A stretch of 53,104 nt of DNA from an uncultured bacterium. Lineage in GTDB: Bacteria; Bacillota_I; Bacilli_A; Erysipelotrichales; Erysipelotrichaceae. Position 1 is the first letter of the stretch. The number at the start of each line of letters is the position of its first letter. The notes under the pieces are model-generated. The model saw nothing but the letters and a program-made list of their open reading frames with translations. It searched no databases and was not told where the DNA came from. This document shows positions 1-53,104 of this stretch, piece by piece. The position numbers and the translations under genes were made by a program. The stretch covers positions 1-53,104 of the forward strand of contig CAIXIN010000056.1 of the NCBI GenBank assembly GCA_903919545.1. The letters run 5' to 3'.

Positions 1-2
1 AT

Positions 3-692
3 GCAACTTTGGAAATGTTATCTGTTATTGCATTAACAGCTGCCAAAAATTCAAGGTTACCTATAGCAATCATACTTGATCACGGAAAAAATATGGATAA
101 CATTTTAAAATGTATAGAATTAGGTATTTCCGTTATGGTTGATGGATCTCATTTACCATTTGAAGAAAACATAGCACTAACAAAGAGAGTCGTTGAAATA
201 GCTCATGCTGCAGGAGTTTCGGTAGAAGGAGAACTTGGATCTATCGGTGGCACTGAAGACACTGATGAAGAAATCATGGGCAACATGACTGATCCAGTTT
301 TCGCAAAAGAGTTTGTAGATAGAACGGGAATAGATGCATTAGATGTTGCAGTAGGAAATATTCATGGGAAGTATATAAAACCACCTGTACTTGATTTCGA
401 TCGCCTGCAAAGAATTAAAAATTTAGTAAATGTACCTTTAGTCCTTCATGGTGGTAGTGACTTGCCACTTGATATAAGTATTAGGGCTATAAATATTGGT
501 ATTAAGAAGTTTAATATTGGGACTGATTTGAAATATGCAATGAGTGAAAGTTTACGTTCAATACTAAACATGCATCCAATGCCTTTCCAACCTCAACATA
601 CATTCGGTATTGCACGTGAAGCGGTTAAGAATGTTGCAATAGGTAAAATTCATATTTTTAAAAACAACCAAGAATTGGAGAATCTCAAATGA
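3..692 (+). CDS. Class II (zinc) fructose-bisphosphate/tagatose-bisphosphate aldolase family, 5' end outside window
   Basis: Class II aldolases cleave or form ketose (bis)phosphates to DHAP plus an aldehyde with a zinc ion in a TIM barrel. The reading frame is open to the left edge, so the N-terminus lies upstream; a TTG at 9 is not a convincing start. Visible family motifs are LDHG (zinc His), VEGELGSIGG followed by an acidic stretch, VAVGNIHGKY, and LVLHGGSDLP, which carries a family-typical His. About 55-60 residues are probably missing compared with the usual 280-290. It resembles the GatY/FbaA/IolJ group, but the substrate cannot be read from the sequence. It overlaps the next gene by 4 bases and is the first visible gene of a long sugar operon. 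Confidence 0.85.
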   Translation, partial: ATLEMLSVIALTAAKNSRLPIAIILDHGKNMDNILKCIELGISVMVDGSHLPFEENIALTKRVVEIAHAAGVSVEGELGSIGGTEDTDEEIMGNMTDPVFAKEFVDRTGIDALDVAVGNIHGKYIKPPVLDFDRLQRIKNLVNVPLVLHGGSDLPLDISIRAINIGIKKFNIGTDLKYAMSESLRSILNMHPMPFQPQHTFGIAREAVKNVAIGKIHIFKNNQELENLK

Positions 693-1180
693 GAACAGCA
701 AAAGAAATCTTCTCAAACCTAATTCAAATAGGCATGATTACTGATGATGCTGAAAAAACATTGGAAAACCTTGAAAAAACTCTTGGGATCGGTCCATTTA
801 GAGTTGTGGAATACCCACCAAAGGATGAAATCGATTGCAAACGATTTGTAAATCAAATGCCGTCTAATTTTACTGGTAAATTCTGTTTCTTCAACTTTGG
901 AAACATAGAGTTCGAGGTTATTCAACCAACTGGTGGAGAAAATATATGGTCAGAATTTTTAAAGATGAACAATGGACCAGGTTTGCATCATTTGAAGTAT
1001 ATGATTCAAAGTCATGAAGAAGTACATGAACATTTTGAAAAACTAGGTATCAAAGAGATTCAAAGTGGTGCAAGTGTTGGTTTAAACAAAGGAAGAGTTT
1101 GGGCTTATTACGATACTTATGAAACGTTGGGGTTTTATACTGAAGTAATGAATGAAAAAAAGCATGAGGAGAACATATGA
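689..1180 (+). CDS. VOC (glyoxalase/methylmalonyl-CoA epimerase-like) superfamily protein
   Basis: A 163-residue protein with the vicinal-oxygen-chelate layout: an opening IGMITDDAEKTLENLEKTLG helix-strand unit and a second half starting GPGLHHLKYMI, which contains the His usually used as a metal ligand. The segment LGFYTEVM near the end would supply the last strand. This pattern is closest to methylmalonyl-CoA epimerase-type VOC proteins, which enolise or epimerise small acids. The gene overlaps both neighbours by 4 bases (ATGA), so it is translationally coupled inside the sugar operon. A role as an epimerase or isomerase of a sugar-derived intermediate is an inference; the substrate is unknown. 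Confidence 0.72.
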   Translation: MRTAKEIFSNLIQIGMITDDAEKTLENLEKTLGIGPFRVVEYPPKDEIDCKRFVNQMPSNFTGKFCFFNFGNIEFEVIQPTGGENIWSEFLKMNNGPGLHHLKYMIQSHEEVHEHFEKLGIKEIQSGASVGLNKGRVWAYYDTYETLGFYTEVMNEKKHEENI

Positions 1181-2019
1181 AGCTAGGTTTATCAGTATCA
1201 ACTTTCCCTACAAAATTTGGGCCAATTGTCTATAGTTCGAGTTCTTTGGAAGAACTGGATCTTATCCTCTATAAAGTTAGTCGCTTTGGGTATGACGGTG
1301 TCGATCTCTTTATTGATCCAACTACAGAGTCGAAAGCTATTGAAATTAAGAAAATATTCGATAAATATCATTTAGATATCGCAATGCTAATCTGTATTTA
1401 CCTCGCAGATATGGGTGTTAATCTTTCTAGTTTAGATGAGTCTCAACGAAAAAAATCTGTACAGATTTATAGTGATCAGTTTAAAATCGCAAAGATTCTT
1501 GGTGCTAAACTCATGCCGATAGGATTTATTCGCGGAAGAATTGATGTTGCAGATGATAAGGCATCCTATGAACAGAGACTTGCTCTAAGTTTAACTGAAC
1601 TTGTTAAGTCTGCGAAAGAGTATGGAATTACATTATGTATCGAACCAATAAACAGATATGAAATAAACACTCTTATGGGTTTAGATGAGGTTGCAGATTT
1701 TATTAGGAAACAGAATCTTCAAGATATTAAGATTTTACCTGACCTATTTCACATGAATATTGAGGATAAGGATCTTGCTAAAAGCTTAAGAAATGCTGGA
1801 ACAATGGTTGCACATATGCATGTTCCAGACAGTAATAGAAAGGCACCTGGATGGGGTCATACCGATTATGTATCCATACTAAAAGTGCTTATTGACATTA
1901 ATTATCAAGGCTTCTTAACCATCGAGGCTATGCCTTTCGGAAAAGAGGATGAATGCGCTGTTCAAGGAACAACCTATTTAAAATCATTGTTGGAAAACCT
2001 CAAGGGGAAAACGAAATGA
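1177..2019 (+). CDS. Sugar-phosphate isomerase/epimerase, D-tagatose/D-psicose 3-epimerase-like TIM barrel
   Basis: A 280-residue AP-endonuclease-2-type TIM barrel. The four metal-ligand stretches of ketose 3-epimerases can be followed in order: LCIEPINRYE (Glu), LPDLFHMNIED (Asp), AHMHVPDSNR with the GWGHTDY stretch (His), and TIEAMPF near the C-terminus (Glu). This supports an Mn/Co-dependent ketose epimerase or a related hydroxyacid/sugar isomerase. The RBS GAGGAG precedes the ATG, which lies inside the stop of the VOC gene. The downstream gene is a second member of the same fold, overlapping by 4 bases. Substrate unknown; the context suggests an unusual sugar or its phosphate. Confidence 0.82.
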   Translation: MKLGLSVSTFPTKFGPIVYSSSSLEELDLILYKVSRFGYDGVDLFIDPTTESKAIEIKKIFDKYHLDIAMLICIYLADMGVNLSSLDESQRKKSVQIYSDQFKIAKILGAKLMPIGFIRGRIDVADDKASYEQRLALSLTELVKSAKEYGITLCIEPINRYEINTLMGLDEVADFIRKQNLQDIKILPDLFHMNIEDKDLAKSLRNAGTMVAHMHVPDSNRKAPGWGHTDYVSILKVLIDINYQGFLTIEAMPFGKEDECAVQGTTYLKSLLENLKGKTK

Positions 2020-2984
2020 AATCGATTAAATTCTCAGCAGGTTTATGGATTTATGGAATTATTCCTGACAGATATCTTCCATCAGGATATCAAAAGTTAA
2101 TTGATTTGGAGTCAAAACTAGTTGAAGCAAAAGACTCGTTGGGTGTTGAAGCCATTGAACTTCCATATGGTCCAATTCTGAATCTTGAAAATGTTACAGA
2201 GATTGAAAAGATGTTTAAAAAAGTTGGTTTGAAAATAAGTAGTTTAACAGTCAATGTGGTAGGAGATCAGAAATGGGCAAAAGGTTCAATTTCTAATCCT
2301 GATCCTTTGATAAGAGTTCAAGCAAAGCAAATGATAAAAGATGCTATGAAAGCTGCTAAACAACTCCACGTAAAAACTGTTAATTTATGGATGGGTCAAG
2401 AGGGCTTCGATTATCCGTTTGAAGCTGATTACTCAAATCTCTGGCTTTTAATTCAAAATGGACTTACCGAATGTGCTAAGAGTCAACCTGAAATTGAACT
2501 CTGTATCGAGTATAAACGTATGGAACCAAGAGCTAGAAATATCCCTAATTCTGCTACTCAAGCATTGTTATTCGCGATAAACTCGGGTTGCGATAACTTA
2601 AAGGTTACGATCGATATTGGACATGCAATTTTGGGGGGAGAGAATCCAAGTCAATCATTAACATTGCTTAAGGACTTCAATAAATTAGGTCATATTCATA
2701 TAAACGATAATTATGCAGATTGGGATTGGGATATGGTAGCAGGAGTTAATCATTGGTGGCAATTGGTAGAATTCTGTTATCACTTACAAGAAATCAATTT
2801 TGATCAATATGTTGTTCTTGATATATTCCCGTATCGTCAATCTGCAAAGGCAGCTAGCGAGTTATCTATTAAGGGATTTAAGAAGGCTTGGAAGTTAGCA
2901 GAAAAACTAGATAGAAGAATGGTTACTGAAGCACATAAAAATCAAGATGCTCTAACCATATTTAATCAGCTTTTTGAGGATTAA
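2016..2984 (+). CDS. Sugar-phosphate isomerase/epimerase family TIM barrel, second copy
   Basis: A 322-residue protein of the same AP-endonuclease-2 TIM-barrel superfamily as its upstream neighbour but clearly divergent from it. The ATG at 2016 is chosen because it overlaps the previous stop (ATGA) and follows CAAGGGGAAA; a longer frame beginning at 1953 has no support. Likely metal-site stretches are ELCIEYKRMEPR (Glu), VTIDIGHAIL (Asp), LGHIHINDN (His), and VVLDIFPYR, where an acidic residue closes the site. The IDIGHA and HIHINDN stretches are typical of inosose isomerase or dehydratase-like members. The exact reaction is not recognisable. Confidence 0.78.
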   Translation: MKSIKFSAGLWIYGIIPDRYLPSGYQKLIDLESKLVEAKDSLGVEAIELPYGPILNLENVTEIEKMFKKVGLKISSLTVNVVGDQKWAKGSISNPDPLIRVQAKQMIKDAMKAAKQLHVKTVNLWMGQEGFDYPFEADYSNLWLLIQNGLTECAKSQPEIELCIEYKRMEPRARNIPNSATQALLFAINSGCDNLKVTIDIGHAILGGENPSQSLTLLKDFNKLGHIHINDNYADWDWDMVAGVNHWWQLVEFCYHLQEINFDQYVVLDIFPYRQSAKAASELSIKGFKKAWKLAEKLDRRMVTEAHKNQDALTIFNQLFED

Positions 2985-2999
2985 TGCACGGAGGAAAAT

Positions 3000-3455
3000 A
3001 TGCAAACTCAATTCAAGATTATCATCGGATGTGACTTAGCTGCTTTCGATTTCAAAAACAGAGCGATAGCTGAGTTAAAGGCTCGCGGTTATTCGATAAC
3101 TGATATCGGTTGTTGGAGTGCTCTAGCTGGTGATTATCCACCAGTAGCTGAGGAAGTTGCTACAAGAGTTGTGAGTGGAGAATTTGATAAGGGTTTATTA
3201 CTATGTGGAACTGGTCAAGGTGTTGCCATGGCTGCAAATAAAGTCAAAGGAGCTCGTGCAGCACTTTGTTACGACATTTTCCCTGCCATCATGAGTCGTG
3301 AACATAACAACTCGAATATTCTTGCAAGTGGTTGTTGGCTAGTAAGCTTAGAAAAATATCTTGATATTGTAGAAGCCTGGTTATTCGGAAAATACAGTCC
3401 TGGTCGTCATGATGTAAGGATTAATTATATGTTGGAAATGGAAAAAAAGCGTTAA
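3000..3455 (+). CDS. RpiB/LacA/LacB family aldose-ketose isomerase
   Basis: RpiB-family enzymes isomerise ribose 5-phosphate/ribulose 5-phosphate or related phospho-tetroses, hexoses and sulfo-sugars through an enediol. This 151-residue protein has the active-site loop LLLCGTGQG with Cys69, the REHNNSNILA loop with His102, and the C-terminal GRHDVR stretch that supplies phosphate-contacting Arg residues in relatives. The first strand reads GCDLAAFDFK, whereas ribose-5-phosphate isomerases usually have SDHAGF, so the early His is a Leu here. That hints at a substrate other than ribose 5-phosphate. A strong GGAGG RBS precedes the ATG. Known relatives in tetritol breakdown (EryI/DerI) and sulfo-sugar breakdown (SqwI) make both plausible. 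Confidence 0.85.
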   Translation: MQTQFKIIIGCDLAAFDFKNRAIAELKARGYSITDIGCWSALAGDYPPVAEEVATRVVSGEFDKGLLLCGTGQGVAMAANKVKGARAALCYDIFPAIMSREHNNSNILASGCWLVSLEKYLDIVEAWLFGKYSPGRHDVRINYMLEMEKKR

Positions 3456-3503
3456 TTGACTAAAGACTATTATGCGTTAGAAACTGAAATCTTAGGGGTA
3501 AAC

Positions 3504-4988
3504 ATGAAAGAGCCAATTCTTCAAGTCCGTGGTATATCAAAGATTTTTCCTGGTGTAAAAGCACTGGACAATGTTAGTCTCGATTTATTCGAGGGAGAAG
3601 TTGTCTGCATCGTTGGAGAAAATGGCGCGGGCAAATCGACATTGATCAAATGTCTATCAGGTGTACATATTCCTACTCAAGGCGATATTTTTCTTGATGG
3701 AAAGTTGGTAAATTTTAAAAATCCCTCAGATGCGATAAAAGCTGGAATTAGTGTCGTTTATCAAGAACACAAATTATTTTCTAATCTTACTGTTTCTGAG
3801 AACATATTCTTTGGTAGATTTCCAATGTTGAAGGGTAATTTTATTGATTATAAGAAGTTGAATAAGGACACTGAAAAAATACTAGCCGATCTCGGAATGA
3901 CCATTAGCCCTAAGGATATAGTTTCGACATTGAACACATCGAAATCTCAAATGGTTGAAATTGCTAAAGCATATTCTAGAGGTGCAAGAATTATGATCCT
4001 AGATGAACCCTCAGCTTCAATAACCCAAAGTGAGTTATTAAAATTATTTGAAATCATAAACAATTTGAAGTTGAAAGGGAGATCATTTATATACATTTCT
4101 CATAGACTAAAAGAACTTTATGAGGTTGGTGATAGGGTATATGTCTTCAAAGATGGGGTGAATGTTGGAAGTGACTCAATTGCTAATATTGAAACTAAGC
4201 AAATTATCAAAATGATGGTTGGTAGAGACATTGGAAAGTCATTTAAACCTAAAGATCGGCCTATTGGAAAAGAAATTATGCGCGTTGAAAACATGTCTAA
4301 CAATGTAGTTACCGATTGTAATTTCGTAGTAAGAGAAGGTGAGATTGTCGGCTTTGCTGGATTGGTTGGATCAGGTAGAAGTGAACTTGCAGAATCTATC
4401 TTCGGATATCGGAGAAAAACTAGTGGAAAGGTATTTATTGATGGCATAGAAGTGCAAATTTCCAAGCCGAAAGATGCGATTCGATATGGACTGGGTTTTG
4501 TTACTGAAGATCGTAAGACAACTGGACTCATTTTAAATAAAAGTGTTGGATCTAATATTACCTATCCGATACTTGATAAAATTAGCAAATTCGGTTGGCT
4601 CAATTTTGGAAAAGAAAATGTATTAATAAATGAATCCATAGAAAAGCTAAGGATAAAAACTCCTAGTTCAAAACAGGAAGCTGGAAATTTGTCAGGCGGC
4701 AACCAACAAAAAATCATTCTTAGTAAGTGGTTATTGACTAACTCTAAAATCCTTATTTGTGATGAGCCAACTAAAGGAATCGACGTTGGGACTAAACAAG
4801 AGTTTTATACAATACTTGATGAGCTTACAAGAATGGGTAAAGCTGTAATTCTTATCTCATCGGAATTACCTGAAGTCATCGGATTAAGCAATCGAGTGTA
4901 TGTTATGAGATTTGGGAAAATTGTTACTGAACTTCAGGAACAAGAATTAACTGAAGAGAAGATTGCAGAATACTCTATGAAAGACTGA
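3504..4988 (+). CDS. Sugar ABC transporter ATP-binding protein, ribose/galactose type (two ABC cassettes)
   Basis: A 494-residue duplicated ATPase of the RbsA/MglA/XylG type that powers a monosaccharide importer. Cassette 1 has Walker A GENGAGKST and Walker B IMILDEPSAS; its signature is degenerate (LNTSKSQMVEIAKA). Cassette 2 has the shortened P-loop GLVGSGRSE, a canonical LSGGNQQK signature and ILICDEPTKG. This asymmetry is usual for the family. The ATG at 3504 is preferred because AGGGG sits just upstream and the protein then starts MKEPILQVRGISK like its relatives; a TTG at 3456 directly after the previous stop lacks an RBS. It is followed after 11 bases by its permease. Confidence 0.93.
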   Translation: MKEPILQVRGISKIFPGVKALDNVSLDLFEGEVVCIVGENGAGKSTLIKCLSGVHIPTQGDIFLDGKLVNFKNPSDAIKAGISVVYQEHKLFSNLTVSENIFFGRFPMLKGNFIDYKKLNKDTEKILADLGMTISPKDIVSTLNTSKSQMVEIAKAYSRGARIMILDEPSASITQSELLKLFEIINNLKLKGRSFIYISHRLKELYEVGDRVYVFKDGVNVGSDSIANIETKQIIKMMVGRDIGKSFKPKDRPIGKEIMRVENMSNNVVTDCNFVVREGEIVGFAGLVGSGRSELAESIFGYRRKTSGKVFIDGIEVQISKPKDAIRYGLGFVTEDRKTTGLILNKSVGSNITYPILDKISKFGWLNFGKENVLINESIEKLRIKTPSSKQEAGNLSGGNQQKIILSKWLLTNSKILICDEPTKGIDVGTKQEFYTILDELTRMGKAVILISSELPEVIGLSNRVYVMRFGKIVTELQEQELTEEKIAEYSMKD

Positions 4989-4999
4989 GGAGAAAGAAC

Positions 5000-5983
5000 A
5001 TGAAAAGGATTAGGGAATTTGTGAATAAACTAAATATTCCGGCCTCTGGTTCGCTTATTGGACTAGGGATCGTTATTATTATTGCTTATATTGTCACACA
5101 AGGCCAGTTCTTTGTTACTCAAAATTTGACCAATGTATTTAGGCAAGTAACAATTTTAGGGTTTGCATCATTGGGTATGTGTATTGTTATTTTAACCGGA
5201 AACATAGATTTATCAATCATTGGTAATGTATCTATGACTACGGTTATCACGGCTGTCCTTATGCAAAAAGGAGTATCTTTACCAGTTATAATAATTACTG
5301 TTGCCTTTTCAGGTATGATTGTAGGTCTAGTAAATGGACTCATCTTGAATTTCTGGAAAATTGAATCATTTGTCGTCACTATGGGGATGCAAGTGGTTTG
5401 CTTTGGAATGGCCATGCTTATATCTGATAGTAGAACTGTTGTCGTAGATGGTAATCGTCTACTCGAATACCCCTTTATTACTGGTATATCGCAAATGAAA
5501 TTGACAGTAATACCAGGAGTTCTAGTAGTTCCTGTAATGTTTCTCATTTTACTGGCTTTCTATTTCGCTATGTATATTTTTACAACCAGGACTCGTTTGG
5601 GACGATACATATTTGCGCTTGGTGGAAATGAAGAGGTTTGCTTTATTTCCGGGATTAATGTCTCAACTGTTCGTATCGTAGCGTTTGTTCTGAGCGGATT
5701 AATGGCTTCAATGGCGGGAATATTTATGTTTAGCCGATCAATTGCTGGTGATCCTACGGCAGGAAGTGCTTTAGGGATGTATGTCGTTGCAGCGGTTGTA
5801 GTTGGTGGGACAAAAATGAGTGGTGGTAGAGGGAATGTGCTATTCACAATCATTGGAATATTCGTAATTGGAATCATCAATAATGTTTTAAATCTTATTG
5901 GAGCTCCATATCAGTATCAACAGATTATTCAGGGTATTATCATAATCTCAGCTGTTATAATAAGCAGTCCAAAAAGGAGATAA
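5000..5983 (+). CDS. Sugar ABC transporter permease, RbsC type
   Basis: A 327-residue integral membrane protein with about eight to ten hydrophobic segments, of the BPD_transp_2 (RbsC/XylH) family. Recognisable stretches are GNIDLSIIGNVSMTT, which resembles the GGIDLSVGS stretch of the family, and VVAAVVVGGTKMSGGRGN near the C-terminal third. GAGGAG lies just before the ATG and 11 bases separate it from the ATPase gene. It would form the homodimeric channel of the importer with the ATPase at 3504 and the binding protein at 6015. The cargo is expected to be a small monosaccharide-like molecule, matching the isomerases around it. Confidence 0.93.
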   Translation: MKRIREFVNKLNIPASGSLIGLGIVIIIAYIVTQGQFFVTQNLTNVFRQVTILGFASLGMCIVILTGNIDLSIIGNVSMTTVITAVLMQKGVSLPVIIITVAFSGMIVGLVNGLILNFWKIESFVVTMGMQVVCFGMAMLISDSRTVVVDGNRLLEYPFITGISQMKLTVIPGVLVVPVMFLILLAFYFAMYIFTTRTRLGRYIFALGGNEEVCFISGINVSTVRIVAFVLSGLMASMAGIFMFSRSIAGDPTAGSALGMYVVAAVVVGGTKMSGGRGNVLFTIIGIFVIGIINNVLNLIGAPYQYQQIIQGIIIISAVIISSPKRR

Positions 5984-6014
5984 TTAGGAAAACTAATTAT
6001 ACATAGGAGGAAAA

Positions 6015-6944
6015 ATGAAGAGACTTGTAATGCTTGGTTTAGCTTTATTCCTTAGTATTGGCTTAACTGCATGTGCTCCAAAAGAGAAAAAGACTTATGT
6101 TATTGGTATTTCTCAACCATTTATGGGGCATCCAATCCGTAAAGCGGGTCAAATCCTAATTGATGCTTGGGCAAAAGAACATCCAGAAGTTACTGTTTAC
6201 GTAACTGATGGTCAGTTAAATGCTCAAAAACAAATTGCTGACATTGAAGACTTGATGGTAAAGCAAGTTGATATCTTGCTTGTTGCAGCTCATCAATCAG
6301 CGACTTTAGTTGGGGTATTACGTGAAGTGAAGGCTGCTGGAATTCCAATTCTTCCATTTGATAGAGTATTGACGGATGCCTCCGTTCAAGTTGGTTCAGT
6401 CATCAATGATGAATTCACTGGCGGACAAATGTGTGGAGAGTTGATGATCCAAGCTATCGGTACAGGAGACATAGCTGTTCTTGAAGGTCCTGCTGGAAAC
6501 ACCGGTGCAATCTTGAGATATAATGGCTTCCTAAATGCTATTGCAGGAAAAGGTATAAATATCGTTACTTCGCAAGTTGCAAATTTCCAAAGAGTTCAAG
6601 CTGTTGACATTTTTGAAAATATTCTGCAAGCGAACCCAACAATCAAAGCTGTTTTTGCTCAAAACGATGAAATGGCTCTAGGTGTTATTCAAGTCCTAGA
6701 AGCAGCAGGAAGAACAGATATTCTAGTTGTTGGCTACGATGGACAAAAAGATGCTATGGAAGCAGTAATTGCTGGAAAGATGTTTGGAACAGTTCGCAAA
6801 GTTATCGAATTCCCAGCTGCGTTAGATATGGCTCTTGAATACCTAGAAACAGGAAAACTCGTAGATCCAAATGTCTTCTTAGCTCCAATCAAAATTACAA
6901 AAGATAACGCTTCTCAATATTATGATCCTAATGCTGTATTCTAA
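6015..6944 (+). CDS. Sugar ABC transporter substrate-binding lipoprotein, RbsB type
   Basis: A 309-residue type I periplasmic-binding-protein fold (Peripla_BP_4). The signal peptide ends in the lipobox LTAC with Cys20, so the protein should be a lipid-anchored receptor outside the membrane. Family features are YVIGISQPFMGHPIRKAG, VDILLVAAHQSATLVGVL, GIPILPFDRVLTDA, IAVLEGPAGNTGAILRYNGF and AVFAQNDEMALGVIQVL, the usual ligand-pocket and hinge stretches of ribose/xylose-type receptors. It has a strong AGGAGG RBS and is followed by a stem-loop at 6965, a common device to keep binding-protein mRNA abundant. Ligand unknown. Confidence 0.92.
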   Translation: MKRLVMLGLALFLSIGLTACAPKEKKTYVIGISQPFMGHPIRKAGQILIDAWAKEHPEVTVYVTDGQLNAQKQIADIEDLMVKQVDILLVAAHQSATLVGVLREVKAAGIPILPFDRVLTDASVQVGSVINDEFTGGQMCGELMIQAIGTGDIAVLEGPAGNTGAILRYNGFLNAIAGKGINIVTSQVANFQRVQAVDIFENILQANPTIKAVFAQNDEMALGVIQVLEAAGRTDILVVGYDGQKDAMEAVIAGKMFGTVRKVIEFPAALDMALEYLETGKLVDPNVFLAPIKITKDNASQYYDPNAVF

Positions 6945-6964
6945 AATAATCATTTAGGTTTAGA

Positions 6965-7004
6965 ATCGGAACGGTTTTACTGCTTATCGTAAAATCGTTC
7001 CGAT
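6965..7004 (+). promoter_or_regulatory. Intercistronic stem-loop after the binding-protein gene
   Basis: ATCGGAACGGTTTTAC at 6965-6980 pairs with GTAAAATCGTTCCGAT at 6989-7004: 16 pairs with one G-U wobble and an 8-base loop. No T-run follows (GTTCTTTGG), and the next gene starts 15 bases later. It therefore looks more like an mRNA-stabilising or processing hairpin, or a partial attenuator, than a full terminator. Confidence 0.75.
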
Positions 7005-7019
7005 GTTCTTTGGAGAAAC

Positions 7020-8126
7020 ATGAAAACAAAAAACTTAAGCGAATTTCCGATTCAAACAGAACACAATAGAGTACAACGGCTTTATACTGGTGGAAAGTTA
7101 TTGGATCGTTGGCAAAAAATAGCACCAGAAGTTGACAGCATTAAATCAGAGGATTTATTGATCACAACGGTCGAATATATTGGTTCTGGACATCCAGATC
7201 ATAAAGGAGTTAGTCAAGTACGATTACAAACGGGAGAAACTGCTGATTTGCGTACTTTAATTAGTTCCAATCCAAAAGAGTTTCTTGGTTCTAATTTGAT
7301 TAATGATGAAAACAATCCTAAAGTTCTTGTACGAGTAGGAGACAGTAATGTTAGGTTGGTTATTCAATGTCACCCAACAAAAAAAATGGCAAAAAAGCAT
7401 TTTAATATAAACTCTGGAAAGACAGAAGCATGGTATATTGCTGATACTCGGCAAATTGATGGTATTAATCCGCATCTATACTGTGGGTTTAAAACAGGTG
7501 TTACTCGTGAATATTTTAAGAAACTTTTCGAAACTCAAGATATTCAAGGAATGCTCAACTGTATGCATAAACTCGAAGTTAATATTGGTGATATGGTAAT
7601 GATCAAAGCTGGAATGCCACATGCTATGGGTAGTGGTTGTCTTTTTGTAGAAATCCATGAGGCATGCGATTATACAATTCGTGTTGAAAAAAAATACTCA
7701 ACAAAGAAGTTAAACGATTTAGAGATGCATTATGGATTAGGTTTTGAGATTATGTTAGATTTTTTTGATTATACAACATATGACGAGAAGCAAATATATG
7801 AAGTGGTTATGGGCAAATTGACCACTGAAAATGTATACAAGAACTCGAAAATGTACAATTGTTTTAACGAATTGCAATCTGAATTCTTTTGTGTGAAGAA
7901 ACTAGAACTATTTGGTGATTATCCAATGGCCAAGTTTGATGGTCACTATATAATGATTACAATTAAAAATGATATTGAAATTATTGGTGAAGACCAGTCA
8001 TTAGTGGTTAAACAAGGCAATGGAATATTTGTACCTGCGAACACTAAAACTTTCAGTATAAGAGGAAAAGGGGAGATATTGATGGCATTTCCTCCATGTT
8101 TCGAAGAAACCAAGGGGAGCATATGA
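7020..8126 (+). CDS. Class I mannose-6-phosphate isomerase-like cupin
   Basis: A 368-residue zinc cupin related to ManA/phosphomannose isomerase, which interconverts aldose and ketose 6-phosphates. The metal and active-site stretches are present: IQCHPTKKMA, KTEAWYI, and the long loop with MPHAMGSGCLFVEIHEACDYTIRVEK, which normally supplies the last His and the catalytic Arg. A second small cupin-like half follows (about 280-365). TGGAG precedes the ATG. Because the operon already holds RpiB and TIM-barrel isomerases, this copy may serve the pathway substrate rather than mannose 6-phosphate; that is inference. Confidence 0.8.
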   Translation: MKTKNLSEFPIQTEHNRVQRLYTGGKLLDRWQKIAPEVDSIKSEDLLITTVEYIGSGHPDHKGVSQVRLQTGETADLRTLISSNPKEFLGSNLINDENNPKVLVRVGDSNVRLVIQCHPTKKMAKKHFNINSGKTEAWYIADTRQIDGINPHLYCGFKTGVTREYFKKLFETQDIQGMLNCMHKLEVNIGDMVMIKAGMPHAMGSGCLFVEIHEACDYTIRVEKKYSTKKLNDLEMHYGLGFEIMLDFFDYTTYDEKQIYEVVMGKLTTENVYKNSKMYNCFNELQSEFFCVKKLELFGDYPMAKFDGHYIMITIKNDIEIIGEDQSLVVKQGNGIFVPANTKTFSIRGKGEILMAFPPCFEETKGSI

Positions 8127-8812
8127 TTTACTCACCTTCACTAGCCTGTGCTAACCAAATAAACTTAGAAAGAGATATTGCTGAACTGGTAAAGTGCGGA
8201 ATCAAATGGCTTCATTATGACATTATGGATGGCCATTATGTTCCTAATCTTTGCTTTAGTTTAGATGGTATAAAAGCAATAAAAAGTAGATTTCCCGAAA
8301 TCGTTATTGATACTCATATTATGGTAACCAATCCTGCTGACTATATTCAAAGGCTATATGAGTCTGGAGCTCAGAATGTAGCGTTTCATTCCGATGCCAC
8401 CAACTTTAGTTTTCGACTTATACAATCAATCCACAGTTTTGGTATGGAAGCTGGGATCGTACTTAACCCATCCCAATCTATATCTTGCCTACTTCCTGTA
8501 ATTAAGGAACTGGATTATGTATTGATCATGAGCGTTGAACCAGGCTTTGCAGGTCAGAAGTTTATAGATCGTACTTATGAAAAAGTTGAGTCCCTAGCTC
8601 AACTTAGAAAAGAACAAGAACTAAATTTCAAAATCTCAGTAGATGGGGGAATTACTCTTGAAGTTGCAAAGAAATTGAAGGTATTCGGTGCTGACATTTT
8701 GATATTAGGTTTTCCAGCAATCTTTAATCAACCTGATGGAATTAGTTCCTCTTTTCTACGTTTTAAAATGAGTATCGAAAGGGAAGGGTCTTATGAAAAA
8801 AATATTTATTAA
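8123..8812 (+). CDS. Ribulose-phosphate 3-epimerase family protein (Rpe/AlsE-like)
   Basis: A 229-residue TIM barrel of the ribulose-phosphate 3-epimerase family, which inverts C3 of ketose phosphates. Start, metal and phosphate motifs are all visible: SPSLACA, HYDIMDGHYVPN, DTHIMVTNP, VLIMSVEPGFAGQKF and KISVDGGI (catalytic Asp). The ATG at 8123 overlaps the previous stop (ATGA) and follows AAGGGGAGC. Family members act on ribulose 5-phosphate (Rpe) or allulose 6-phosphate (AlsE), and the two cannot be told apart here. With a transketolase in the same operon, entry into the pentose-phosphate pool is likely. Confidence 0.87.
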   Translation: MIYSPSLACANQINLERDIAELVKCGIKWLHYDIMDGHYVPNLCFSLDGIKAIKSRFPEIVIDTHIMVTNPADYIQRLYESGAQNVAFHSDATNFSFRLIQSIHSFGMEAGIVLNPSQSISCLLPVIKELDYVLIMSVEPGFAGQKFIDRTYEKVESLAQLRKEQELNFKISVDGGITLEVAKKLKVFGADILILGFPAIFNQPDGISSSFLRFKMSIEREGSYEKNIY

Positions 8813-9623
8813 TCTTAAGCGATTCGATGTGCCAAAGATATTTGGTGGTCTTAGTTTTACTGATGATGTAAGACATTATGGGGAATTGATCATCCAACCA
8901 TTGGATAAAATTCAACATAATCTACTTGAGAGTATTACTGTTTTTCTCCCAGAAGCCCATTTAATAACTGCTCTAAATACAAAAAAAGAAGACAGCATAA
9001 TTAATATCGGTTGCCAGGGTGTTTTCACTGATGATGTATGCCCTCAAGGAAATTTCGGCGCTTATACAACTCAACGAACTGCTAAAAGCATGAGTGCTTT
9101 AGGTTGTTCATACGTTCTGATTGGGCACTACGAAGAACGGAGGTACTTAACCGAATTAATGCAACAAGTAGGGAAAGTTGAAAAAAGTGTTATATCAGCT
9201 GTTTTGAATCGAGAAGTAAGATTCGCTATTCAAGGTGGGTTAAAAGTATTGTTTTGCATTGGTGAAAGGCTTGAAGAGCAAGAAAACAGAAACCAAGTGC
9301 TACTTAATCAACTCCTTCAAGGACTTCAATACACTGACTTATCGAATGTAACGATTGCATATGAACCGATTTGGGCTATAGGACCTAGGGCAAATCCTCC
9401 AACAAAAGAGATAATCGAAGAGACAGTAAGATTCATAAAGAGTGTGGTAAATTGCCCTGTTGTTTACGGTGGCGGTCTAAAATCGGAAAATGCTGAGATG
9501 TTAAGATCAATAGATATTCTTGATGGTGGTTTAATTGGACTAACACGTTTTGAAGGTAAAATAGGTTACTATCCAGATGAGGCTAATACTATCATTTTGA
9601 AATATCTTGGAGAGGTAAAATAG
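8793..9623 (+). CDS. Triose-phosphate isomerase family protein, probably a tetrulose-type paralogue
   Basis: A 276-residue TIM-family isomerase. The catalytic loop IGHYEERR carries the electrophilic His, and AYEPIWAIG the catalytic Glu. The N-terminal Lys sits in INLKRFDVPK rather than the NWKMN of glycolytic TIM. The phosphate end reads VVYGGGLKSEN and GGLIGLTRF instead of the usual YGGSV and GGASL, so this is a divergent paralogue rather than the housekeeping enzyme. Comparable TIM paralogues (EryH, LerI) isomerise tetrulose phosphates in erythritol and threitol breakdown, and they occur beside RpiB-type isomerases as here. The gene overlaps the epimerase by 20 bases. Confidence 0.82.
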   Translation: MKKIFINLKRFDVPKIFGGLSFTDDVRHYGELIIQPLDKIQHNLLESITVFLPEAHLITALNTKKEDSIINIGCQGVFTDDVCPQGNFGAYTTQRTAKSMSALGCSYVLIGHYEERRYLTELMQQVGKVEKSVISAVLNREVRFAIQGGLKVLFCIGERLEEQENRNQVLLNQLLQGLQYTDLSNVTIAYEPIWAIGPRANPPTKEIIEETVRFIKSVVNCPVVYGGGLKSENAEMLRSIDILDGGLIGLTRFEGKIGYYPDEANTIILKYLGEVK

Positions 9624-9624
9624 T

Positions 9625-11100
9625 ATGAAAATAGAGTTTGAATATGGTCAGGGTTTAATGGCTGCTCAGCTTCCAGAATCAACAGATGTTTTTATTCCTG
9701 GTCAAACTGTTCTAGACCCCCCATTTTTAGTCGATGTTTATGAGGCTACTAGGATTTCACTTAAGAATCCCATTGGGATGCAACCTCTATCGGAAATCGC
9801 ATCTAAAGATTCAAAAATAACGATTGTATTTCCGGATCGAGTAAAGGGTGGAGAACAAGATACTTCTCATCGAAAAGTAGCAATTAAACTGGTTCTTGAA
9901 GAACTTTATGAATGCGGTGTCATGAAAAAGAACATACTATTGATTTGTTCTAATGGTTTGCACCGAAGAAGTCCAAAAGAAGATTTATTAGCTATTTTAG
10001 GAAATGATCTTTTTTATGAATTTTATCCAAGTGGTCAAATTATTAATCATGATAGTGAGGACTATGATCATCTTATTGATCTTGGGAAAACCGAAAATGG
10101 GGATCCAGTTATCATGAATAAATATGTTTATGATTCGGATATTGCAATTATGATTGGTCATACTATGGGCAATCCATATGGCGGATATTCAGGTGGGTAT
10201 AAGCATTGTGCTACTGGGATAACCCATTGGAGAAGTATTGCGTCTCATCATGTGCCGGATATAATGCATAGAAGTGATTTCACGCCAGTTAGTAGTAATA
10301 GTACGATGAGAAAAAAGTTTGATGAGATTTCAATGCACATGGAGAATTGTATGGGGAAAAAATTCTTCTGTTGTGATGCTGTTTTAGATACAAAATCTAG
10401 ACAGATTGAAGTATTTAGTGGCTATGCTAAAGAAATGCAACCATTGGCATGGAAAGTTGCTGATCGTAGAACTTATGTTCATTGGGCAACTAAAAAATAT
10501 GATGTAATGATTTTTGGAGCACCTCAAGCCTTTCATTATGGTAATGGGATGGGAACTAATCCTATTATGCTTATGCAAGCTATATCTGCTCAAGTTGTTC
10601 GTCACAAGCGTGTTTTGAGCGATAAGTGTGTCATAATCTGTCCTTCGATTTGTAATGGTTATTTTCACGATGAACTGTGGCCATACACCAGAGATATGTT
10701 TGATAAATTCATGAAAGATTATATGAATACTTTGCCAGATATGAACAGATATGGAGAGTATTTTGCAACCAACGAAGCGTATATTCGTAGTTATCGTTTT
10801 TCTAATGCATTTCATCCGTTTCATGGATTTTCAATGATTAGCAGTGCCCATATAGCTGAAATGAACACATCTGCAATCTACATTGTAGGTGCTCAAGAAC
10901 CGGGCATAGCTAGAGCCATGGGAATGAAGACAAGAGCTACTATAGAAGAAGCTCTTGAAGACGCGATAAAAAAATATGTGGGAAAAGATCCCAATATACT
11001 TGCTTTACCTTTGGCTTTCAAAACTTCTTCAGTTCACTTGTGCATGACGCATCAGATAAATGATGAGAAAACTGAAGATACGCAATATGGGTGTGGTTAA
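9625..11100 (+). CDS. LarA/DUF2088 family protein (nickel-pincer hydroxyacid racemase/epimerase-like)
   Basis: A 491-residue member of the lactate-racemase LarA (DUF2088) superfamily, whose studied members racemise or epimerise 2-hydroxy acids using a nickel-pincer nucleotide bound to a Lys. The NGLHRR stretch (His113), the IGH at 178-179 and the GGYSGGYKH stretch (Lys193) match the LarA core. The spacing and surroundings differ: the residue ten before Lys193 is Asn183, where LarA has its second catalytic His. The protein is also longer than LarA (about 425 residues), with an extended C-terminal half rich in conserved-looking patches such as PFHGFSMISSAHIAEMN. No larB, larC or larE cofactor gene is in the window. 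Two bases separate it from the TIM gene. Confidence 0.78.
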   Translation: MKIEFEYGQGLMAAQLPESTDVFIPGQTVLDPPFLVDVYEATRISLKNPIGMQPLSEIASKDSKITIVFPDRVKGGEQDTSHRKVAIKLVLEELYECGVMKKNILLICSNGLHRRSPKEDLLAILGNDLFYEFYPSGQIINHDSEDYDHLIDLGKTENGDPVIMNKYVYDSDIAIMIGHTMGNPYGGYSGGYKHCATGITHWRSIASHHVPDIMHRSDFTPVSSNSTMRKKFDEISMHMENCMGKKFFCCDAVLDTKSRQIEVFSGYAKEMQPLAWKVADRRTYVHWATKKYDVMIFGAPQAFHYGNGMGTNPIMLMQAISAQVVRHKRVLSDKCVIICPSICNGYFHDELWPYTRDMFDKFMKDYMNTLPDMNRYGEYFATNEAYIRSYRFSNAFHPFHGFSMISSAHIAEMNTSAIYIVGAQEPGIARAMGMKTRATIEEALEDAIKKYVGKDPNILALPLAFKTSSVHLCMTHQINDEKTEDTQYGCG

Positions 11101-11142
11101 AAAATGGTGATATATTCGTTATTCAATTGAATTATCAAGGAA

Positions 11143-11994
11143 ATGGTAAATTTAAAAATGAGAGATTTAACAGTATTTGCTGCGGATATTCGAAAGCAAC
11201 TTCTTATTGAATTAAGAAACTTTGGGTTTGGGCATTTAGGTGGATCGATGTCTATTGTAGAATTATTGGCAGTTTTGTATGGAAGTGAACTTAAACACAA
11301 TCCTAAAGAACCAAATTGGTCAGAACGTGATTTTCTAATTCTCTCAAAAGGTCACGCTGGACCTGCTTGGTATGCTGCACTAGCTCTAGAAGGCTATTTT
11401 CCTATTGAAGAGTTATTGACATTAAATAAACCATATACAAATCTTCCTTCCCATCCTGATCGACTTAAAACAATAGGCGTGGATATGACTAGTGGTTCAT
11501 TGGGCCAAGGTCCGAGTGTCGCAGCAGGTTTATGTGAAGGATTCAAACTTCAAAATAAAGATAATTATGTGTATGTTGTCGTGGGTGATGGAGAACTTAA
11601 TGAAGGTCAACCATGGGAAGCGTTTCAATATATTGCGTCGAGAAACTTGAATCATTGCATTGTTTTTATTGATGAGAATAAGAAACAACTTGATGGTACA
11701 ACTGATGAAATCGTAAAATCATTTGATTTTGTTAATAAAATGAGAGCATTTGGGTTCAATTCGTTTCGAGTTGATGGGAAACATACTCAAACAATTCTAG
11801 AAGGTATTCGAAAGGCTAAAGGATTTAGCCAAAAACCTACTTGTATTGTGTTAGAGACAATAAAGGGACAGGGTGTAAAACACTTTGAAGATATTGTCTT
11901 AAATCATGTTGTAAGATTCAATAATGATGATGTTAAAGCAACCGATGAGGCGTTAGTTGAATTGGATAGCATAATTTATGGAGGTAAAGAATGA
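11143..11994 (+). CDS. Transketolase, N-terminal (thiamine-diphosphate-binding) subunit
   Basis: A 283-residue protein matching the first third of transketolase. Visible motifs are FGHLGGSMSIVE, SLGQGPSVAAG, the thiamine-diphosphate/metal motif GDGELNEGQ with a downstream Asp-Glu-Asn stretch, and a final TIKGQGVKHFE. Transketolase moves two-carbon ketol units between sugar phosphates. The split N/C layout is common in Bacillota and archaea, and the C-terminal gene overlaps by 4 bases. The ATG at 11143 is close to AAGG; an in-frame ATG at 11158 is an alternative. Its position in a sugar-specific operon suggests a dedicated rather than housekeeping enzyme. Confidence 0.92.
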   Translation: MVNLKMRDLTVFAADIRKQLLIELRNFGFGHLGGSMSIVELLAVLYGSELKHNPKEPNWSERDFLILSKGHAGPAWYAALALEGYFPIEELLTLNKPYTNLPSHPDRLKTIGVDMTSGSLGQGPSVAAGLCEGFKLQNKDNYVYVVVGDGELNEGQPWEAFQYIASRNLNHCIVFIDENKKQLDGTTDEIVKSFDFVNKMRAFGFNSFRVDGKHTQTILEGIRKAKGFSQKPTCIVLETIKGQGVKHFEDIVLNHVVRFNNDDVKATDEALVELDSIIYGGKE

Positions 11995-12950
11995 TGTTCA
12001 TAAGACACGATACGTCAATGTGCGTAATGGGATCTGAAAACTACGGTGATCTACTTCTGGAAATAATGGGGAAATACACAAACATAGTGGCATTGGATGC
12101 AGATCTTGTGAGCGCTGCTGGTGCTAGGAAAGCATGGAAAACTTTTCCTAAAAGATTTTTTAATGTTGGAATTGCAGAGTCGAATATGATGGGGGTTGCT
12201 GCTGGGTTATCAATGACAGGTTACATTCCATATGTACACTCATTCGCTGCCTTTGCTACCAGAAGGGCCTATGATCAAATATATTTGTCCTGCGCCTATG
12301 CAAAAAACAATGTAAAGATCTTTGCATCAGATGGTGGTTTCAATATTGGTATAAACGGAGGAACTCACACAAGTTATGAGGATATGGGAATGATGCGTTT
12401 ATTGCCAGATCTCATTGTTTCAGAACCATGTGATACTACTCAAATGAGATGGGCGATGAATGAAATATACAGTCAATATGGAGTTCATTATACTCGAGTA
12501 TTCCGAAGACCGGTTAGAGATATTTATAAATCTGGTTCAAATTTTATGTTCGGAAAAGGTAATGTTATTAAAAATGGGAATGATGCTACAATCATCGCTT
12601 GTGGATCGATGGTGTATGAAGCAATCTTAGCATCTGATTATCTAGCTGAAAAGGGTATACAAGTGTGTGTTATTGATATGTTTACCTTAAAACCTATTGA
12701 TTCAGAGTTGATCAATGAAATTGCATCACGATGCAAAATAATCATTACAGCAGAAAACCATAATGTTATTGGAGGTTTAGGTAGTGCAGTTGCTGAGGTT
12801 CTTGCTGAAAGTGGATTTGGGACGATATTAAGAAGAGTCGGTAATAAAGATCGCTTTGGGCAAGTCGGTTCAGTTGAATTTTTACAGAAAGAATATGCGA
12901 TGATGTCAGAAGATATAGTCAAGCTTATTCAATCTTTGATAAACAAATAG
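11991..12950 (+). CDS. Transketolase, C-terminal subunit
   Basis: A 319-residue protein covering the pyrimidine-binding and C-terminal domains of transketolase. The stretch FFNVGIAESNMMGVAAGLS holds the catalytic Glu that activates thiamine; SFAAFATRRAYDQI and the last-domain stretch IITAENHNVIGGLGSAVAEVL are family hallmarks. It starts inside the stop of the N-terminal subunit with GGAGG upstream, so the two chains are made together. It is the last gene of the tightly packed part of the operon; 138 AT-rich bases without a clear hairpin separate it from the TauE-like gene. Confidence 0.92.
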   Translation: MMFIRHDTSMCVMGSENYGDLLLEIMGKYTNIVALDADLVSAAGARKAWKTFPKRFFNVGIAESNMMGVAAGLSMTGYIPYVHSFAAFATRRAYDQIYLSCAYAKNNVKIFASDGGFNIGINGGTHTSYEDMGMMRLLPDLIVSEPCDTTQMRWAMNEIYSQYGVHYTRVFRRPVRDIYKSGSNFMFGKGNVIKNGNDATIIACGSMVYEAILASDYLAEKGIQVCVIDMFTLKPIDSELINEIASRCKIIITAENHNVIGGLGSAVAEVLAESGFGTILRRVGNKDRFGQVGSVEFLQKEYAMMSEDIVKLIQSLINK

Positions 12951-13088
12951 ATCAATTAACAAAGAGTCCTCGTCATACGTGATAGTTATCATTAAAGACT
13001 ATTTAGTTTTGTATTTCAAATTTGTAATTTTAGTGATATACCATCGACTAGATTCAAAAAAATAAACGATAATGATGAAGGAGAATAT

Positions 13089-13883
13089 ATGTACATAATG
13101 TATGCCTTGATTATATTGATTGCAACAACGATTGGGGCAATTGCTGGATTAGGTGGTGGAGTCATTATAAAACCATTATTTGATTTTTTAGGATATCATG
13201 ATTCGCAAACCATTGGGGTCTTAGCTTCATTTGCTGTTTTCACAATGTCCATTATTGCACTATACAAACACAAATATAGACTTATTAAGTTGAAATTGAA
13301 CGTTATACTTATTATCTCTATGGGGTCTTTTTGTGGAGGGATTCTTGGTGAAATAGTCTTTAATGGGATTAAAAATCAAATGCAAAATGAATTGTTACTA
13401 AAGCTGATTCAATCGATATCCTTAATGATTGTATTGATTGTCATTATTATCTATAGCTTATTTAGAAAGCATGTAAAAACTTATAAAATTTCAAGTAAGG
13501 TTATAATTTTTATTACTGGATTATTTTTAGGTTCAATATCCGTTTTCTTAGGAATTGGTGGAGGTCCGCTAAATATAATTATGCTAAGTATTTTGTTCTC
13601 TTATGAAATGAAAGAATCAGTAATTTACTCAATCACAACTGTCTTCTTTGCTCAACTTTCTAAATTATCTCAAGTTTACATTCAGAATCAGTTTAGAGTC
13701 TATGATGCACGTTTGGTGTTATGTATTTGTTTCTTTGCCTTATTAGGTGGTTATATTGGTACTAGAATTAATCAAAGGATTAATGTTTCTAGTATTGAAA
13801 GAGTATATCTCTTTACAATTTTTTTCTTAGTATTTATTACTGTTTATAACATAATTTATGGAATTTCAAAATTAATTCTTTAA
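13089..13883 (+). CDS. TauE/SafE family membrane permease
   Basis: A 264-residue membrane protein with about eight hydrophobic helices and the duplicated glycine-rich motif of the TauE/SafE family: AGLGGGVIIKPLFDFLG at the start and FLGIGGGPLNIIMLS in the middle. Members export sulfite, sulfoacetate or related organic anions. GAAGGAG precedes the ATG. The gene follows a dedicated transketolase and an RpiB-type isomerase, which is the kind of company kept by exporters in sulfo-sugar pathways, but the family is broad and the cargo cannot be read from sequence. Confidence 0.86.
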   Translation: MYIMYALIILIATTIGAIAGLGGGVIIKPLFDFLGYHDSQTIGVLASFAVFTMSIIALYKHKYRLIKLKLNVILIISMGSFCGGILGEIVFNGIKNQMQNELLLKLIQSISLMIVLIVIIIYSLFRKHVKTYKISSKVIIFITGLFLGSISVFLGIGGGPLNIIMLSILFSYEMKESVIYSITTVFFAQLSKLSQVYIQNQFRVYDARLVLCICFFALLGGYIGTRINQRINVSSIERVYLFTIFFLVFITVYNIIYGISKLIL

Positions 13884-13914
13884 CTAAAATGATTCTTGTA
13901 AAGAATTCTAGTTA
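13881..13914 (+). terminator. Weak hairpin overlapping the stop of the TauE-like gene
   Basis: TAACTA at 13881-13886 pairs with TAGTTA at 13909-13914, and an inner ATTCTT/AAGAAT stem closes a 3-base loop. No T-run follows, so at most it is a weak or partial terminator. Confidence 0.35.
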
Positions 13915-13936
13915 TTAGTATCAAAGGCTTTATTTC

Positions 13937-14041
13937 ATGACTAGAGTACTCAAAAATACAGAGATAAATGATTATTTAATACATAAGATAAACAACCATA
14001 AAAAGATTGAAGAGATTTCAATCAGAAAAGAGAAATTATGA
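13937..14041 (+). CDS. Small hypothetical gene (34 codons) coupled to the oxidoreductase
   Basis: ATG at 13937 opens a 34-codon frame starting MTRVLKNTEINDYLIHKI and ending IRKEKL; its TGA at 14039 overlaps the ATG of the Gfo/Idh/MocA gene by 4 bases, the spacing used between genuine genes of this operon. AAAGG lies about nine bases upstream. The product would be charged and helical with no membrane segment. It could be a real small protein, a translational-coupling leader, or the tail of a decayed gene. The family is not recognised. Confidence 0.4.
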   Translation: MTRVLKNTEINDYLIHKINNHKKIEEISIRKEKL

Positions 14042-15150
14042 CACTAACTTTTGGATTAGTTGGGGGAGGAATGATATCCCATACTCATATAGCGGGAGCA
14101 ACATACAGCGGTAAAGCCGTTTTAAAGGCTGGATGTTTCTCAAGAGATCACCAAAAGAATATCGAATATGGTTTATCATATTCTATTGATATTAATCGGG
14201 TTTATACAGATTATATGTCTATGGCTGAAAATGAGTCTATAAGAGAGGATCGATTAGATTTTGTAATTGTAGCTACACCAAATGTTAGTCATTTTGAAAT
14301 TTCTCTAGCATTTATGAAGCATGGGTTTAATGTTGTCTGCGATAAACCTCTAACGGTAACAGGATATCAAGCAAATATACTAAAAGAACTTGCTGAGAAA
14401 AATGGTTTGATCTGTGCAACTAGCTATACTTTTGGAGGATTTCCTTTCCTTCACCTAACCAAGGATTTATTACAATCAGGAGAAATTGGAAAACCATATT
14501 ATATATCTCTCAAGTATTATCGAGGTTCACGACTTGCTGAAATATATGAGAATAAGATAAAAACATGGCGATTTACGAAAGCTATTAGTGGGCAAGGTGG
14601 AACTATCGCAGATTTAGGTACACACGTTGAATACTTAGCAAGATTTATTGTAGGAGATGATTTCGACAAAGTTCTCGCAAGACTTATAAATAAACCTGGA
14701 AAAGTTGAATTAGATACGACAGGAACAGTTATTTTGAAATATAAAAATGGTTTAGATGGGGCTATTTACCTTGCTCAAGCTGCATGTGGTCACGACAATG
14801 ATATTGAGATTGAGATACTTGGGGAAAGAGGATCAATCAATTGGAACTTTAGTCATTATGGTGAGGTAAAAGTGGATTACTTGGATGGTAGATCTATTAT
14901 TCATCGCGAACCGGGTGTTGAGTATGAATCAATTCGTCAATTTGATTCTGATAAGCCTTCTTTAATGAACGCCCCAGTAATCGGGTTTATTAATATTTAC
15001 TCTGGGTATATTAATACTTTGATATCGAAAAAGAATAGTGAAAATAAAAGTTTCTATTATCCAACATTTTCCGATGGAATAAAAGGAGTATTGTTTATAG
15101 AAGCTTGTTTAAAGAGTCAAGAATCCGATAACACATGGGTGTGTCTTTAA
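14038..15150 (+). CDS. Gfo/Idh/MocA family NAD(P)-dependent oxidoreductase
   Basis: A 370-residue Rossmann oxidoreductase. The N-terminus FGLVGGGMISHTHI is the dinucleotide motif, FVIVATPNVSHFE follows, and VVCDKPLTVT contains the family Lys-Pro. The C-terminal domain holds GQGGTIADLGTHVEYLARF, with the Asp and His normally at the active site. Family members oxidise or reduce sugars and cyclitols, or act as NAD-dependent glycosidases (for example GH109 and GH188), so both a dehydrogenase and a glycoside-cleaving role are open. It is the last gene of the left run and is followed by a strong bidirectional terminator. Confidence 0.88.
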   Translation: MTLTFGLVGGGMISHTHIAGATYSGKAVLKAGCFSRDHQKNIEYGLSYSIDINRVYTDYMSMAENESIREDRLDFVIVATPNVSHFEISLAFMKHGFNVVCDKPLTVTGYQANILKELAEKNGLICATSYTFGGFPFLHLTKDLLQSGEIGKPYYISLKYYRGSRLAEIYENKIKTWRFTKAISGQGGTIADLGTHVEYLARFIVGDDFDKVLARLINKPGKVELDTTGTVILKYKNGLDGAIYLAQAACGHDNDIEIEILGERGSINWNFSHYGEVKVDYLDGRSIIHREPGVEYESIRQFDSDKPSLMNAPVIGFINIYSGYINTLISKKNSENKSFYYPTFSDGIKGVLFIEACLKSQESDNTWVCL

Positions 15151-15196
15151 TTAAACCAGATAATACTTTAAAGGGTATGTAGATATTGTTTTGAAC

Positions 15197-15244
15197 AAAA
15201 AAGTAGATAGTGTTCGAGTGTAAACTCGACCTATCTACTTTTTT
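15197..15244. terminator. Bidirectional terminator between convergent genes
   Basis: AAAAAAGTAGATAG at 15197-15210 pairs with CTATCTACTTTTTT at 15231-15244, and an inner TCGAG/CTCGA extends the stem. A-runs and T-runs on both sides let it serve the oxidoreductase on the plus strand and the nitroreductase on the minus strand. Confidence 0.92.
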
Positions 15245-15293
15245 ATGAAACGCTATATCAGTTTTGTAGAATTACCAATGATTTTATTTAAAG

Positions 15294-15887
15294 TTAGTTG
15301 ATGACTTTATAACGTGAATCGACAGGAACGAAATCCTTAGGAGAAGCTGCGCTTACTGGATTCCCAAAAGGCATCTGAGCGATAAGCCTCCAAGTCGCAG
15401 GTACATCGAATTCTTTCTTGACAGCTTCTTCGATGAGTTCATTGTAGTGCTGTAAGGAAGCGCCTAGTCCTGCTTCAGTCAATCCAAACCATACGTTCTG
15501 TTGAAGCATACCGTTGGATTGTGTAGCCCAGATTGGGAAGTTGGCCGCATATAATGCAAATTTATCTTGTAGACCTTTTACGATCGCATCTTCTTCGAAA
15601 TACAAGATGGTTCCGTAGGCTGCAGCGAAGCTATTGATCTTATCTTCTGTGCTCTTAAACGAAGCTGCAGGTACGATCAAACGTAGAGCTTCCATCGTCA
15701 TAGACCATAGTTTCTCATGACCTTTTCCCAACAATAAGACAGCTCTTTGTCCCTGTGAATTAAAGCCTGTAGGAGTATGTAGAAGTGCGTCTTCTAAGAT
15801 CTTAGTGATCTTAGTATCGCTCACTTTAACGTTCTTATCCAAACCATAGATCGATCTTCTTAGTCTTAGTACTTCATTGAATTCCAT
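15294..15887 (-). CDS. Nitroreductase family protein
   Basis: A 197-residue FMN-dependent nitroreductase-fold protein. The N-terminal RRSIYGLD matches the RRSxR flavin-phosphate region; HTPTGFNSQGQRAVLL and the later NGMLQQNVWFGLTEAGLGASLQHYN stretch are typical of the Frm2/Hbn1-like subgroup, which also ends with QMPFGNP. Likely role: NAD(P)H-dependent reduction of nitro, quinone or lipid-peroxide compounds in the cytoplasm. It stands alone behind a perfect palindrome at 15958-15979 in its upstream region, so it is probably under a dedicated repressor. Confidence 0.88.
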   Translation of the reverse strand: MEFNEVLRLRRSIYGLDKNVKVSDTKITKILEDALLHTPTGFNSQGQRAVLLLGKGHEKLWSMTMEALRLIVPAASFKSTEDKINSFAAAYGTILYFEEDAIVKGLQDKFALYAANFPIWATQSNGMLQQNVWFGLTEAGLGASLQHYNELIEEAVKKEFDVPATWRLIAQMPFGNPVSAASPKDFVPVDSRYKVIN

Positions 15888-15957
15888 TTCAAATATCTCT
15901 CTTTCTTTATGTTAAACAAGAGTGTTTCCTGTTTGTAAGTTTACTTTACCATATGAA

Positions 15958-15979
15958 CATATAGATAAATATCTATATG
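15958..15979. promoter_or_regulatory. Perfect palindrome upstream of the nitroreductase gene (candidate operator)
   Basis: CATATAGATA, two bases AA, then TATCTATATG form a perfect 10-bp inverted repeat about 70 bases upstream of the nitroreductase start (minus strand). The arms are too AT-rich and the spacer too short for a hairpin, so binding by a dimeric repressor (MarR/HxlR-type, often seen with nitroreductases) is the simplest reading. Confidence 0.6.
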
Positions 15980-16000
15980 ACCGAGAAATATTTTTTATGA

Positions 16001-16024
16001 TTAAAAAAATCCCCGAAGGGATTT
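16001..16024 (-). terminator. Rho-independent terminator of the SGNH hydrolase gene
   Basis: Read on the minus strand: AAATCCC, loop TTCG, GGGATTT and a T-run. The stem includes the stop codon of the hydrolase gene at 16023. Confidence 0.88.
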
Positions 16025-16625
16025 ATAGAAGTTTTTGTAGGACTTTAGTGACTTCGTTGGCGATAAGCTGATGACCTAGATCACTAGGATGAACTCCATC
16101 TGGTAAGAGCTCTTCTTTTGAATGAACTTTAGTGGCTTGATTCAAGATCTCTTGAAGAGGGATATAGGCATCTGCTTTCTCATGAGCGATACGTTTAACG
16201 ATCACTTTAAGTCGATCTAAGGGAGCGACCCAATCCGCTTTGACGACTCCTACTTCAAATAGGAAGGGCTGCATTATAACGATCTGTAATTTTGGATTGA
16301 TATGTTTCAGTTCATCTAAGATGAGTCTATAATCTTTCTCATATTGGGAATCAGAATATTCTTTCCCATAAGAGAGATAATGCCAAACCTCATTGACTCC
16401 GATCATGATGACCAAGACATCAGGATGAAGATCTAAAGCATCTTCTTTCCATCTTTCTTTTAAATCAATGACTCTATTTCCACTTATACCTCTATTGATG
16501 ATCTCAAGTTGAGGAAGTGCTTTAACTACTTTACTTACATAGCCATCTCCATATGGAGTAATACTAAATCGATTACAATCAGTAATACTGTCTCCTTGAA
16601 ATAAGACAATCGTTTTATTGGCCAT
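16023..16625 (-). CDS. SGNH/GDSL hydrolase family protein
   Basis: A 200-residue SGNH hydrolase with all four blocks: FQGDSITDCNR (nucleophile Ser), RGISGNRV (Gly), MIGVNEVWH (Asn) and DGVHPSDLG (Asp and His). There is no signal peptide, so it is cytoplasmic. Family members deacetylate or de-esterify carbohydrates and other small esters. The ATG lies three bases after the stop of the aldo/keto reductase, so the two are co-transcribed. Substrate unknown. Confidence 0.9.
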   Translation of the reverse strand: MANKTIVLFQGDSITDCNRFSITPYGDGYVSKVVKALPQLEIINRGISGNRVIDLKERWKEDALDLHPDVLVIMIGVNEVWHYLSYGKEYSDSQYEKDYRLILDELKHINPKLQIVIMQPFLFEVGVVKADWVAPLDRLKVIVKRIAHEKADAYIPLQEILNQATKVHSKEELLPDGVHPSDLGHQLIANEVTKVLQKLL

Positions 16626-16628
16626 AGT

Positions 16629-17438
16629 CTAACGATCCAATTGATCCAACTCAGCCATAACCAAGGCAGGGATCTTAAACTCAAGATCCGCATTTTCGAT
16701 CATACGGGCTTCATGAGTACTCTTAGGTAAAGGAATGGTTCCTTTTTGAACACAATATTTGATCGCTAAACGAGCGACACTTACGTTTAATTTATCAGCG
16801 ATCGCAACGATCTTTTCGTTTTTAAACAGTTTACCTGTCGCAAGTGGAGAATAGGCTTCGATTAAGATCTGATGGGTATCACAGAAACTAACAGTTTCTT
16901 TTTGAGTGTGTCCTATCCAATAGGAGATCTGATTTACGAAAGGAACGATCTCACAGGCATCGATGAGGGCCTGTATGTCTTTAGGAGCGAAATTAGATAC
17001 TCCTATGGTTTTGATCTTACCTTCTTTATAAAGCTTCTCAAAAGCTTTCCAAGAGTCGATGTTGCCTTGTGTACAATCTTTACCGATCTTATCCCATGGC
17101 CAAGGCGCATGGATGAGGTATAGGTCTAAGTAATCTACACCTAGTTTAGTAATGGTCTTCTCAAATTCAACCAAGGCTTCATCATAACCTTTGATTTGGG
17201 CTTGAAGTTTACTGGTGATAAAGAGCTCTTGTCTAGGGATTCCTGAATCTTTGATGGCTCTTCCTACAGCTTCTTCATTCCCATAAGCAGCTGCTGTATC
17301 GATATGACGATAGCCATTCTTAAGCGCTAAGCTTACTGCTTCATAGGCTGCTTCATTAGGAATCTGCCAAGTCCCAAAACCTACCACAGGGATATTTATC
17401 CCATTACGAGTGGTTTTTACTTCATGGATTGTTTTCAT
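16629..17438 (-). CDS. Aldo/keto reductase
   Basis: A 269-residue (alpha/beta)8 NADPH-dependent reductase. The catalytic tetrad can be followed: HIDTAAAYGNE (Asp, Tyr), ITSKLQ (Lys) and YLIHAPWP (His). The cofactor end shows the IPLPKSTHEARM stretch. Length and layout match the AKR5/2,5-diketo-D-gluconate-reductase-like group. Upstream, on the same strand, the DUF47 gene ends 39 bases away with only a weak hairpin between, so read-through from the phosphate operon is possible. Confidence 0.93.
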   Translation of the reverse strand: MKTIHEVKTTRNGINIPVVGFGTWQIPNEAAYEAVSLALKNGYRHIDTAAAYGNEEAVGRAIKDSGIPRQELFITSKLQAQIKGYDEALVEFEKTITKLGVDYLDLYLIHAPWPWDKIGKDCTQGNIDSWKAFEKLYKEGKIKTIGVSNFAPKDIQALIDACEIVPFVNQISYWIGHTQKETVSFCDTHQILIEAYSPLATGKLFKNEKIVAIADKLNVSVARLAIKYCVQKGTIPLPKSTHEARMIENADLEFKIPALVMAELDQLDR

Positions 17439-17477
17439 TAGGTCCTCTTTCTAAAGGTAAACTAAAACAGTTTAAGT

Positions 17478-18137
17478 TTATAGTTTAGCGATAAGAAGTC
17501 TTTCTACAGAATTCGCAACATCTTCTAAACGATCACAAGTATCTTCCATTCTAGAATAAATGGCTTTCTTTTGAACGATACGTTTAGCGTCGGTCTCATT
17601 GATGAAAAGATTTCTCATACTATCAATATAGACTCGATCCGCATCTTCTTCCAGTGTATTGATTTCTTTTATGACCGCATACATCTTAACTGTATCCATT
17701 TTTTTGAATCGTCTAAGATGAGTCATCAGTTCTAAAGCCAATTCAGCTTGAAGGACCATGATGTCGATGAACTTATTGTAGAAGATATCTGGTTCTTTGA
17801 TGTTGAGCATATAGATATGAGCTGAGACATAGTCGATATGATCAGTAACGTTCTCGATTGATTTTAAGATATCGATAAGATCAGATTGATCGATAGGAGT
17901 AATAAAAGCATCTTCGATGATCTGAAGTGATCTATGGACATGATGATCTCCTTCGTGTTCGATCTCTTTGATCTTGAGTTGTTCTTCACGACTGATGATG
18001 CCATCTTTGAAGCCTTCTTTTAAGGCATTGGCGGCTCTAAGAGTAATCTCAGCGCCTTGTGTAATCATTTCAAAATAATCAACATCGGATGGGATAATAA
18101 TACCTTTGATTTTTGATAAGAGCGTTTTCTTTGTCAT
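17478..18137 (-). CDS. DUF47 family PiT-associated regulator (PhoU-like)
   Basis: A 219-residue all-helical protein of the DUF47/PhoU-like family that partners PiT phosphate transporters. Features are FEMITQGAEITLRAANALKEGF, IEHEGDHHVHRSLQIIEDAFITPIDQSDLIDILKSIENVTDHID and the closing EDTCDRLEDVANSVERLL helix, with the acidic and His residues that bind metal in PhoU proteins. The ATG at 18137 is chosen because AGGAGG precedes it; the longer in-frame extension to 18221 overlaps the transporter gene and has no RBS. It lies eight bases after the PiT gene. Confidence 0.9.
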   Translation of the reverse strand: MTKKTLLSKIKGIIIPSDVDYFEMITQGAEITLRAANALKEGFKDGIISREEQLKIKEIEHEGDHHVHRSLQIIEDAFITPIDQSDLIDILKSIENVTDHIDYVSAHIYMLNIKEPDIFYNKFIDIMVLQAELALELMTHLRRFKKMDTVKMYAVIKEINTLEEDADRVYIDSMRNLFINETDAKRIVQKKAIYSRMEDTCDRLEDVANSVERLLIAKL

Positions 18138-18145
18138 AGTGCCTC

Positions 18146-19150
18146 CTATAGCAATATTGAGCGAATGATGATCGCGAACACATAACCCAAAAACATACAC
18201 GCAGGGAAAGTCAAGATCCATGCGGCAATCATTTCCTTAGCGATGCCCCAATCGACTTTAGAGACACCTCGTGATGCACCTGCACCCATCATCGCTGTGG
18301 CTTTAGAGTTGGTGGTACTCAGTGGGATCCCCCAAGAAGTCGCCAAGAGTAAGCTTACAGAAGCAATGAGTTCAGCAGTAAAGCCTTGATACTTCTCAAG
18401 ATTGACCATATCCATACCCATGGTTTTGATGATACGGTAACCTCCAATAGAAGTCCCTATCGCCATGATCCCAGAAGCAGCAACCATGATCCATAAAGGA
18501 ATGACCATTGCCCCTGTTTGAACAGGTAAAGCTTTACCTACGATAAGCGCTAAAACCATAACGCCCATAAACTTCTGACCATCTTGAGCTCCATGAGCGA
18601 AAGCCATCAACATCGCTGAGACCAGTTGTCCTCGTGCGAAGAATTTATTTGCTTTTCTACGATTCACGTTTCTAAACATATAGCCAACCAGTTTGGTTCC
18701 AAAGTAACCCGCTACTAAACCTACAAAAACAGAGATAAATAAACCGCCGAATACTTTTCCAACGGAAGTCATATTAAGTGCCGCAAGACCATTTAAAGAC
18801 ATGCCAGCACCCATTAAGCCAGCCACTAAAGCATGGCTCTCACTGGTAGGTATCCCAAATCTCCAGGCCCCAACGGCCCATAAGACGATGGCCAATTGAG
18901 CAGCAGCTAAGGTAACCAATCCTTCTGTACCAGAAGAGATCGATATGATCGTAGATGTCGTCATCGCAACAGCAGAACCCATCAAGAAAACCCCTAAGAA
19001 GTTGAAGAAAGCACCCATCATGATGGCAGCTTTTGGAGACATAACACGGGTAGATACGACCGTTGCGATCGCATTAGGCGCATCTGTCCATCCATTAACG
19101 AAGATCGAGCAACCAATCAGAAACAAGGTAAAGATTAGGATAACATTCAT
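18146..19150 (-). CDS. pit: Inorganic phosphate transporter, PiT family
   Basis: A 334-residue membrane protein with about ten helices. The duplicated PiT signature is visible as NGWTDAPNAIATVVSTR near the start and as FAHGAQDGQKFMGV and STTNSKATAMMGAG later. PiT proteins import inorganic phosphate with a cation. AAGGAG precedes the ATG, and a promoter (TTGATT, 17 bases, TAAAAT) lies about 100 bases upstream. The DUF47 gene follows directly, the usual pair. Confidence 0.92.
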   Translation of the reverse strand: MNVILIFTLFLIGCSIFVNGWTDAPNAIATVVSTRVMSPKAAIMMGAFFNFLGVFLMGSAVAMTTSTIISISSGTEGLVTLAAAQLAIVLWAVGAWRFGIPTSESHALVAGLMGAGMSLNGLAALNMTSVGKVFGGLFISVFVGLVAGYFGTKLVGYMFRNVNRRKANKFFARGQLVSAMLMAFAHGAQDGQKFMGVMVLALIVGKALPVQTGAMVIPLWIMVAASGIMAIGTSIGGYRIIKTMGMDMVNLEKYQGFTAELIASVSLLLATSWGIPLSTTNSKATAMMGAGASRGVSKVDWGIAKEMIAAWILTFPACMFLGYVFAIIIRSILL

Positions 19151-19252
19151 AGGGATAATTCTCCTTGTTGAATCAAACGACAGACACGCATTTCTTTTTT
19201 CTAATCAAGCTGTGGTTTACTAAGTCTTCCACTTTTATAAGTTCACATCGAA

Positions 19253-19281
19253 ATTTTACGATATGGTTCCTAATAAATCAA
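19253..19281 (-). promoter_or_regulatory. Sigma-A-type promoter for the pit-DUF47 operon
   Basis: Read on the minus strand: TTGATT (19276-19281), a 17-base spacer, and TAAAAT (19253-19258). The roughly 200-base gap between pit and kbl otherwise shows no gene and no clear hairpin after kbl. Confidence 0.6.
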
Positions 19282-19352
19282 GGACTTAAAAGCACTCTTT
19301 TTAGAAAGATTTAAAACCACTTATTTAATACAGGGTGCCTATCAATTATACC

Positions 19353-20537
19353 TTAAATAGAACCCAATTCTTTGCGTACTTGAATAAACATATCGACTGC
19401 TTTTTGAAGTTGAGATTGAGTATGCGCAGCACTGACCATGACCCTTAAACGAGCTTTTCCTTTAGGGACAGTAGGGAATATGATCGGTGAGATATAGACC
19501 CCTAGTTCATAGAGTCTTTTAGAGTATTTAACGGTCAAAGCTTCATCGAAAATCATGACAGGAGTTATAGGTGATTCACTGTGTCCAATATCAAATCCAG
19601 CTTGGCTCATTTTCGTTTTAAAGTATGCACTGTTGTCCCATAAGGACTTCGTATAGGCATCGCTTTCACTCATCATCTTGACCCCTTCGATGAGGGCTCC
19701 TACTACTGCAGGAGGTAAACTCGTTGAGAATAGAAGAGGACGAGCTCTTAAAGTGAGCCATTCTTTCATAACTTTCTTGCCTGCCACATAACCGCCCATA
19801 GCCCCAAAAGCTTTCGATAAGGTACCTATCGTAAAATCGATTCTCTCATGTAGATGGAAATGATCGACGGTGCCTCTTCCGTTTTCTCCTAAGACGCCTG
19901 ATCCATGGGCATCATCGACATAGGTCAAACAGGCATATTTTTCTGCGAGATCTACGATCTGAGGTAGTAAGGCAAGATCTCCATCCATAGAAAAGACCCC
20001 ATCCGTAATGATGAGGACATTGGTGTATTGTGTTCGTTTTTCTTTTAAAATACGCTCTAGATCGATCATATCACTATGTTTATAGACCGCTTTATCCGCT
20101 TTAGATAATTTGACCCCATCAATGATGGAGGCATGATTCAGTTCATCTGAAAGAATAAGATCGCCTAGATCTGTAATGGCTTGGATGACTCCTGCGTTAC
20201 AGTTGAATCCAGATTGGAAAACTAAAGCTGCTTCTTCTTTCTTAAATACAGCTAAATCGGCTTCGAGTTGTTCATGAAGAGACATATTTCCCAGTATAGT
20301 CTTAACGGAACCAGAACCTATTCCGAATTGTTCTATGGCTTTAATGGAGGCTTGTTTTAAACGAGGATGATTTGCGAATCCTAGATAGTTATTTGAAGTT
20401 AGATTGATGACTTCTTTCCCGTTGATGATGACCATGGCTTCATTGGGAGTTTCTAGGATAGGCAATACTCTAAAAGTACCTTCTGCTTTAAGTTGATCAA
20501 CTTTGGCTTTTAAGAAATCGAGGTCATGGATACTCAT
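19353..20537 (-). CDS. kbl: Glycine C-acetyltransferase (2-amino-3-ketobutyrate CoA ligase)
   Basis: A 394-residue PLP enzyme of the alpha-oxoamine synthase family. [16 protein letters not shown] carries the PLP-binding Lys; [26 protein letters not shown] and [17 protein letters not shown] are the classic motifs. It cleaves 2-amino-3-oxobutyrate with CoA to glycine and acetyl-CoA. The start overlaps the stop of the threonine dehydrogenase gene by 4 bases, and that pairing fixes the function better than homology alone, since the family also includes 8-amino-7-oxononanoate synthase. Confidence 0.94.
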
Positions 20538-21592
20538 TTGTGATCACCATCGGATACTCGTAGAACGATCTTTCCGCAGTTGCCAGAATGCATGAGTTCA
20601 AAAGCGTGTTCATAATCGTCGAAAGGTAAGATATGGGTTACGATCTTATCGAGATCTAATAGTCCCGCATCGATCAGTTCTTTGCCTTGTTGCCAAGTGG
20701 TCATAATACGACGTCCTGTGATCCCATGGATGGTGATGCCTTTGAAGACGATCTCATTGGCCACGTCTATGGTCATCGGATGATCAGGTAGACCTAAGAT
20801 GGATAAACGACCACCTTTTTTAAGAAAACTAAAAGCCTGATGAAGGGCAGTAGGCGCTCCACTCATCTCGCATACCACATCGACCCCATAACCATTGGTC
20901 GCATCCAGTATGATCTTGGTGACGTCTTCATTAAGAGAATTCAGTGCCATATGAGCACCTAATTCTTTAGATAGATTTAAACGATAGTTATTGATGTCTA
21001 CTGCGATGATCAAACGTGCCCCTAAAGCTTTGGCCACATTGACAGCCATAAGACCTATAGGGCCAACACCTACGATGGCGATCGTTTTACCTTTGACTTC
21101 TCCAGAAGTTACAGTATGGATCGCATTGCCTAAAGGTTCTTGGACACATAGGTAAGCAGGATCTATTTTTGGGTTATTGATCCAGGCATTTTTAGCGGGG
21201 ATCGCGATATATTCTGCGAAAGCCCCATCTCGATCTACACCTAAGATCTCTGTGTTTTGACAGATATGACCATTACCACTTAAACAGAATTCACAGGTCC
21301 CACAGATGATGTGGGTCTCTGCCGATACGATGTCTCCTAGTTTAACACTGGTGACCTTGTTTCCGACTTGGATGACTTCTCCAGCCAATTCATGACCCAT
21401 GACTTGAGGGATCTTGATTCTGGATTTGGCCCAGTCGTTGTAGTCATAAATATGGACGTCTGTACCACAGACAGAAGCCGTTAAGACCTTGATGAGGATC
21501 TCGTCGTCTTGGATGGATGGGATGGGTTTAGAGATGATGCCGGCCCCACGCTGTGGACTCAGTTTACTAATCGTTTTCATGGTGGTTTTCAT
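20534..21592 (-). CDS. tdh: L-threonine 3-dehydrogenase
   Basis: A 352-residue zinc medium-chain dehydrogenase. The catalytic zinc region is [16 protein letters not shown] with MGHELAGEV; the structural zinc loop is [15 protein letters not shown]; the Rossmann motif is [20 protein letters not shown]. The stretch [13 protein letters not shown] is characteristic of Tdh rather than of generic alcohol dehydrogenases. It oxidises threonine to 2-amino-3-oxobutyrate for Kbl, encoded just downstream. An extended -10 (TGATACAAT on the minus strand) about 20 bases upstream and two inverted repeats suggest dedicated control. Confidence 0.95.
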
Positions 21593-21611
21593 AAGGGACC
21601 TCTTTGATTTA

Positions 21612-21637
21612 ATTGTATCATAGGGACATCATACAAT
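21612..21637. promoter_or_regulatory. Inverted repeat over the tdh promoter (candidate operator)
   Basis: ATTGTAT at 21612-21618 and ATACAAT at 21631-21637 are perfect inverted repeats 12 bases apart. The first arm contains the tdh -10 (TACAAT on the minus strand), so a protein bound here would block tdh-kbl transcription. Confidence 0.45.
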
Positions 21638-21686
21638 GACCCCTTCTGTGTGTGCGAAAAGTGAAAAAATAGGCTTATATAAGACA

Positions 21687-21718
21687 TTGTGTTCACCATT
21701 GTGGACACTTGAACACAA
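21687..21718. promoter_or_regulatory. Long inverted repeat in the tdh / LURP-one divergent region
   Basis: TTGTGTTCA at 21687-21695 and TGAACACAA at 21710-21718 are perfect inverted repeats with a 14-base spacer. The arm centres are about two helical turns apart, as for a dimeric or tetrameric regulator. It could serve tdh-kbl, the LURP-one gene, or both. Confidence 0.5.
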
Positions 21719-21742
21719 TATTTAAACAGATAAGGTGTTTGC

Positions 21743-21772
21743 TTTATCGACTTTGGATTTATGGTCTATAAT
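21743..21772 (+). promoter_or_regulatory. Promoter for the LURP-one-like gene
   Basis: A perfect TATAAT at 21767-21772 with a weak -35 (TTTATC at 21743-21748, 18-base spacer), followed by AAAGGAG just before the ATG at 21790. Confidence 0.55.
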
Positions 21773-21789
21773 AAAATAAAGGAGAATTT

Positions 21790-22302
21790 ATGAAACTCTA
21801 TATTAAACAACAAGTATTCTCATGGAAAGATAAGTTTACGATTAAAGATGAGGCAGATCTCGATAAGTATACCGTCGAAGGAGAATTCTTCTCATTCGGT
21901 AAGAAGCTTCATATTTATGATGCGAGTGGGGTAGAAGTAGCCTTCATTCATCAAAAAGTCATGAGCTTGATGCCACGTTATTTTGTTTATCAAAATGAAC
22001 AAGAAGTCGCCGAGATCGTTAAGAAATTTACTTTCTTAAAACAAGCCTATGTAGTCAATGGGCCTAATTGGAAAGTCGAAGGCAACTTCAATGCGCATAT
22101 GTATCGTGTCTTTGATCAAGACAATCCTGTCATCAACATCGAAAAAGCATGGTTCAGTTGGGGTGATTCTTATGTATTAGACATCGACCCAGCGGTCAAT
22201 GAAGTTTTAGCCTTGGCGGTTGTATTGGCGATCGATGCGGCCAATGAACAAGCCAATTCAAGCAACAATTCCAGTCGTGGTGGAATAAACATCAAGTTCT
22301 AG
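21790..22302 (+). CDS. LURP-one-related (Tubby-like fold, DUF567) family protein
   Basis: A 170-residue protein with the LURP-one pattern of repeated beta-strands: MKLYIKQQVFSWKDKFTIKDE, YTVEGEFFSFGKKLHIYDASG, VAFIHQKVMSLMPRYFVY, NWKVEGNFNAHMYRVFDQ and a final hydrophobic helix (VLALAVVLAIDAANEQ). The Tubby-like fold may bind phosphoinositides or other lipids in some relatives, but bacterial function is not established. AAAGGAG and a TATAAT promoter precede it. The C-terminus is Ser/Asn-rich. Confidence 0.85.
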   Translation: MKLYIKQQVFSWKDKFTIKDEADLDKYTVEGEFFSFGKKLHIYDASGVEVAFIHQKVMSLMPRYFVYQNEQEVAEIVKKFTFLKQAYVVNGPNWKVEGNFNAHMYRVFDQDNPVINIEKAWFSWGDSYVLDIDPAVNEVLALAVVLAIDAANEQANSSNNSSRGGINIKF

Positions 22303-22338
22303 CTTGTGGTTATGATTTCATCTAAAAGGGAGTCTATC

Positions 22339-22632
22339 ATGAATGTTCTTTTGATTTGTGCATCTGGTTTATCGACCAGTATCTTGGTCAACAATATGAG
22401 ACAGTATGCCTCCAAAGAGGATAAGATCCACGCCTGTTCAGTAAGTGAACTTATAAGTAATCTAGAGGGTGTCGATGTGATCTTGGTTGGACCTCAAATT
22501 CGTCATCATTTAAAATCCATAGAAGAAGCTACTCATATAGGTCAAATCGTAGCTCTGATGGATCCTAAAGTCTACAGTCGAATCGATGGGGAAGGTATGC
22601 TAGAACAAGCTAGATCCTTATTTAAAAAATAA
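22339..22632 (+). CDS. Orphan PTS lactose/cellobiose-family IIB component
   Basis: A 97-residue protein with the phosphocysteine loop at its N-terminus, LLICASGLSTSILV, followed by VDVILVGPQIRHHL and the ALMDPKVYSRIDGE stretch, all typical of CelA/ChbB-type IIB proteins (about 100 residues). The ATG at 22339 is supported by AAAGGGAG; longer in-frame starts lack an RBS. It lies 36 bases after the LURP-one gene and is followed by a terminator; no IIA or IIC gene is nearby, so it must pair with components elsewhere or act in regulation. Confidence 0.88.
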   Translation: MNVLLICASGLSTSILVNNMRQYASKEDKIHACSVSELISNLEGVDVILVGPQIRHHLKSIEEATHIGQIVALMDPKVYSRIDGEGMLEQARSLFKK

Positions 22633-22638
22633 TCTTAG

Positions 22639-22660
22639 AAGGTGCTTAAGCACCTTTTTT
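22639..22660 (+). terminator. Rho-independent terminator after the PTS IIB gene
   Basis: AAGGTGC, loop TTAA, GCACCTT and a run of T. Confidence 0.92.
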
Positions 22661-22674
22661 ATTTCTCATGAGCT

Positions 22675-22688
22675 CGAAAGCCCTTTCG
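22675..22688. promoter_or_regulatory. LacI-type operator 1, upstream of GH30
   Basis: CGAAAGCCCTTTCG, a palindrome (arms CGAAAG and CTTTCG). It lies immediately upstream of an extended -10 (TGA then TAAAAT at 22693-22698). The expected transcript start, about seven bases on, nearly coincides with the GH30 ATG at 22707. It shares its core with four other boxes in this locus. Confidence 0.7.
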
Positions 22689-22706
22689 ATGATAAAATAG
22701 AATTAC

Positions 22707-24176
22707 ATGAAAACATCTCTATCACTCCTCATTGTATTACTGAGTTTAAGTGCTTGCGTTAAAGAAGAGCCGGAACCAGAACCAGAACCTACACCTGATC
22801 TATATAAAATCATAGATCAAACCAAGGTCTTCTTAACGACCATTGATCAGACCTATGCCTATACTCAGATCACTGAAGGTATAACACTTTATAATAAGAA
22901 AGATGCGCCTAAGATTGGTTTCGATGTTTATGTCGATCCCAATAAGACTTACCAAAACATCTTAGGAGTAGGAGCTTCTTTTACAGATAGTTCAGCCTAT
23001 CTTATTAATCAAGTACTAAGTGAAAATGATCGCAATAGCTTAATGGAAAAGTTGTTTAGTAAAGAGAATGGGATAGGGCTTTCGTTTATTCGCAATCCAA
23101 TGGGATCTTCTGATTTCTCTAGAACCTTCTATTCCTATGATGATCAAGCAAAGGGTATAAAAGATGAAGATCTAAGTGATTTTAGTATCGCTCATGATCA
23201 AGAAGACATCATTCCTTTGGTTAAACAAGCCTTGACTTTGAATCCTGATCTTAAGATCATGATGAGCCCTTGGAGTGCACCAGGTTGGATGAAGACTTCA
23301 GACAGTATGAAAGGTGGATCATTGAATGCCACCTCCTATGAAAGCTATGCCCAATACTTTGTGAAGACGATCAAAGCCTATCAAGAAGAAGGCATCGATC
23401 TATTTGCGATATCTGTTCAAAATGAACCTTTATATGTCCCTACCAATTACGCAGGTATGGGGATGAGTGCAGATCAACAAGCCAAATTCATCAAGGATTA
23501 TCTAAAACCTGCTTTCGTTGAGGAAGGTTTATCGACAAAGATCTTAGCCTATGATCATAACTGGGATCGAAAAGATTATCCTTTAACTGTCTTAGAAAAA
23601 GCTTTAGATGAAGTCGATGGGGTAGCGTGGCACGTCTATGGGGGAAATGTCATATCTCAAACTGAAGTCTATCGTCAATACCCAGAGAAAGACGTATATT
23701 TTACCGAAGCTTCTGGTGGAGAATGGATCCCGCCTTTCGAAGCTGCCTTCTTATCTCAAATCAAAACAGGCATCGATGTGTTTAGAAACTACTCTAGGAC
23801 CTATGTCTTATGGAATATGGCACTTGATGAGAATAATGGACCAGTAGTGCCCGAGTTTGGGAGATCGACCTGTCGTGGTGTCGTTACCGTGAATCAGAGC
23901 ACAAAAGCTTTGACCTATAACTTAGATTTTCTAACCTTAGCTCATTTTAGTGACTACTTAGAAAAGGATGCCTTAAGAATCGATTCAACGAAAGCAGAAG
24001 GCAACTTTACTTCAGTGGCGTTTATGAATCCTGATAAGACCATAACAATGGTCGTTTATAACATCAAAGACACTCAAAGAGATGCCTTGATTCATATAGG
24101 AGATCAAGTCTTAGTTTATAATATGCCAGGTAAATCAGTTGCGACAGTGACCTTTCAAACTCAAATCGTTAAGTAA
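22707..24176 (+). CDS. GH30 family glycoside hydrolase, lipoprotein (probable beta-1,6-glucanase)
   Basis: A 489-residue GH30 enzyme. The signal peptide ends in the lipobox LSAC (Cys17), followed by a Glu-Pro repeat linker, so the enzyme is tethered outside the cell. GVGASFTDSSAYL, SFIRNPMGSSDFS and SPWSAPGWMK are family landmarks; the acid/base Glu is Glu240 in SVQNEP and the nucleophile Glu334 in YFTEASGGEW. GH30 includes endo-beta-1,6-glucanases, which would debranch laminarin-type beta-glucan, and the neighbouring GH16, GH3 and GH5 genes favour that reading. There is no RBS; the ATG sits near the expected transcript start, so it may be leaderless. A terminator follows. Confidence 0.9.
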   Translation: MKTSLSLLIVLLSLSACVKEEPEPEPEPTPDLYKIIDQTKVFLTTIDQTYAYTQITEGITLYNKKDAPKIGFDVYVDPNKTYQNILGVGASFTDSSAYLINQVLSENDRNSLMEKLFSKENGIGLSFIRNPMGSSDFSRTFYSYDDQAKGIKDEDLSDFSIAHDQEDIIPLVKQALTLNPDLKIMMSPWSAPGWMKTSDSMKGGSLNATSYESYAQYFVKTIKAYQEEGIDLFAISVQNEPLYVPTNYAGMGMSADQQAKFIKDYLKPAFVEEGLSTKILAYDHNWDRKDYPLTVLEKALDEVDGVAWHVYGGNVISQTEVYRQYPEKDVYFTEASGGEWIPPFEAAFLSQIKTGIDVFRNYSRTYVLWNMALDENNGPVVPEFGRSTCRGVVTVNQSTKALTYNLDFLTLAHFSDYLEKDALRIDSTKAEGNFTSVAFMNPDKTITMVVYNIKDTQRDALIHIGDQVLVYNMPGKSVATVTFQTQIVK

Positions 24177-24197
24177 CGCTCATACGAGCGTTTTTTT
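24175..24197 (+). terminator. Rho-independent terminator after GH30
   Basis: AACGCTC, loop ATAC, GAGCGTT and a T-run; the stem begins in the stop codon of the GH30 gene. Confidence 0.93.
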
Positions 24198-24299
24198 ATT
24201 TTGGTTTAAGGAATAAGATGAACGATGATGAGTATCGCTGTGTGCTACAATGTTTCTGTCTAAAATGGAATGAAGATTCATCTTAGCGCTTGGAGTCTC

Positions 24300-24980
24300 A
24301 TGAGAAAAAATGTGCTTAATTTTACGTGGTTATTGATAGGGGTCTCGTTGATCTCTATTGGGATCGCCCTTATGAATAAATCTGGTCTAGGTCAAACGGC
24401 GTATTCTGGTTTCGCCACTGCGATAGGTCTAGTCTCTCAAATTAAAAGTGGGACAGTCTTGATCGTTTTTAACATGAGCTGTGTTGTAGGACAGATCATT
24501 CTTCTAGGAAAAGCGTTTCATAAACTTCAATGGCTTCAAGTGATCGTGGCTTACTTAAGTGGGCTCATGGTCAATTTCTGGATCTATGATTTTAGTTTAA
24601 CTTCAACTTATGTCCCTGGGAATTATTTAATCCAATGGATCTTAACTTTACTGGGAATTATTGTGATCTCGATTGGGGTCGCCATCGTGATGGCTTCTGA
24701 AACCATCAAGATGCCTTTAGAGGCTTTCGTCTTGGTGATCTCTGATAGAATTAAGAGACCTTTCGCTCAACTCAGGACCTTAGTCGATGTGATCTCCATC
24801 ATCTTAGGTTTGCTTCTTGTGTTGATTTTTCATCTGGGTTTTGAAACGTTAAGAGAAGGTACATGGATCTCAATGGTTCTACTAGGGACTTCGATGGGGA
24901 TCACTTTTCCTTTAGCTCAGAAAGTGTTGAGCTTCTCTCGTCGAATCCTTAACCCAAAGCTTAATCAAGGTACCCTATGA
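24300..24980 (+). CDS. YczE/YitT-like integral membrane protein
   Basis: A 226-residue protein with about five to six membrane helices. The opening WLLIGVSLISIGIALMNKSGLG and GIVIVMASETIK-like middle section match the YczE/YyaS/YitT-type membrane family (DUF6198), whose molecular role is not established. I prefer the ATG at 24300, preceded by TTGGAG, over an in-frame ATG at 24270 that lacks an RBS. An extended -10 (TGC then TACAAT at 24246-24251) supplies a promoter. The next gene, an MFS transporter, overlaps by 4 bases. Confidence 0.75.
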   Translation: MRKNVLNFTWLLIGVSLISIGIALMNKSGLGQTAYSGFATAIGLVSQIKSGTVLIVFNMSCVVGQIILLGKAFHKLQWLQVIVAYLSGLMVNFWIYDFSLTSTYVPGNYLIQWILTLLGIIVISIGVAIVMASETIKMPLEAFVLVISDRIKRPFAQLRTLVDVISIILGLLLVLIFHLGFETLREGTWISMVLLGTSMGITFPLAQKVLSFSRRILNPKLNQGTL

Positions 24981-26158
24981 TGAATGAAATCAAACAAGTC
25001 AACACAAGGACCCTGCATATTCAATTCATGGCCATTTTCTTTGTGGCGTATATTGCCTATGCGGTAAGTTATACACAGATGTTGCCTTTCTTATCAGATA
25101 TAGGTTATAGCTCGAGTGAAAAAGGTCTCATCTTATCAGGTGCTGCAGTCATATCGATCATAGGTCAATTCCTATTTGGATATCTATGCGATAAATATAA
25201 GACCGTAAAGAAGATGTTTTATATTGCGACCATTGTGTTTATCGCGATCGTGACCTGGGCCTATTCAATCACAGAGATCGCCTTCTTCTTTCATTTGATT
25301 ACTTTATCCCTTATGGGTGGATTCTTTAGGATCGTTGTAGGTCTACTGGATTCTTGGACGATTGAAAGAGATCCTCTTCTACAAAAAAACTTCGGGATCA
25401 TTCGTGCTTTTGGATCCATAGGATGGATCATAGGAGCTCCTTATACAGTATGGGCACTTAGTCAAGGTGGATATGGATCCATAGGGCTCAATGAGGGGAT
25501 CTTAAGCATCTTGACCTTACTGATTGGAATTACAATGGGGGATGCCCAGAAGGTAAGCCATCAAGCACCCATCAAAATGACCGACATCAAACAACTTCTC
25601 AAGAAGAAACAATACATCATTCTTTTGATCATCTTGACCCTTATCAATATCGTTCTCTATGCGGATGCCTATACGATCGTCGATAAGATCCTTGCCTTAG
25701 GAGGAACTGCCACAGACATCTCTAATAAATGGGTCCTACAAGCCTTTATGGAACTTCCTCTATTTTTCTTAGGTAGTCTTCTTTATAAACGCTTCTCTGC
25801 GAAGACCTTACTTATGGTTGGGATCTTCATGTTTATGGTGAGATTTCTTCTTAGTGCTCTTGCGACTTCTGCTACTCAATTGGTACTGATCTCAGCGACT
25901 CAATTGGTGACCTTTCCGTTTATCCTTTTGTCTTCTAAACAATTGATCGATAGTGAATCTCCAGCTCACTTAAAATCTACTGGACAACTCTTAGGCTTAG
26001 CGATGTATAGTGGTCTATCCGCTTTGATTTCCCCATTGATGTCTGGTTTTCTCGTCGATTGGATAGGAACGGATCCAACCTTGATTTTCTTTGGATTATT
26101 ATGTTTGGTTCCACTGGGATTATCTTTGTGGTATCGAAAAATGAAAAATGCCTATTGA
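24977..26158 (+). CDS. MFS transporter, oligosaccharide/nucleoside symporter-like
   Basis: A 393-residue major facilitator with about twelve helices and the loop 2-3 motif GYLCDKYKTVKK. The overall look (SYTQMLPFLSDIGYSSSEKGLILSG, FRIVVGLLDSWTIER, GIIRAFGSIGWIIGAP) is that of the LacY/NupG-like MFS_1-like group, which carries sugars or nucleosides with protons. Set between a beta-glucanase and a sugar kinase, it may import beta-gluco-oligosaccharides. It overlaps the YczE-like gene by 4 bases and ends in a bidirectional terminator. Confidence 0.85.
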   Translation: MMNEIKQVNTRTLHIQFMAIFFVAYIAYAVSYTQMLPFLSDIGYSSSEKGLILSGAAVISIIGQFLFGYLCDKYKTVKKMFYIATIVFIAIVTWAYSITEIAFFFHLITLSLMGGFFRIVVGLLDSWTIERDPLLQKNFGIIRAFGSIGWIIGAPYTVWALSQGGYGSIGLNEGILSILTLLIGITMGDAQKVSHQAPIKMTDIKQLLKKKQYIILLIILTLINIVLYADAYTIVDKILALGGTATDISNKWVLQAFMELPLFFLGSLLYKRFSAKTLLMVGIFMFMVRFLLSALATSATQLVLISATQLVTFPFILLSSKQLIDSESPAHLKSTGQLLGLAMYSGLSALISPLMSGFLVDWIGTDPTLIFFGLLCLVPLGLSLWYRKMKNAY

Positions 26159-26172
26159 TTAGGCATTTTTTT
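26147..26172. terminator. Bidirectional terminator between the MFS and ROK genes
   Basis: AATGCCTA (26147-26154), a 5-base loop, TAGGCATT (26160-26167) and a T-run, with A-rich sequence on the other side. The loop contains the MFS stop codon, and the ROK gene ends just after. Confidence 0.9.
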
Positions 26173-27065
26173 CATTCATAGAGATGATGGTATAAGGCAC
26201 CATAGAGATTGGCATCATTGGCGAAGGTACATCTTACGATCTTAGGTTTACCAATAGGCATTTTCACATATTGTCCATATAAGTCATCGACTGCTTTTTT
26301 TAAGTATTCGATGAGGATAGGTTGGGCACTGATGCCTCCTCCTACTGCGATGACTTCTGTATCCAAAACTGCTTGTATCCCAATGACTCCGATCGCAAAG
26401 CTTTTCGCGAATTGATCTAAGATCTTAAGGGATGTAGGATCGCCTGCGTTCACCAACTTAAAGAAATCTTTTCCACTAATCGACTGATGAGGTAAATCTT
26501 TCTCTTTCTCATAGACTTCAGTTAAACCCATCGTACCACAAAGGTGAGCCCATAAGAAGGGTTCATCTTTTCCCATCTCATACATGGATATAGGTAGCCA
26601 GGATAATTCTCCTGCCCCAAAGTTTTGTCCTTTTAAGAGTTTCCCATTGACGAGGATGCCTCCTCCTATGCCTGTCCCTAAGACGACGACCATTCCGTTT
26701 TCTATTCCAACTAGGGAACCTTTCCATTGTTCACCTAAAGCAGCACACTTCCCATCGTTTTCTATTGAGATTTTTAAATGGATCTGTTGTTTTAAGATCT
26801 CTACTAAAGGGAAATCTTCGATAAAGCTTAGGTAGCCTCCGGTATGCATCAAGCCTTTGGCTGTATCGATACGACCAGGAACACTTAAGGCAATGCCTTT
26901 GACTTGATTTTCATATTTTCTAGCCAATTCTACCAGAGCCTGAACGAAATGGATACTATTGTCTACAGGTGTAGGTATTTCACCTTTTTCGATGATTTCA
27001 TCGGCAGTCATTAAAGCATATTTGATATGACTTCCACCTACATCCATTACAAAGTATTGATCCAT
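26172..27065 (-). CDS. ROK family sugar kinase lacking the usual zinc site (possible beta-glucoside kinase)
   Basis: A 297-residue ROK kinase. The phosphate loop FVMDVGGSHIKYALM, the catalytic Asp104 in SIENDGKCAALGE, and VVLGTGIGGGILVNG are clear. The usual zinc motif is absent: GAGELSW replaces the GEIGH stretch and only one Cys remains in the later FLWAHLCGTMG segment where several are normal. Beta-glucoside kinases of the BglK type also lack this site, so phosphorylation of cellobiose, gentiobiose or similar disaccharides is plausible; glucose or mannose cannot be excluded. It is divergent from lacI with an operator between them. Confidence 0.85.
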   Translation of the reverse strand: MDQYFVMDVGGSHIKYALMTADEIIEKGEIPTPVDNSIHFVQALVELARKYENQVKGIALSVPGRIDTAKGLMHTGGYLSFIEDFPLVEILKQQIHLKISIENDGKCAALGEQWKGSLVGIENGMVVVLGTGIGGGILVNGKLLKGQNFGAGELSWLPISMYEMGKDEPFLWAHLCGTMGLTEVYEKEKDLPHQSISGKDFFKLVNAGDPTSLKILDQFAKSFAIGVIGIQAVLDTEVIAVGGGISAQPILIEYLKKAVDDLYGQYVKMPIGKPKIVRCTFANDANLYGALYHHLYE

Positions 27066-27119
27066 AATTCACCTCAACTTGCTTTTTCTATTTTTATTAT
27101 ATCTTATGAATAAAATAAC

Positions 27120-27133
27120 CGAAAGCACTTTCG
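27120..27133. promoter_or_regulatory. LacI-type operator 2, between ROK kinase and lacI
   Basis: CGAAAGCACTTTCG. On the minus strand it overlaps the -35 region for ROK (-10 TATAAT, complement of 27096-27101). On the plus strand it lies about 30 bases upstream of the lacI extended -10 (TGG then TAAAAT at 27163-27168), so it can control both genes and give autoregulation. Confidence 0.72.
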
Positions 27134-27191
27134 TAATTTATTTTTTCAGTGATCAAATGTGGTAAAATAGTAACAAGTATGGAGGGTTTGT

Positions 27192-28187
27192 ATGATCGAT
27201 ATGAAGCATGTCGCCAAGTTGGCTGGGGTATCCGTGGCGACAGTATCCAAGACACTGAATAATTATAGAGAAGTAAGTGATGAAACCAAGATCAAGATCA
27301 TGAAGATCGTTGATGAATTGGGTTATATCCAAAATTCAAGTGCTAGATCTTTAAGCACTAAGCGTTCAAATCTTATTGGGATCGTCTATTCTGAACATCT
27401 TGGGATCGGTTTAGAGCACTATTACTTTTCAGGTGTCTTAGAAGCTTTTAAGAAAGAAGTTGAAAACGCTGGTTATGATGTCGTCTTCATCAACGGAAGA
27501 GACATTGGTTATCTTAAAAAATGTAGAGTAAGAGGCGTCGATGGGGTCTTCGTCGTCACCGCGGATACTTCTGATAAAGGTTTAGTTGATTTATTTAATG
27601 CGGATATTCCTTGTGTAACGACAGATACCCCATGGAATAAAGTACCTTTGGTATACTCAGATAACGTCCAAAGCTCAATAAACGCAGTAAAATACCTTCA
27701 TTCTTTAGGTCATACACGAATCGCACACATCGCTGGACCTCAAGCTTCCATCGCTGGACGTGAACGTTTAGATGGCTATCGTCAAGGAATGATGGAAGAA
27801 AACTTATCTTATGATCCTGATATAGTGGTATACGCCAATGAGTATAATTCCATCTCAGGTTATGGCGCTATGAACATCCTTTTATCCAATGAGAATCCTC
27901 CTACAGCGGTCTACATCATGTGTGACTTATCCGCAGTAGGTGCGATACAAGCCATAAGAGAAGCCGGTTTAAAGGTAGGAAGAGACATCAGTATCATGGG
28001 TTTCGATGACATTCAAATCGCCGCAAACTTAATACCTCCATTAACTACGATCAGACAAGATAGAGTTGCGATCGGTCATGCGTTGGCCGCAACCTTAATA
28101 AAACTTATGAATAAAGAAGAAGTACAATTGGTCTCTAAGATCCCATGTACGATCATCGAAAGAGAATCCACTAAAGTAAGAAAATAG
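27192..28187 (+). CDS. LacI family transcriptional regulator of the beta-glucan locus
   Basis: A 331-residue LacI/GalR regulator. The helix-turn-helix is KHVAKLAGVSVATVSKTLNN followed by the hinge helix NSSARSLSTKRSNLIG, and a sugar-binding core ends in PPLTTIRQDRVAIG. The effector is probably a sugar released from beta-glucan. A GGAGG site precedes the ATG. Five copies of a palindrome related to CGAAAGCGCTTTCG stand at promoters across 22.7-35.2 kb, including its own, which makes this protein the obvious candidate binder. A terminator overlaps its stop codon. Confidence 0.93.
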   Translation: MIDMKHVAKLAGVSVATVSKTLNNYREVSDETKIKIMKIVDELGYIQNSSARSLSTKRSNLIGIVYSEHLGIGLEHYYFSGVLEAFKKEVENAGYDVVFINGRDIGYLKKCRVRGVDGVFVVTADTSDKGLVDLFNADIPCVTTDTPWNKVPLVYSDNVQSSINAVKYLHSLGHTRIAHIAGPQASIAGRERLDGYRQGMMEENLSYDPDIVVYANEYNSISGYGAMNILLSNENPPTAVYIMCDLSAVGAIQAIREAGLKVGRDISIMGFDDIQIAANLIPPLTTIRQDRVAIGHALAATLIKLMNKEEVQLVSKIPCTIIERESTKVRK

Positions 28188-28207
28188 ACAACTCTGTCTA
28201 TTTTTTT
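28182..28207 (+). terminator. Rho-independent terminator of lacI
   Basis: AAATAGACA, loop ACTC, TGTCTATTT and further T residues; the stop codon TAG lies in the stem. Confidence 0.9.
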
Positions 28208-28236
28208 ATGAAGGGGATATGCTATAATATTTTTAC

Positions 28237-28250
28237 CGAAAGCGTTTTCA
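28237..28250. promoter_or_regulatory. LacI-type operator 3 and promoter of the GH16-GH3-GH2 operon
   Basis: CGAAAGCGTTTTCA. An extended -10 (TGC then TATAAT at 28223-28228) lies just upstream, so the box begins at the expected transcript start and ends on the ribosome site AGGAGG at 28250. This is a classic roadblock position for a repressor. Confidence 0.75.
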
Positions 28251-28260
28251 GGAGGAACAT

Positions 28261-28977
28261 ATGTCAAAATGGAATTTGGTATTTGAAGAAGATTTTTCCA
28301 AGCAGACCAGTTTAGATTTAACACATTGGACAGTTGATGTGGGAGATCATGGAGGTGGAAACAACGAAGCACAGTATTATACCGCAGGCACACATAACAT
28401 CAGCTTCGAAGATGGAGCCCTTCAATTAGAAGGTCGTAAAGAAAACTATAAAACCAAAGAATATACCTCAGCTAAGATCGTAACCAAAGACAAGATCGAA
28501 TGGAAATATGGTCGCTTTGAGATCTGTGCGAAACTTCCTAAAGGTAAAGGTACTTGGCCAGCGATCTGGACTTTAGGTCATAAACTTCCTAAAGAAGGAT
28601 GGCCAGAAATGGGCGAGATCGATATTATGGAACACGTCGGTTGGAACCAAGACATCATCCATTTTAGTCTACATTCCAAACTTTATAATCATAAGATAGG
28701 TAATCAAGCGACCTTCTTTACGAAGATCGAAAATGTTTCTTCCTCGTATAAAACTTATGTCCTAGAATGGGATGAAACTAAGATCTCATTTATTGTCGAT
28801 GATGAACATATGTTGACCGTGCTTAAGAAAGACTATGCAGATTCATGGCCTTTTGATAAACCACACTATCTTATCTTAAACCTTGCCATAGGTGGAGGCT
28901 GGGGTGGAGAGATCGATGACACTTGTTTACCTCAACGTTTATCCATCAAGAGCGTAAAGGTCTTTCAGAAAGATTGA
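28261..28977 (+). CDS. GH16 family endo-beta-1,3(4)-glucanase (laminarinase-like), no signal peptide
   Basis: A 238-residue single-domain GH16 enzyme. The catalytic motif GEIDIMEHVG supplies nucleophile Glu119 and acid/base Glu124; GGGNNEAQYYT and WPAIWTLG are the usual substrate-groove stretches, and the methionine-containing ExDxME form is that of laminarinases. It starts directly at MSKWNLVFEEDF with no export signal, so it appears cytoplasmic, unlike most GH16 enzymes. It would trim imported beta-1,3-gluco-oligosaccharides. An AGGAGG site overlaps the end of the LacI operator. Confidence 0.92.
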   Translation: MSKWNLVFEEDFSKQTSLDLTHWTVDVGDHGGGNNEAQYYTAGTHNISFEDGALQLEGRKENYKTKEYTSAKIVTKDKIEWKYGRFEICAKLPKGKGTWPAIWTLGHKLPKEGWPEMGEIDIMEHVGWNQDIIHFSLHSKLYNHKIGNQATFFTKIENVSSSYKTYVLEWDETKISFIVDDEHMLTVLKKDYADSWPFDKPHYLILNLAIGGGWGGEIDDTCLPQRLSIKSVKVFQKD

Positions 28978-28979
28978 TC

Positions 28980-31175
28980 ATGGATATTAAAAAAATTATA
29001 TCTCAAATGACCATAGAAGAGAAACTATTGATGCTTGGGGGCAAAGATGGCTGGCACTTCTATGGGGTCGAAAGATTAGGCATAGAAGATGTACGTGTAT
29101 GTGACGGGCCTCATGGGATCAGAGTTCAAACTGAAAATGAACATGTCAATCTACCCGCCACCAATTTCCCAACAGCGTCTGCTTTGGCGTCTACTTTTAA
29201 TCCAGACTTACTCAAATTAACAGGAGAAACCATAGGTAAAGAATGTCGTCATTATGGGGTTCAAGTATTATTAGGTCCTGGTGTCAATTTAAAAAGATCT
29301 CCTTTAGCGGGTCGTAATTTTGAATACTATTCAGAAGATCCTTATCTAAGTGGTAAGATCGCATCAGCTTTCATCAATGGGGTCCAATCTCAAAAAGTAG
29401 GGACTTCTCTTAAACATTATGTCGCCAATGAACAAGAAACCAGTCGCTTATTCATCAGTTCTAAAGTGGATGAGAGAACCTTTCATGAGCTCTATTTGAC
29501 ACCTTTTGAGATGGCTATAAAAGAAGCCAATCCTTGGACCATCATGGGATCCTATAATCGAATCAATGGGACCTATGGATGCGAGAATGAACATACCCTC
29601 AATAAAACCTTAAAAAAAGACCTCGCTTATGATGGACTCGTTGTTTCTGATTGGGGAGCTGTCAATGATAAACTAGATTCTCATCGATATGGATTAGACA
29701 TACAAATGCCTGGTCCTGTAGCGTTGGATGATCGTTTAAAGAAAGCTGTCTTAAGTGGAGATCTACCTTTATCCATCATCGATGATCACGTAGAACGTTG
29801 TTTAAGACTCAATCAACGTGTCTATAAAAAAGGTGATAATTGTGGATTAGATCTTGAAGTCAATCATAAGATCGCCCAGAAGGTAGCTTTAGAATCCATC
29901 GTCTTACTTAAGAATGAAAACATACTTCCTTTAAAATCAAATACAAAACTCGCAGTCATAGGGCGCTTTAGTGATGATCAAGTTCGTTATAACGGTGGTG
30001 GTAGTTCATGGTTGAATGCCTATAGAGTTGAAAGACCTTTAGAATTTTTGAAGGCTAAGACGAAAGTCGTTTATGCACCTGCCTATGATCAAGAAAAAGT
30101 AACACGTAAATCAACAGAAGAAGCTCTCTTAGCTGCATCCAAAGCGAAAGTGGTCTTATTCTTTACAGGTACTACAGCTTCGATGGAATCAGAAGGCTCA
30201 GATCGTACTTCGATCGATCTTCCTCATCAACATCTCGCTTTACTTAAGAAGATCCATAAGATCAATTCTAACATCATCGTTATCTTAAACAATGGTGCTG
30301 CAGTCGATCTAAGAGAAGTACAGCCGTATTGTAAAGCCATCGTAGAAGCTTGGCTATTAGGCTCTGCGTCTGGTCAACCTTTAGTAGACATCTTGTTTGG
30401 GGATCATAACCCTTCAGGTAAGCTGTCTGAAACTTTTCCGTTACAGTTGGAACATACCCCTGCTTATGGGAATTTCCCTGGCTTAGGTGATGAGATCGTC
30501 TATAGTGAAGGTCTATTGAGTGGCTATCGTCATTATGATACACGTCAATTAAAAGTCATGTATCCTTTTGGATATGGCTTAAGTTATACCAGTTTTAAAT
30601 TATCTGATCCTGTCTTATCACAAACGAAGATCACTAAAGATGAGACCTTAACTTTAAGTGTGATCTTAAAAAATACAGGAAAAAGAAAAGGTCAACAAGT
30701 CGTTCAAGTGTATCTTAAAGATCTTGAATCCTATTTGCCTCGTCCATTAAAAGAACTCAGAGCTTTTAAGAAAGTAGAATTAGAAGCAGGAGAATCTCAA
30801 AAGATCAGCTTTACTTTATCTGAAAGAGACTTTGCCTATTATGTCCCTCATTTAGGTCGTTTCGCAGTGGAGAGTGGTTTATTTGAAGCCTGTATAGGTT
30901 TTTCTTGTGAAGAGATCTTGTGTAGCGTTAAATTCGAGGTGAACTCAGATGATAAGGTAAGACCTCATCTCAGTTTGGATTATCCATATAATCGATGGAT
31001 TAGTTATCCTTATGAAAATACTCAAGTCAAGAAACTGGTCGAGATGACGAGAAATCCTTTCTGGTGGGAAACAGAGCCACCTCTACGCCGTTGGCTCAAA
31101 GTACTTAAACTTGAATTCAATTGGAGCGATTCAAAACTAGAAGAAGTCAAAGCCATGTTGATGGAGGAAGAATGA
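28980..31175 (+). CDS. GH3 family beta-glucosidase, cytoplasmic
   Basis: A 731-residue GH3 enzyme of the BglB type with (alpha/beta)8, sandwich and fibronectin-III-like domains in order. DGPHGIRVQ, FPTASALASTFN, GPGVNLKRSPLAGRNFEYYSEDP and SLKHYVANEQE are family landmarks; the nucleophile Asp224 is in LVVSDWGAV. YPFGYGLSYTSF marks the start of the C-terminal domain. There is no signal peptide. It should release glucose from beta-linked oligosaccharides produced by the preceding GH16, three bases upstream. The ATG at 28980 is chosen over a longer frame that overlaps GH16. Confidence 0.93.
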   Translation: MDIKKIISQMTIEEKLLMLGGKDGWHFYGVERLGIEDVRVCDGPHGIRVQTENEHVNLPATNFPTASALASTFNPDLLKLTGETIGKECRHYGVQVLLGPGVNLKRSPLAGRNFEYYSEDPYLSGKIASAFINGVQSQKVGTSLKHYVANEQETSRLFISSKVDERTFHELYLTPFEMAIKEANPWTIMGSYNRINGTYGCENEHTLNKTLKKDLAYDGLVVSDWGAVNDKLDSHRYGLDIQMPGPVALDDRLKKAVLSGDLPLSIIDDHVERCLRLNQRVYKKGDNCGLDLEVNHKIAQKVALESIVLLKNENILPLKSNTKLAVIGRFSDDQVRYNGGGSSWLNAYRVERPLEFLKAKTKVVYAPAYDQEKVTRKSTEEALLAASKAKVVLFFTGTTASMESEGSDRTSIDLPHQHLALLKKIHKINSNIIVILNNGAAVDLREVQPYCKAIVEAWLLGSASGQPLVDILFGDHNPSGKLSETFPLQLEHTPAYGNFPGLGDEIVYSEGLLSGYRHYDTRQLKVMYPFGYGLSYTSFKLSDPVLSQTKITKDETLTLSVILKNTGKRKGQQVVQVYLKDLESYLPRPLKELRAFKKVELEAGESQKISFTLSERDFAYYVPHLGRFAVESGLFEACIGFSCEEILCSVKFEVNSDDKVRPHLSLDYPYNRWISYPYENTQVKKLVEMTRNPFWWETEPPLRRWLKVLKLEFNWSDSKLEEVKAMLMEEE

Positions 31176-33460
31176 ACTATAGAACCTTGCCTTCAACCTT
31201 TTCATTAGTTCAACTCAATGAAAAGGTTCCTCATTATATCCCAATGCAATGTAAAGAAGTCTATCCTTATTTTGAGAAACAAGGATTTCCTACGATACAG
31301 CTTCATGGGACTTGGAAAAAGATCAGAGTCAATGATCCTAAACTCACTATGCGTATTCGTGATGTCAATGCGCTTGATAAACTTAAACAAGAAGTACCAG
31401 GAATAACCTTAAGAAATTTCGATGATCAACACTTACTTGATCATGTCTTACCTGGAGTTGAGAATAGAATAGGTCATAAAGCTGCCTCTCATGGGGAAGG
31501 TATGGAAACCTATGAGGCTGGGGTTTGGTATAGAAAAATCATCAAGGTCAAAAAACAAACCAATAAGATCTACTTGTTTAAAGCCCTCTCAATGGGCAGT
31601 GTCGCTGATCTTTTCATCAACGATGTCCATATTGGGACACACGAAGGAAGCTTTAATCCTTTCTCCTTTGATGTAACGAAAGCTTTAGTAGAAGGCGAGA
31701 ATGTCTTCGCGTTAAGAGTTCATAATATCCCATGGGGATCAAGAATAGATACGATCCCTGCTCAAGCAGGATCAGATTACTTCAACTATACAGGAGTCAT
31801 CCATGATTTCTGGATCGAAGAAGTTCCTTTGGTATCTGTTAGAAGGGTAGATCTTGTCTCTAAAAGTTTAAAAGAAACTGAGCTTACACTTATCGTCGTC
31901 AACAGATCTTCTCAAGATCATAAACTAACGATGAATTTTGAAGTCTATTCAACAAATATCACCTCTAAGAATCTTGGCTCTGATTACGCCAAAGACCTCA
32001 TCGATGCCTCCTTGTTTAGACTACAAGCTAAAACAATCGATGTGAAATCCAATTCTATTGAACGTGTTTCTTTTAAGGTCGATACAAGCAGTCTTAAACC
32101 TTGGGGCTTACTAGATCCTCATCTGTATGTGTTAAAAACAACGACAGAAGAAGAGACCCTGTATCATGAATTTGGGGTCAGGACCTTATCTACCAACAAG
32201 CACTCCATTCTATTAAATGGGAAAGCAGTCTTTCTTAATGGGATGGCTCGTCATGAGGAATCTCTTGATAAAGGAAGAAGCATAAGTCATGAAGACATTG
32301 TTTCGGAATGTCTAGAATTAAAGAAGATGAATTTGAATTTTTCTCGTACTGGTCATTATCCTAATCATCCTTTGACCTATCGTGTTTTAGATCGATTAGG
32401 GATGGCTTCGATGATGGAAGTACCTTTGTGGCAACATGAGAATGAACACTTCAAAGCTCAGATCAATCGCCGTATCGATCAACAGATGTGGAGAGAAATG
32501 ATCTTCACCCAAAGAAATCGACCTTCAGTGTTTTTATGGTCTACACAGAATGAATGTAATGGGAATGATTATCGATTGACCTACAATCGTTTATTGGTTA
32601 ATGATCTAAGAAAGTGCTTCGATGATGGTCGCTTGACGACCCAATCATCTGCAGCGGATCGACCAGGCTATAGTGATCCTTCTATGGATCCATTGGATGT
32701 CTTAGGTTTTACCTTATATTTCGGAATCTTTCATGGACAGCCTCATAATACAGAAACACCTTACGTCGACAATGCCTATCTTGGTACCCTTGATTATCTG
32801 AAAGCAGCGTATAAGACCCATAAGAAACCTATCGTGGTAAGTGAATATGGGCTGTGGAGCTCAGCTGGCGATGTGGCCCAATTGTCGGTCATCATGAATA
32901 ATCTGCGCGCTTTTATTGAACTCCGAAACCTTAATTTCGATGGATCAGAAAGCGAGAGAGGATTCGTCACAGGGATCAATTATTGGACGATTAATGACTG
33001 GTTCGTCAATCATAATACCTGGATCCAATCGATGGGCTTTAAAACCCTTGAAAGAAAGGATAAACCCATCGTTTTAAGGGTAAAACCCCTCTACGAACGT
33101 CTAATTCATCCTCGTTTAGGGGTCAATTCTGATCATAATCTATTTAAAGGACATCGATACATTACAGGACCAAATGCGGTGCTTTATCTCAACGCAACCG
33201 GTTTCGATGCTTCAAAATGGCCATTTTTGGTCATAAAAGCGGATGATCCTATGTACAATGATGGATTCGAGTTGAATATCTCCAACAGAAAAGGCGAAAT
33301 ACAGACTCTCAAAGCAGAAAGAATGGATGAAAACATGGTTTTTCATTTATGGATGCTAAATCCAGACTTCCTTAGAGAGATGATAGCGCTTACCATATCG
33401 ACCACCTCTTCAGAACGTAGAATCCACCTTAGAAGAATCGATTGTCGAACAACATTATAA
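31172..33460 (+). CDS. GH2 family beta-glycosidase, cytoplasmic
   Basis: A 762-residue GH2 protein: an N-terminal jelly-roll sugar-binding domain (with EAGVWYRKIIKV, GSFNPFSFDVTKAL and YTGVIHDFWIEEV), an immunoglobulin-like middle, then a TIM barrel with acid/base Glu461 in STQNEC and nucleophile Glu558 in VVSEYG. It lacks an export signal. GH2 covers galactosidases, mannosidases, glucuronidases and others; the motifs alone do not settle which, and GH2 is not a standard laminarin enzyme. The ATG at 31172 overlaps the GH3 stop (ATGA) with GGAGGAAG just before it. No terminator is visible before the next promoter. Confidence 0.87.
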   Translation: MNYRTLPSTFSLVQLNEKVPHYIPMQCKEVYPYFEKQGFPTIQLHGTWKKIRVNDPKLTMRIRDVNALDKLKQEVPGITLRNFDDQHLLDHVLPGVENRIGHKAASHGEGMETYEAGVWYRKIIKVKKQTNKIYLFKALSMGSVADLFINDVHIGTHEGSFNPFSFDVTKALVEGENVFALRVHNIPWGSRIDTIPAQAGSDYFNYTGVIHDFWIEEVPLVSVRRVDLVSKSLKETELTLIVVNRSSQDHKLTMNFEVYSTNITSKNLGSDYAKDLIDASLFRLQAKTIDVKSNSIERVSFKVDTSSLKPWGLLDPHLYVLKTTTEEETLYHEFGVRTLSTNKHSILLNGKAVFLNGMARHEESLDKGRSISHEDIVSECLELKKMNLNFSRTGHYPNHPLTYRVLDRLGMASMMEVPLWQHENEHFKAQINRRIDQQMWREMIFTQRNRPSVFLWSTQNECNGNDYRLTYNRLLVNDLRKCFDDGRLTTQSSAADRPGYSDPSMDPLDVLGFTLYFGIFHGQPHNTETPYVDNAYLGTLDYLKAAYKTHKKPIVVSEYGLWSSAGDVAQLSVIMNNLRAFIELRNLNFDGSESERGFVTGINYWTINDWFVNHNTWIQSMGFKTLERKDKPIVLRVKPLYERLIHPRLGVNSDHNLFKGHRYITGPNAVLYLNATGFDASKWPFLVIKADDPMYNDGFELNISNRKGEIQTLKAERMDENMVFHLWMLNPDFLREMIALTISTTSSERRIHLRRIDCRTTL

Positions 33461-33479
33461 AAAAAGTATACAAAACACT

Positions 33480-33493
33480 TGAAAGCGTTTTCG
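33480..33493. promoter_or_regulatory. LacI-type operator 4 on the promoter of the binding-protein gene
   Basis: TGAAAGCGTTTTCG. It overlaps a near-consensus promoter: -35 TTGAAA (33479-33484), 17-base spacer, -10 TAATAT (33502-33507). A small inverted repeat GGATTA/TAATCC (33509-33524) lies near the transcript start, ahead of AGGAGG. Confidence 0.75.
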
Positions 33494-33538
33494 TAATTTG
33501 CTAATATAGGATTAGAATTAATCCATTAGGAGGAAACA

Positions 33539-35146
33539 ATGAAGAAAATTCTACTAGTTGTTATCGCATTAGCATTCATTGGCTCAACTCTAACCGGATG
33601 TTCAAGCTACAAAGCCCTCGATAAAACAATCGAAGGTAGTATCGATGTTATGATGTGGTCCGGCGACGGCACCTACATTGAAGACCTCGGTCACAAAGAC
33701 TTGGCACCGGAAGATCTAAAAGGCCAGAATAACGCATCTGTATATGCAGTCGCTAAAGCCTTCAACGCTATTTATCCGAACGTTAAGATCAACGTTTATG
33801 CTAAATCCGGCGGTCCTGGAACTGCTGCTGAATGGGTTCAAGAAATTGAAAACTTCAAAGTAGACCATGGTAAATATCCGGATCTCTATGCTGCTATGGA
33901 TCTTCCTGGCGATATCGCTCGTGGATTCGTTGCTGACCTATCCGTATTTAGCAGTGACCCTTTATACAAATCATTCAACAAATCCATCTTGGGTATGATG
34001 AACTACTACGGCTTCCAAGCTGGTTTACCACAGTTCTTACAACCTTGGGGTATCTACGTTAATAAAGCATTGGCTGAAGATTATAATATTGAAGTTCCAG
34101 AAGCAAACTGGACCATCGACGAATACACAGATTTCATTACTTCTGCTAAACCTGAAGATGGTTTCTATGGAGCGATGGATGTTGATATCGACATCATTCG
34201 TACTGGTGTTACCACCATCGAACAACAAATGAAGAACTACAGCGGAACCGGCGACTATGTCAACTTGGCTTCCGATGAAGTTAAAGCCTTATTGGACTAT
34301 GTTCCTGAATGGGCTTCAGTTGCTGTTTGGGCACAAAATGATGCAGGCAACGTATCTGGCGACTTTATGAACGCACACTGGTGGTGGGGTCATAAAATGT
34401 TTGCTGACAACGTATTGTTGACCAACGCTGGCGATCCTTGGATGATGGGCGATTGCGCTAATCCAGAAGATCCTTGGGGCGGTTCATGTAAGTCTTCCGA
34501 CTGGGATATCTATCCACGTCCTTCTACAGATTATCAAGACAACACTGTTGGTGTAGTATTAGACCCAATGGCTGTCTACAATCATTGTATGGATGACGGC
34601 GATGCTGCTTGTACAACTGAAGAAAATGCTGCTACAAAATTGGCATATACCTTCACAGCTTTCATGGCTGGCGATACAGCTGCATGGCAGGCAAGAGCTG
34701 ATCAAACATTCTTGGATGGAACAACTGTTAAATCCGCTATGAATGATTCTCTACCTTTCGTTACTGGCAAAGCATTCGACGAACAAATGGAAATCTGGTA
34801 TCAACCAGCCATCCACAATCGTTTTGCTGATGCTGCTAAGATGCCTGGTTGGCACCTGATTCTCGACATCTGGGAAAAAGGTCAAGTATGGGCAATTTCC
34901 GATAAAGCTGCTTTATGGTTCTACACTGAAAATGGCGAAAAGAAAACCATCATCAGCGAATTCCTAAGCATGAATAATCCGGAAATCGCTGGCGCAACCC
35001 GCGTATCCCCAAGCTTCCCGAATGAAGTAAAAGCAAGATTGGCTGATTGGAATACATCCGCTAATGAACGCTTCCAGATCGCTGAAACAGCACTGAGAGA
35101 TGCTTTGAAAGAATTCTACGGCTTCAAAGACGCAGACTTCAAATAA
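33539..35146 (+). CDS. Carbohydrate ABC transporter substrate-binding lipoprotein
   Basis: A 535-residue extracellular solute-binding protein (family 1-type) with signal peptide and lipobox LTGC (Cys21). The mature part has DVMMWSGDGTYIED, YPDLYAAMDLPGDIARGF and many Trp residues suited to stacking on sugars. Two cysteine-bearing loops (GDCANPEDPWGGSC and NHCMDDGDAAC) may form disulfides. It has its own operator-controlled promoter and its own terminator, so it is expressed apart from the permeases. Its codons look richer in GGC, AAC, TTC and CCG than its neighbours, which points to very high expression or a different origin. It likely captures beta-gluco-oligosaccharides. Confidence 0.88.
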   Translation: MKKILLVVIALAFIGSTLTGCSSYKALDKTIEGSIDVMMWSGDGTYIEDLGHKDLAPEDLKGQNNASVYAVAKAFNAIYPNVKINVYAKSGGPGTAAEWVQEIENFKVDHGKYPDLYAAMDLPGDIARGFVADLSVFSSDPLYKSFNKSILGMMNYYGFQAGLPQFLQPWGIYVNKALAEDYNIEVPEANWTIDEYTDFITSAKPEDGFYGAMDVDIDIIRTGVTTIEQQMKNYSGTGDYVNLASDEVKALLDYVPEWASVAVWAQNDAGNVSGDFMNAHWWWGHKMFADNVLLTNAGDPWMMGDCANPEDPWGGSCKSSDWDIYPRPSTDYQDNTVGVVLDPMAVYNHCMDDGDAACTTEENAATKLAYTFTAFMAGDTAAWQARADQTFLDGTTVKSAMNDSLPFVTGKAFDEQMEIWYQPAIHNRFADAAKMPGWHLILDIWEKGQVWAISDKAALWFYTENGEKKTIISEFLSMNNPEIAGATRVSPSFPNEVKARLADWNTSANERFQIAETALRDALKEFYGFKDADFK

Positions 35147-35154
35147 TCGTAATT

Positions 35155-35177
35155 AGGCACCTTCGGGTGCCTTTTTT
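35155..35177 (+). terminator. Rho-independent terminator after the binding-protein gene
   Basis: AGGCACC, loop TTCG, GGTGCCT and a T-run. Confidence 0.95.
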
Positions 35178-35196
35178 ATGTCTAGATGAGAAATTG

Positions 35197-35210
35197 CGAA
35201 AACGCTTTCT
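35197..35210. promoter_or_regulatory. LacI-type operator 5, upstream of GH4 and the transporter operon
   Basis: CGAAAACGCTTTCT. It touches the -35 TTGATT (35210-35215) of a promoter with a 17-base spacer and an extended -10 (TGA then TAAAAT at 35233-35238). The ATG at 35248 lies about ten bases after the -10, leaving almost no leader. Confidence 0.72.
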
Positions 35211-35247
35211 TGATTTATAAGATGAATTTTGATAAAATAAATGTATT

Positions 35248-36651
35248 ATGAAAACAAACATAAATACGACTAAAATTGTGGTCATAGGTGCAGGTAGTGC
35301 CTCCTTTGGTTTGGTCAATTTAGGAGCCATTATTCGCCATCCACAACTTAAAGGAATTCGTTTATGTTTGGTTGATATCAATGAATCTGGTCTACAATAC
35401 ATCACTCAATTGGCTCAGAGAATGAATCGTGAATGGAAGGCAGAAATGACCATCACTTCAACCACAGATCGTACTGAGGCTTTGATCGATGCGAATTATA
35501 TAATCTTATCTGTTGCGGTCGATCGTGAAGCCTGTTGGAAAAGCGATGTCGATATCGCACTGAAATATGGAATACGACATTATGGAGAAAACGGTGGTCC
35601 TGGAGCACTGATGCATACAGCGAGAAACATCGCCATCATCATGCCGATCTTAAGGGATATCGAACGATTATGCCCACAGGCAGTTGTCATGAATTTCACG
35701 AATCCTGTGCCTCGTATATGTATCGCCGCAGCTCGTTATACCAAAGTTAAAATGGTGGGTATATGTCATCAGATCGATTTTGGTTATTTGATGGTTGCGA
35801 AGATCTTTCAAGAAGAATATGGATTTAAGGTACCTAAAGATTATCGCTTTACTTGGGAGGGGGATTGGGGGATCTATGGAGACATGGTGAGCCAAGCCAA
35901 AAAGAGATTTATCTTACTGGCTGCAGGGGTCAATCATTTCACTTTCTTCTTATCTCTGATCGATAAACAAACAGGACAAGATCTCTTACCTAAGTTCAAA
36001 GAAAAATTTAAAAATTCTTATCCTGAATTTGAGCCTTATACACGAGAGATCTTATCTACATTAGACATCTTACCTGTATCAGGAGATTGTCATATGTTGG
36101 AATACTTCCCCTTTACTCACAATGAAGCTAAGAAAGCTTGGGAACACTATGATATCCAAATGTATCCTTTGATGAAAGCAGAAGGTGATCGTCACCAGAT
36201 GTGGAGAGAAATCGAAGATTTGGCCTGTGGAAAAGGGTCCATCGATCATCTGCTTCATACCCATACAGAAAGAGCAGAACAGATCATCGTAGCGATGATG
36301 AATGATGAGCCTTATCATGATCAAGCGGTAAATGTGCCTAACCTTGGTTATATCCAAAACTTACCCTTAGATGCCATCGTCGAAGTACCTGCGTCATTTA
36401 TGAAAAATTCGATCAAAGGTGAGACTATAGGAAACCTTCCTGAACTTGCTGCCTTGTGGTGTCGACGTGAAATAGAAAGTGCAGAACTTGCGGTAAAAGC
36501 AGCTGTCAATGGAGATAAAGCTACGCTCCTACAAGCCTTACTCATCAATGGGATGATCGATGATATCCCAAGCGCAAAAGCAATGCTTAAAGATTATCTT
36601 AAAGCCAATACACAGTATCTTCCTCAGTTTAATAAAAAAGGAGAAGCTTGA
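35248..36651 (+). CDS. GH4 family NAD- and metal-dependent glycosidase
   Basis: A 467-residue GH4 enzyme. The NAD-binding start is IVVIGAGSASFG; MNFTNPVP, GICHQ (Cys173, His174) and AGVNHF (His230) are the Mn/NAD active-site stretches. GH4 cleaves glycosides by transient oxidation at C3. The residue after the metal Cys helps define subgroups: 6-phospho-beta-glucosidases usually read CN and 6-phospho-alpha-glucosidases CD, whereas the CH seen here is the pattern of enzymes for unphosphorylated sugars (recalled family knowledge, not tested). The gene heads a ten-gene operon running to 50.5 kb. No RBS is visible and it may be leaderless. Confidence 0.9.
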   Translation: MKTNINTTKIVVIGAGSASFGLVNLGAIIRHPQLKGIRLCLVDINESGLQYITQLAQRMNREWKAEMTITSTTDRTEALIDANYIILSVAVDREACWKSDVDIALKYGIRHYGENGGPGALMHTARNIAIIMPILRDIERLCPQAVVMNFTNPVPRICIAAARYTKVKMVGICHQIDFGYLMVAKIFQEEYGFKVPKDYRFTWEGDWGIYGDMVSQAKKRFILLAAGVNHFTFFLSLIDKQTGQDLLPKFKEKFKNSYPEFEPYTREILSTLDILPVSGDCHMLEYFPFTHNEAKKAWEHYDIQMYPLMKAEGDRHQMWREIEDLACGKGSIDHLLHTHTERAEQIIVAMMNDEPYHDQAVNVPNLGYIQNLPLDAIVEVPASFMKNSIKGETIGNLPELAALWCRREIESAELAVKAAVNGDKATLLQALLINGMIDDIPSAKAMLKDYLKANTQYLPQFNKKGEA

Positions 36652-39554
36652 TGAAACGAATCTCAACTCTGGTCTTATCGTTGTTTCTGAGTTTAAGCTT
36701 ATTAAGCGGATGCCAAAGTGGATCTGCCGTCGAAAACTATAGTGATGGTGAAAGAGACGAAGCTTATTCTTATTTGATTGAAACGCTTAATCAACCTGCT
36801 TTGTTTTATGCGGATTATCTTAAGACTTTAGAGTCAGATTCTTTAGAACTCGAAAAAGAAATAAGTACTGAAGCTTTGGTTTTAGGAGCTTACGCAAGCG
36901 TTGATTTTTCGCTCAATCTTGAAAGCGCTACCACAGCTCAACTTAGAATCTATTATCAAGTTGAAGACGGGACCTTATTATCGCCTATCCTTTCAGTTGC
37001 GATCAATGGGAAGAATCCTTTCGTTGAAGCACTATCGATCGATGTAGCCCTCAATTGGTTCAGTGATACCTCCTCTTTCCCTTTGGATTCATATAAAGAT
37101 GAATCATTACCTCTTCAAACGGTAGATACTTCTATTGTGGCTTTGGATTTCTATGATAATTTACACAGTAGTACTCAACCTTTAAAGTTTGGATTTGAAG
37201 CTGGAGACTCTACTATAAGCTTCACGAATGTTTCTTCTAGTCCAATCAATATCATCAAAGTGGTCTTGATGCCTGTCAATGAGACCCCAAGCTATAGTCA
37301 ATATGCCTCTTCTTTAAGCCTAGAATCTAAAGAAGCCATCTTGACCGATGCGATCCATTATAGTTCTAAGAACTCATCGTTTGTTCGACTCAGCTCTTAT
37401 GGATCTCCATCTGTATCACCTTTCTCAGTCAATACAAAATTACTGAACATCATCGATGGGGTTGCCTGGAATAAATCGGGGCAAGCTGTAAGCTATACGA
37501 TCGACGTAAAAGAAGCTGGAGCGTATGCTTTAGCGGTTCATTATCTCAATGATAAGACTGATTTCCAGGTTTTCCGTTCCATCTTGATTGATGGGAAGAT
37601 CCCATTTCAAGAACTAGAAGCTTATGCCTTTGATTATACAGGTGGAGGTAATTGGGGTGTAGAGCTTATCTCTGATGATCAAAAAGAACCTTACTTGTTT
37701 AATCTAAGTAAAGGAACTCATAAGATTACCTTTATGGCTGAAAATGAACCTTTGGTTCCTTCATTAACGACTATCCGTAATCTGATCGCCCACATCAATG
37801 CCTTTGCCTTAGATATCCGTAAGATCACAGGGAGAGACATCGATCGTAATCGAACATGGAAATTAACGACCTTCTTACCTGAAACAGAAAAGAATCTTAA
37901 TACCTATAAGATCCTTATCAGTCGCTTGGTAAGTGATCTGTCTGTTTACGCCAATAACGGGACATCCTCTTCAGCGCTTTCTTACTTACTTAAAGCCATC
38001 ATGAAACTGGATAAGATGTTGGAAAAACCAGATGAATTGCCTTTGTATTTGGATGATCTATACAGTGCGACTGGATCAGTCACTGAAATGTTGGGCAATA
38101 CCTTGACCACACTTCAAGGCCAAGCCCTTTCATTAGATAGCTTTGCTTTCTATACAGATAAACAACCTTTATTATCCAACGCATCTTTCTTTGATGTTGC
38201 GAATTCAACCGTTTTAGGGTTCATCAATTCCTTTACTTCTAAAAAATACATCGCTAAGAAAGATCCTACTGTACTTAATGTATGGGTCAATCGATCGATC
38301 ACTTATGTCGATACGATGCAGAAACTGGTCGATCAGACTTTTACCCCAGAAACAGGCATCAAAGTAAAGATCTCTGTTATGCCTGATGTCAGTAAATTGA
38401 TTTTGGCCAATGCGACCAATGAAGCACCTGATATTGCCTTAGGATTACCATCCTATATGCCTTATGATTTTGCGATAAGAGATGCCGCTTATCAACTCAG
38501 CTCATTCCCTGATTTCTGGGAAACTGTTGGGAATATGCCTGCTGGATCGATGGTGCCTTATGTCCTCAATGAACAAGTGTATGCAGTTCCTGAAACATTG
38601 GATTTCCATGCGGTTATTTATCGAAAAGACATCTTTGCGAATCTAGATCTTACAGTACCTGACACTTGGCAAGATGTCATAGATATCTTGCCTGAACTTC
38701 AACGTTATGGGATGAACTTCTATCACTTAACGGCTGGAGGAACAGCCTTGAAGTGGTACTATCAGACCAGTCCTTTCGTTTATCAATTTGAAGGCAGTCT
38801 CTATTCTAAAGATGGCTATAGTTCAGCGATCGATAGTCCTGAGACCGTAGCTGGGCTTAAGTTTATGACAGATCTCTTTATCAAATATGCGATTCCTGAA
38901 CAAGTTGCTTCTTTCTATAATGGCTTTAGATTTGGATCATTACCTATCGGTATCACCGATTTTTCAACCTACCTACAAATAAAGAATGCTGCTTCTGAGT
39001 TGACTGGTTTATGGGCGTTAGCGCCTTATCCAGGCATCGAGAATGACCAAGGTGAAGTCTTACGTTGGGACATCGTCAATGGGACAGCAGGCATCATCTT
39101 CAAGAGTACCAAGTATGCGGACAACAGTTGGGACTTTATGAAATGGTGGATATCAACTGAGACCCAAACTTCTTTCGCTTATGCCCTACAATCGACCTAT
39201 GGTCCAGAATATGTATGGTTATCTTCTAATCTAGAAGCAGTTAAGAATGCCCCAATCGATGCGGCAGATAAACGTGTCATGCTTGAACAGTTTACTTGGA
39301 TCAATGACGTGCCTCGTTTACCAGGTGGCTATATGCTAGAACGTGGTCTATCCGACATCTGGAACACCACCGTTTTAGAAGGCACACCAATAAGAGTCGC
39401 CATCGATATGCAGAAGATCAGTATCGATAGAGAAATCAAACGTAAGATGATCGAATTTGGTTACTTAGATACCAATGGGAATGTGATTAAACCTTATATC
39501 GTAAGAGGAGTCGATTGGATCCAAGCTCAAATCGACGCAGCGAAGGAGAACTAA
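36651..39554 (+). CDS. Large composite solute-binding lipoprotein (beta-sandwich domains plus ABC binding-protein core)
   Basis: A 967-residue lipoprotein (lipobox LSGC, Cys21). The ABC solute-binding core occupies only the C-terminal part from about residue 537 ([23 protein letters not shown] through the C-terminus). Before it lie two regions with beta-sandwich character, about 50-190 and 220-370 (for example [21 protein letters not shown] and [14 protein letters not shown], resembling carbohydrate-binding modules), and a helical stretch near 380-490. The extra domains may hold polymeric glucan near the importer. The ATG at 36651 overlaps the GH4 stop by one base, after AAAGGAG. Twice the length of a normal binding protein. 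Confidence 0.82.
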
Positions 39555-39555
39555 G

Positions 39556-40494
39556 ATGAACATCGTTAAACGTGTACGACGAGTCTTTATCGAAAAGGCT
39601 GGTGAATCTACTTTCAATGATTACCTAACGATCTTCTTATTGCTTCTGCCTTATGCTTTATTGTTTTCTTTGTTTGTAGCTATACCTGTAGCCTTAGCGA
39701 TTGGTTTATCATTAACTTACTTTAATACGATACAGGTTCCTGAATTTAAAGGCTTCCTCAACTATATTATGCTTTTGACTCAAGATGAAGTCTTCTTAAA
39801 ATTTGTCTTACCTAACACCTTTAAGTACGCCTTGATTATTGGACCAGGCGGATACTTCTTATCGTTTATCTTGGCTTGGATGTTGGCTCAGATTACCCCT
39901 AGGATGAGGACGATCATCGCCTTGGCTTTGTATACTCCATCGATGGTTGGTGGTGTCTTTATTTCAGTCGTATGGAGAACCTTGTTTTCAGGAGATGAAG
40001 CAGGATACATCAATGCGACACTGATGCAATGGGGATGGATCGTAAGACCCATTCAGTTTCTACAATCCCCACAATATTTAATGAACATCATGATCATTGT
40101 TGGATTATGGTCTGCGATGGGGATAGGCTTCCTTGCGATGTTGGCAGGGATACTGAATACCAACGAAGAACTGTATGAAGCAGCCTATATCGATGGGATC
40201 AAGAATAAACTTCAAGAAGTTATCTATATCACGATTCCTTCGATGAGAAGCCAAATGCTCTTTGGAGCGGTTATGGCCATCGTTGGGGCTTTCAATAGTG
40301 GTTGGATCGGAGTTGCCTTATCAGGCACCAATCCTACACCTCAATATTCAGGTCAATTGATCATCAATCATATTGAAGATTATGGCTTTATACGATATGA
40401 GATGGGATATGCTGCAGCTGTATCAGTGGCTTTGCTTTTGATCATTTGGGGTTTTTCTAAAGTAGCTTACCGCTTGTTTGGAGAAAGGGACTAA
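39556..40494 (+). CDS. Carbohydrate ABC transporter permease, MalF/UgpA type (first pair)
   Basis: A 312-residue permease with about six helices and the cytoplasmic coupling motif [21 protein letters not shown] (EAA loop, with the usual Gly). [24 protein letters not shown] is the first helix. AAGGAG precedes the ATG one base after the previous stop. It pairs with the next gene, and the two probably work with the large binding protein encoded just upstream. Confidence 0.93.
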
Positions 40495-40495
40495 T

Positions 40496-41365
40496 ATGGC
40501 ATTCCAAGGCACTAAAATCAATCCTAAGCGTTTTGATAAGTCTCAGCTTAAATTCTATGCAGTCTTAGTTCCTATGGCTTTATTTATGGTCTTACCTGTC
40601 ATATACATCGTCAATCAAGCGTTTAAACCACTCGATGAACTCTTTATGTTTCCCCCAAGATTCTTCGTCATCAAACCTACACTAAAGAACTTCACTGATC
40701 TCTTTAGGACTGCGTCTACGACAGGGGTCCCTATGAGCCGATACTTATTCAATTCGATCATCGTCACCGTAGTCACTGTCTTAGCGAATATCTTGATTAC
40801 GGCTGCGAGTGCTTATGTCTTATCCAAGAAGAAATTCAAACTTAAAAAGAAACTCTTTGCCTTAAATCAGATCGCATTGATGTTTGTGCCTATCGCTGTA
40901 GCGATTCCTCGTTTCTTGATCATCAAGAACGTAGGATTAAGCGATAACTTCTTGGCTCACATCATTCCTTTATTGGCCATGCCTATTGGTCTATTCTTAG
41001 TGAAACAGTTTATGGATGATATACCGGATGCCCTCATCGAAGCCGCAAAACTAGATGGGGCCAATGATTTCCAGATCCTATTAAAGATCGTTATGCCTTT
41101 GGTTAAACCAGCGCTTGCGACGGTAGGTATCTTGACCTTCCAAGTGGTATGGAATGCGACAGAAAGCTCTAGTTTATACATCTCAGATGAAACCTTAAAA
41201 ACCTTTGCCTTCTATCTTAATACTTTGACCTCATCATCTAACACCATTGCGGGGGCAGGGATGTCTGCAGCTGCAGGTTTGATCATGTTCTTACCTAATC
41301 TCATCATCTTTATGTTGCTTCAGTCTAAGGTCATGAACACCATGAGCCATTCTGGGATCAAGTAG
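40496..41365 (+). CDS. Carbohydrate ABC transporter permease, MalG type (first pair)
   Basis: A 289-residue permease with about six helices and the EAA loop [21 protein letters not shown]. The ATG at 40496 follows GAAAGGG and lies one base after the preceding stop; a longer frame from 40478 overlaps the neighbour without an RBS. It forms the second half of the channel with the gene at 39556. No ATPase gene accompanies the pair. Confidence 0.93.
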
Positions 41366-41373
41366 GAGGCACT

Positions 41374-43422
41374 ATGAAAAAAGCACGTTCATTCTTGATT
41401 CTTCTGCTTGTATTATTTAGCTTTACTTTATCGGTAAGTGCCTCTTCAGCGACTTCTCCTACACGAACCCTAGACTTTAAATTTAACTTGGTTTGGACTC
41501 AAGATGCTTATCTTCCTCAACTAACAGTAACCAATCTAGGATTAAAGAATCCTCAAGATATGGCTATGGATGATCAAGATCATCTCTATATCGTAGATAA
41601 GGAACATCAACGTGTCGTAGAATACGATACGACAACGGACACCATCGTACGTGTATTAGCCTATGAAGGATTCTCTGGTCCTGCGGGCATCTTCTTGGCT
41701 CAAAACGGAGACATCTATGTGGCTGATCCTACCGCAGAAGCCATCTTTAGATTCAATCATGCGGGAGACTATATTGAACAATTCGATCGTCCTACCACGG
41801 CTTCTTTCGGTGATACGCCTTATAAACCATCCAAGGTCGCCGTCGATAATCGAGGTAATCTCTATGTCCAATCTGAAGGGGTCTATAATGGGATCATTCA
41901 GCTCTCCAACTCAGGGGAATTCTTAGGATATTTTGCCTCCAATAAAGTAAAACTCAATATCCTACAAATGCTTCAGGATATGTTTTTCACCGATGAACAA
42001 AAAGAAACCTTGACTGGTAGAGTCCCGACTACTTTCTCTAATCTATTCATGGATAAAGACGGGATCCTATATTCAACCACGATGGGTGGCACCTTAAGCT
42101 TCATGATGCATGGGCTTAAGAAACACAACACTGCTGGACAAGATATGTTTGCGGATCGTTTTATCTGGGGGTTCAGTGATTTCTCAGACATCACGGTTGA
42201 TAAAGATGGGATCATTTATGTGACCACTAAAACGGGTCAGATCTTTGCCTATACCAATGAAGGAGAATTCATCTATTTCTTTGGATCTCGTTATTCTGAA
42301 TCAGACATCGCGGGTCTATTTACCTCGCTTGTATCTATCGCAGTAGATTCAAAAGGCAATCTATGGGCACTTGATTCAGAGAAGTCCTTTATCCAATCCT
42401 TTAAACCAACTGAATATGCCTTAAGCATCTATCAAGCGACCAAGCTCTTTACTGAAGGTCGATATGATGAAGCCACCGTCGTATGGGAAAGCGTCTTACG
42501 TTTGAATCAAATGTCGGTCGTAGCCCATAACGGGATCGGTGCCAACCTAATGTATCAAGAACGCTATGAAGAAGCCATGGTTCATTTTGAAGTTGCGGGT
42601 AATCGATACGCTTATTCTGATGCCTATTGGGAAGTAAGAAATAAGTGGTTACAAACCAATTTAAGCACCATCTTAGCTTCGTTATTGGGTCTGTTCCTCC
42701 TACTTACTTTTGGGGGAAGATTGTTTAAAAAGACCAAAGCCTATGCCTTCTTAAAGAAAGAAAAGAATGCTTTCTTAAGTCTACGTTTCATCTCGGATCT
42801 TCTTCTATTCCTGAAAGTCATGAGGCATCCAATCGATACCTTCTATGACTTGAAAGATAAGTCAAAAGGATCAGTCATAAGTGCGATCGTAGTTTACTTA
42901 GGATTCTTTGGGATCTTTATTTGGTATACCTTAGGGAAAGACTTTATCTATCAGTTCTTATTGGTGGAAGACATCGATATGAATGCGATCGTCATAGGAT
43001 TCTTCTCCTTGACCTTATTGTTTGTCTTATGTAATTACTTGGTCTCATCGATCAATGATGGGGAAGGTGGTTTCGTCGATCTATTTAAAATGATGGCCTA
43101 TAGTTTTGGGCCTATGATGATTGGGTATATCTTGATCATAGGGCTCTCCTATATCTCTACCAACAATGAAGCATTCTTCCTATCGACGATTGAACAAGTC
43201 GCCATGATTTGGACCGGAACGAATTTATTCTTAGGTATACAAGAAGTTCATAACTATGAAACCAAGGCAGCATTTAAGAGCTTGGTGATGACGATCTTAT
43301 TTATGGTTCTGATTGCGGTTGTATTACTGATCGTCATCCTTATGACTGAACAGGTCTATATGTTCTTTGAAGCCATCATCAAGGAGGCACTACGCAATGC
43401 GAATTTTCTAAGAAAAGCTTGA
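41374..43422 (+). CDS. NHL-repeat / TPR / YIP1-domain membrane protein
   Basis: A 682-residue protein in three parts. After a signal peptide, residues about 45-340 form NHL-type beta-propeller repeats (for example NPQDMAMDDQDHLYIVDKEHQRVVEYD and GPAGIFLAQNGDIYVADP), predicted outside. Residues about 345-405 are a TPR-like helical pair (LFTEGRYDEATVVWESVLRLN). A transmembrane helix near 430 is followed by a C-terminal YIP1-like domain with about five helices from about 480. Such proteins recur beside DUF5696 proteins and sugar ABC permeases in Gram-positive bacteria; their function is not established. A strong GGAGG site precedes the ATG. Confidence 0.8.
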   Translation: MKKARSFLILLLVLFSFTLSVSASSATSPTRTLDFKFNLVWTQDAYLPQLTVTNLGLKNPQDMAMDDQDHLYIVDKEHQRVVEYDTTTDTIVRVLAYEGFSGPAGIFLAQNGDIYVADPTAEAIFRFNHAGDYIEQFDRPTTASFGDTPYKPSKVAVDNRGNLYVQSEGVYNGIIQLSNSGEFLGYFASNKVKLNILQMLQDMFFTDEQKETLTGRVPTTFSNLFMDKDGILYSTTMGGTLSFMMHGLKKHNTAGQDMFADRFIWGFSDFSDITVDKDGIIYVTTKTGQIFAYTNEGEFIYFFGSRYSESDIAGLFTSLVSIAVDSKGNLWALDSEKSFIQSFKPTEYALSIYQATKLFTEGRYDEATVVWESVLRLNQMSVVAHNGIGANLMYQERYEEAMVHFEVAGNRYAYSDAYWEVRNKWLQTNLSTILASLLGLFLLLTFGGRLFKKTKAYAFLKKEKNAFLSLRFISDLLLFLKVMRHPIDTFYDLKDKSKGSVISAIVVYLGFFGIFIWYTLGKDFIYQFLLVEDIDMNAIVIGFFSLTLLFVLCNYLVSSINDGEGGFVDLFKMMAYSFGPMMIGYILIIGLSYISTNNEAFFLSTIEQVAMIWTGTNLFLGIQEVHNYETKAAFKSLVMTILFMVLIAVVLLIVILMTEQVYMFFEAIIKEALRNANFLRKA

Positions 43423-44519
43423 AAAGCGTGGGTATCACGCTCTTCGTTTTGATTCTATCGATTCAAGTCATTGTGGCTGTGTATATCCCAACGGCTCATG
43501 ATACAAAGCTTCCTCCAGAAGCGATCTCTTATGTGATCTCAGATCCTACAGATTACGAACTCTTGACTGAAACAGAGAATTTTAAGTATTACTTTAAAGA
43601 TTCAAGAGATGTATTAAGCATCGTCGATAAAAGAAATGGATATACCTGGAAGACAGGACTAGATGTAGAATTCAATACAGTTTTAGAAGATGCCTGTGAT
43701 TTGGTTCCTGAAGCAGATCAGATCAATTGTGAACCTATCGAAGATAGAATGAATACTACCTATATCGGGATCGCTAACTCATTGATCACGATCGAATATT
43801 ATGATTCGACCAATGCGATCAAACGTAAATCGAGCGCATCTAAAGATGGGGTAGATAGTACCCTAGTTAAAGTAGATGGGAAAGACAATGTGTTTAGATT
43901 GGATGTGAACTTCAAAGATCTCGACATCGAGATCAAAGTCCATATCACTTTAGATGATAAAGGCTTTACTTTAGACATCAACGATGAAGACATCACAGGA
44001 GATGGACAATCCATCTTGGCTGCGATCATGCTGACACCGTTCTTAGGGGCCTCTGGAGGACAAAAACTCTATTGGGATCCTGCGCGTAACAATTTCAAAA
44101 GAGAAGTACCTAGTGAGATGATCGATGGTTATGTGTTTGTTCCTGATGGACCAGGCGCATTGATTCGCTTTGTCGATAGAAACATCGGACTAAGTCCTTA
44201 TGTAAGCAAGATCTATGGTGAAAACCCTGCAGAAGCAGAATACTATTACACTGTAGCTGGGAATCATTTACCACTTAAACAAGCAGTGATGCCTGTTTAT
44301 GGGGTCGCCCATGGGAATAGACAAGCAGCCTTTGTGGCCTTTGCGACCCAAGGTGCAGGCAATATGAAGATCCTAGTATCACCTGAAGAAGACATTACTT
44401 ATTACACTATGCTTATACCCGTTTTGAATACAATAGAATATTCTTCCAAGTTTACAATAAACGAGGTGATGGATTCTTTACCTCGATGGAAGAAAGACGT
44501 CATTTTGATGTCTCGATGA
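43419..44519 (+). CDS. DUF5696 family protein, N-terminal part of a frameshifted gene
   Basis: A 366-codon frame coding for a signal anchor (VGITLFVLILSIQVIVAVY) and a beta-rich domain with the DUF5696 landmarks VFVPDGPGALIRF and MPVYGVAHGNRQAAFVAF. The frame ends at 44519 in nonsense-like residues (PRWKKDVILMSR), while the family domain continues in another frame. The start is also odd: an AGGAGG with a well-spaced ATG at 43397 leads to a stop after four codons, and only a TTG at 43419 opens this frame. The two halves together match one protein of about 780 residues. Family function is unknown; it is regularly coded with YIP1 proteins and sugar permeases. Confidence 0.75.
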   Translation: MKSVGITLFVLILSIQVIVAVYIPTAHDTKLPPEAISYVISDPTDYELLTETENFKYYFKDSRDVLSIVDKRNGYTWKTGLDVEFNTVLEDACDLVPEADQINCEPIEDRMNTTYIGIANSLITIEYYDSTNAIKRKSSASKDGVDSTLVKVDGKDNVFRLDVNFKDLDIEIKVHITLDDKGFTLDINDEDITGDGQSILAAIMLTPFLGASGGQKLYWDPARNNFKREVPSEMIDGYVFVPDGPGALIRFVDRNIGLSPYVSKIYGENPAEAEYYYTVAGNHLPLKQAVMPVYGVAHGNRQAAFVAFATQGAGNMKILVSPEEDITYYTMLIPVLNTIEYSSKFTINEVMDSLPRWKKDVILMSR

Positions 44520-45751
44520 CATATCAATTCTTAGCCAATGATACAGATCGTCCTGCAGATTATGTAGGGATGGCATTAACTTATCGTGATTATCTTTTGG
44601 ATAATGATGGATTACCTCAACAGATCTCTTCGTCAAGTGACGTCGGTATTCGTTTAGACTTCGTTATGGCTGACATCAAGAAAAGTGTCTTGGGTCTAGA
44701 AGATGTCATTGTCACCACAGCTAAAGACGTAGGAAATATCCTGACTCAACTCGAAACCGATGGGATCAAAAACATCAACAGTGGATTACTGGGCTGGCAA
44801 GCAGGTGGGATCACCAATGGACATCCAGGAACGACGAATTTCTCCTCGGCGATTGGTTCATCTACTGCATTTAAATCACTCCTTGAATTGGCTTCATCCT
44901 ATGACTATGATGTCTCCTTTAGTCAAAACTACGCAGCCATCAATAAGAAACAAGTCAACTATCAGACCTCAGCCGCTCGTCATATGAACAGCTGGTATAT
45001 TGAGACGCGTGTATCCAACGATTATCCGATCTCAGTCTTAGGTATCGCTAAACCTAGTAAATCAGCAGTGTGGTTAAAGACACAATCAGATAAGCTCATC
45101 AAATTGGGCGTAAGTTCCTTGACCATCGATGGGATCTCCAATATCCTGACCTCAGATTATGATGCGGGTACGACCAGTATCGATGAGACCATCGAGCTTT
45201 ATACAACAGCACTAGGAAAAATCGATCCTACAGTGATGATCGCTATGCAAGCTCCAAATGATTACCTATGGAAGTATGTAGACCGTTATCTAAACGCTCC
45301 TGTTTTCTCAAATCAATTCTTGATTGAGACAGATACAGTACCTTTCTTACAGATGGTTTTAAACAATCGTATGGAAATGTATGCACCTTATTCTAATTTC
45401 TCTTTCTATACTCAGAAAGATATCTTAAGAATGATCGACTATAACCTTTATCCTTCCTTCGCTTTATCTCAACAACCTGCTTATAAATTAGCCTTAACGA
45501 ATTCTAATCGATATTACTCAACCGAATTCAAAGAATATGAACCTCTCATCAAGAGTATCTATTCTGAAGTGAATTTGGTCTTACGTGAAGTCAGTGGAAA
45601 AGATTGGATCGATAGAACGGTCGTTGAGAATGGTGTTATCTTGAATACCTATTCTGATGGGACCAAAGTCTTAATCAACTATACCGAAGATGCGCTTAGC
45701 TATGGAGATCAACTCGTAAGAGCCTTATCGGCCGTTGTGGTGAAGGAGTAA
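44486..45751 (+). CDS. DUF5696 family protein, C-terminal part of a frameshifted gene
   Basis: A 421-codon frame that continues the protein begun at 43419. The in-frame opening reaches back to 44387, and its residues upstream of the nominal ATG (RFEYNRIFFQVYNKRGDGFF, then MEERRHFDVSMTYQFL) read as natural family sequence, so 44486 is not a true start. ADYVGMALTYRDYLL and the following alternating helix-strand sequence suggest a TIM-barrel-like glycosidase-type domain. No RBS serves 44486. Unless the base call is wrong, this half is not made, or is made only by frameshifting. Confidence 0.72.
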   Translation: MEERRHFDVSMTYQFLANDTDRPADYVGMALTYRDYLLDNDGLPQQISSSSDVGIRLDFVMADIKKSVLGLEDVIVTTAKDVGNILTQLETDGIKNINSGLLGWQAGGITNGHPGTTNFSSAIGSSTAFKSLLELASSYDYDVSFSQNYAAINKKQVNYQTSAARHMNSWYIETRVSNDYPISVLGIAKPSKSAVWLKTQSDKLIKLGVSSLTIDGISNILTSDYDAGTTSIDETIELYTTALGKIDPTVMIAMQAPNDYLWKYVDRYLNAPVFSNQFLIETDTVPFLQMVLNNRMEMYAPYSNFSFYTQKDILRMIDYNLYPSFALSQQPAYKLALTNSNRYYSTEFKEYEPLIKSIYSEVNLVLREVSGKDWIDRTVVENGVILNTYSDGTKVLINYTEDALSYGDQLVRALSAVVVKE

Positions 45752-45753
45752 TC

Positions 45754-46773
45754 ATGAAAAAAGAAGCAAAGATCAAGAAAGTTAAGAAATCAAAGAAAAA
45801 CAAAGGCTTTAAAGAAATAAGCAATCGTTCTGGTTATAAGTTCTTTATGCCTTGGTTGATTGGGTTCATTATCTTTACTGCTTTCCCCTTCATATATACG
45901 ATCTACCTCAGTTTTAGTTCAGTAAGATTGACCGTGTTAGGTTGGGAAACGACCTTCAACGGGATCGCCAATTACGTCACCGCTTTATTGAGAAATACGA
46001 GTTATACCCCAGCCTTGGTTCAGTTCTTTCTCGCTGAAGTCATTTATGTGCCTGTCATCATCACTGTGGCTTTGATTTTAGCCATTCTAATGAATGGGGA
46101 CTTCAAGTTTAGAACTTTGTTTAGAGTCATCTATTTCTTGCCTGTTATCGTTATTTCAGGATCAGTAATGACCCAGTTGATGAGTACAGGTTCTGTTCAG
46201 ATTGGGAATGTAAGAGGGGTCTTTATCTTTCAGATCTTAGAAAGCTATTCACCTATCTTAGCCGATCTGGTCATCTTCTTATTCAATAATTTCGCCATCG
46301 TATTATGGTTTAGTGGGATTCCTATCGTCTTATTCTTGAATGGACTTCAAAAGATCAATACCCAGTTGTTTGAAGCAGCCCAAATCGATGGCGCTACAGG
46401 ATGGCAGATCTTATGGAAGATAACCTTACCGATCATACGACCCATCATCTTGGTTTCAACCATCTTTACGATCGTTCAGTTGGGGATGTTTCCAATCAAC
46501 CCAGTTTATGGGATGATCCAAAATGCGATCTTTGATACAGTAGCTGGTTTAGGTTTAGCTTCTGCTTATGCATGGATCTATTCATTCCTAGTGTTGATAC
46601 TCTTAGGGGTTGCCTTCTTATTGTTGAAAGATCATTCTAAAGATTATGCCTATGTGGATGTTGTTCGTCTACAAAACGAGAAACTCGAAAAGATGAGAAA
46701 AAGAGTTCGACGTCAACAAGAATGGAATGCTTTCTTTAGAAAGCAAAAAGGAGTCAAACATGGAAAGCATTAA
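45754..46773 (+). CDS. Carbohydrate ABC transporter permease, MalF/LplB type (second pair)
   Basis: A 339-residue permease with a Lys-rich N-terminus (KKEAKIKKVKKSKKNKG), about six helices and the EAA loop FEAAQIDGATGWQILWKITLP. GAAGGAG precedes the ATG. It differs clearly from the first pair, so the operon encodes two distinct channels. It overlaps its partner gene by 14 bases. Confidence 0.92.
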   Translation: MKKEAKIKKVKKSKKNKGFKEISNRSGYKFFMPWLIGFIIFTAFPFIYTIYLSFSSVRLTVLGWETTFNGIANYVTALLRNTSYTPALVQFFLAEVIYVPVIITVALILAILMNGDFKFRTLFRVIYFLPVIVISGSVMTQLMSTGSVQIGNVRGVFIFQILESYSPILADLVIFLFNNFAIVLWFSGIPIVLFLNGLQKINTQLFEAAQIDGATGWQILWKITLPIIRPIILVSTIFTIVQLGMFPINPVYGMIQNAIFDTVAGLGLASAYAWIYSFLVLILLGVAFLLLKDHSKDYAYVDVVRLQNEKLEKMRKRVRRQQEWNAFFRKQKGVKHGKH

Positions 46774-47719
46774 ACGTTTCATTCCAATTCTAAAAAAGAA
46801 GTTATTAGGACACAACATCAGTGATGGACTTGTCTATAAAACAGCCGTTTATGTGCTGCTGATTGCGATCGCTTATGTGTTTCTATATCCTTTGTTTAGA
46901 ATGGTGTCCTATAGTTTCATGTCGACCAAAGACATCATCAATCCAGAGATCGACTGGTTACCAATACATCCTACACTTTTGAATTTAAAAATTGCCTGGG
47001 AAGTAATGAGTATGCCTTGGACCTTATTAAATTCAATGTGGTTTGCGGGAACCTTAGCTCTGGCTCAGACCCTTATCTCTGCCTTAACAGGTTACGCCTT
47101 TGCGCGTTATGAATTTAAGTTTAAGAACTTTTGGTTCATGATGGTTTTATTATCGTTTGTTATACCTATTCCAGTTGTATTGATTCCTCGCTGGATGATG
47201 TTCTCATCGGCTCAAAACATTCTTCAATTCAAGATCATAGGGACTGTAATACCTCAGCTTCTATTGGCCATCGCTGGTCAAGGGGTCTATTCAGCCATCT
47301 TGATCTTGATCTTCTATAATTTCTTTAAGATGATTCCTGTAGTGCTAGACGAAGCCGCTAAGATCGATGGGGCAAGTAATTTCCAAGTCTTTTATCACAT
47401 CATCTTAAAGATGTCTGTGCCTACCATCATTACGGTTTTCTTATTCGCTTTCGTTTGGAACTACAATGAGACTTATGTGACAGGGACCTTTGTTCGTCAA
47501 GCACTTAAACTGATGCCTGGTCAATTGGGACTCTTTGACTCGATCTTCTCTGATAAAGTAGCTGTCATTCCTGGTGCTCCAGGAGGTGTCTTTAGATTAA
47601 GTGAATCCTATAAGATGGCTGCGACGATGATCACGATGGCTCCTATGATGATCATGTATTTCTTCGTTCAGAAACAATTCGTTGAAGGTATTGAAAAGAC
47701 TGGGATCACTGGAGAGTAA
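46760..47719 (+). CDS. Carbohydrate ABC transporter permease, MalG/YtcP type (second pair)
   Basis: A 319-residue permease with about six helices and the EAA loop DEAAKIDGASNFQVFYHIILK. The ATG at 46760 follows AAAAGGAG; an upstream in-frame start at 46727 has no RBS and overlaps deeper into the previous gene. With the gene at 45754 it makes the second channel. Which binding protein (33539 or 36651) serves which channel cannot be decided from sequence. Confidence 0.92.
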   Translation: MESIKRFIPILKKKLLGHNISDGLVYKTAVYVLLIAIAYVFLYPLFRMVSYSFMSTKDIINPEIDWLPIHPTLLNLKIAWEVMSMPWTLLNSMWFAGTLALAQTLISALTGYAFARYEFKFKNFWFMMVLLSFVIPIPVVLIPRWMMFSSAQNILQFKIIGTVIPQLLLAIAGQGVYSAILILIFYNFFKMIPVVLDEAAKIDGASNFQVFYHIILKMSVPTIITVFLFAFVWNYNETYVTGTFVRQALKLMPGQLGLFDSIFSDKVAVIPGAPGGVFRLSESYKMAATMITMAPMMIMYFFVQKQFVEGIEKTGITGE

Positions 47720-47720
47720 A

Positions 47721-48725
47721 ATGGATCATATTAGAGCCGTTAACTTAGGTGGTTGGTTGGTGCTTGAGCATTGGATGAGACCTACGCTCTTTGAAGGTAT
47801 CAATGGTTATGATGAGACTCAATTCTCGCTTCAAGCCAAAGACCTTAAGAAACAACTGGATGATCATCGAGAGACCTTCATCGATGAATCTGATTTTAAA
47901 TGGATCAAAGACCATGGATTGAATTGTGTAAGATTACCTTATCCTTATTGGTTATTTGGAGATATTGAACCTTATTATGGCTGTGTCAATAAACTCGATC
48001 AGATCATGGATTGGGCACAGAAGTACGATCTCAAAGTACTCTTAGATCTACATACAGCCCAAGGTTGTCAAAATGGATTCGATAATGGTGGTCAATTAGG
48101 CATCATGACCTGGCACACCAAAGCAGAGAATATTGAACACACACTTCAGATCTTAGAAAAAGTAGCCTTAAGATATAAAGATCATCCTGCTTTATGGGGG
48201 ATGGAAATACTAAATGAACCTCATTGGACCTTAGAGATCTCGTTGATCGAGAAGTTTTATAGTGAAGCTTATGTTCGATTAAGAAAGATCTTAAAGCCAT
48301 CTACGGAGCTTGTTTTTCATGATGCTTTTAGAGCGACGGTTTGGAAAGACTTCTTAAAAGATAAAGAGAAGGTAATCTTAGATCTTCATCTTTATCAAAG
48401 CTTCGATGAGAAGTTTAGACAGAATGATCTTGTCTATAATGTGAAGTTTCCTTTAGAAGGCTATGAAGAGAAGTTTAAAGAGATTTCTACTTATGCCCGT
48501 TGTATCATCGGTGAATGGTCCTTGGGACTAGATCCTAAAGTGATCGATCATCTAGATAAATTTAACCAAGACCTAGGATTAAGAGCGCTTGCGGATACTC
48601 AGTTATTGGCCTTTGAGAAGGTCTATGGATGGGTCTTCTGGAACTATAAGATTGAAGACCAAGACTCAGGATGGAACTTTAAACGCCTCGTAGAAAGGGG
48701 AATACTGCCTCATGATTATCGTTAA
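47721..48725 (+). CDS. GH5 family exo-beta-1,3-glucanase-like glycoside hydrolase, cytoplasmic
   Basis: A 334-residue GH5 enzyme. It opens with RAVNLGGWLVLEHWMRPTLFE, very like fungal exo-beta-1,3-glucanases. The acid/base Glu166 is in MEILNEPHW and the nucleophile Glu265 in IIGEWSLG; LLDLHTAQGCQNGFDN is another landmark. No signal peptide, so it would act on imported laminari-oligosaccharides. The ATG at 47721 follows GGAGAG one base after the permease stop. It overlaps the lipoprotein GH3 by 14 bases. Confidence 0.9.
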   Translation: MDHIRAVNLGGWLVLEHWMRPTLFEGINGYDETQFSLQAKDLKKQLDDHRETFIDESDFKWIKDHGLNCVRLPYPYWLFGDIEPYYGCVNKLDQIMDWAQKYDLKVLLDLHTAQGCQNGFDNGGQLGIMTWHTKAENIEHTLQILEKVALRYKDHPALWGMEILNEPHWTLEISLIEKFYSEAYVRLRKILKPSTELVFHDAFRATVWKDFLKDKEKVILDLHLYQSFDEKFRQNDLVYNVKFPLEGYEEKFKEISTYARCIIGEWSLGLDPKVIDHLDKFNQDLGLRALADTQLLAFEKVYGWVFWNYKIEDQDSGWNFKRLVERGILPHDYR

Positions 48726-50502
48726 AAAAATATTGGTCATCGTCTTGATGACCATCACTTTGGTGTCTTGTAAAAAAGAACCTGAAGTCATCTTGACTCC
48801 TTTAGAAGAAAAACTGGCTTCGATGACACTGGATGAAAAACTGGGTCAAATGGTTCAAGCTGAACGTTACTCAGTTGATGCCACTAAAGTAAAGAACACC
48901 AATATGGGCTCTGTCTTATCAGGTGGAGGATCTCATCCTAGCCCAAATACCGTTGAAGGATGGTTGGCTTTGACAGGTGGTTTGAATGATGGTTCTTTAT
49001 CAGGTTCTGCAGAACTTCCTTTACTCTATGGGGTAGATGCGGTTCATGGACATAATAATCTTAAAGGTGCAGTTCTTTTTCCTCATAATATTGCCTTAGG
49101 GGCAACACATGATGAGGATCTTCTTGAACGTATTGGTAAAGCTACTGCGATCCAACTCAAAGCGACTGGGGTCTCATGGGACTTTGCGCCTTGTTTAGCG
49201 GTCGTTCAAGATGTTCGTTGGGGTAGAACCTATGAATCCTATTCAGAGGATCCTCAGCTTGTTTCTAGCTTAGGTGCAGCGTTTATCAAAGGTCTACAAT
49301 CAGAAAAGATCATGGCTACTGCCAAACATTATTTAGCGGATGGTGGTACTGATTTCGATGAGACTAAAAACAACTATATGTTGGATCAAGGCAATGTCAC
49401 CTTAAGCGAAGCTGAGATTCGTGAGCTTCATTTGCCTCCTTATATCGCAGCGATAGAAGCCAATGTCTTAAGTGTAATGGTGTCTTTTAGTTCCATAGAT
49501 GATGATAAGATGCATGCCTCTACCTATTGGATCACAGATGTCTTAAAGACAGAACTTGGATTTAAAGGGGTAGTTGTCTCAGATTGGGAAGCCATTCATC
49601 AATTACCAGGATCTCTTCTTAATCAGGTCAGTGCTTCAGTGAATGCTGGCGTAGATATCTTAATGGAACCTAACGCTTGGAGAGATGTCTTAAGTACTTT
49701 AAAAAGAGCAGTAGAAAACGATATGATCCCAATGAGCCGTATCGATGATGCGGTCATGAGAATACTTTACGTCAAAGATGAATTGGGTCTAGAAAACATG
49801 GGCAGTGCTCAACTTGACTATGAAGGTGATAAAGCCTTAGCAAGAGAAGCCGTTGCGAAATCTCAGGTCCTTCTACTCAACAAAGGTGTTTTACCTCTAC
49901 AAAAAGAAGTGGATATCTTATTGATAGGTCCTGGAGCTGATAATGCGGGTCTACAAAATGGAGGTTGGTCCTTCTCATGGCAAGGTGAGACTACAGGTGT
50001 GAATTTCCCTAATGCGACAACCTTATTAGATGCCTTTAGAGAAGTCGCTGACGCCAATGGAGGACATATTTATACTGATCTAAAAGATGCCTCAAAAGCA
50101 GACATCGTTGTCTTGGTTTTAGCGGAAGTGCCTTACGCAGAAGGTATAGGTGATACCTCTGATCTTAGCTTAACAGGTGCTTTAGCTCATGAGGGCAACG
50201 CAGATGCGATCAGACAAGCAGAAATGACCAAGAAACCTATTTTGACCTTACTAATGACAGGAAGACCTGTATTGATCGAAGAGTATGTGGATAAGTGGGA
50301 TGCGATCGTTGCGAGCTGGTTGTTTGGGACAGAAGCACAAGGTGTAACGGATGTCTTATATGGTGATGTGCCTTTTACAGGAACCTTGAGCTTTACTTGG
50401 CCTAAGACTGTAGAAGCCAATTTGACTTCATCTAATAACCCAAATCGAGATTTTATGAAGGTTCATTACGATATAGGATATGGATTGATTACTTCTAATT
50501 AA
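48712..50502 (+). CDS. GH3 family exo-beta-glucosidase, lipoprotein
   Basis: A 596-residue GH3 enzyme with signal peptide and lipobox LVSC (Cys20), so anchored outside. SMTLDEKLGQMVQ, LLYGVDAVHGHNN, FAPCLAVVQDVRWGRTYESYSEDP and ATAKHYLADGGT are typical of plant-like exo-1,3/1,4-beta-glucanases; the nucleophile Asp is in VVVSDWEAI. It lacks the fibronectin domain of the cytoplasmic GH3 at 28980. Together with GH30 it forms the surface part of the locus. It starts within the GH5 gene and ends at a strong bidirectional terminator, closing the operon. Confidence 0.93.
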   Translation: MIIVKKILVIVLMTITLVSCKKEPEVILTPLEEKLASMTLDEKLGQMVQAERYSVDATKVKNTNMGSVLSGGGSHPSPNTVEGWLALTGGLNDGSLSGSAELPLLYGVDAVHGHNNLKGAVLFPHNIALGATHDEDLLERIGKATAIQLKATGVSWDFAPCLAVVQDVRWGRTYESYSEDPQLVSSLGAAFIKGLQSEKIMATAKHYLADGGTDFDETKNNYMLDQGNVTLSEAEIRELHLPPYIAAIEANVLSVMVSFSSIDDDKMHASTYWITDVLKTELGFKGVVVSDWEAIHQLPGSLLNQVSASVNAGVDILMEPNAWRDVLSTLKRAVENDMIPMSRIDDAVMRILYVKDELGLENMGSAQLDYEGDKALAREAVAKSQVLLLNKGVLPLQKEVDILLIGPGADNAGLQNGGWSFSWQGETTGVNFPNATTLLDAFREVADANGGHIYTDLKDASKADIVVLVLAEVPYAEGIGDTSDLSLTGALAHEGNADAIRQAEMTKKPILTLLMTGRPVLIEEYVDKWDAIVASWLFGTEAQGVTDVLYGDVPFTGTLSFTWPKTVEANLTSSNNPNRDFMKVHYDIGYGLITSN

Positions 50503-50517
50503 TATCGTTAACACATG

Positions 50518-50543
50518 AAAACGGGGTCTATAGACCCCGTTTT
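50518..50543. terminator. Bidirectional terminator
   Basis: AAAACGGGGTCTA joined to TAGACCCCGTTTT, a perfect palindrome with A and T flanks, between the convergent GH3 and LPXTG genes. Confidence 0.95.
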
Positions 50544-50572
50544 ATTATAAACATTTTGATTTACCGATGAGA

Positions 50573-52894
50573 TTACTTAGAATCTTGTTTTTTCCTCGAT
50601 ATAAAGCCTAAACCTAAGCCGATACCTAAGATCCACATCCAATAGGACTCAACTCCGGTATCAGGGAGTTCTTCTTTGAAACTCGCTTTTAAGACGATAG
50701 ATTCACCTAATGAAGTGTTGAAATCAAAGGGATTATCTTCCTCATCTAGCCACTTATCAAAGACAAAGCCTTCTAGTTTAGGATCATCTATTGGGCTTAC
50801 AGTTGAGTTAGGATCGATGATAACTACTCCTAATAAGGTTCCATCTGTCCCAGTAAAATCGATACGAACCAAGCCTGGATTGAAGGTCGCATAACCATCA
50901 TTGAATTCACTATAAATGAACCAATGATCTAGTCCTGTAAAATCAAAGCCTTCATAAGCAGTCTTTAACATCATTTCAGTCGTCGTTTTACCGACACCCA
51001 TTCCAGAATTATTGGTTACTGTAGTTAAGGTTGAATCATAGTATACATGAGAGTAAGTATAATTTGATGTGGAAATTATCCAACCCATAATAGGGTCTGT
51101 TTTATTTGGATCAGTAGGATTAGGATTCTCATCATCATGGATCATAGCCAATTTTCCTGCATAGTAAACATCAGTAAGACTAATAATATTGACATAATCT
51201 ATTAAGTGAGCCCCGCCAATGAGCCCTCCAATACCAACAGAATTATAAGTATAGTGGATGTTTGCGCGTACGTAAGATTCTGTGATGTTAAGTGTATCGT
51301 TATCGTCGTAGCTGACGATGGATCTTCCAATAAAACCACCACCGAAATAACCATTCACGTAGATATCGCCTAAAACGATTGCATGATCAATGCTTGTCTT
51401 TGTGTCTAGTCGACCAGAAATTCCACCAACGAAGCTTTCACCATGAATTTCTCCATCGAAAGTAACGTTTTTGAGACTGGTTAAAGTACCGTAGGTAATG
51501 ACCCCTATGATCCCACCAACGTTACTTGTAGCAACGATCGACGCATTAGTGACTGTGGCTTGATCGATGGACATGGTGTATACGGCACCAATCAATCCAC
51601 CGATGACGGCGTCACCACTGATGTCTATGTTTTTTATATTGATAATCGCTTCACTAGAACTGGTTATCAATTGTCCAGCCAATGAACCAATCGATTGACT
51701 ATTATCCTCTGAGGAAGTTTCACTAAATATAAAACCATCAATATTTACAACTCCTTTAAAATTGATGTTTGTCCCATAAGCGATAACACCACCAAAATTT
51801 GAATTGCTATTTTGAGTAGATTTTATCGATAAGGTCATGATCCTAACATTTTCAAAAATAAGATTTGACCCATTCCCTATTATCCCTCCAACACGATAAA
51901 ATCCTTGAACTACGACATCATTTAGTCCTGCTTCATAAATATGGTTGCTTACTGAACTATTGTATTTTCCTATGAGACCTCCTACATTCACAAAACCTTT
52001 GACGCTAGCATTTCTTGTTGTATTGTCAAGAAAGATCGATCTATAAGCACTCGTAAAATCAGTTTCGGTGGAGTAAAGCCCAACGATACCTCCTACATAG
52101 ATTTCATCCCAATCATAAATGATAAAATCCGAAGTAAAAGCTAGATCAGCTGATTCATAGATATTGGACTGAAAAAGCGTATCAACTGCGTTACCAACAA
52201 AGCCGCCTATAGCCATATCTCCATCAAAATCATAATAACCTTCATATTGTAAATTGAAATTGACTCCCATATCTAAAATGACAGTATTGTTAGAGATCAT
52301 GGAAGGATTAGTGGGGTCATTATCACCGATGACTTCCCCAATCATACCTCCAACGGTACGATGAACACTCACCAAAGCATCGAGTCGATATGTCACATCC
52401 ATCGTTCCTTTGATGGTGACATGATCGATCAATAGTTTTCCACCTTCTTCAACTTTAGCGAAACCAGCTAAAGCCCCAATATAGAACTCTGGATCCGTTA
52501 CGATGACTGAGATATCGACAAAACTCATCGATAAATCCGTAATCGTTGCCCCACCTAATCCATAGAATAATCCAAGAGATACAAAGTCAGAAGAAACATC
52601 TAAGACATCGATCGTTAATCCTGAGATATCATGTTCATTCCCGTCGAATGTCCCGCTAAATAGATGAGTCCCTGATGTTCCTAAAGCAGTCCAGTTCTCA
52701 CCACTGAGATCTAGATTGTTCATTAGGATATAGGAATCATCCCAATCCCCAACGGTTCCGATTGCTTTAAGATCATCGACTGTGAAGATCTGCCAAGGAT
52801 CTAGTGGAGTTCCACTCCCTAAGGCAGAGACATTCATTTTTTGATTCCCAATCATAAGCCATAAAGATAAAATGAGGATTATTATTTTTCTCAT
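50573..52894 (-). CDS. LPXTG-anchored surface protein with GLUG-type repeats
   Basis: A 773-residue exported protein. After a signal peptide, SGTPLDPWQIFTVDDLKAIG opens a repeat region in which glycine-rich units recur (for example IGGFVGN, VGGLIGK, VGGIIGN, IGGLIGA, VGGIIGV, VGGISGR), the pattern of GLUG/IgA-peptidase M26-like beta-helical repeats. An InlB-type repeat (about 670-740, with GFVFDKWLDEEDNPFDF) precedes the sorting signal LPDTG at 743, a hydrophobic helix and the tail RKKQDSK. It is expected to be a wall-linked adhesin or glycan-binding fibre. TAGGAG lies upstream of the ATG. No sortase gene is in the window. Confidence 0.9.
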   Translation of the reverse strand: MRKIIILILSLWLMIGNQKMNVSALGSGTPLDPWQIFTVDDLKAIGTVGDWDDSYILMNNLDLSGENWTALGTSGTHLFSGTFDGNEHDISGLTIDVLDVSSDFVSLGLFYGLGGATITDLSMSFVDISVIVTDPEFYIGALAGFAKVEEGGKLLIDHVTIKGTMDVTYRLDALVSVHRTVGGMIGEVIGDNDPTNPSMISNNTVILDMGVNFNLQYEGYYDFDGDMAIGGFVGNAVDTLFQSNIYESADLAFTSDFIIYDWDEIYVGGIVGLYSTETDFTSAYRSIFLDNTTRNASVKGFVNVGGLIGKYNSSVSNHIYEAGLNDVVVQGFYRVGGIIGNGSNLIFENVRIMTLSIKSTQNSNSNFGGVIAYGTNINFKGVVNIDGFIFSETSSEDNSQSIGSLAGQLITSSSEAIINIKNIDISGDAVIGGLIGAVYTMSIDQATVTNASIVATSNVGGIIGVITYGTLTSLKNVTFDGEIHGESFVGGISGRLDTKTSIDHAIVLGDIYVNGYFGGGFIGRSIVSYDDNDTLNITESYVRANIHYTYNSVGIGGLIGGAHLIDYVNIISLTDVYYAGKLAMIHDDENPNPTDPNKTDPIMGWIISTSNYTYSHVYYDSTLTTVTNNSGMGVGKTTTEMMLKTAYEGFDFTGLDHWFIYSEFNDGYATFNPGLVRIDFTGTDGTLLGVVIIDPNSTVSPIDDPKLEGFVFDKWLDEEDNPFDFNTSLGESIVLKASFKEELPDTGVESYWMWILGIGLGLGFISRKKQDSK

Positions 52895-52972
52895 GTTTCA
52901 AACGCTCCTAATCTCATATTAGACCTTTTGTCTATTAATTCAATATAAATAGTTATATTTATAGGATAAAAT

Positions 52973-53071
52973 ATGGGAATTTTAGAACTTAGTGAAAGTA
53001 TAGAATTTGCTCACAAAAACACAATTAGACTTTATGAAGAATGAGGCTTAGTTTACCCTATTAGGGTATAA
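52973..53071 (+). pseudogene. MerR-type regulator relic with in-frame TGA
   Basis: From ATG 52973 the frame reads MGILELSESIEFAHKNTIRL then YEE, a TGA at 53042, then GLVYPIRV and TAA at 53069. The pattern LSE, NTIRLYEE, GLV, P, R is the helix-turn-helix start of MerR regulators, which need about 70 residues for that domain alone. Only about 32 sense codons remain, and a terminator follows, so this is a decayed remnant. Reading TGA as Trp would not rescue it because TAA follows eight codons later. AGGATAAAAT lies before the ATG. Confidence 0.6.
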
Positions 53072-53072
53072 A

Positions 53073-53098
53073 AAAAGCTCAATGAGCTTTTATTTTTT
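53073..53098 (+). terminator. Rho-independent terminator at the right edge
   Basis: AAAAGCTC, loop AAT, GAGCTTTT followed by a T-rich tail. Confidence 0.82.
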
Positions 53099-53104
53099 TG
53101 TAGC

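Follow-up and report, generated by a model that had tools for sequence, protein, structure and literature searches.

Two one-base length changes break a DUF5696 gene in the glycan-use locus of an uncultured Erysipelotrichaceae bacterium

Introduction

A DUF5696 (PF18952) gene of an uncultured Erysipelotrichaceae bacterium appears in its assembly as two overlapping reading frames, which raises the question of whether the cell makes two proteins, recovers one by recoding or has lost the gene, or whether the break belongs to the assembly. The window, by which we mean the whole stretch of DNA that was analysed, is a contig of 53,104 nucleotides (C56 of genome G000; CAIXIN010000056.1), and G000 is a metagenome-assembled genome (MAG) of 2.03 Mb in 284 contigs that is 80% complete. 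A preliminary description of this DNA had reported DUF5696 homology running in one frame and continuing one base back in a second frame open from 44387, had placed the junction at CCC 44418-44420, and had proposed either a loss-of-function mutation or a homopolymer base-call error. All features described below lie on the + strand unless stated otherwise.

Results

Two reading frames match consecutive parts of one protein family

Profile searches agreed with the reported change of frame. The ORF at 43419-44519 matched PF18952 profile positions 7-190 (107.7 bits, E = 7.6e-31), while the frame open from 44387 (44387-45751) matched positions 161-611 (353.1 bits, E = 3.8e-105). Both scores exceed the Pfam gathering cut-off (25.6 bits), the two profile stretches are consecutive with a slight overlap, and no single frame in the window is continuous across the 612-position model, the frames changing at 44406-44408. 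Given these E values and relatives that carry the gene as a single ORF, sequence similarity indicates that the split match is not due to chance. The N-terminal fragment (43419-44519, 366 aa) has TTG 43419 as its sole start, which overlaps the upstream stop (TTGA), and it holds family sequence only up to 44405, so that its last ~37 residues are out of frame. The C-terminal frame has its first ATG at 44486, and the resulting ORF (44486-45751, 421 aa) has neither a signal peptide nor a recognisable ribosome site.

The alignment with intact DUF5696 proteins that the preliminary description had suggested found the relatives unsplit. In the nearest gene-bearing relative, G001 (JAAXXT010000006.1), the gene is one frame with 96.8% DNA and 98% protein identity (L014:1168-3519; window counterpart 43397-45751), and each of six more orthologs from four genera is one frame of 778-805 codons. 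The intact relatives of the window gene have about 784 codons (comparable orthologs about 780-800), and they are continuous through DITYYTYAYPRFE, where the window gene splits.

The gene differs from intact relatives by two single bases

Base-by-base comparison with G001 showed that the window lacks one base at 44406-44408 and has one extra at 43404-43407. The shorter site, which is also seen in the alignment with the other relatives, lies within the conserved DITYY|YAYxRFE and throws translation into the wrong frame there. It is ~12 nt upstream of the CCC at 44418-44420, which proved to be a substitution and not a length difference, and the TMLIP that had been read as the end of the first family part is already out of frame in the G001 alignment. 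The longer site, found by alignment with L014 and L018, had been missed, so the earlier account of one frame break describes a break that is real in the sequence but leaves out a second one at the start of the gene. The native start region (43381-43411) consists of a strong Shine-Dalgarno sequence, AAGGAGG, at 43381-43387 (7 matching bases, spacing 9) and ATG 43397, which is homologous to the start used in all relatives; because of the extra base, this frame is open for just four codons before the stop at 43409. The same base adds four residues to the upstream NHL/Yip1 ORF, which now runs to the TGA that overlaps TTG 43419. Neither site contains a long homopolymer, and the longest runs in the gene (A5) lie elsewhere. 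Loss of function and base-call error both survive as options, with the supposed homopolymer reduced to a run of two to three bases. On these alignments we take ORFs 43419-44519 and 44486-45751 to be one DUF5696 gene broken by two one-base length changes, which makes two frame-breaking differences from intact orthologs, as in a pseudogene or an interrupted gene (ICDS).

Frame breaks are rare elsewhere in the assembly

Alignment of the window with G001 was gapless over 26167-40781 and contained two gaps only over 42230-50500, both of them in the DUF5696 gene. Frame breaks were also compared over the window and 40 further contigs against about 0.5 Mb of G001. Among the 64 genes compared (20,441 codons), DUF5696 alone is whole in G001 and split in G000, and the lack of a split in the other 63 led us to reject a generally error-rich assembly. 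The gene makes up 3.9% of the compared codons, which gives a chance of about 0.04 that a second random lesion would land in the same gene; that both single-base differences fall there counts in favour of a real loss.

A DUF5696 gene is present in 15 of the 273 genomes of the family. Some of these copies end at contig edges, and full-length matches in the class consist of one stretch each among the matches listed. In G314 the apparent split marks the place where a scaffold was joined by NN, and the ortholog from another genus in G309 (L110, G309:C41) carries a lone in-frame TAA at codon 111 in a gene whose remainder is intact and conserved, so that this MAG copy shows a second, independent break. 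We rejected a split shared by relatives, the G314 case being a join and the G309 case a different lesion. A second, distant DUF5696 paralogue is represented in G000 by its N-terminal end, which lies near a contig end (G000:C140:11910-12176) and matches the second copy of G001.

Selection on the gene

Over the whole divergence, dN/dS was 0.047 and 0.041 for the two DUF5696 parts, and the neighbouring genes mostly gave 0.01-0.09. None of the 11 amino-acid differences fell on the 301 of 784 positions at which the orthologs do not vary (a chance of 0.005 for an unconstrained protein). With dN/dS like that of the neighbours and no change at an invariant site, almost all of the divergence arose under selection, and the protein must therefore have been serving its function up to a very recent time, if it does not do so still. 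A ratio of about 0.04 with the invariant sites untouched would make the break either very young or an error. When changes were polarised using G002 and G006, the DUF5696 gene on the window branch had 8 nonsynonymous and 14 synonymous changes, compared with 26 and 187 in 12 neighbouring genes (Fisher P=0.006) and with 1 and 23 in the same gene on the sister branch (P=0.009 against the window branch). This nonsynonymous excess is moderate, because the count of the first GH3 neighbour is raised too on the window branch (10:37). Together with the presence of two lesions in one gene and the lack of breaks in the 63 others, the excess would slightly favour a real, recent loss at the very tip of the branch over an error; the selection evidence as a whole is mixed.

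Locus, fold and partners of the intact protein

The gene lies in a glycan-use locus (27192-50502) that encodes a LacI regulator, GH16, GH3, GH2, a 535-aa protein, GH4, a 968-aa solute-binding protein, a permease pair, the NHL-Yip1 protein, the broken DUF5696, another permease pair, GH5 and GH3. The combination of LacI regulation with GH16, GH3, GH2, GH4, GH5 and GH3 suggests beta-glucan use. The upstream partner (41374-43422), a membrane protein with NHL repeats, a TPR-like region and Yip1, is the neighbour of DUF5696 in relatives too. Downstream, the second pair of ABC sugar permeases (45754-47719) is intact and likewise a conserved neighbour, with zero or one amino-acid change relative to G001.

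Some features of the locus stand apart from the broken gene. A single operon (36648-47719) encodes two separate permease pairs (39556-41365 and 45754-47719) but just one, very long solute-binding protein (968 aa), and the first 500 residues of the latter gave no convincing Pfam match. Two ORFs that adjoin glycosidase genes, 33539-35146 (535 aa) and 50573-52894 (- strand, 773 aa), gave no Pfam match; the second has 83% identity to its G001 counterpart with a dN/dS of 0.24 and is markedly less conserved than its neighbours.

A structure model of the intact G001 protein was built from 45 sequences (pLDDT 83, pTM 0.87), an earlier one from 7 sequences having been too poor for use. Its best Foldseek match was a GH129 enzyme (ZgGH129, 5OPQ; E 7.3e-30, TM 0.60/0.70), a sequence profile found NagBb (5WZN; E 2.6e-6), and the modelled fold is GH129/GH101-like (5OPQ, NagBb; E 7e-30). 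Except for D/E 681, no Asp or Glu of the barrel is conserved in at least 80% of the 45 DUF5696 proteins, and DUF5696 may be a non-catalytic protein with a glycosidase fold. Of 37 distant DUF5696 loci (L105-L168), 36 adjoin ABC permeases of the same kind and 32 of them also adjoin an NHL/Yip1-like gene. Throughout the class the gene order is NHL/Yip1, DUF5696, permease, permease, and this conserved block (41374-47719 in the window) has the look of an accessory module, so far undescribed, that serves carbohydrate ABC importers; a literature search found no paper on DUF5696/PF18952 and nothing relevant on NHL, Yip1 and ABC-transporter loci. From the model and the gene neighbourhood we infer that DUF5696 is probably a GH129-related exported partner of a sugar ABC transporter, possibly non-catalytic.

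Discussion

The window gene is split and carries two length differences, its relatives are intact and its neighbourhood is conserved. The most likely cause, to which we give about an even chance, is a real loss of gene function, and a very recent one, in the strain or population concerned, which would make the gene a pseudogene at its earliest stage. Read as assembled, the native ATG 43397 yields four residues only, the poor TTG start might still allow an N-terminal part with the signal peptide and the first beta-sandwich, and the C-terminal part (the rest of the sandwich, the barrel and the C-terminal beta domain) would lack both a good start and an export signal. With starts that are poor or absent and a C-terminal part that would not be exported, no working DUF5696 protein would be made; we infer that the organism itself carries the lesions and that the gene product does not function. 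It counts against a real loss that two indels without one disabling substitution are unusual for decay.

An error in the consensus or assembly ranks as a close second, with a probability somewhat short of even. The gene would then be intact in the organism, and the length differences would be base-call, low-coverage or strain-mixture artefacts. The constraint that persists over the divergence, with every invariant residue retained, counts in favour of such an error, and the MAG is fragmented and incomplete (284 contigs, 80% complete). Other MAG copies carry breaks that look like artefacts or alleles (the NN join of G314 and the lone stop of G309), and in Mycobacterium smegmatis 28 of 73 interrupted genes proved on re-sequencing to be sequencing errors (PMC1852416). 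However, the 63 unbroken genes indicate that errors are not frequent in general, a pair of them within 1 kb would require a local cause, neither site is a long homopolymer, and indel errors would not be expected to produce the nonsynonymous excess seen on the window branch.

Readings in which the split gene still works are improbable even when recoding and functional splitting are taken jointly. Programmed -1 ribosomal frameshifting, which would restore the full-length protein, is very unlikely. The required direction is indeed -1, the two frames share 133 nt, weak tetramers occur in phase (T_TTG 44423, A_AAC 44459, T_TTA 44477 and T_TTG 44504), and the downstream RNA folds better than shuffled sequences (z = -2.6). 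However, the overlap 44387-44519 contains no X_XXZ_ZZN heptamer, in line with the preliminary description, which had noted the lack of an X_XXY_YYZ heptamer; none is in phase there. In E. coli, U_UUA and U_UUG tetramers raise frameshifting just 1.8-3.6-fold above background even when the stimulator is strong, and the ten tetramers named as raised do not include A_AAC (PMC4066793). The relatives are unsplit at this point, where the region is plain conserved coding sequence with no conserved signal, and slippage would leave the start lesion at 43404-43407 uncured. With no heptamer, weak tetramers and no conservation in relatives, we rejected a programmed frameshift.

We find it just as implausible that the N- and C-terminal parts are made independently as two functional proteins and then assemble, even though each ORF is open and both parts retain a conserved sequence. 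No Shine-Dalgarno sequence precedes ATG 44486, which we therefore rejected as an independent internal start, and starting there would skip about 26 conserved residues; TTG 43419 has a 4-base Shine-Dalgarno match only. The C-terminal part would lack an export signal, no relative has this arrangement, and the break cuts through a strand predicted at residues 336-344 of the intact relative, so that the two parts do not correspond to natural domains. There is likewise scarcely any likelihood that the lesions are bypassed by re-initiation at TTGA 43419 and low-level -1 slippage near 44420, with the split tolerated or regulatory.

Annotation should treat ORFs 43419-44519 and 44486-45751 as parts of a single disrupted DUF5696 gene rather than as two proteins, and should regard the last four residues of the upstream NHL/Yip1 ORF as a mere consequence of the first lesion. 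Should the lesions prove real, this population is missing an accessory in a glycan-uptake operon that is intact in other respects, and it offers a natural experiment on whether the operon can do without it.

The intact protein resembles GH129 enzymes (ZgGH129 5OPQ, NagBb 5WZN), which match the model of the intact relative over nearly the whole chain (TM 0.60/0.70); it differs in its low identity to them (10-13%) and in barrel acids that, D/E 681 apart, are unconserved across the 45 proteins. The window copy is like the DUF5696 proteins of ABC sugar-transport operons of the same class in sequence, length, signal peptide region and neighbours, whereas those are open and the window copy is frame-broken. 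It is an ordinary broken gene, and not a new kind of gene expression. As in ICDS such as those of Mycobacterium smegmatis (PMC1852416), adjacent ORFs match consecutive parts of one intact homologue, and the split stems either from a genuine indel or from an error in sequencing; the difference is that the window has two length changes in one gene of a metagenome assembly.
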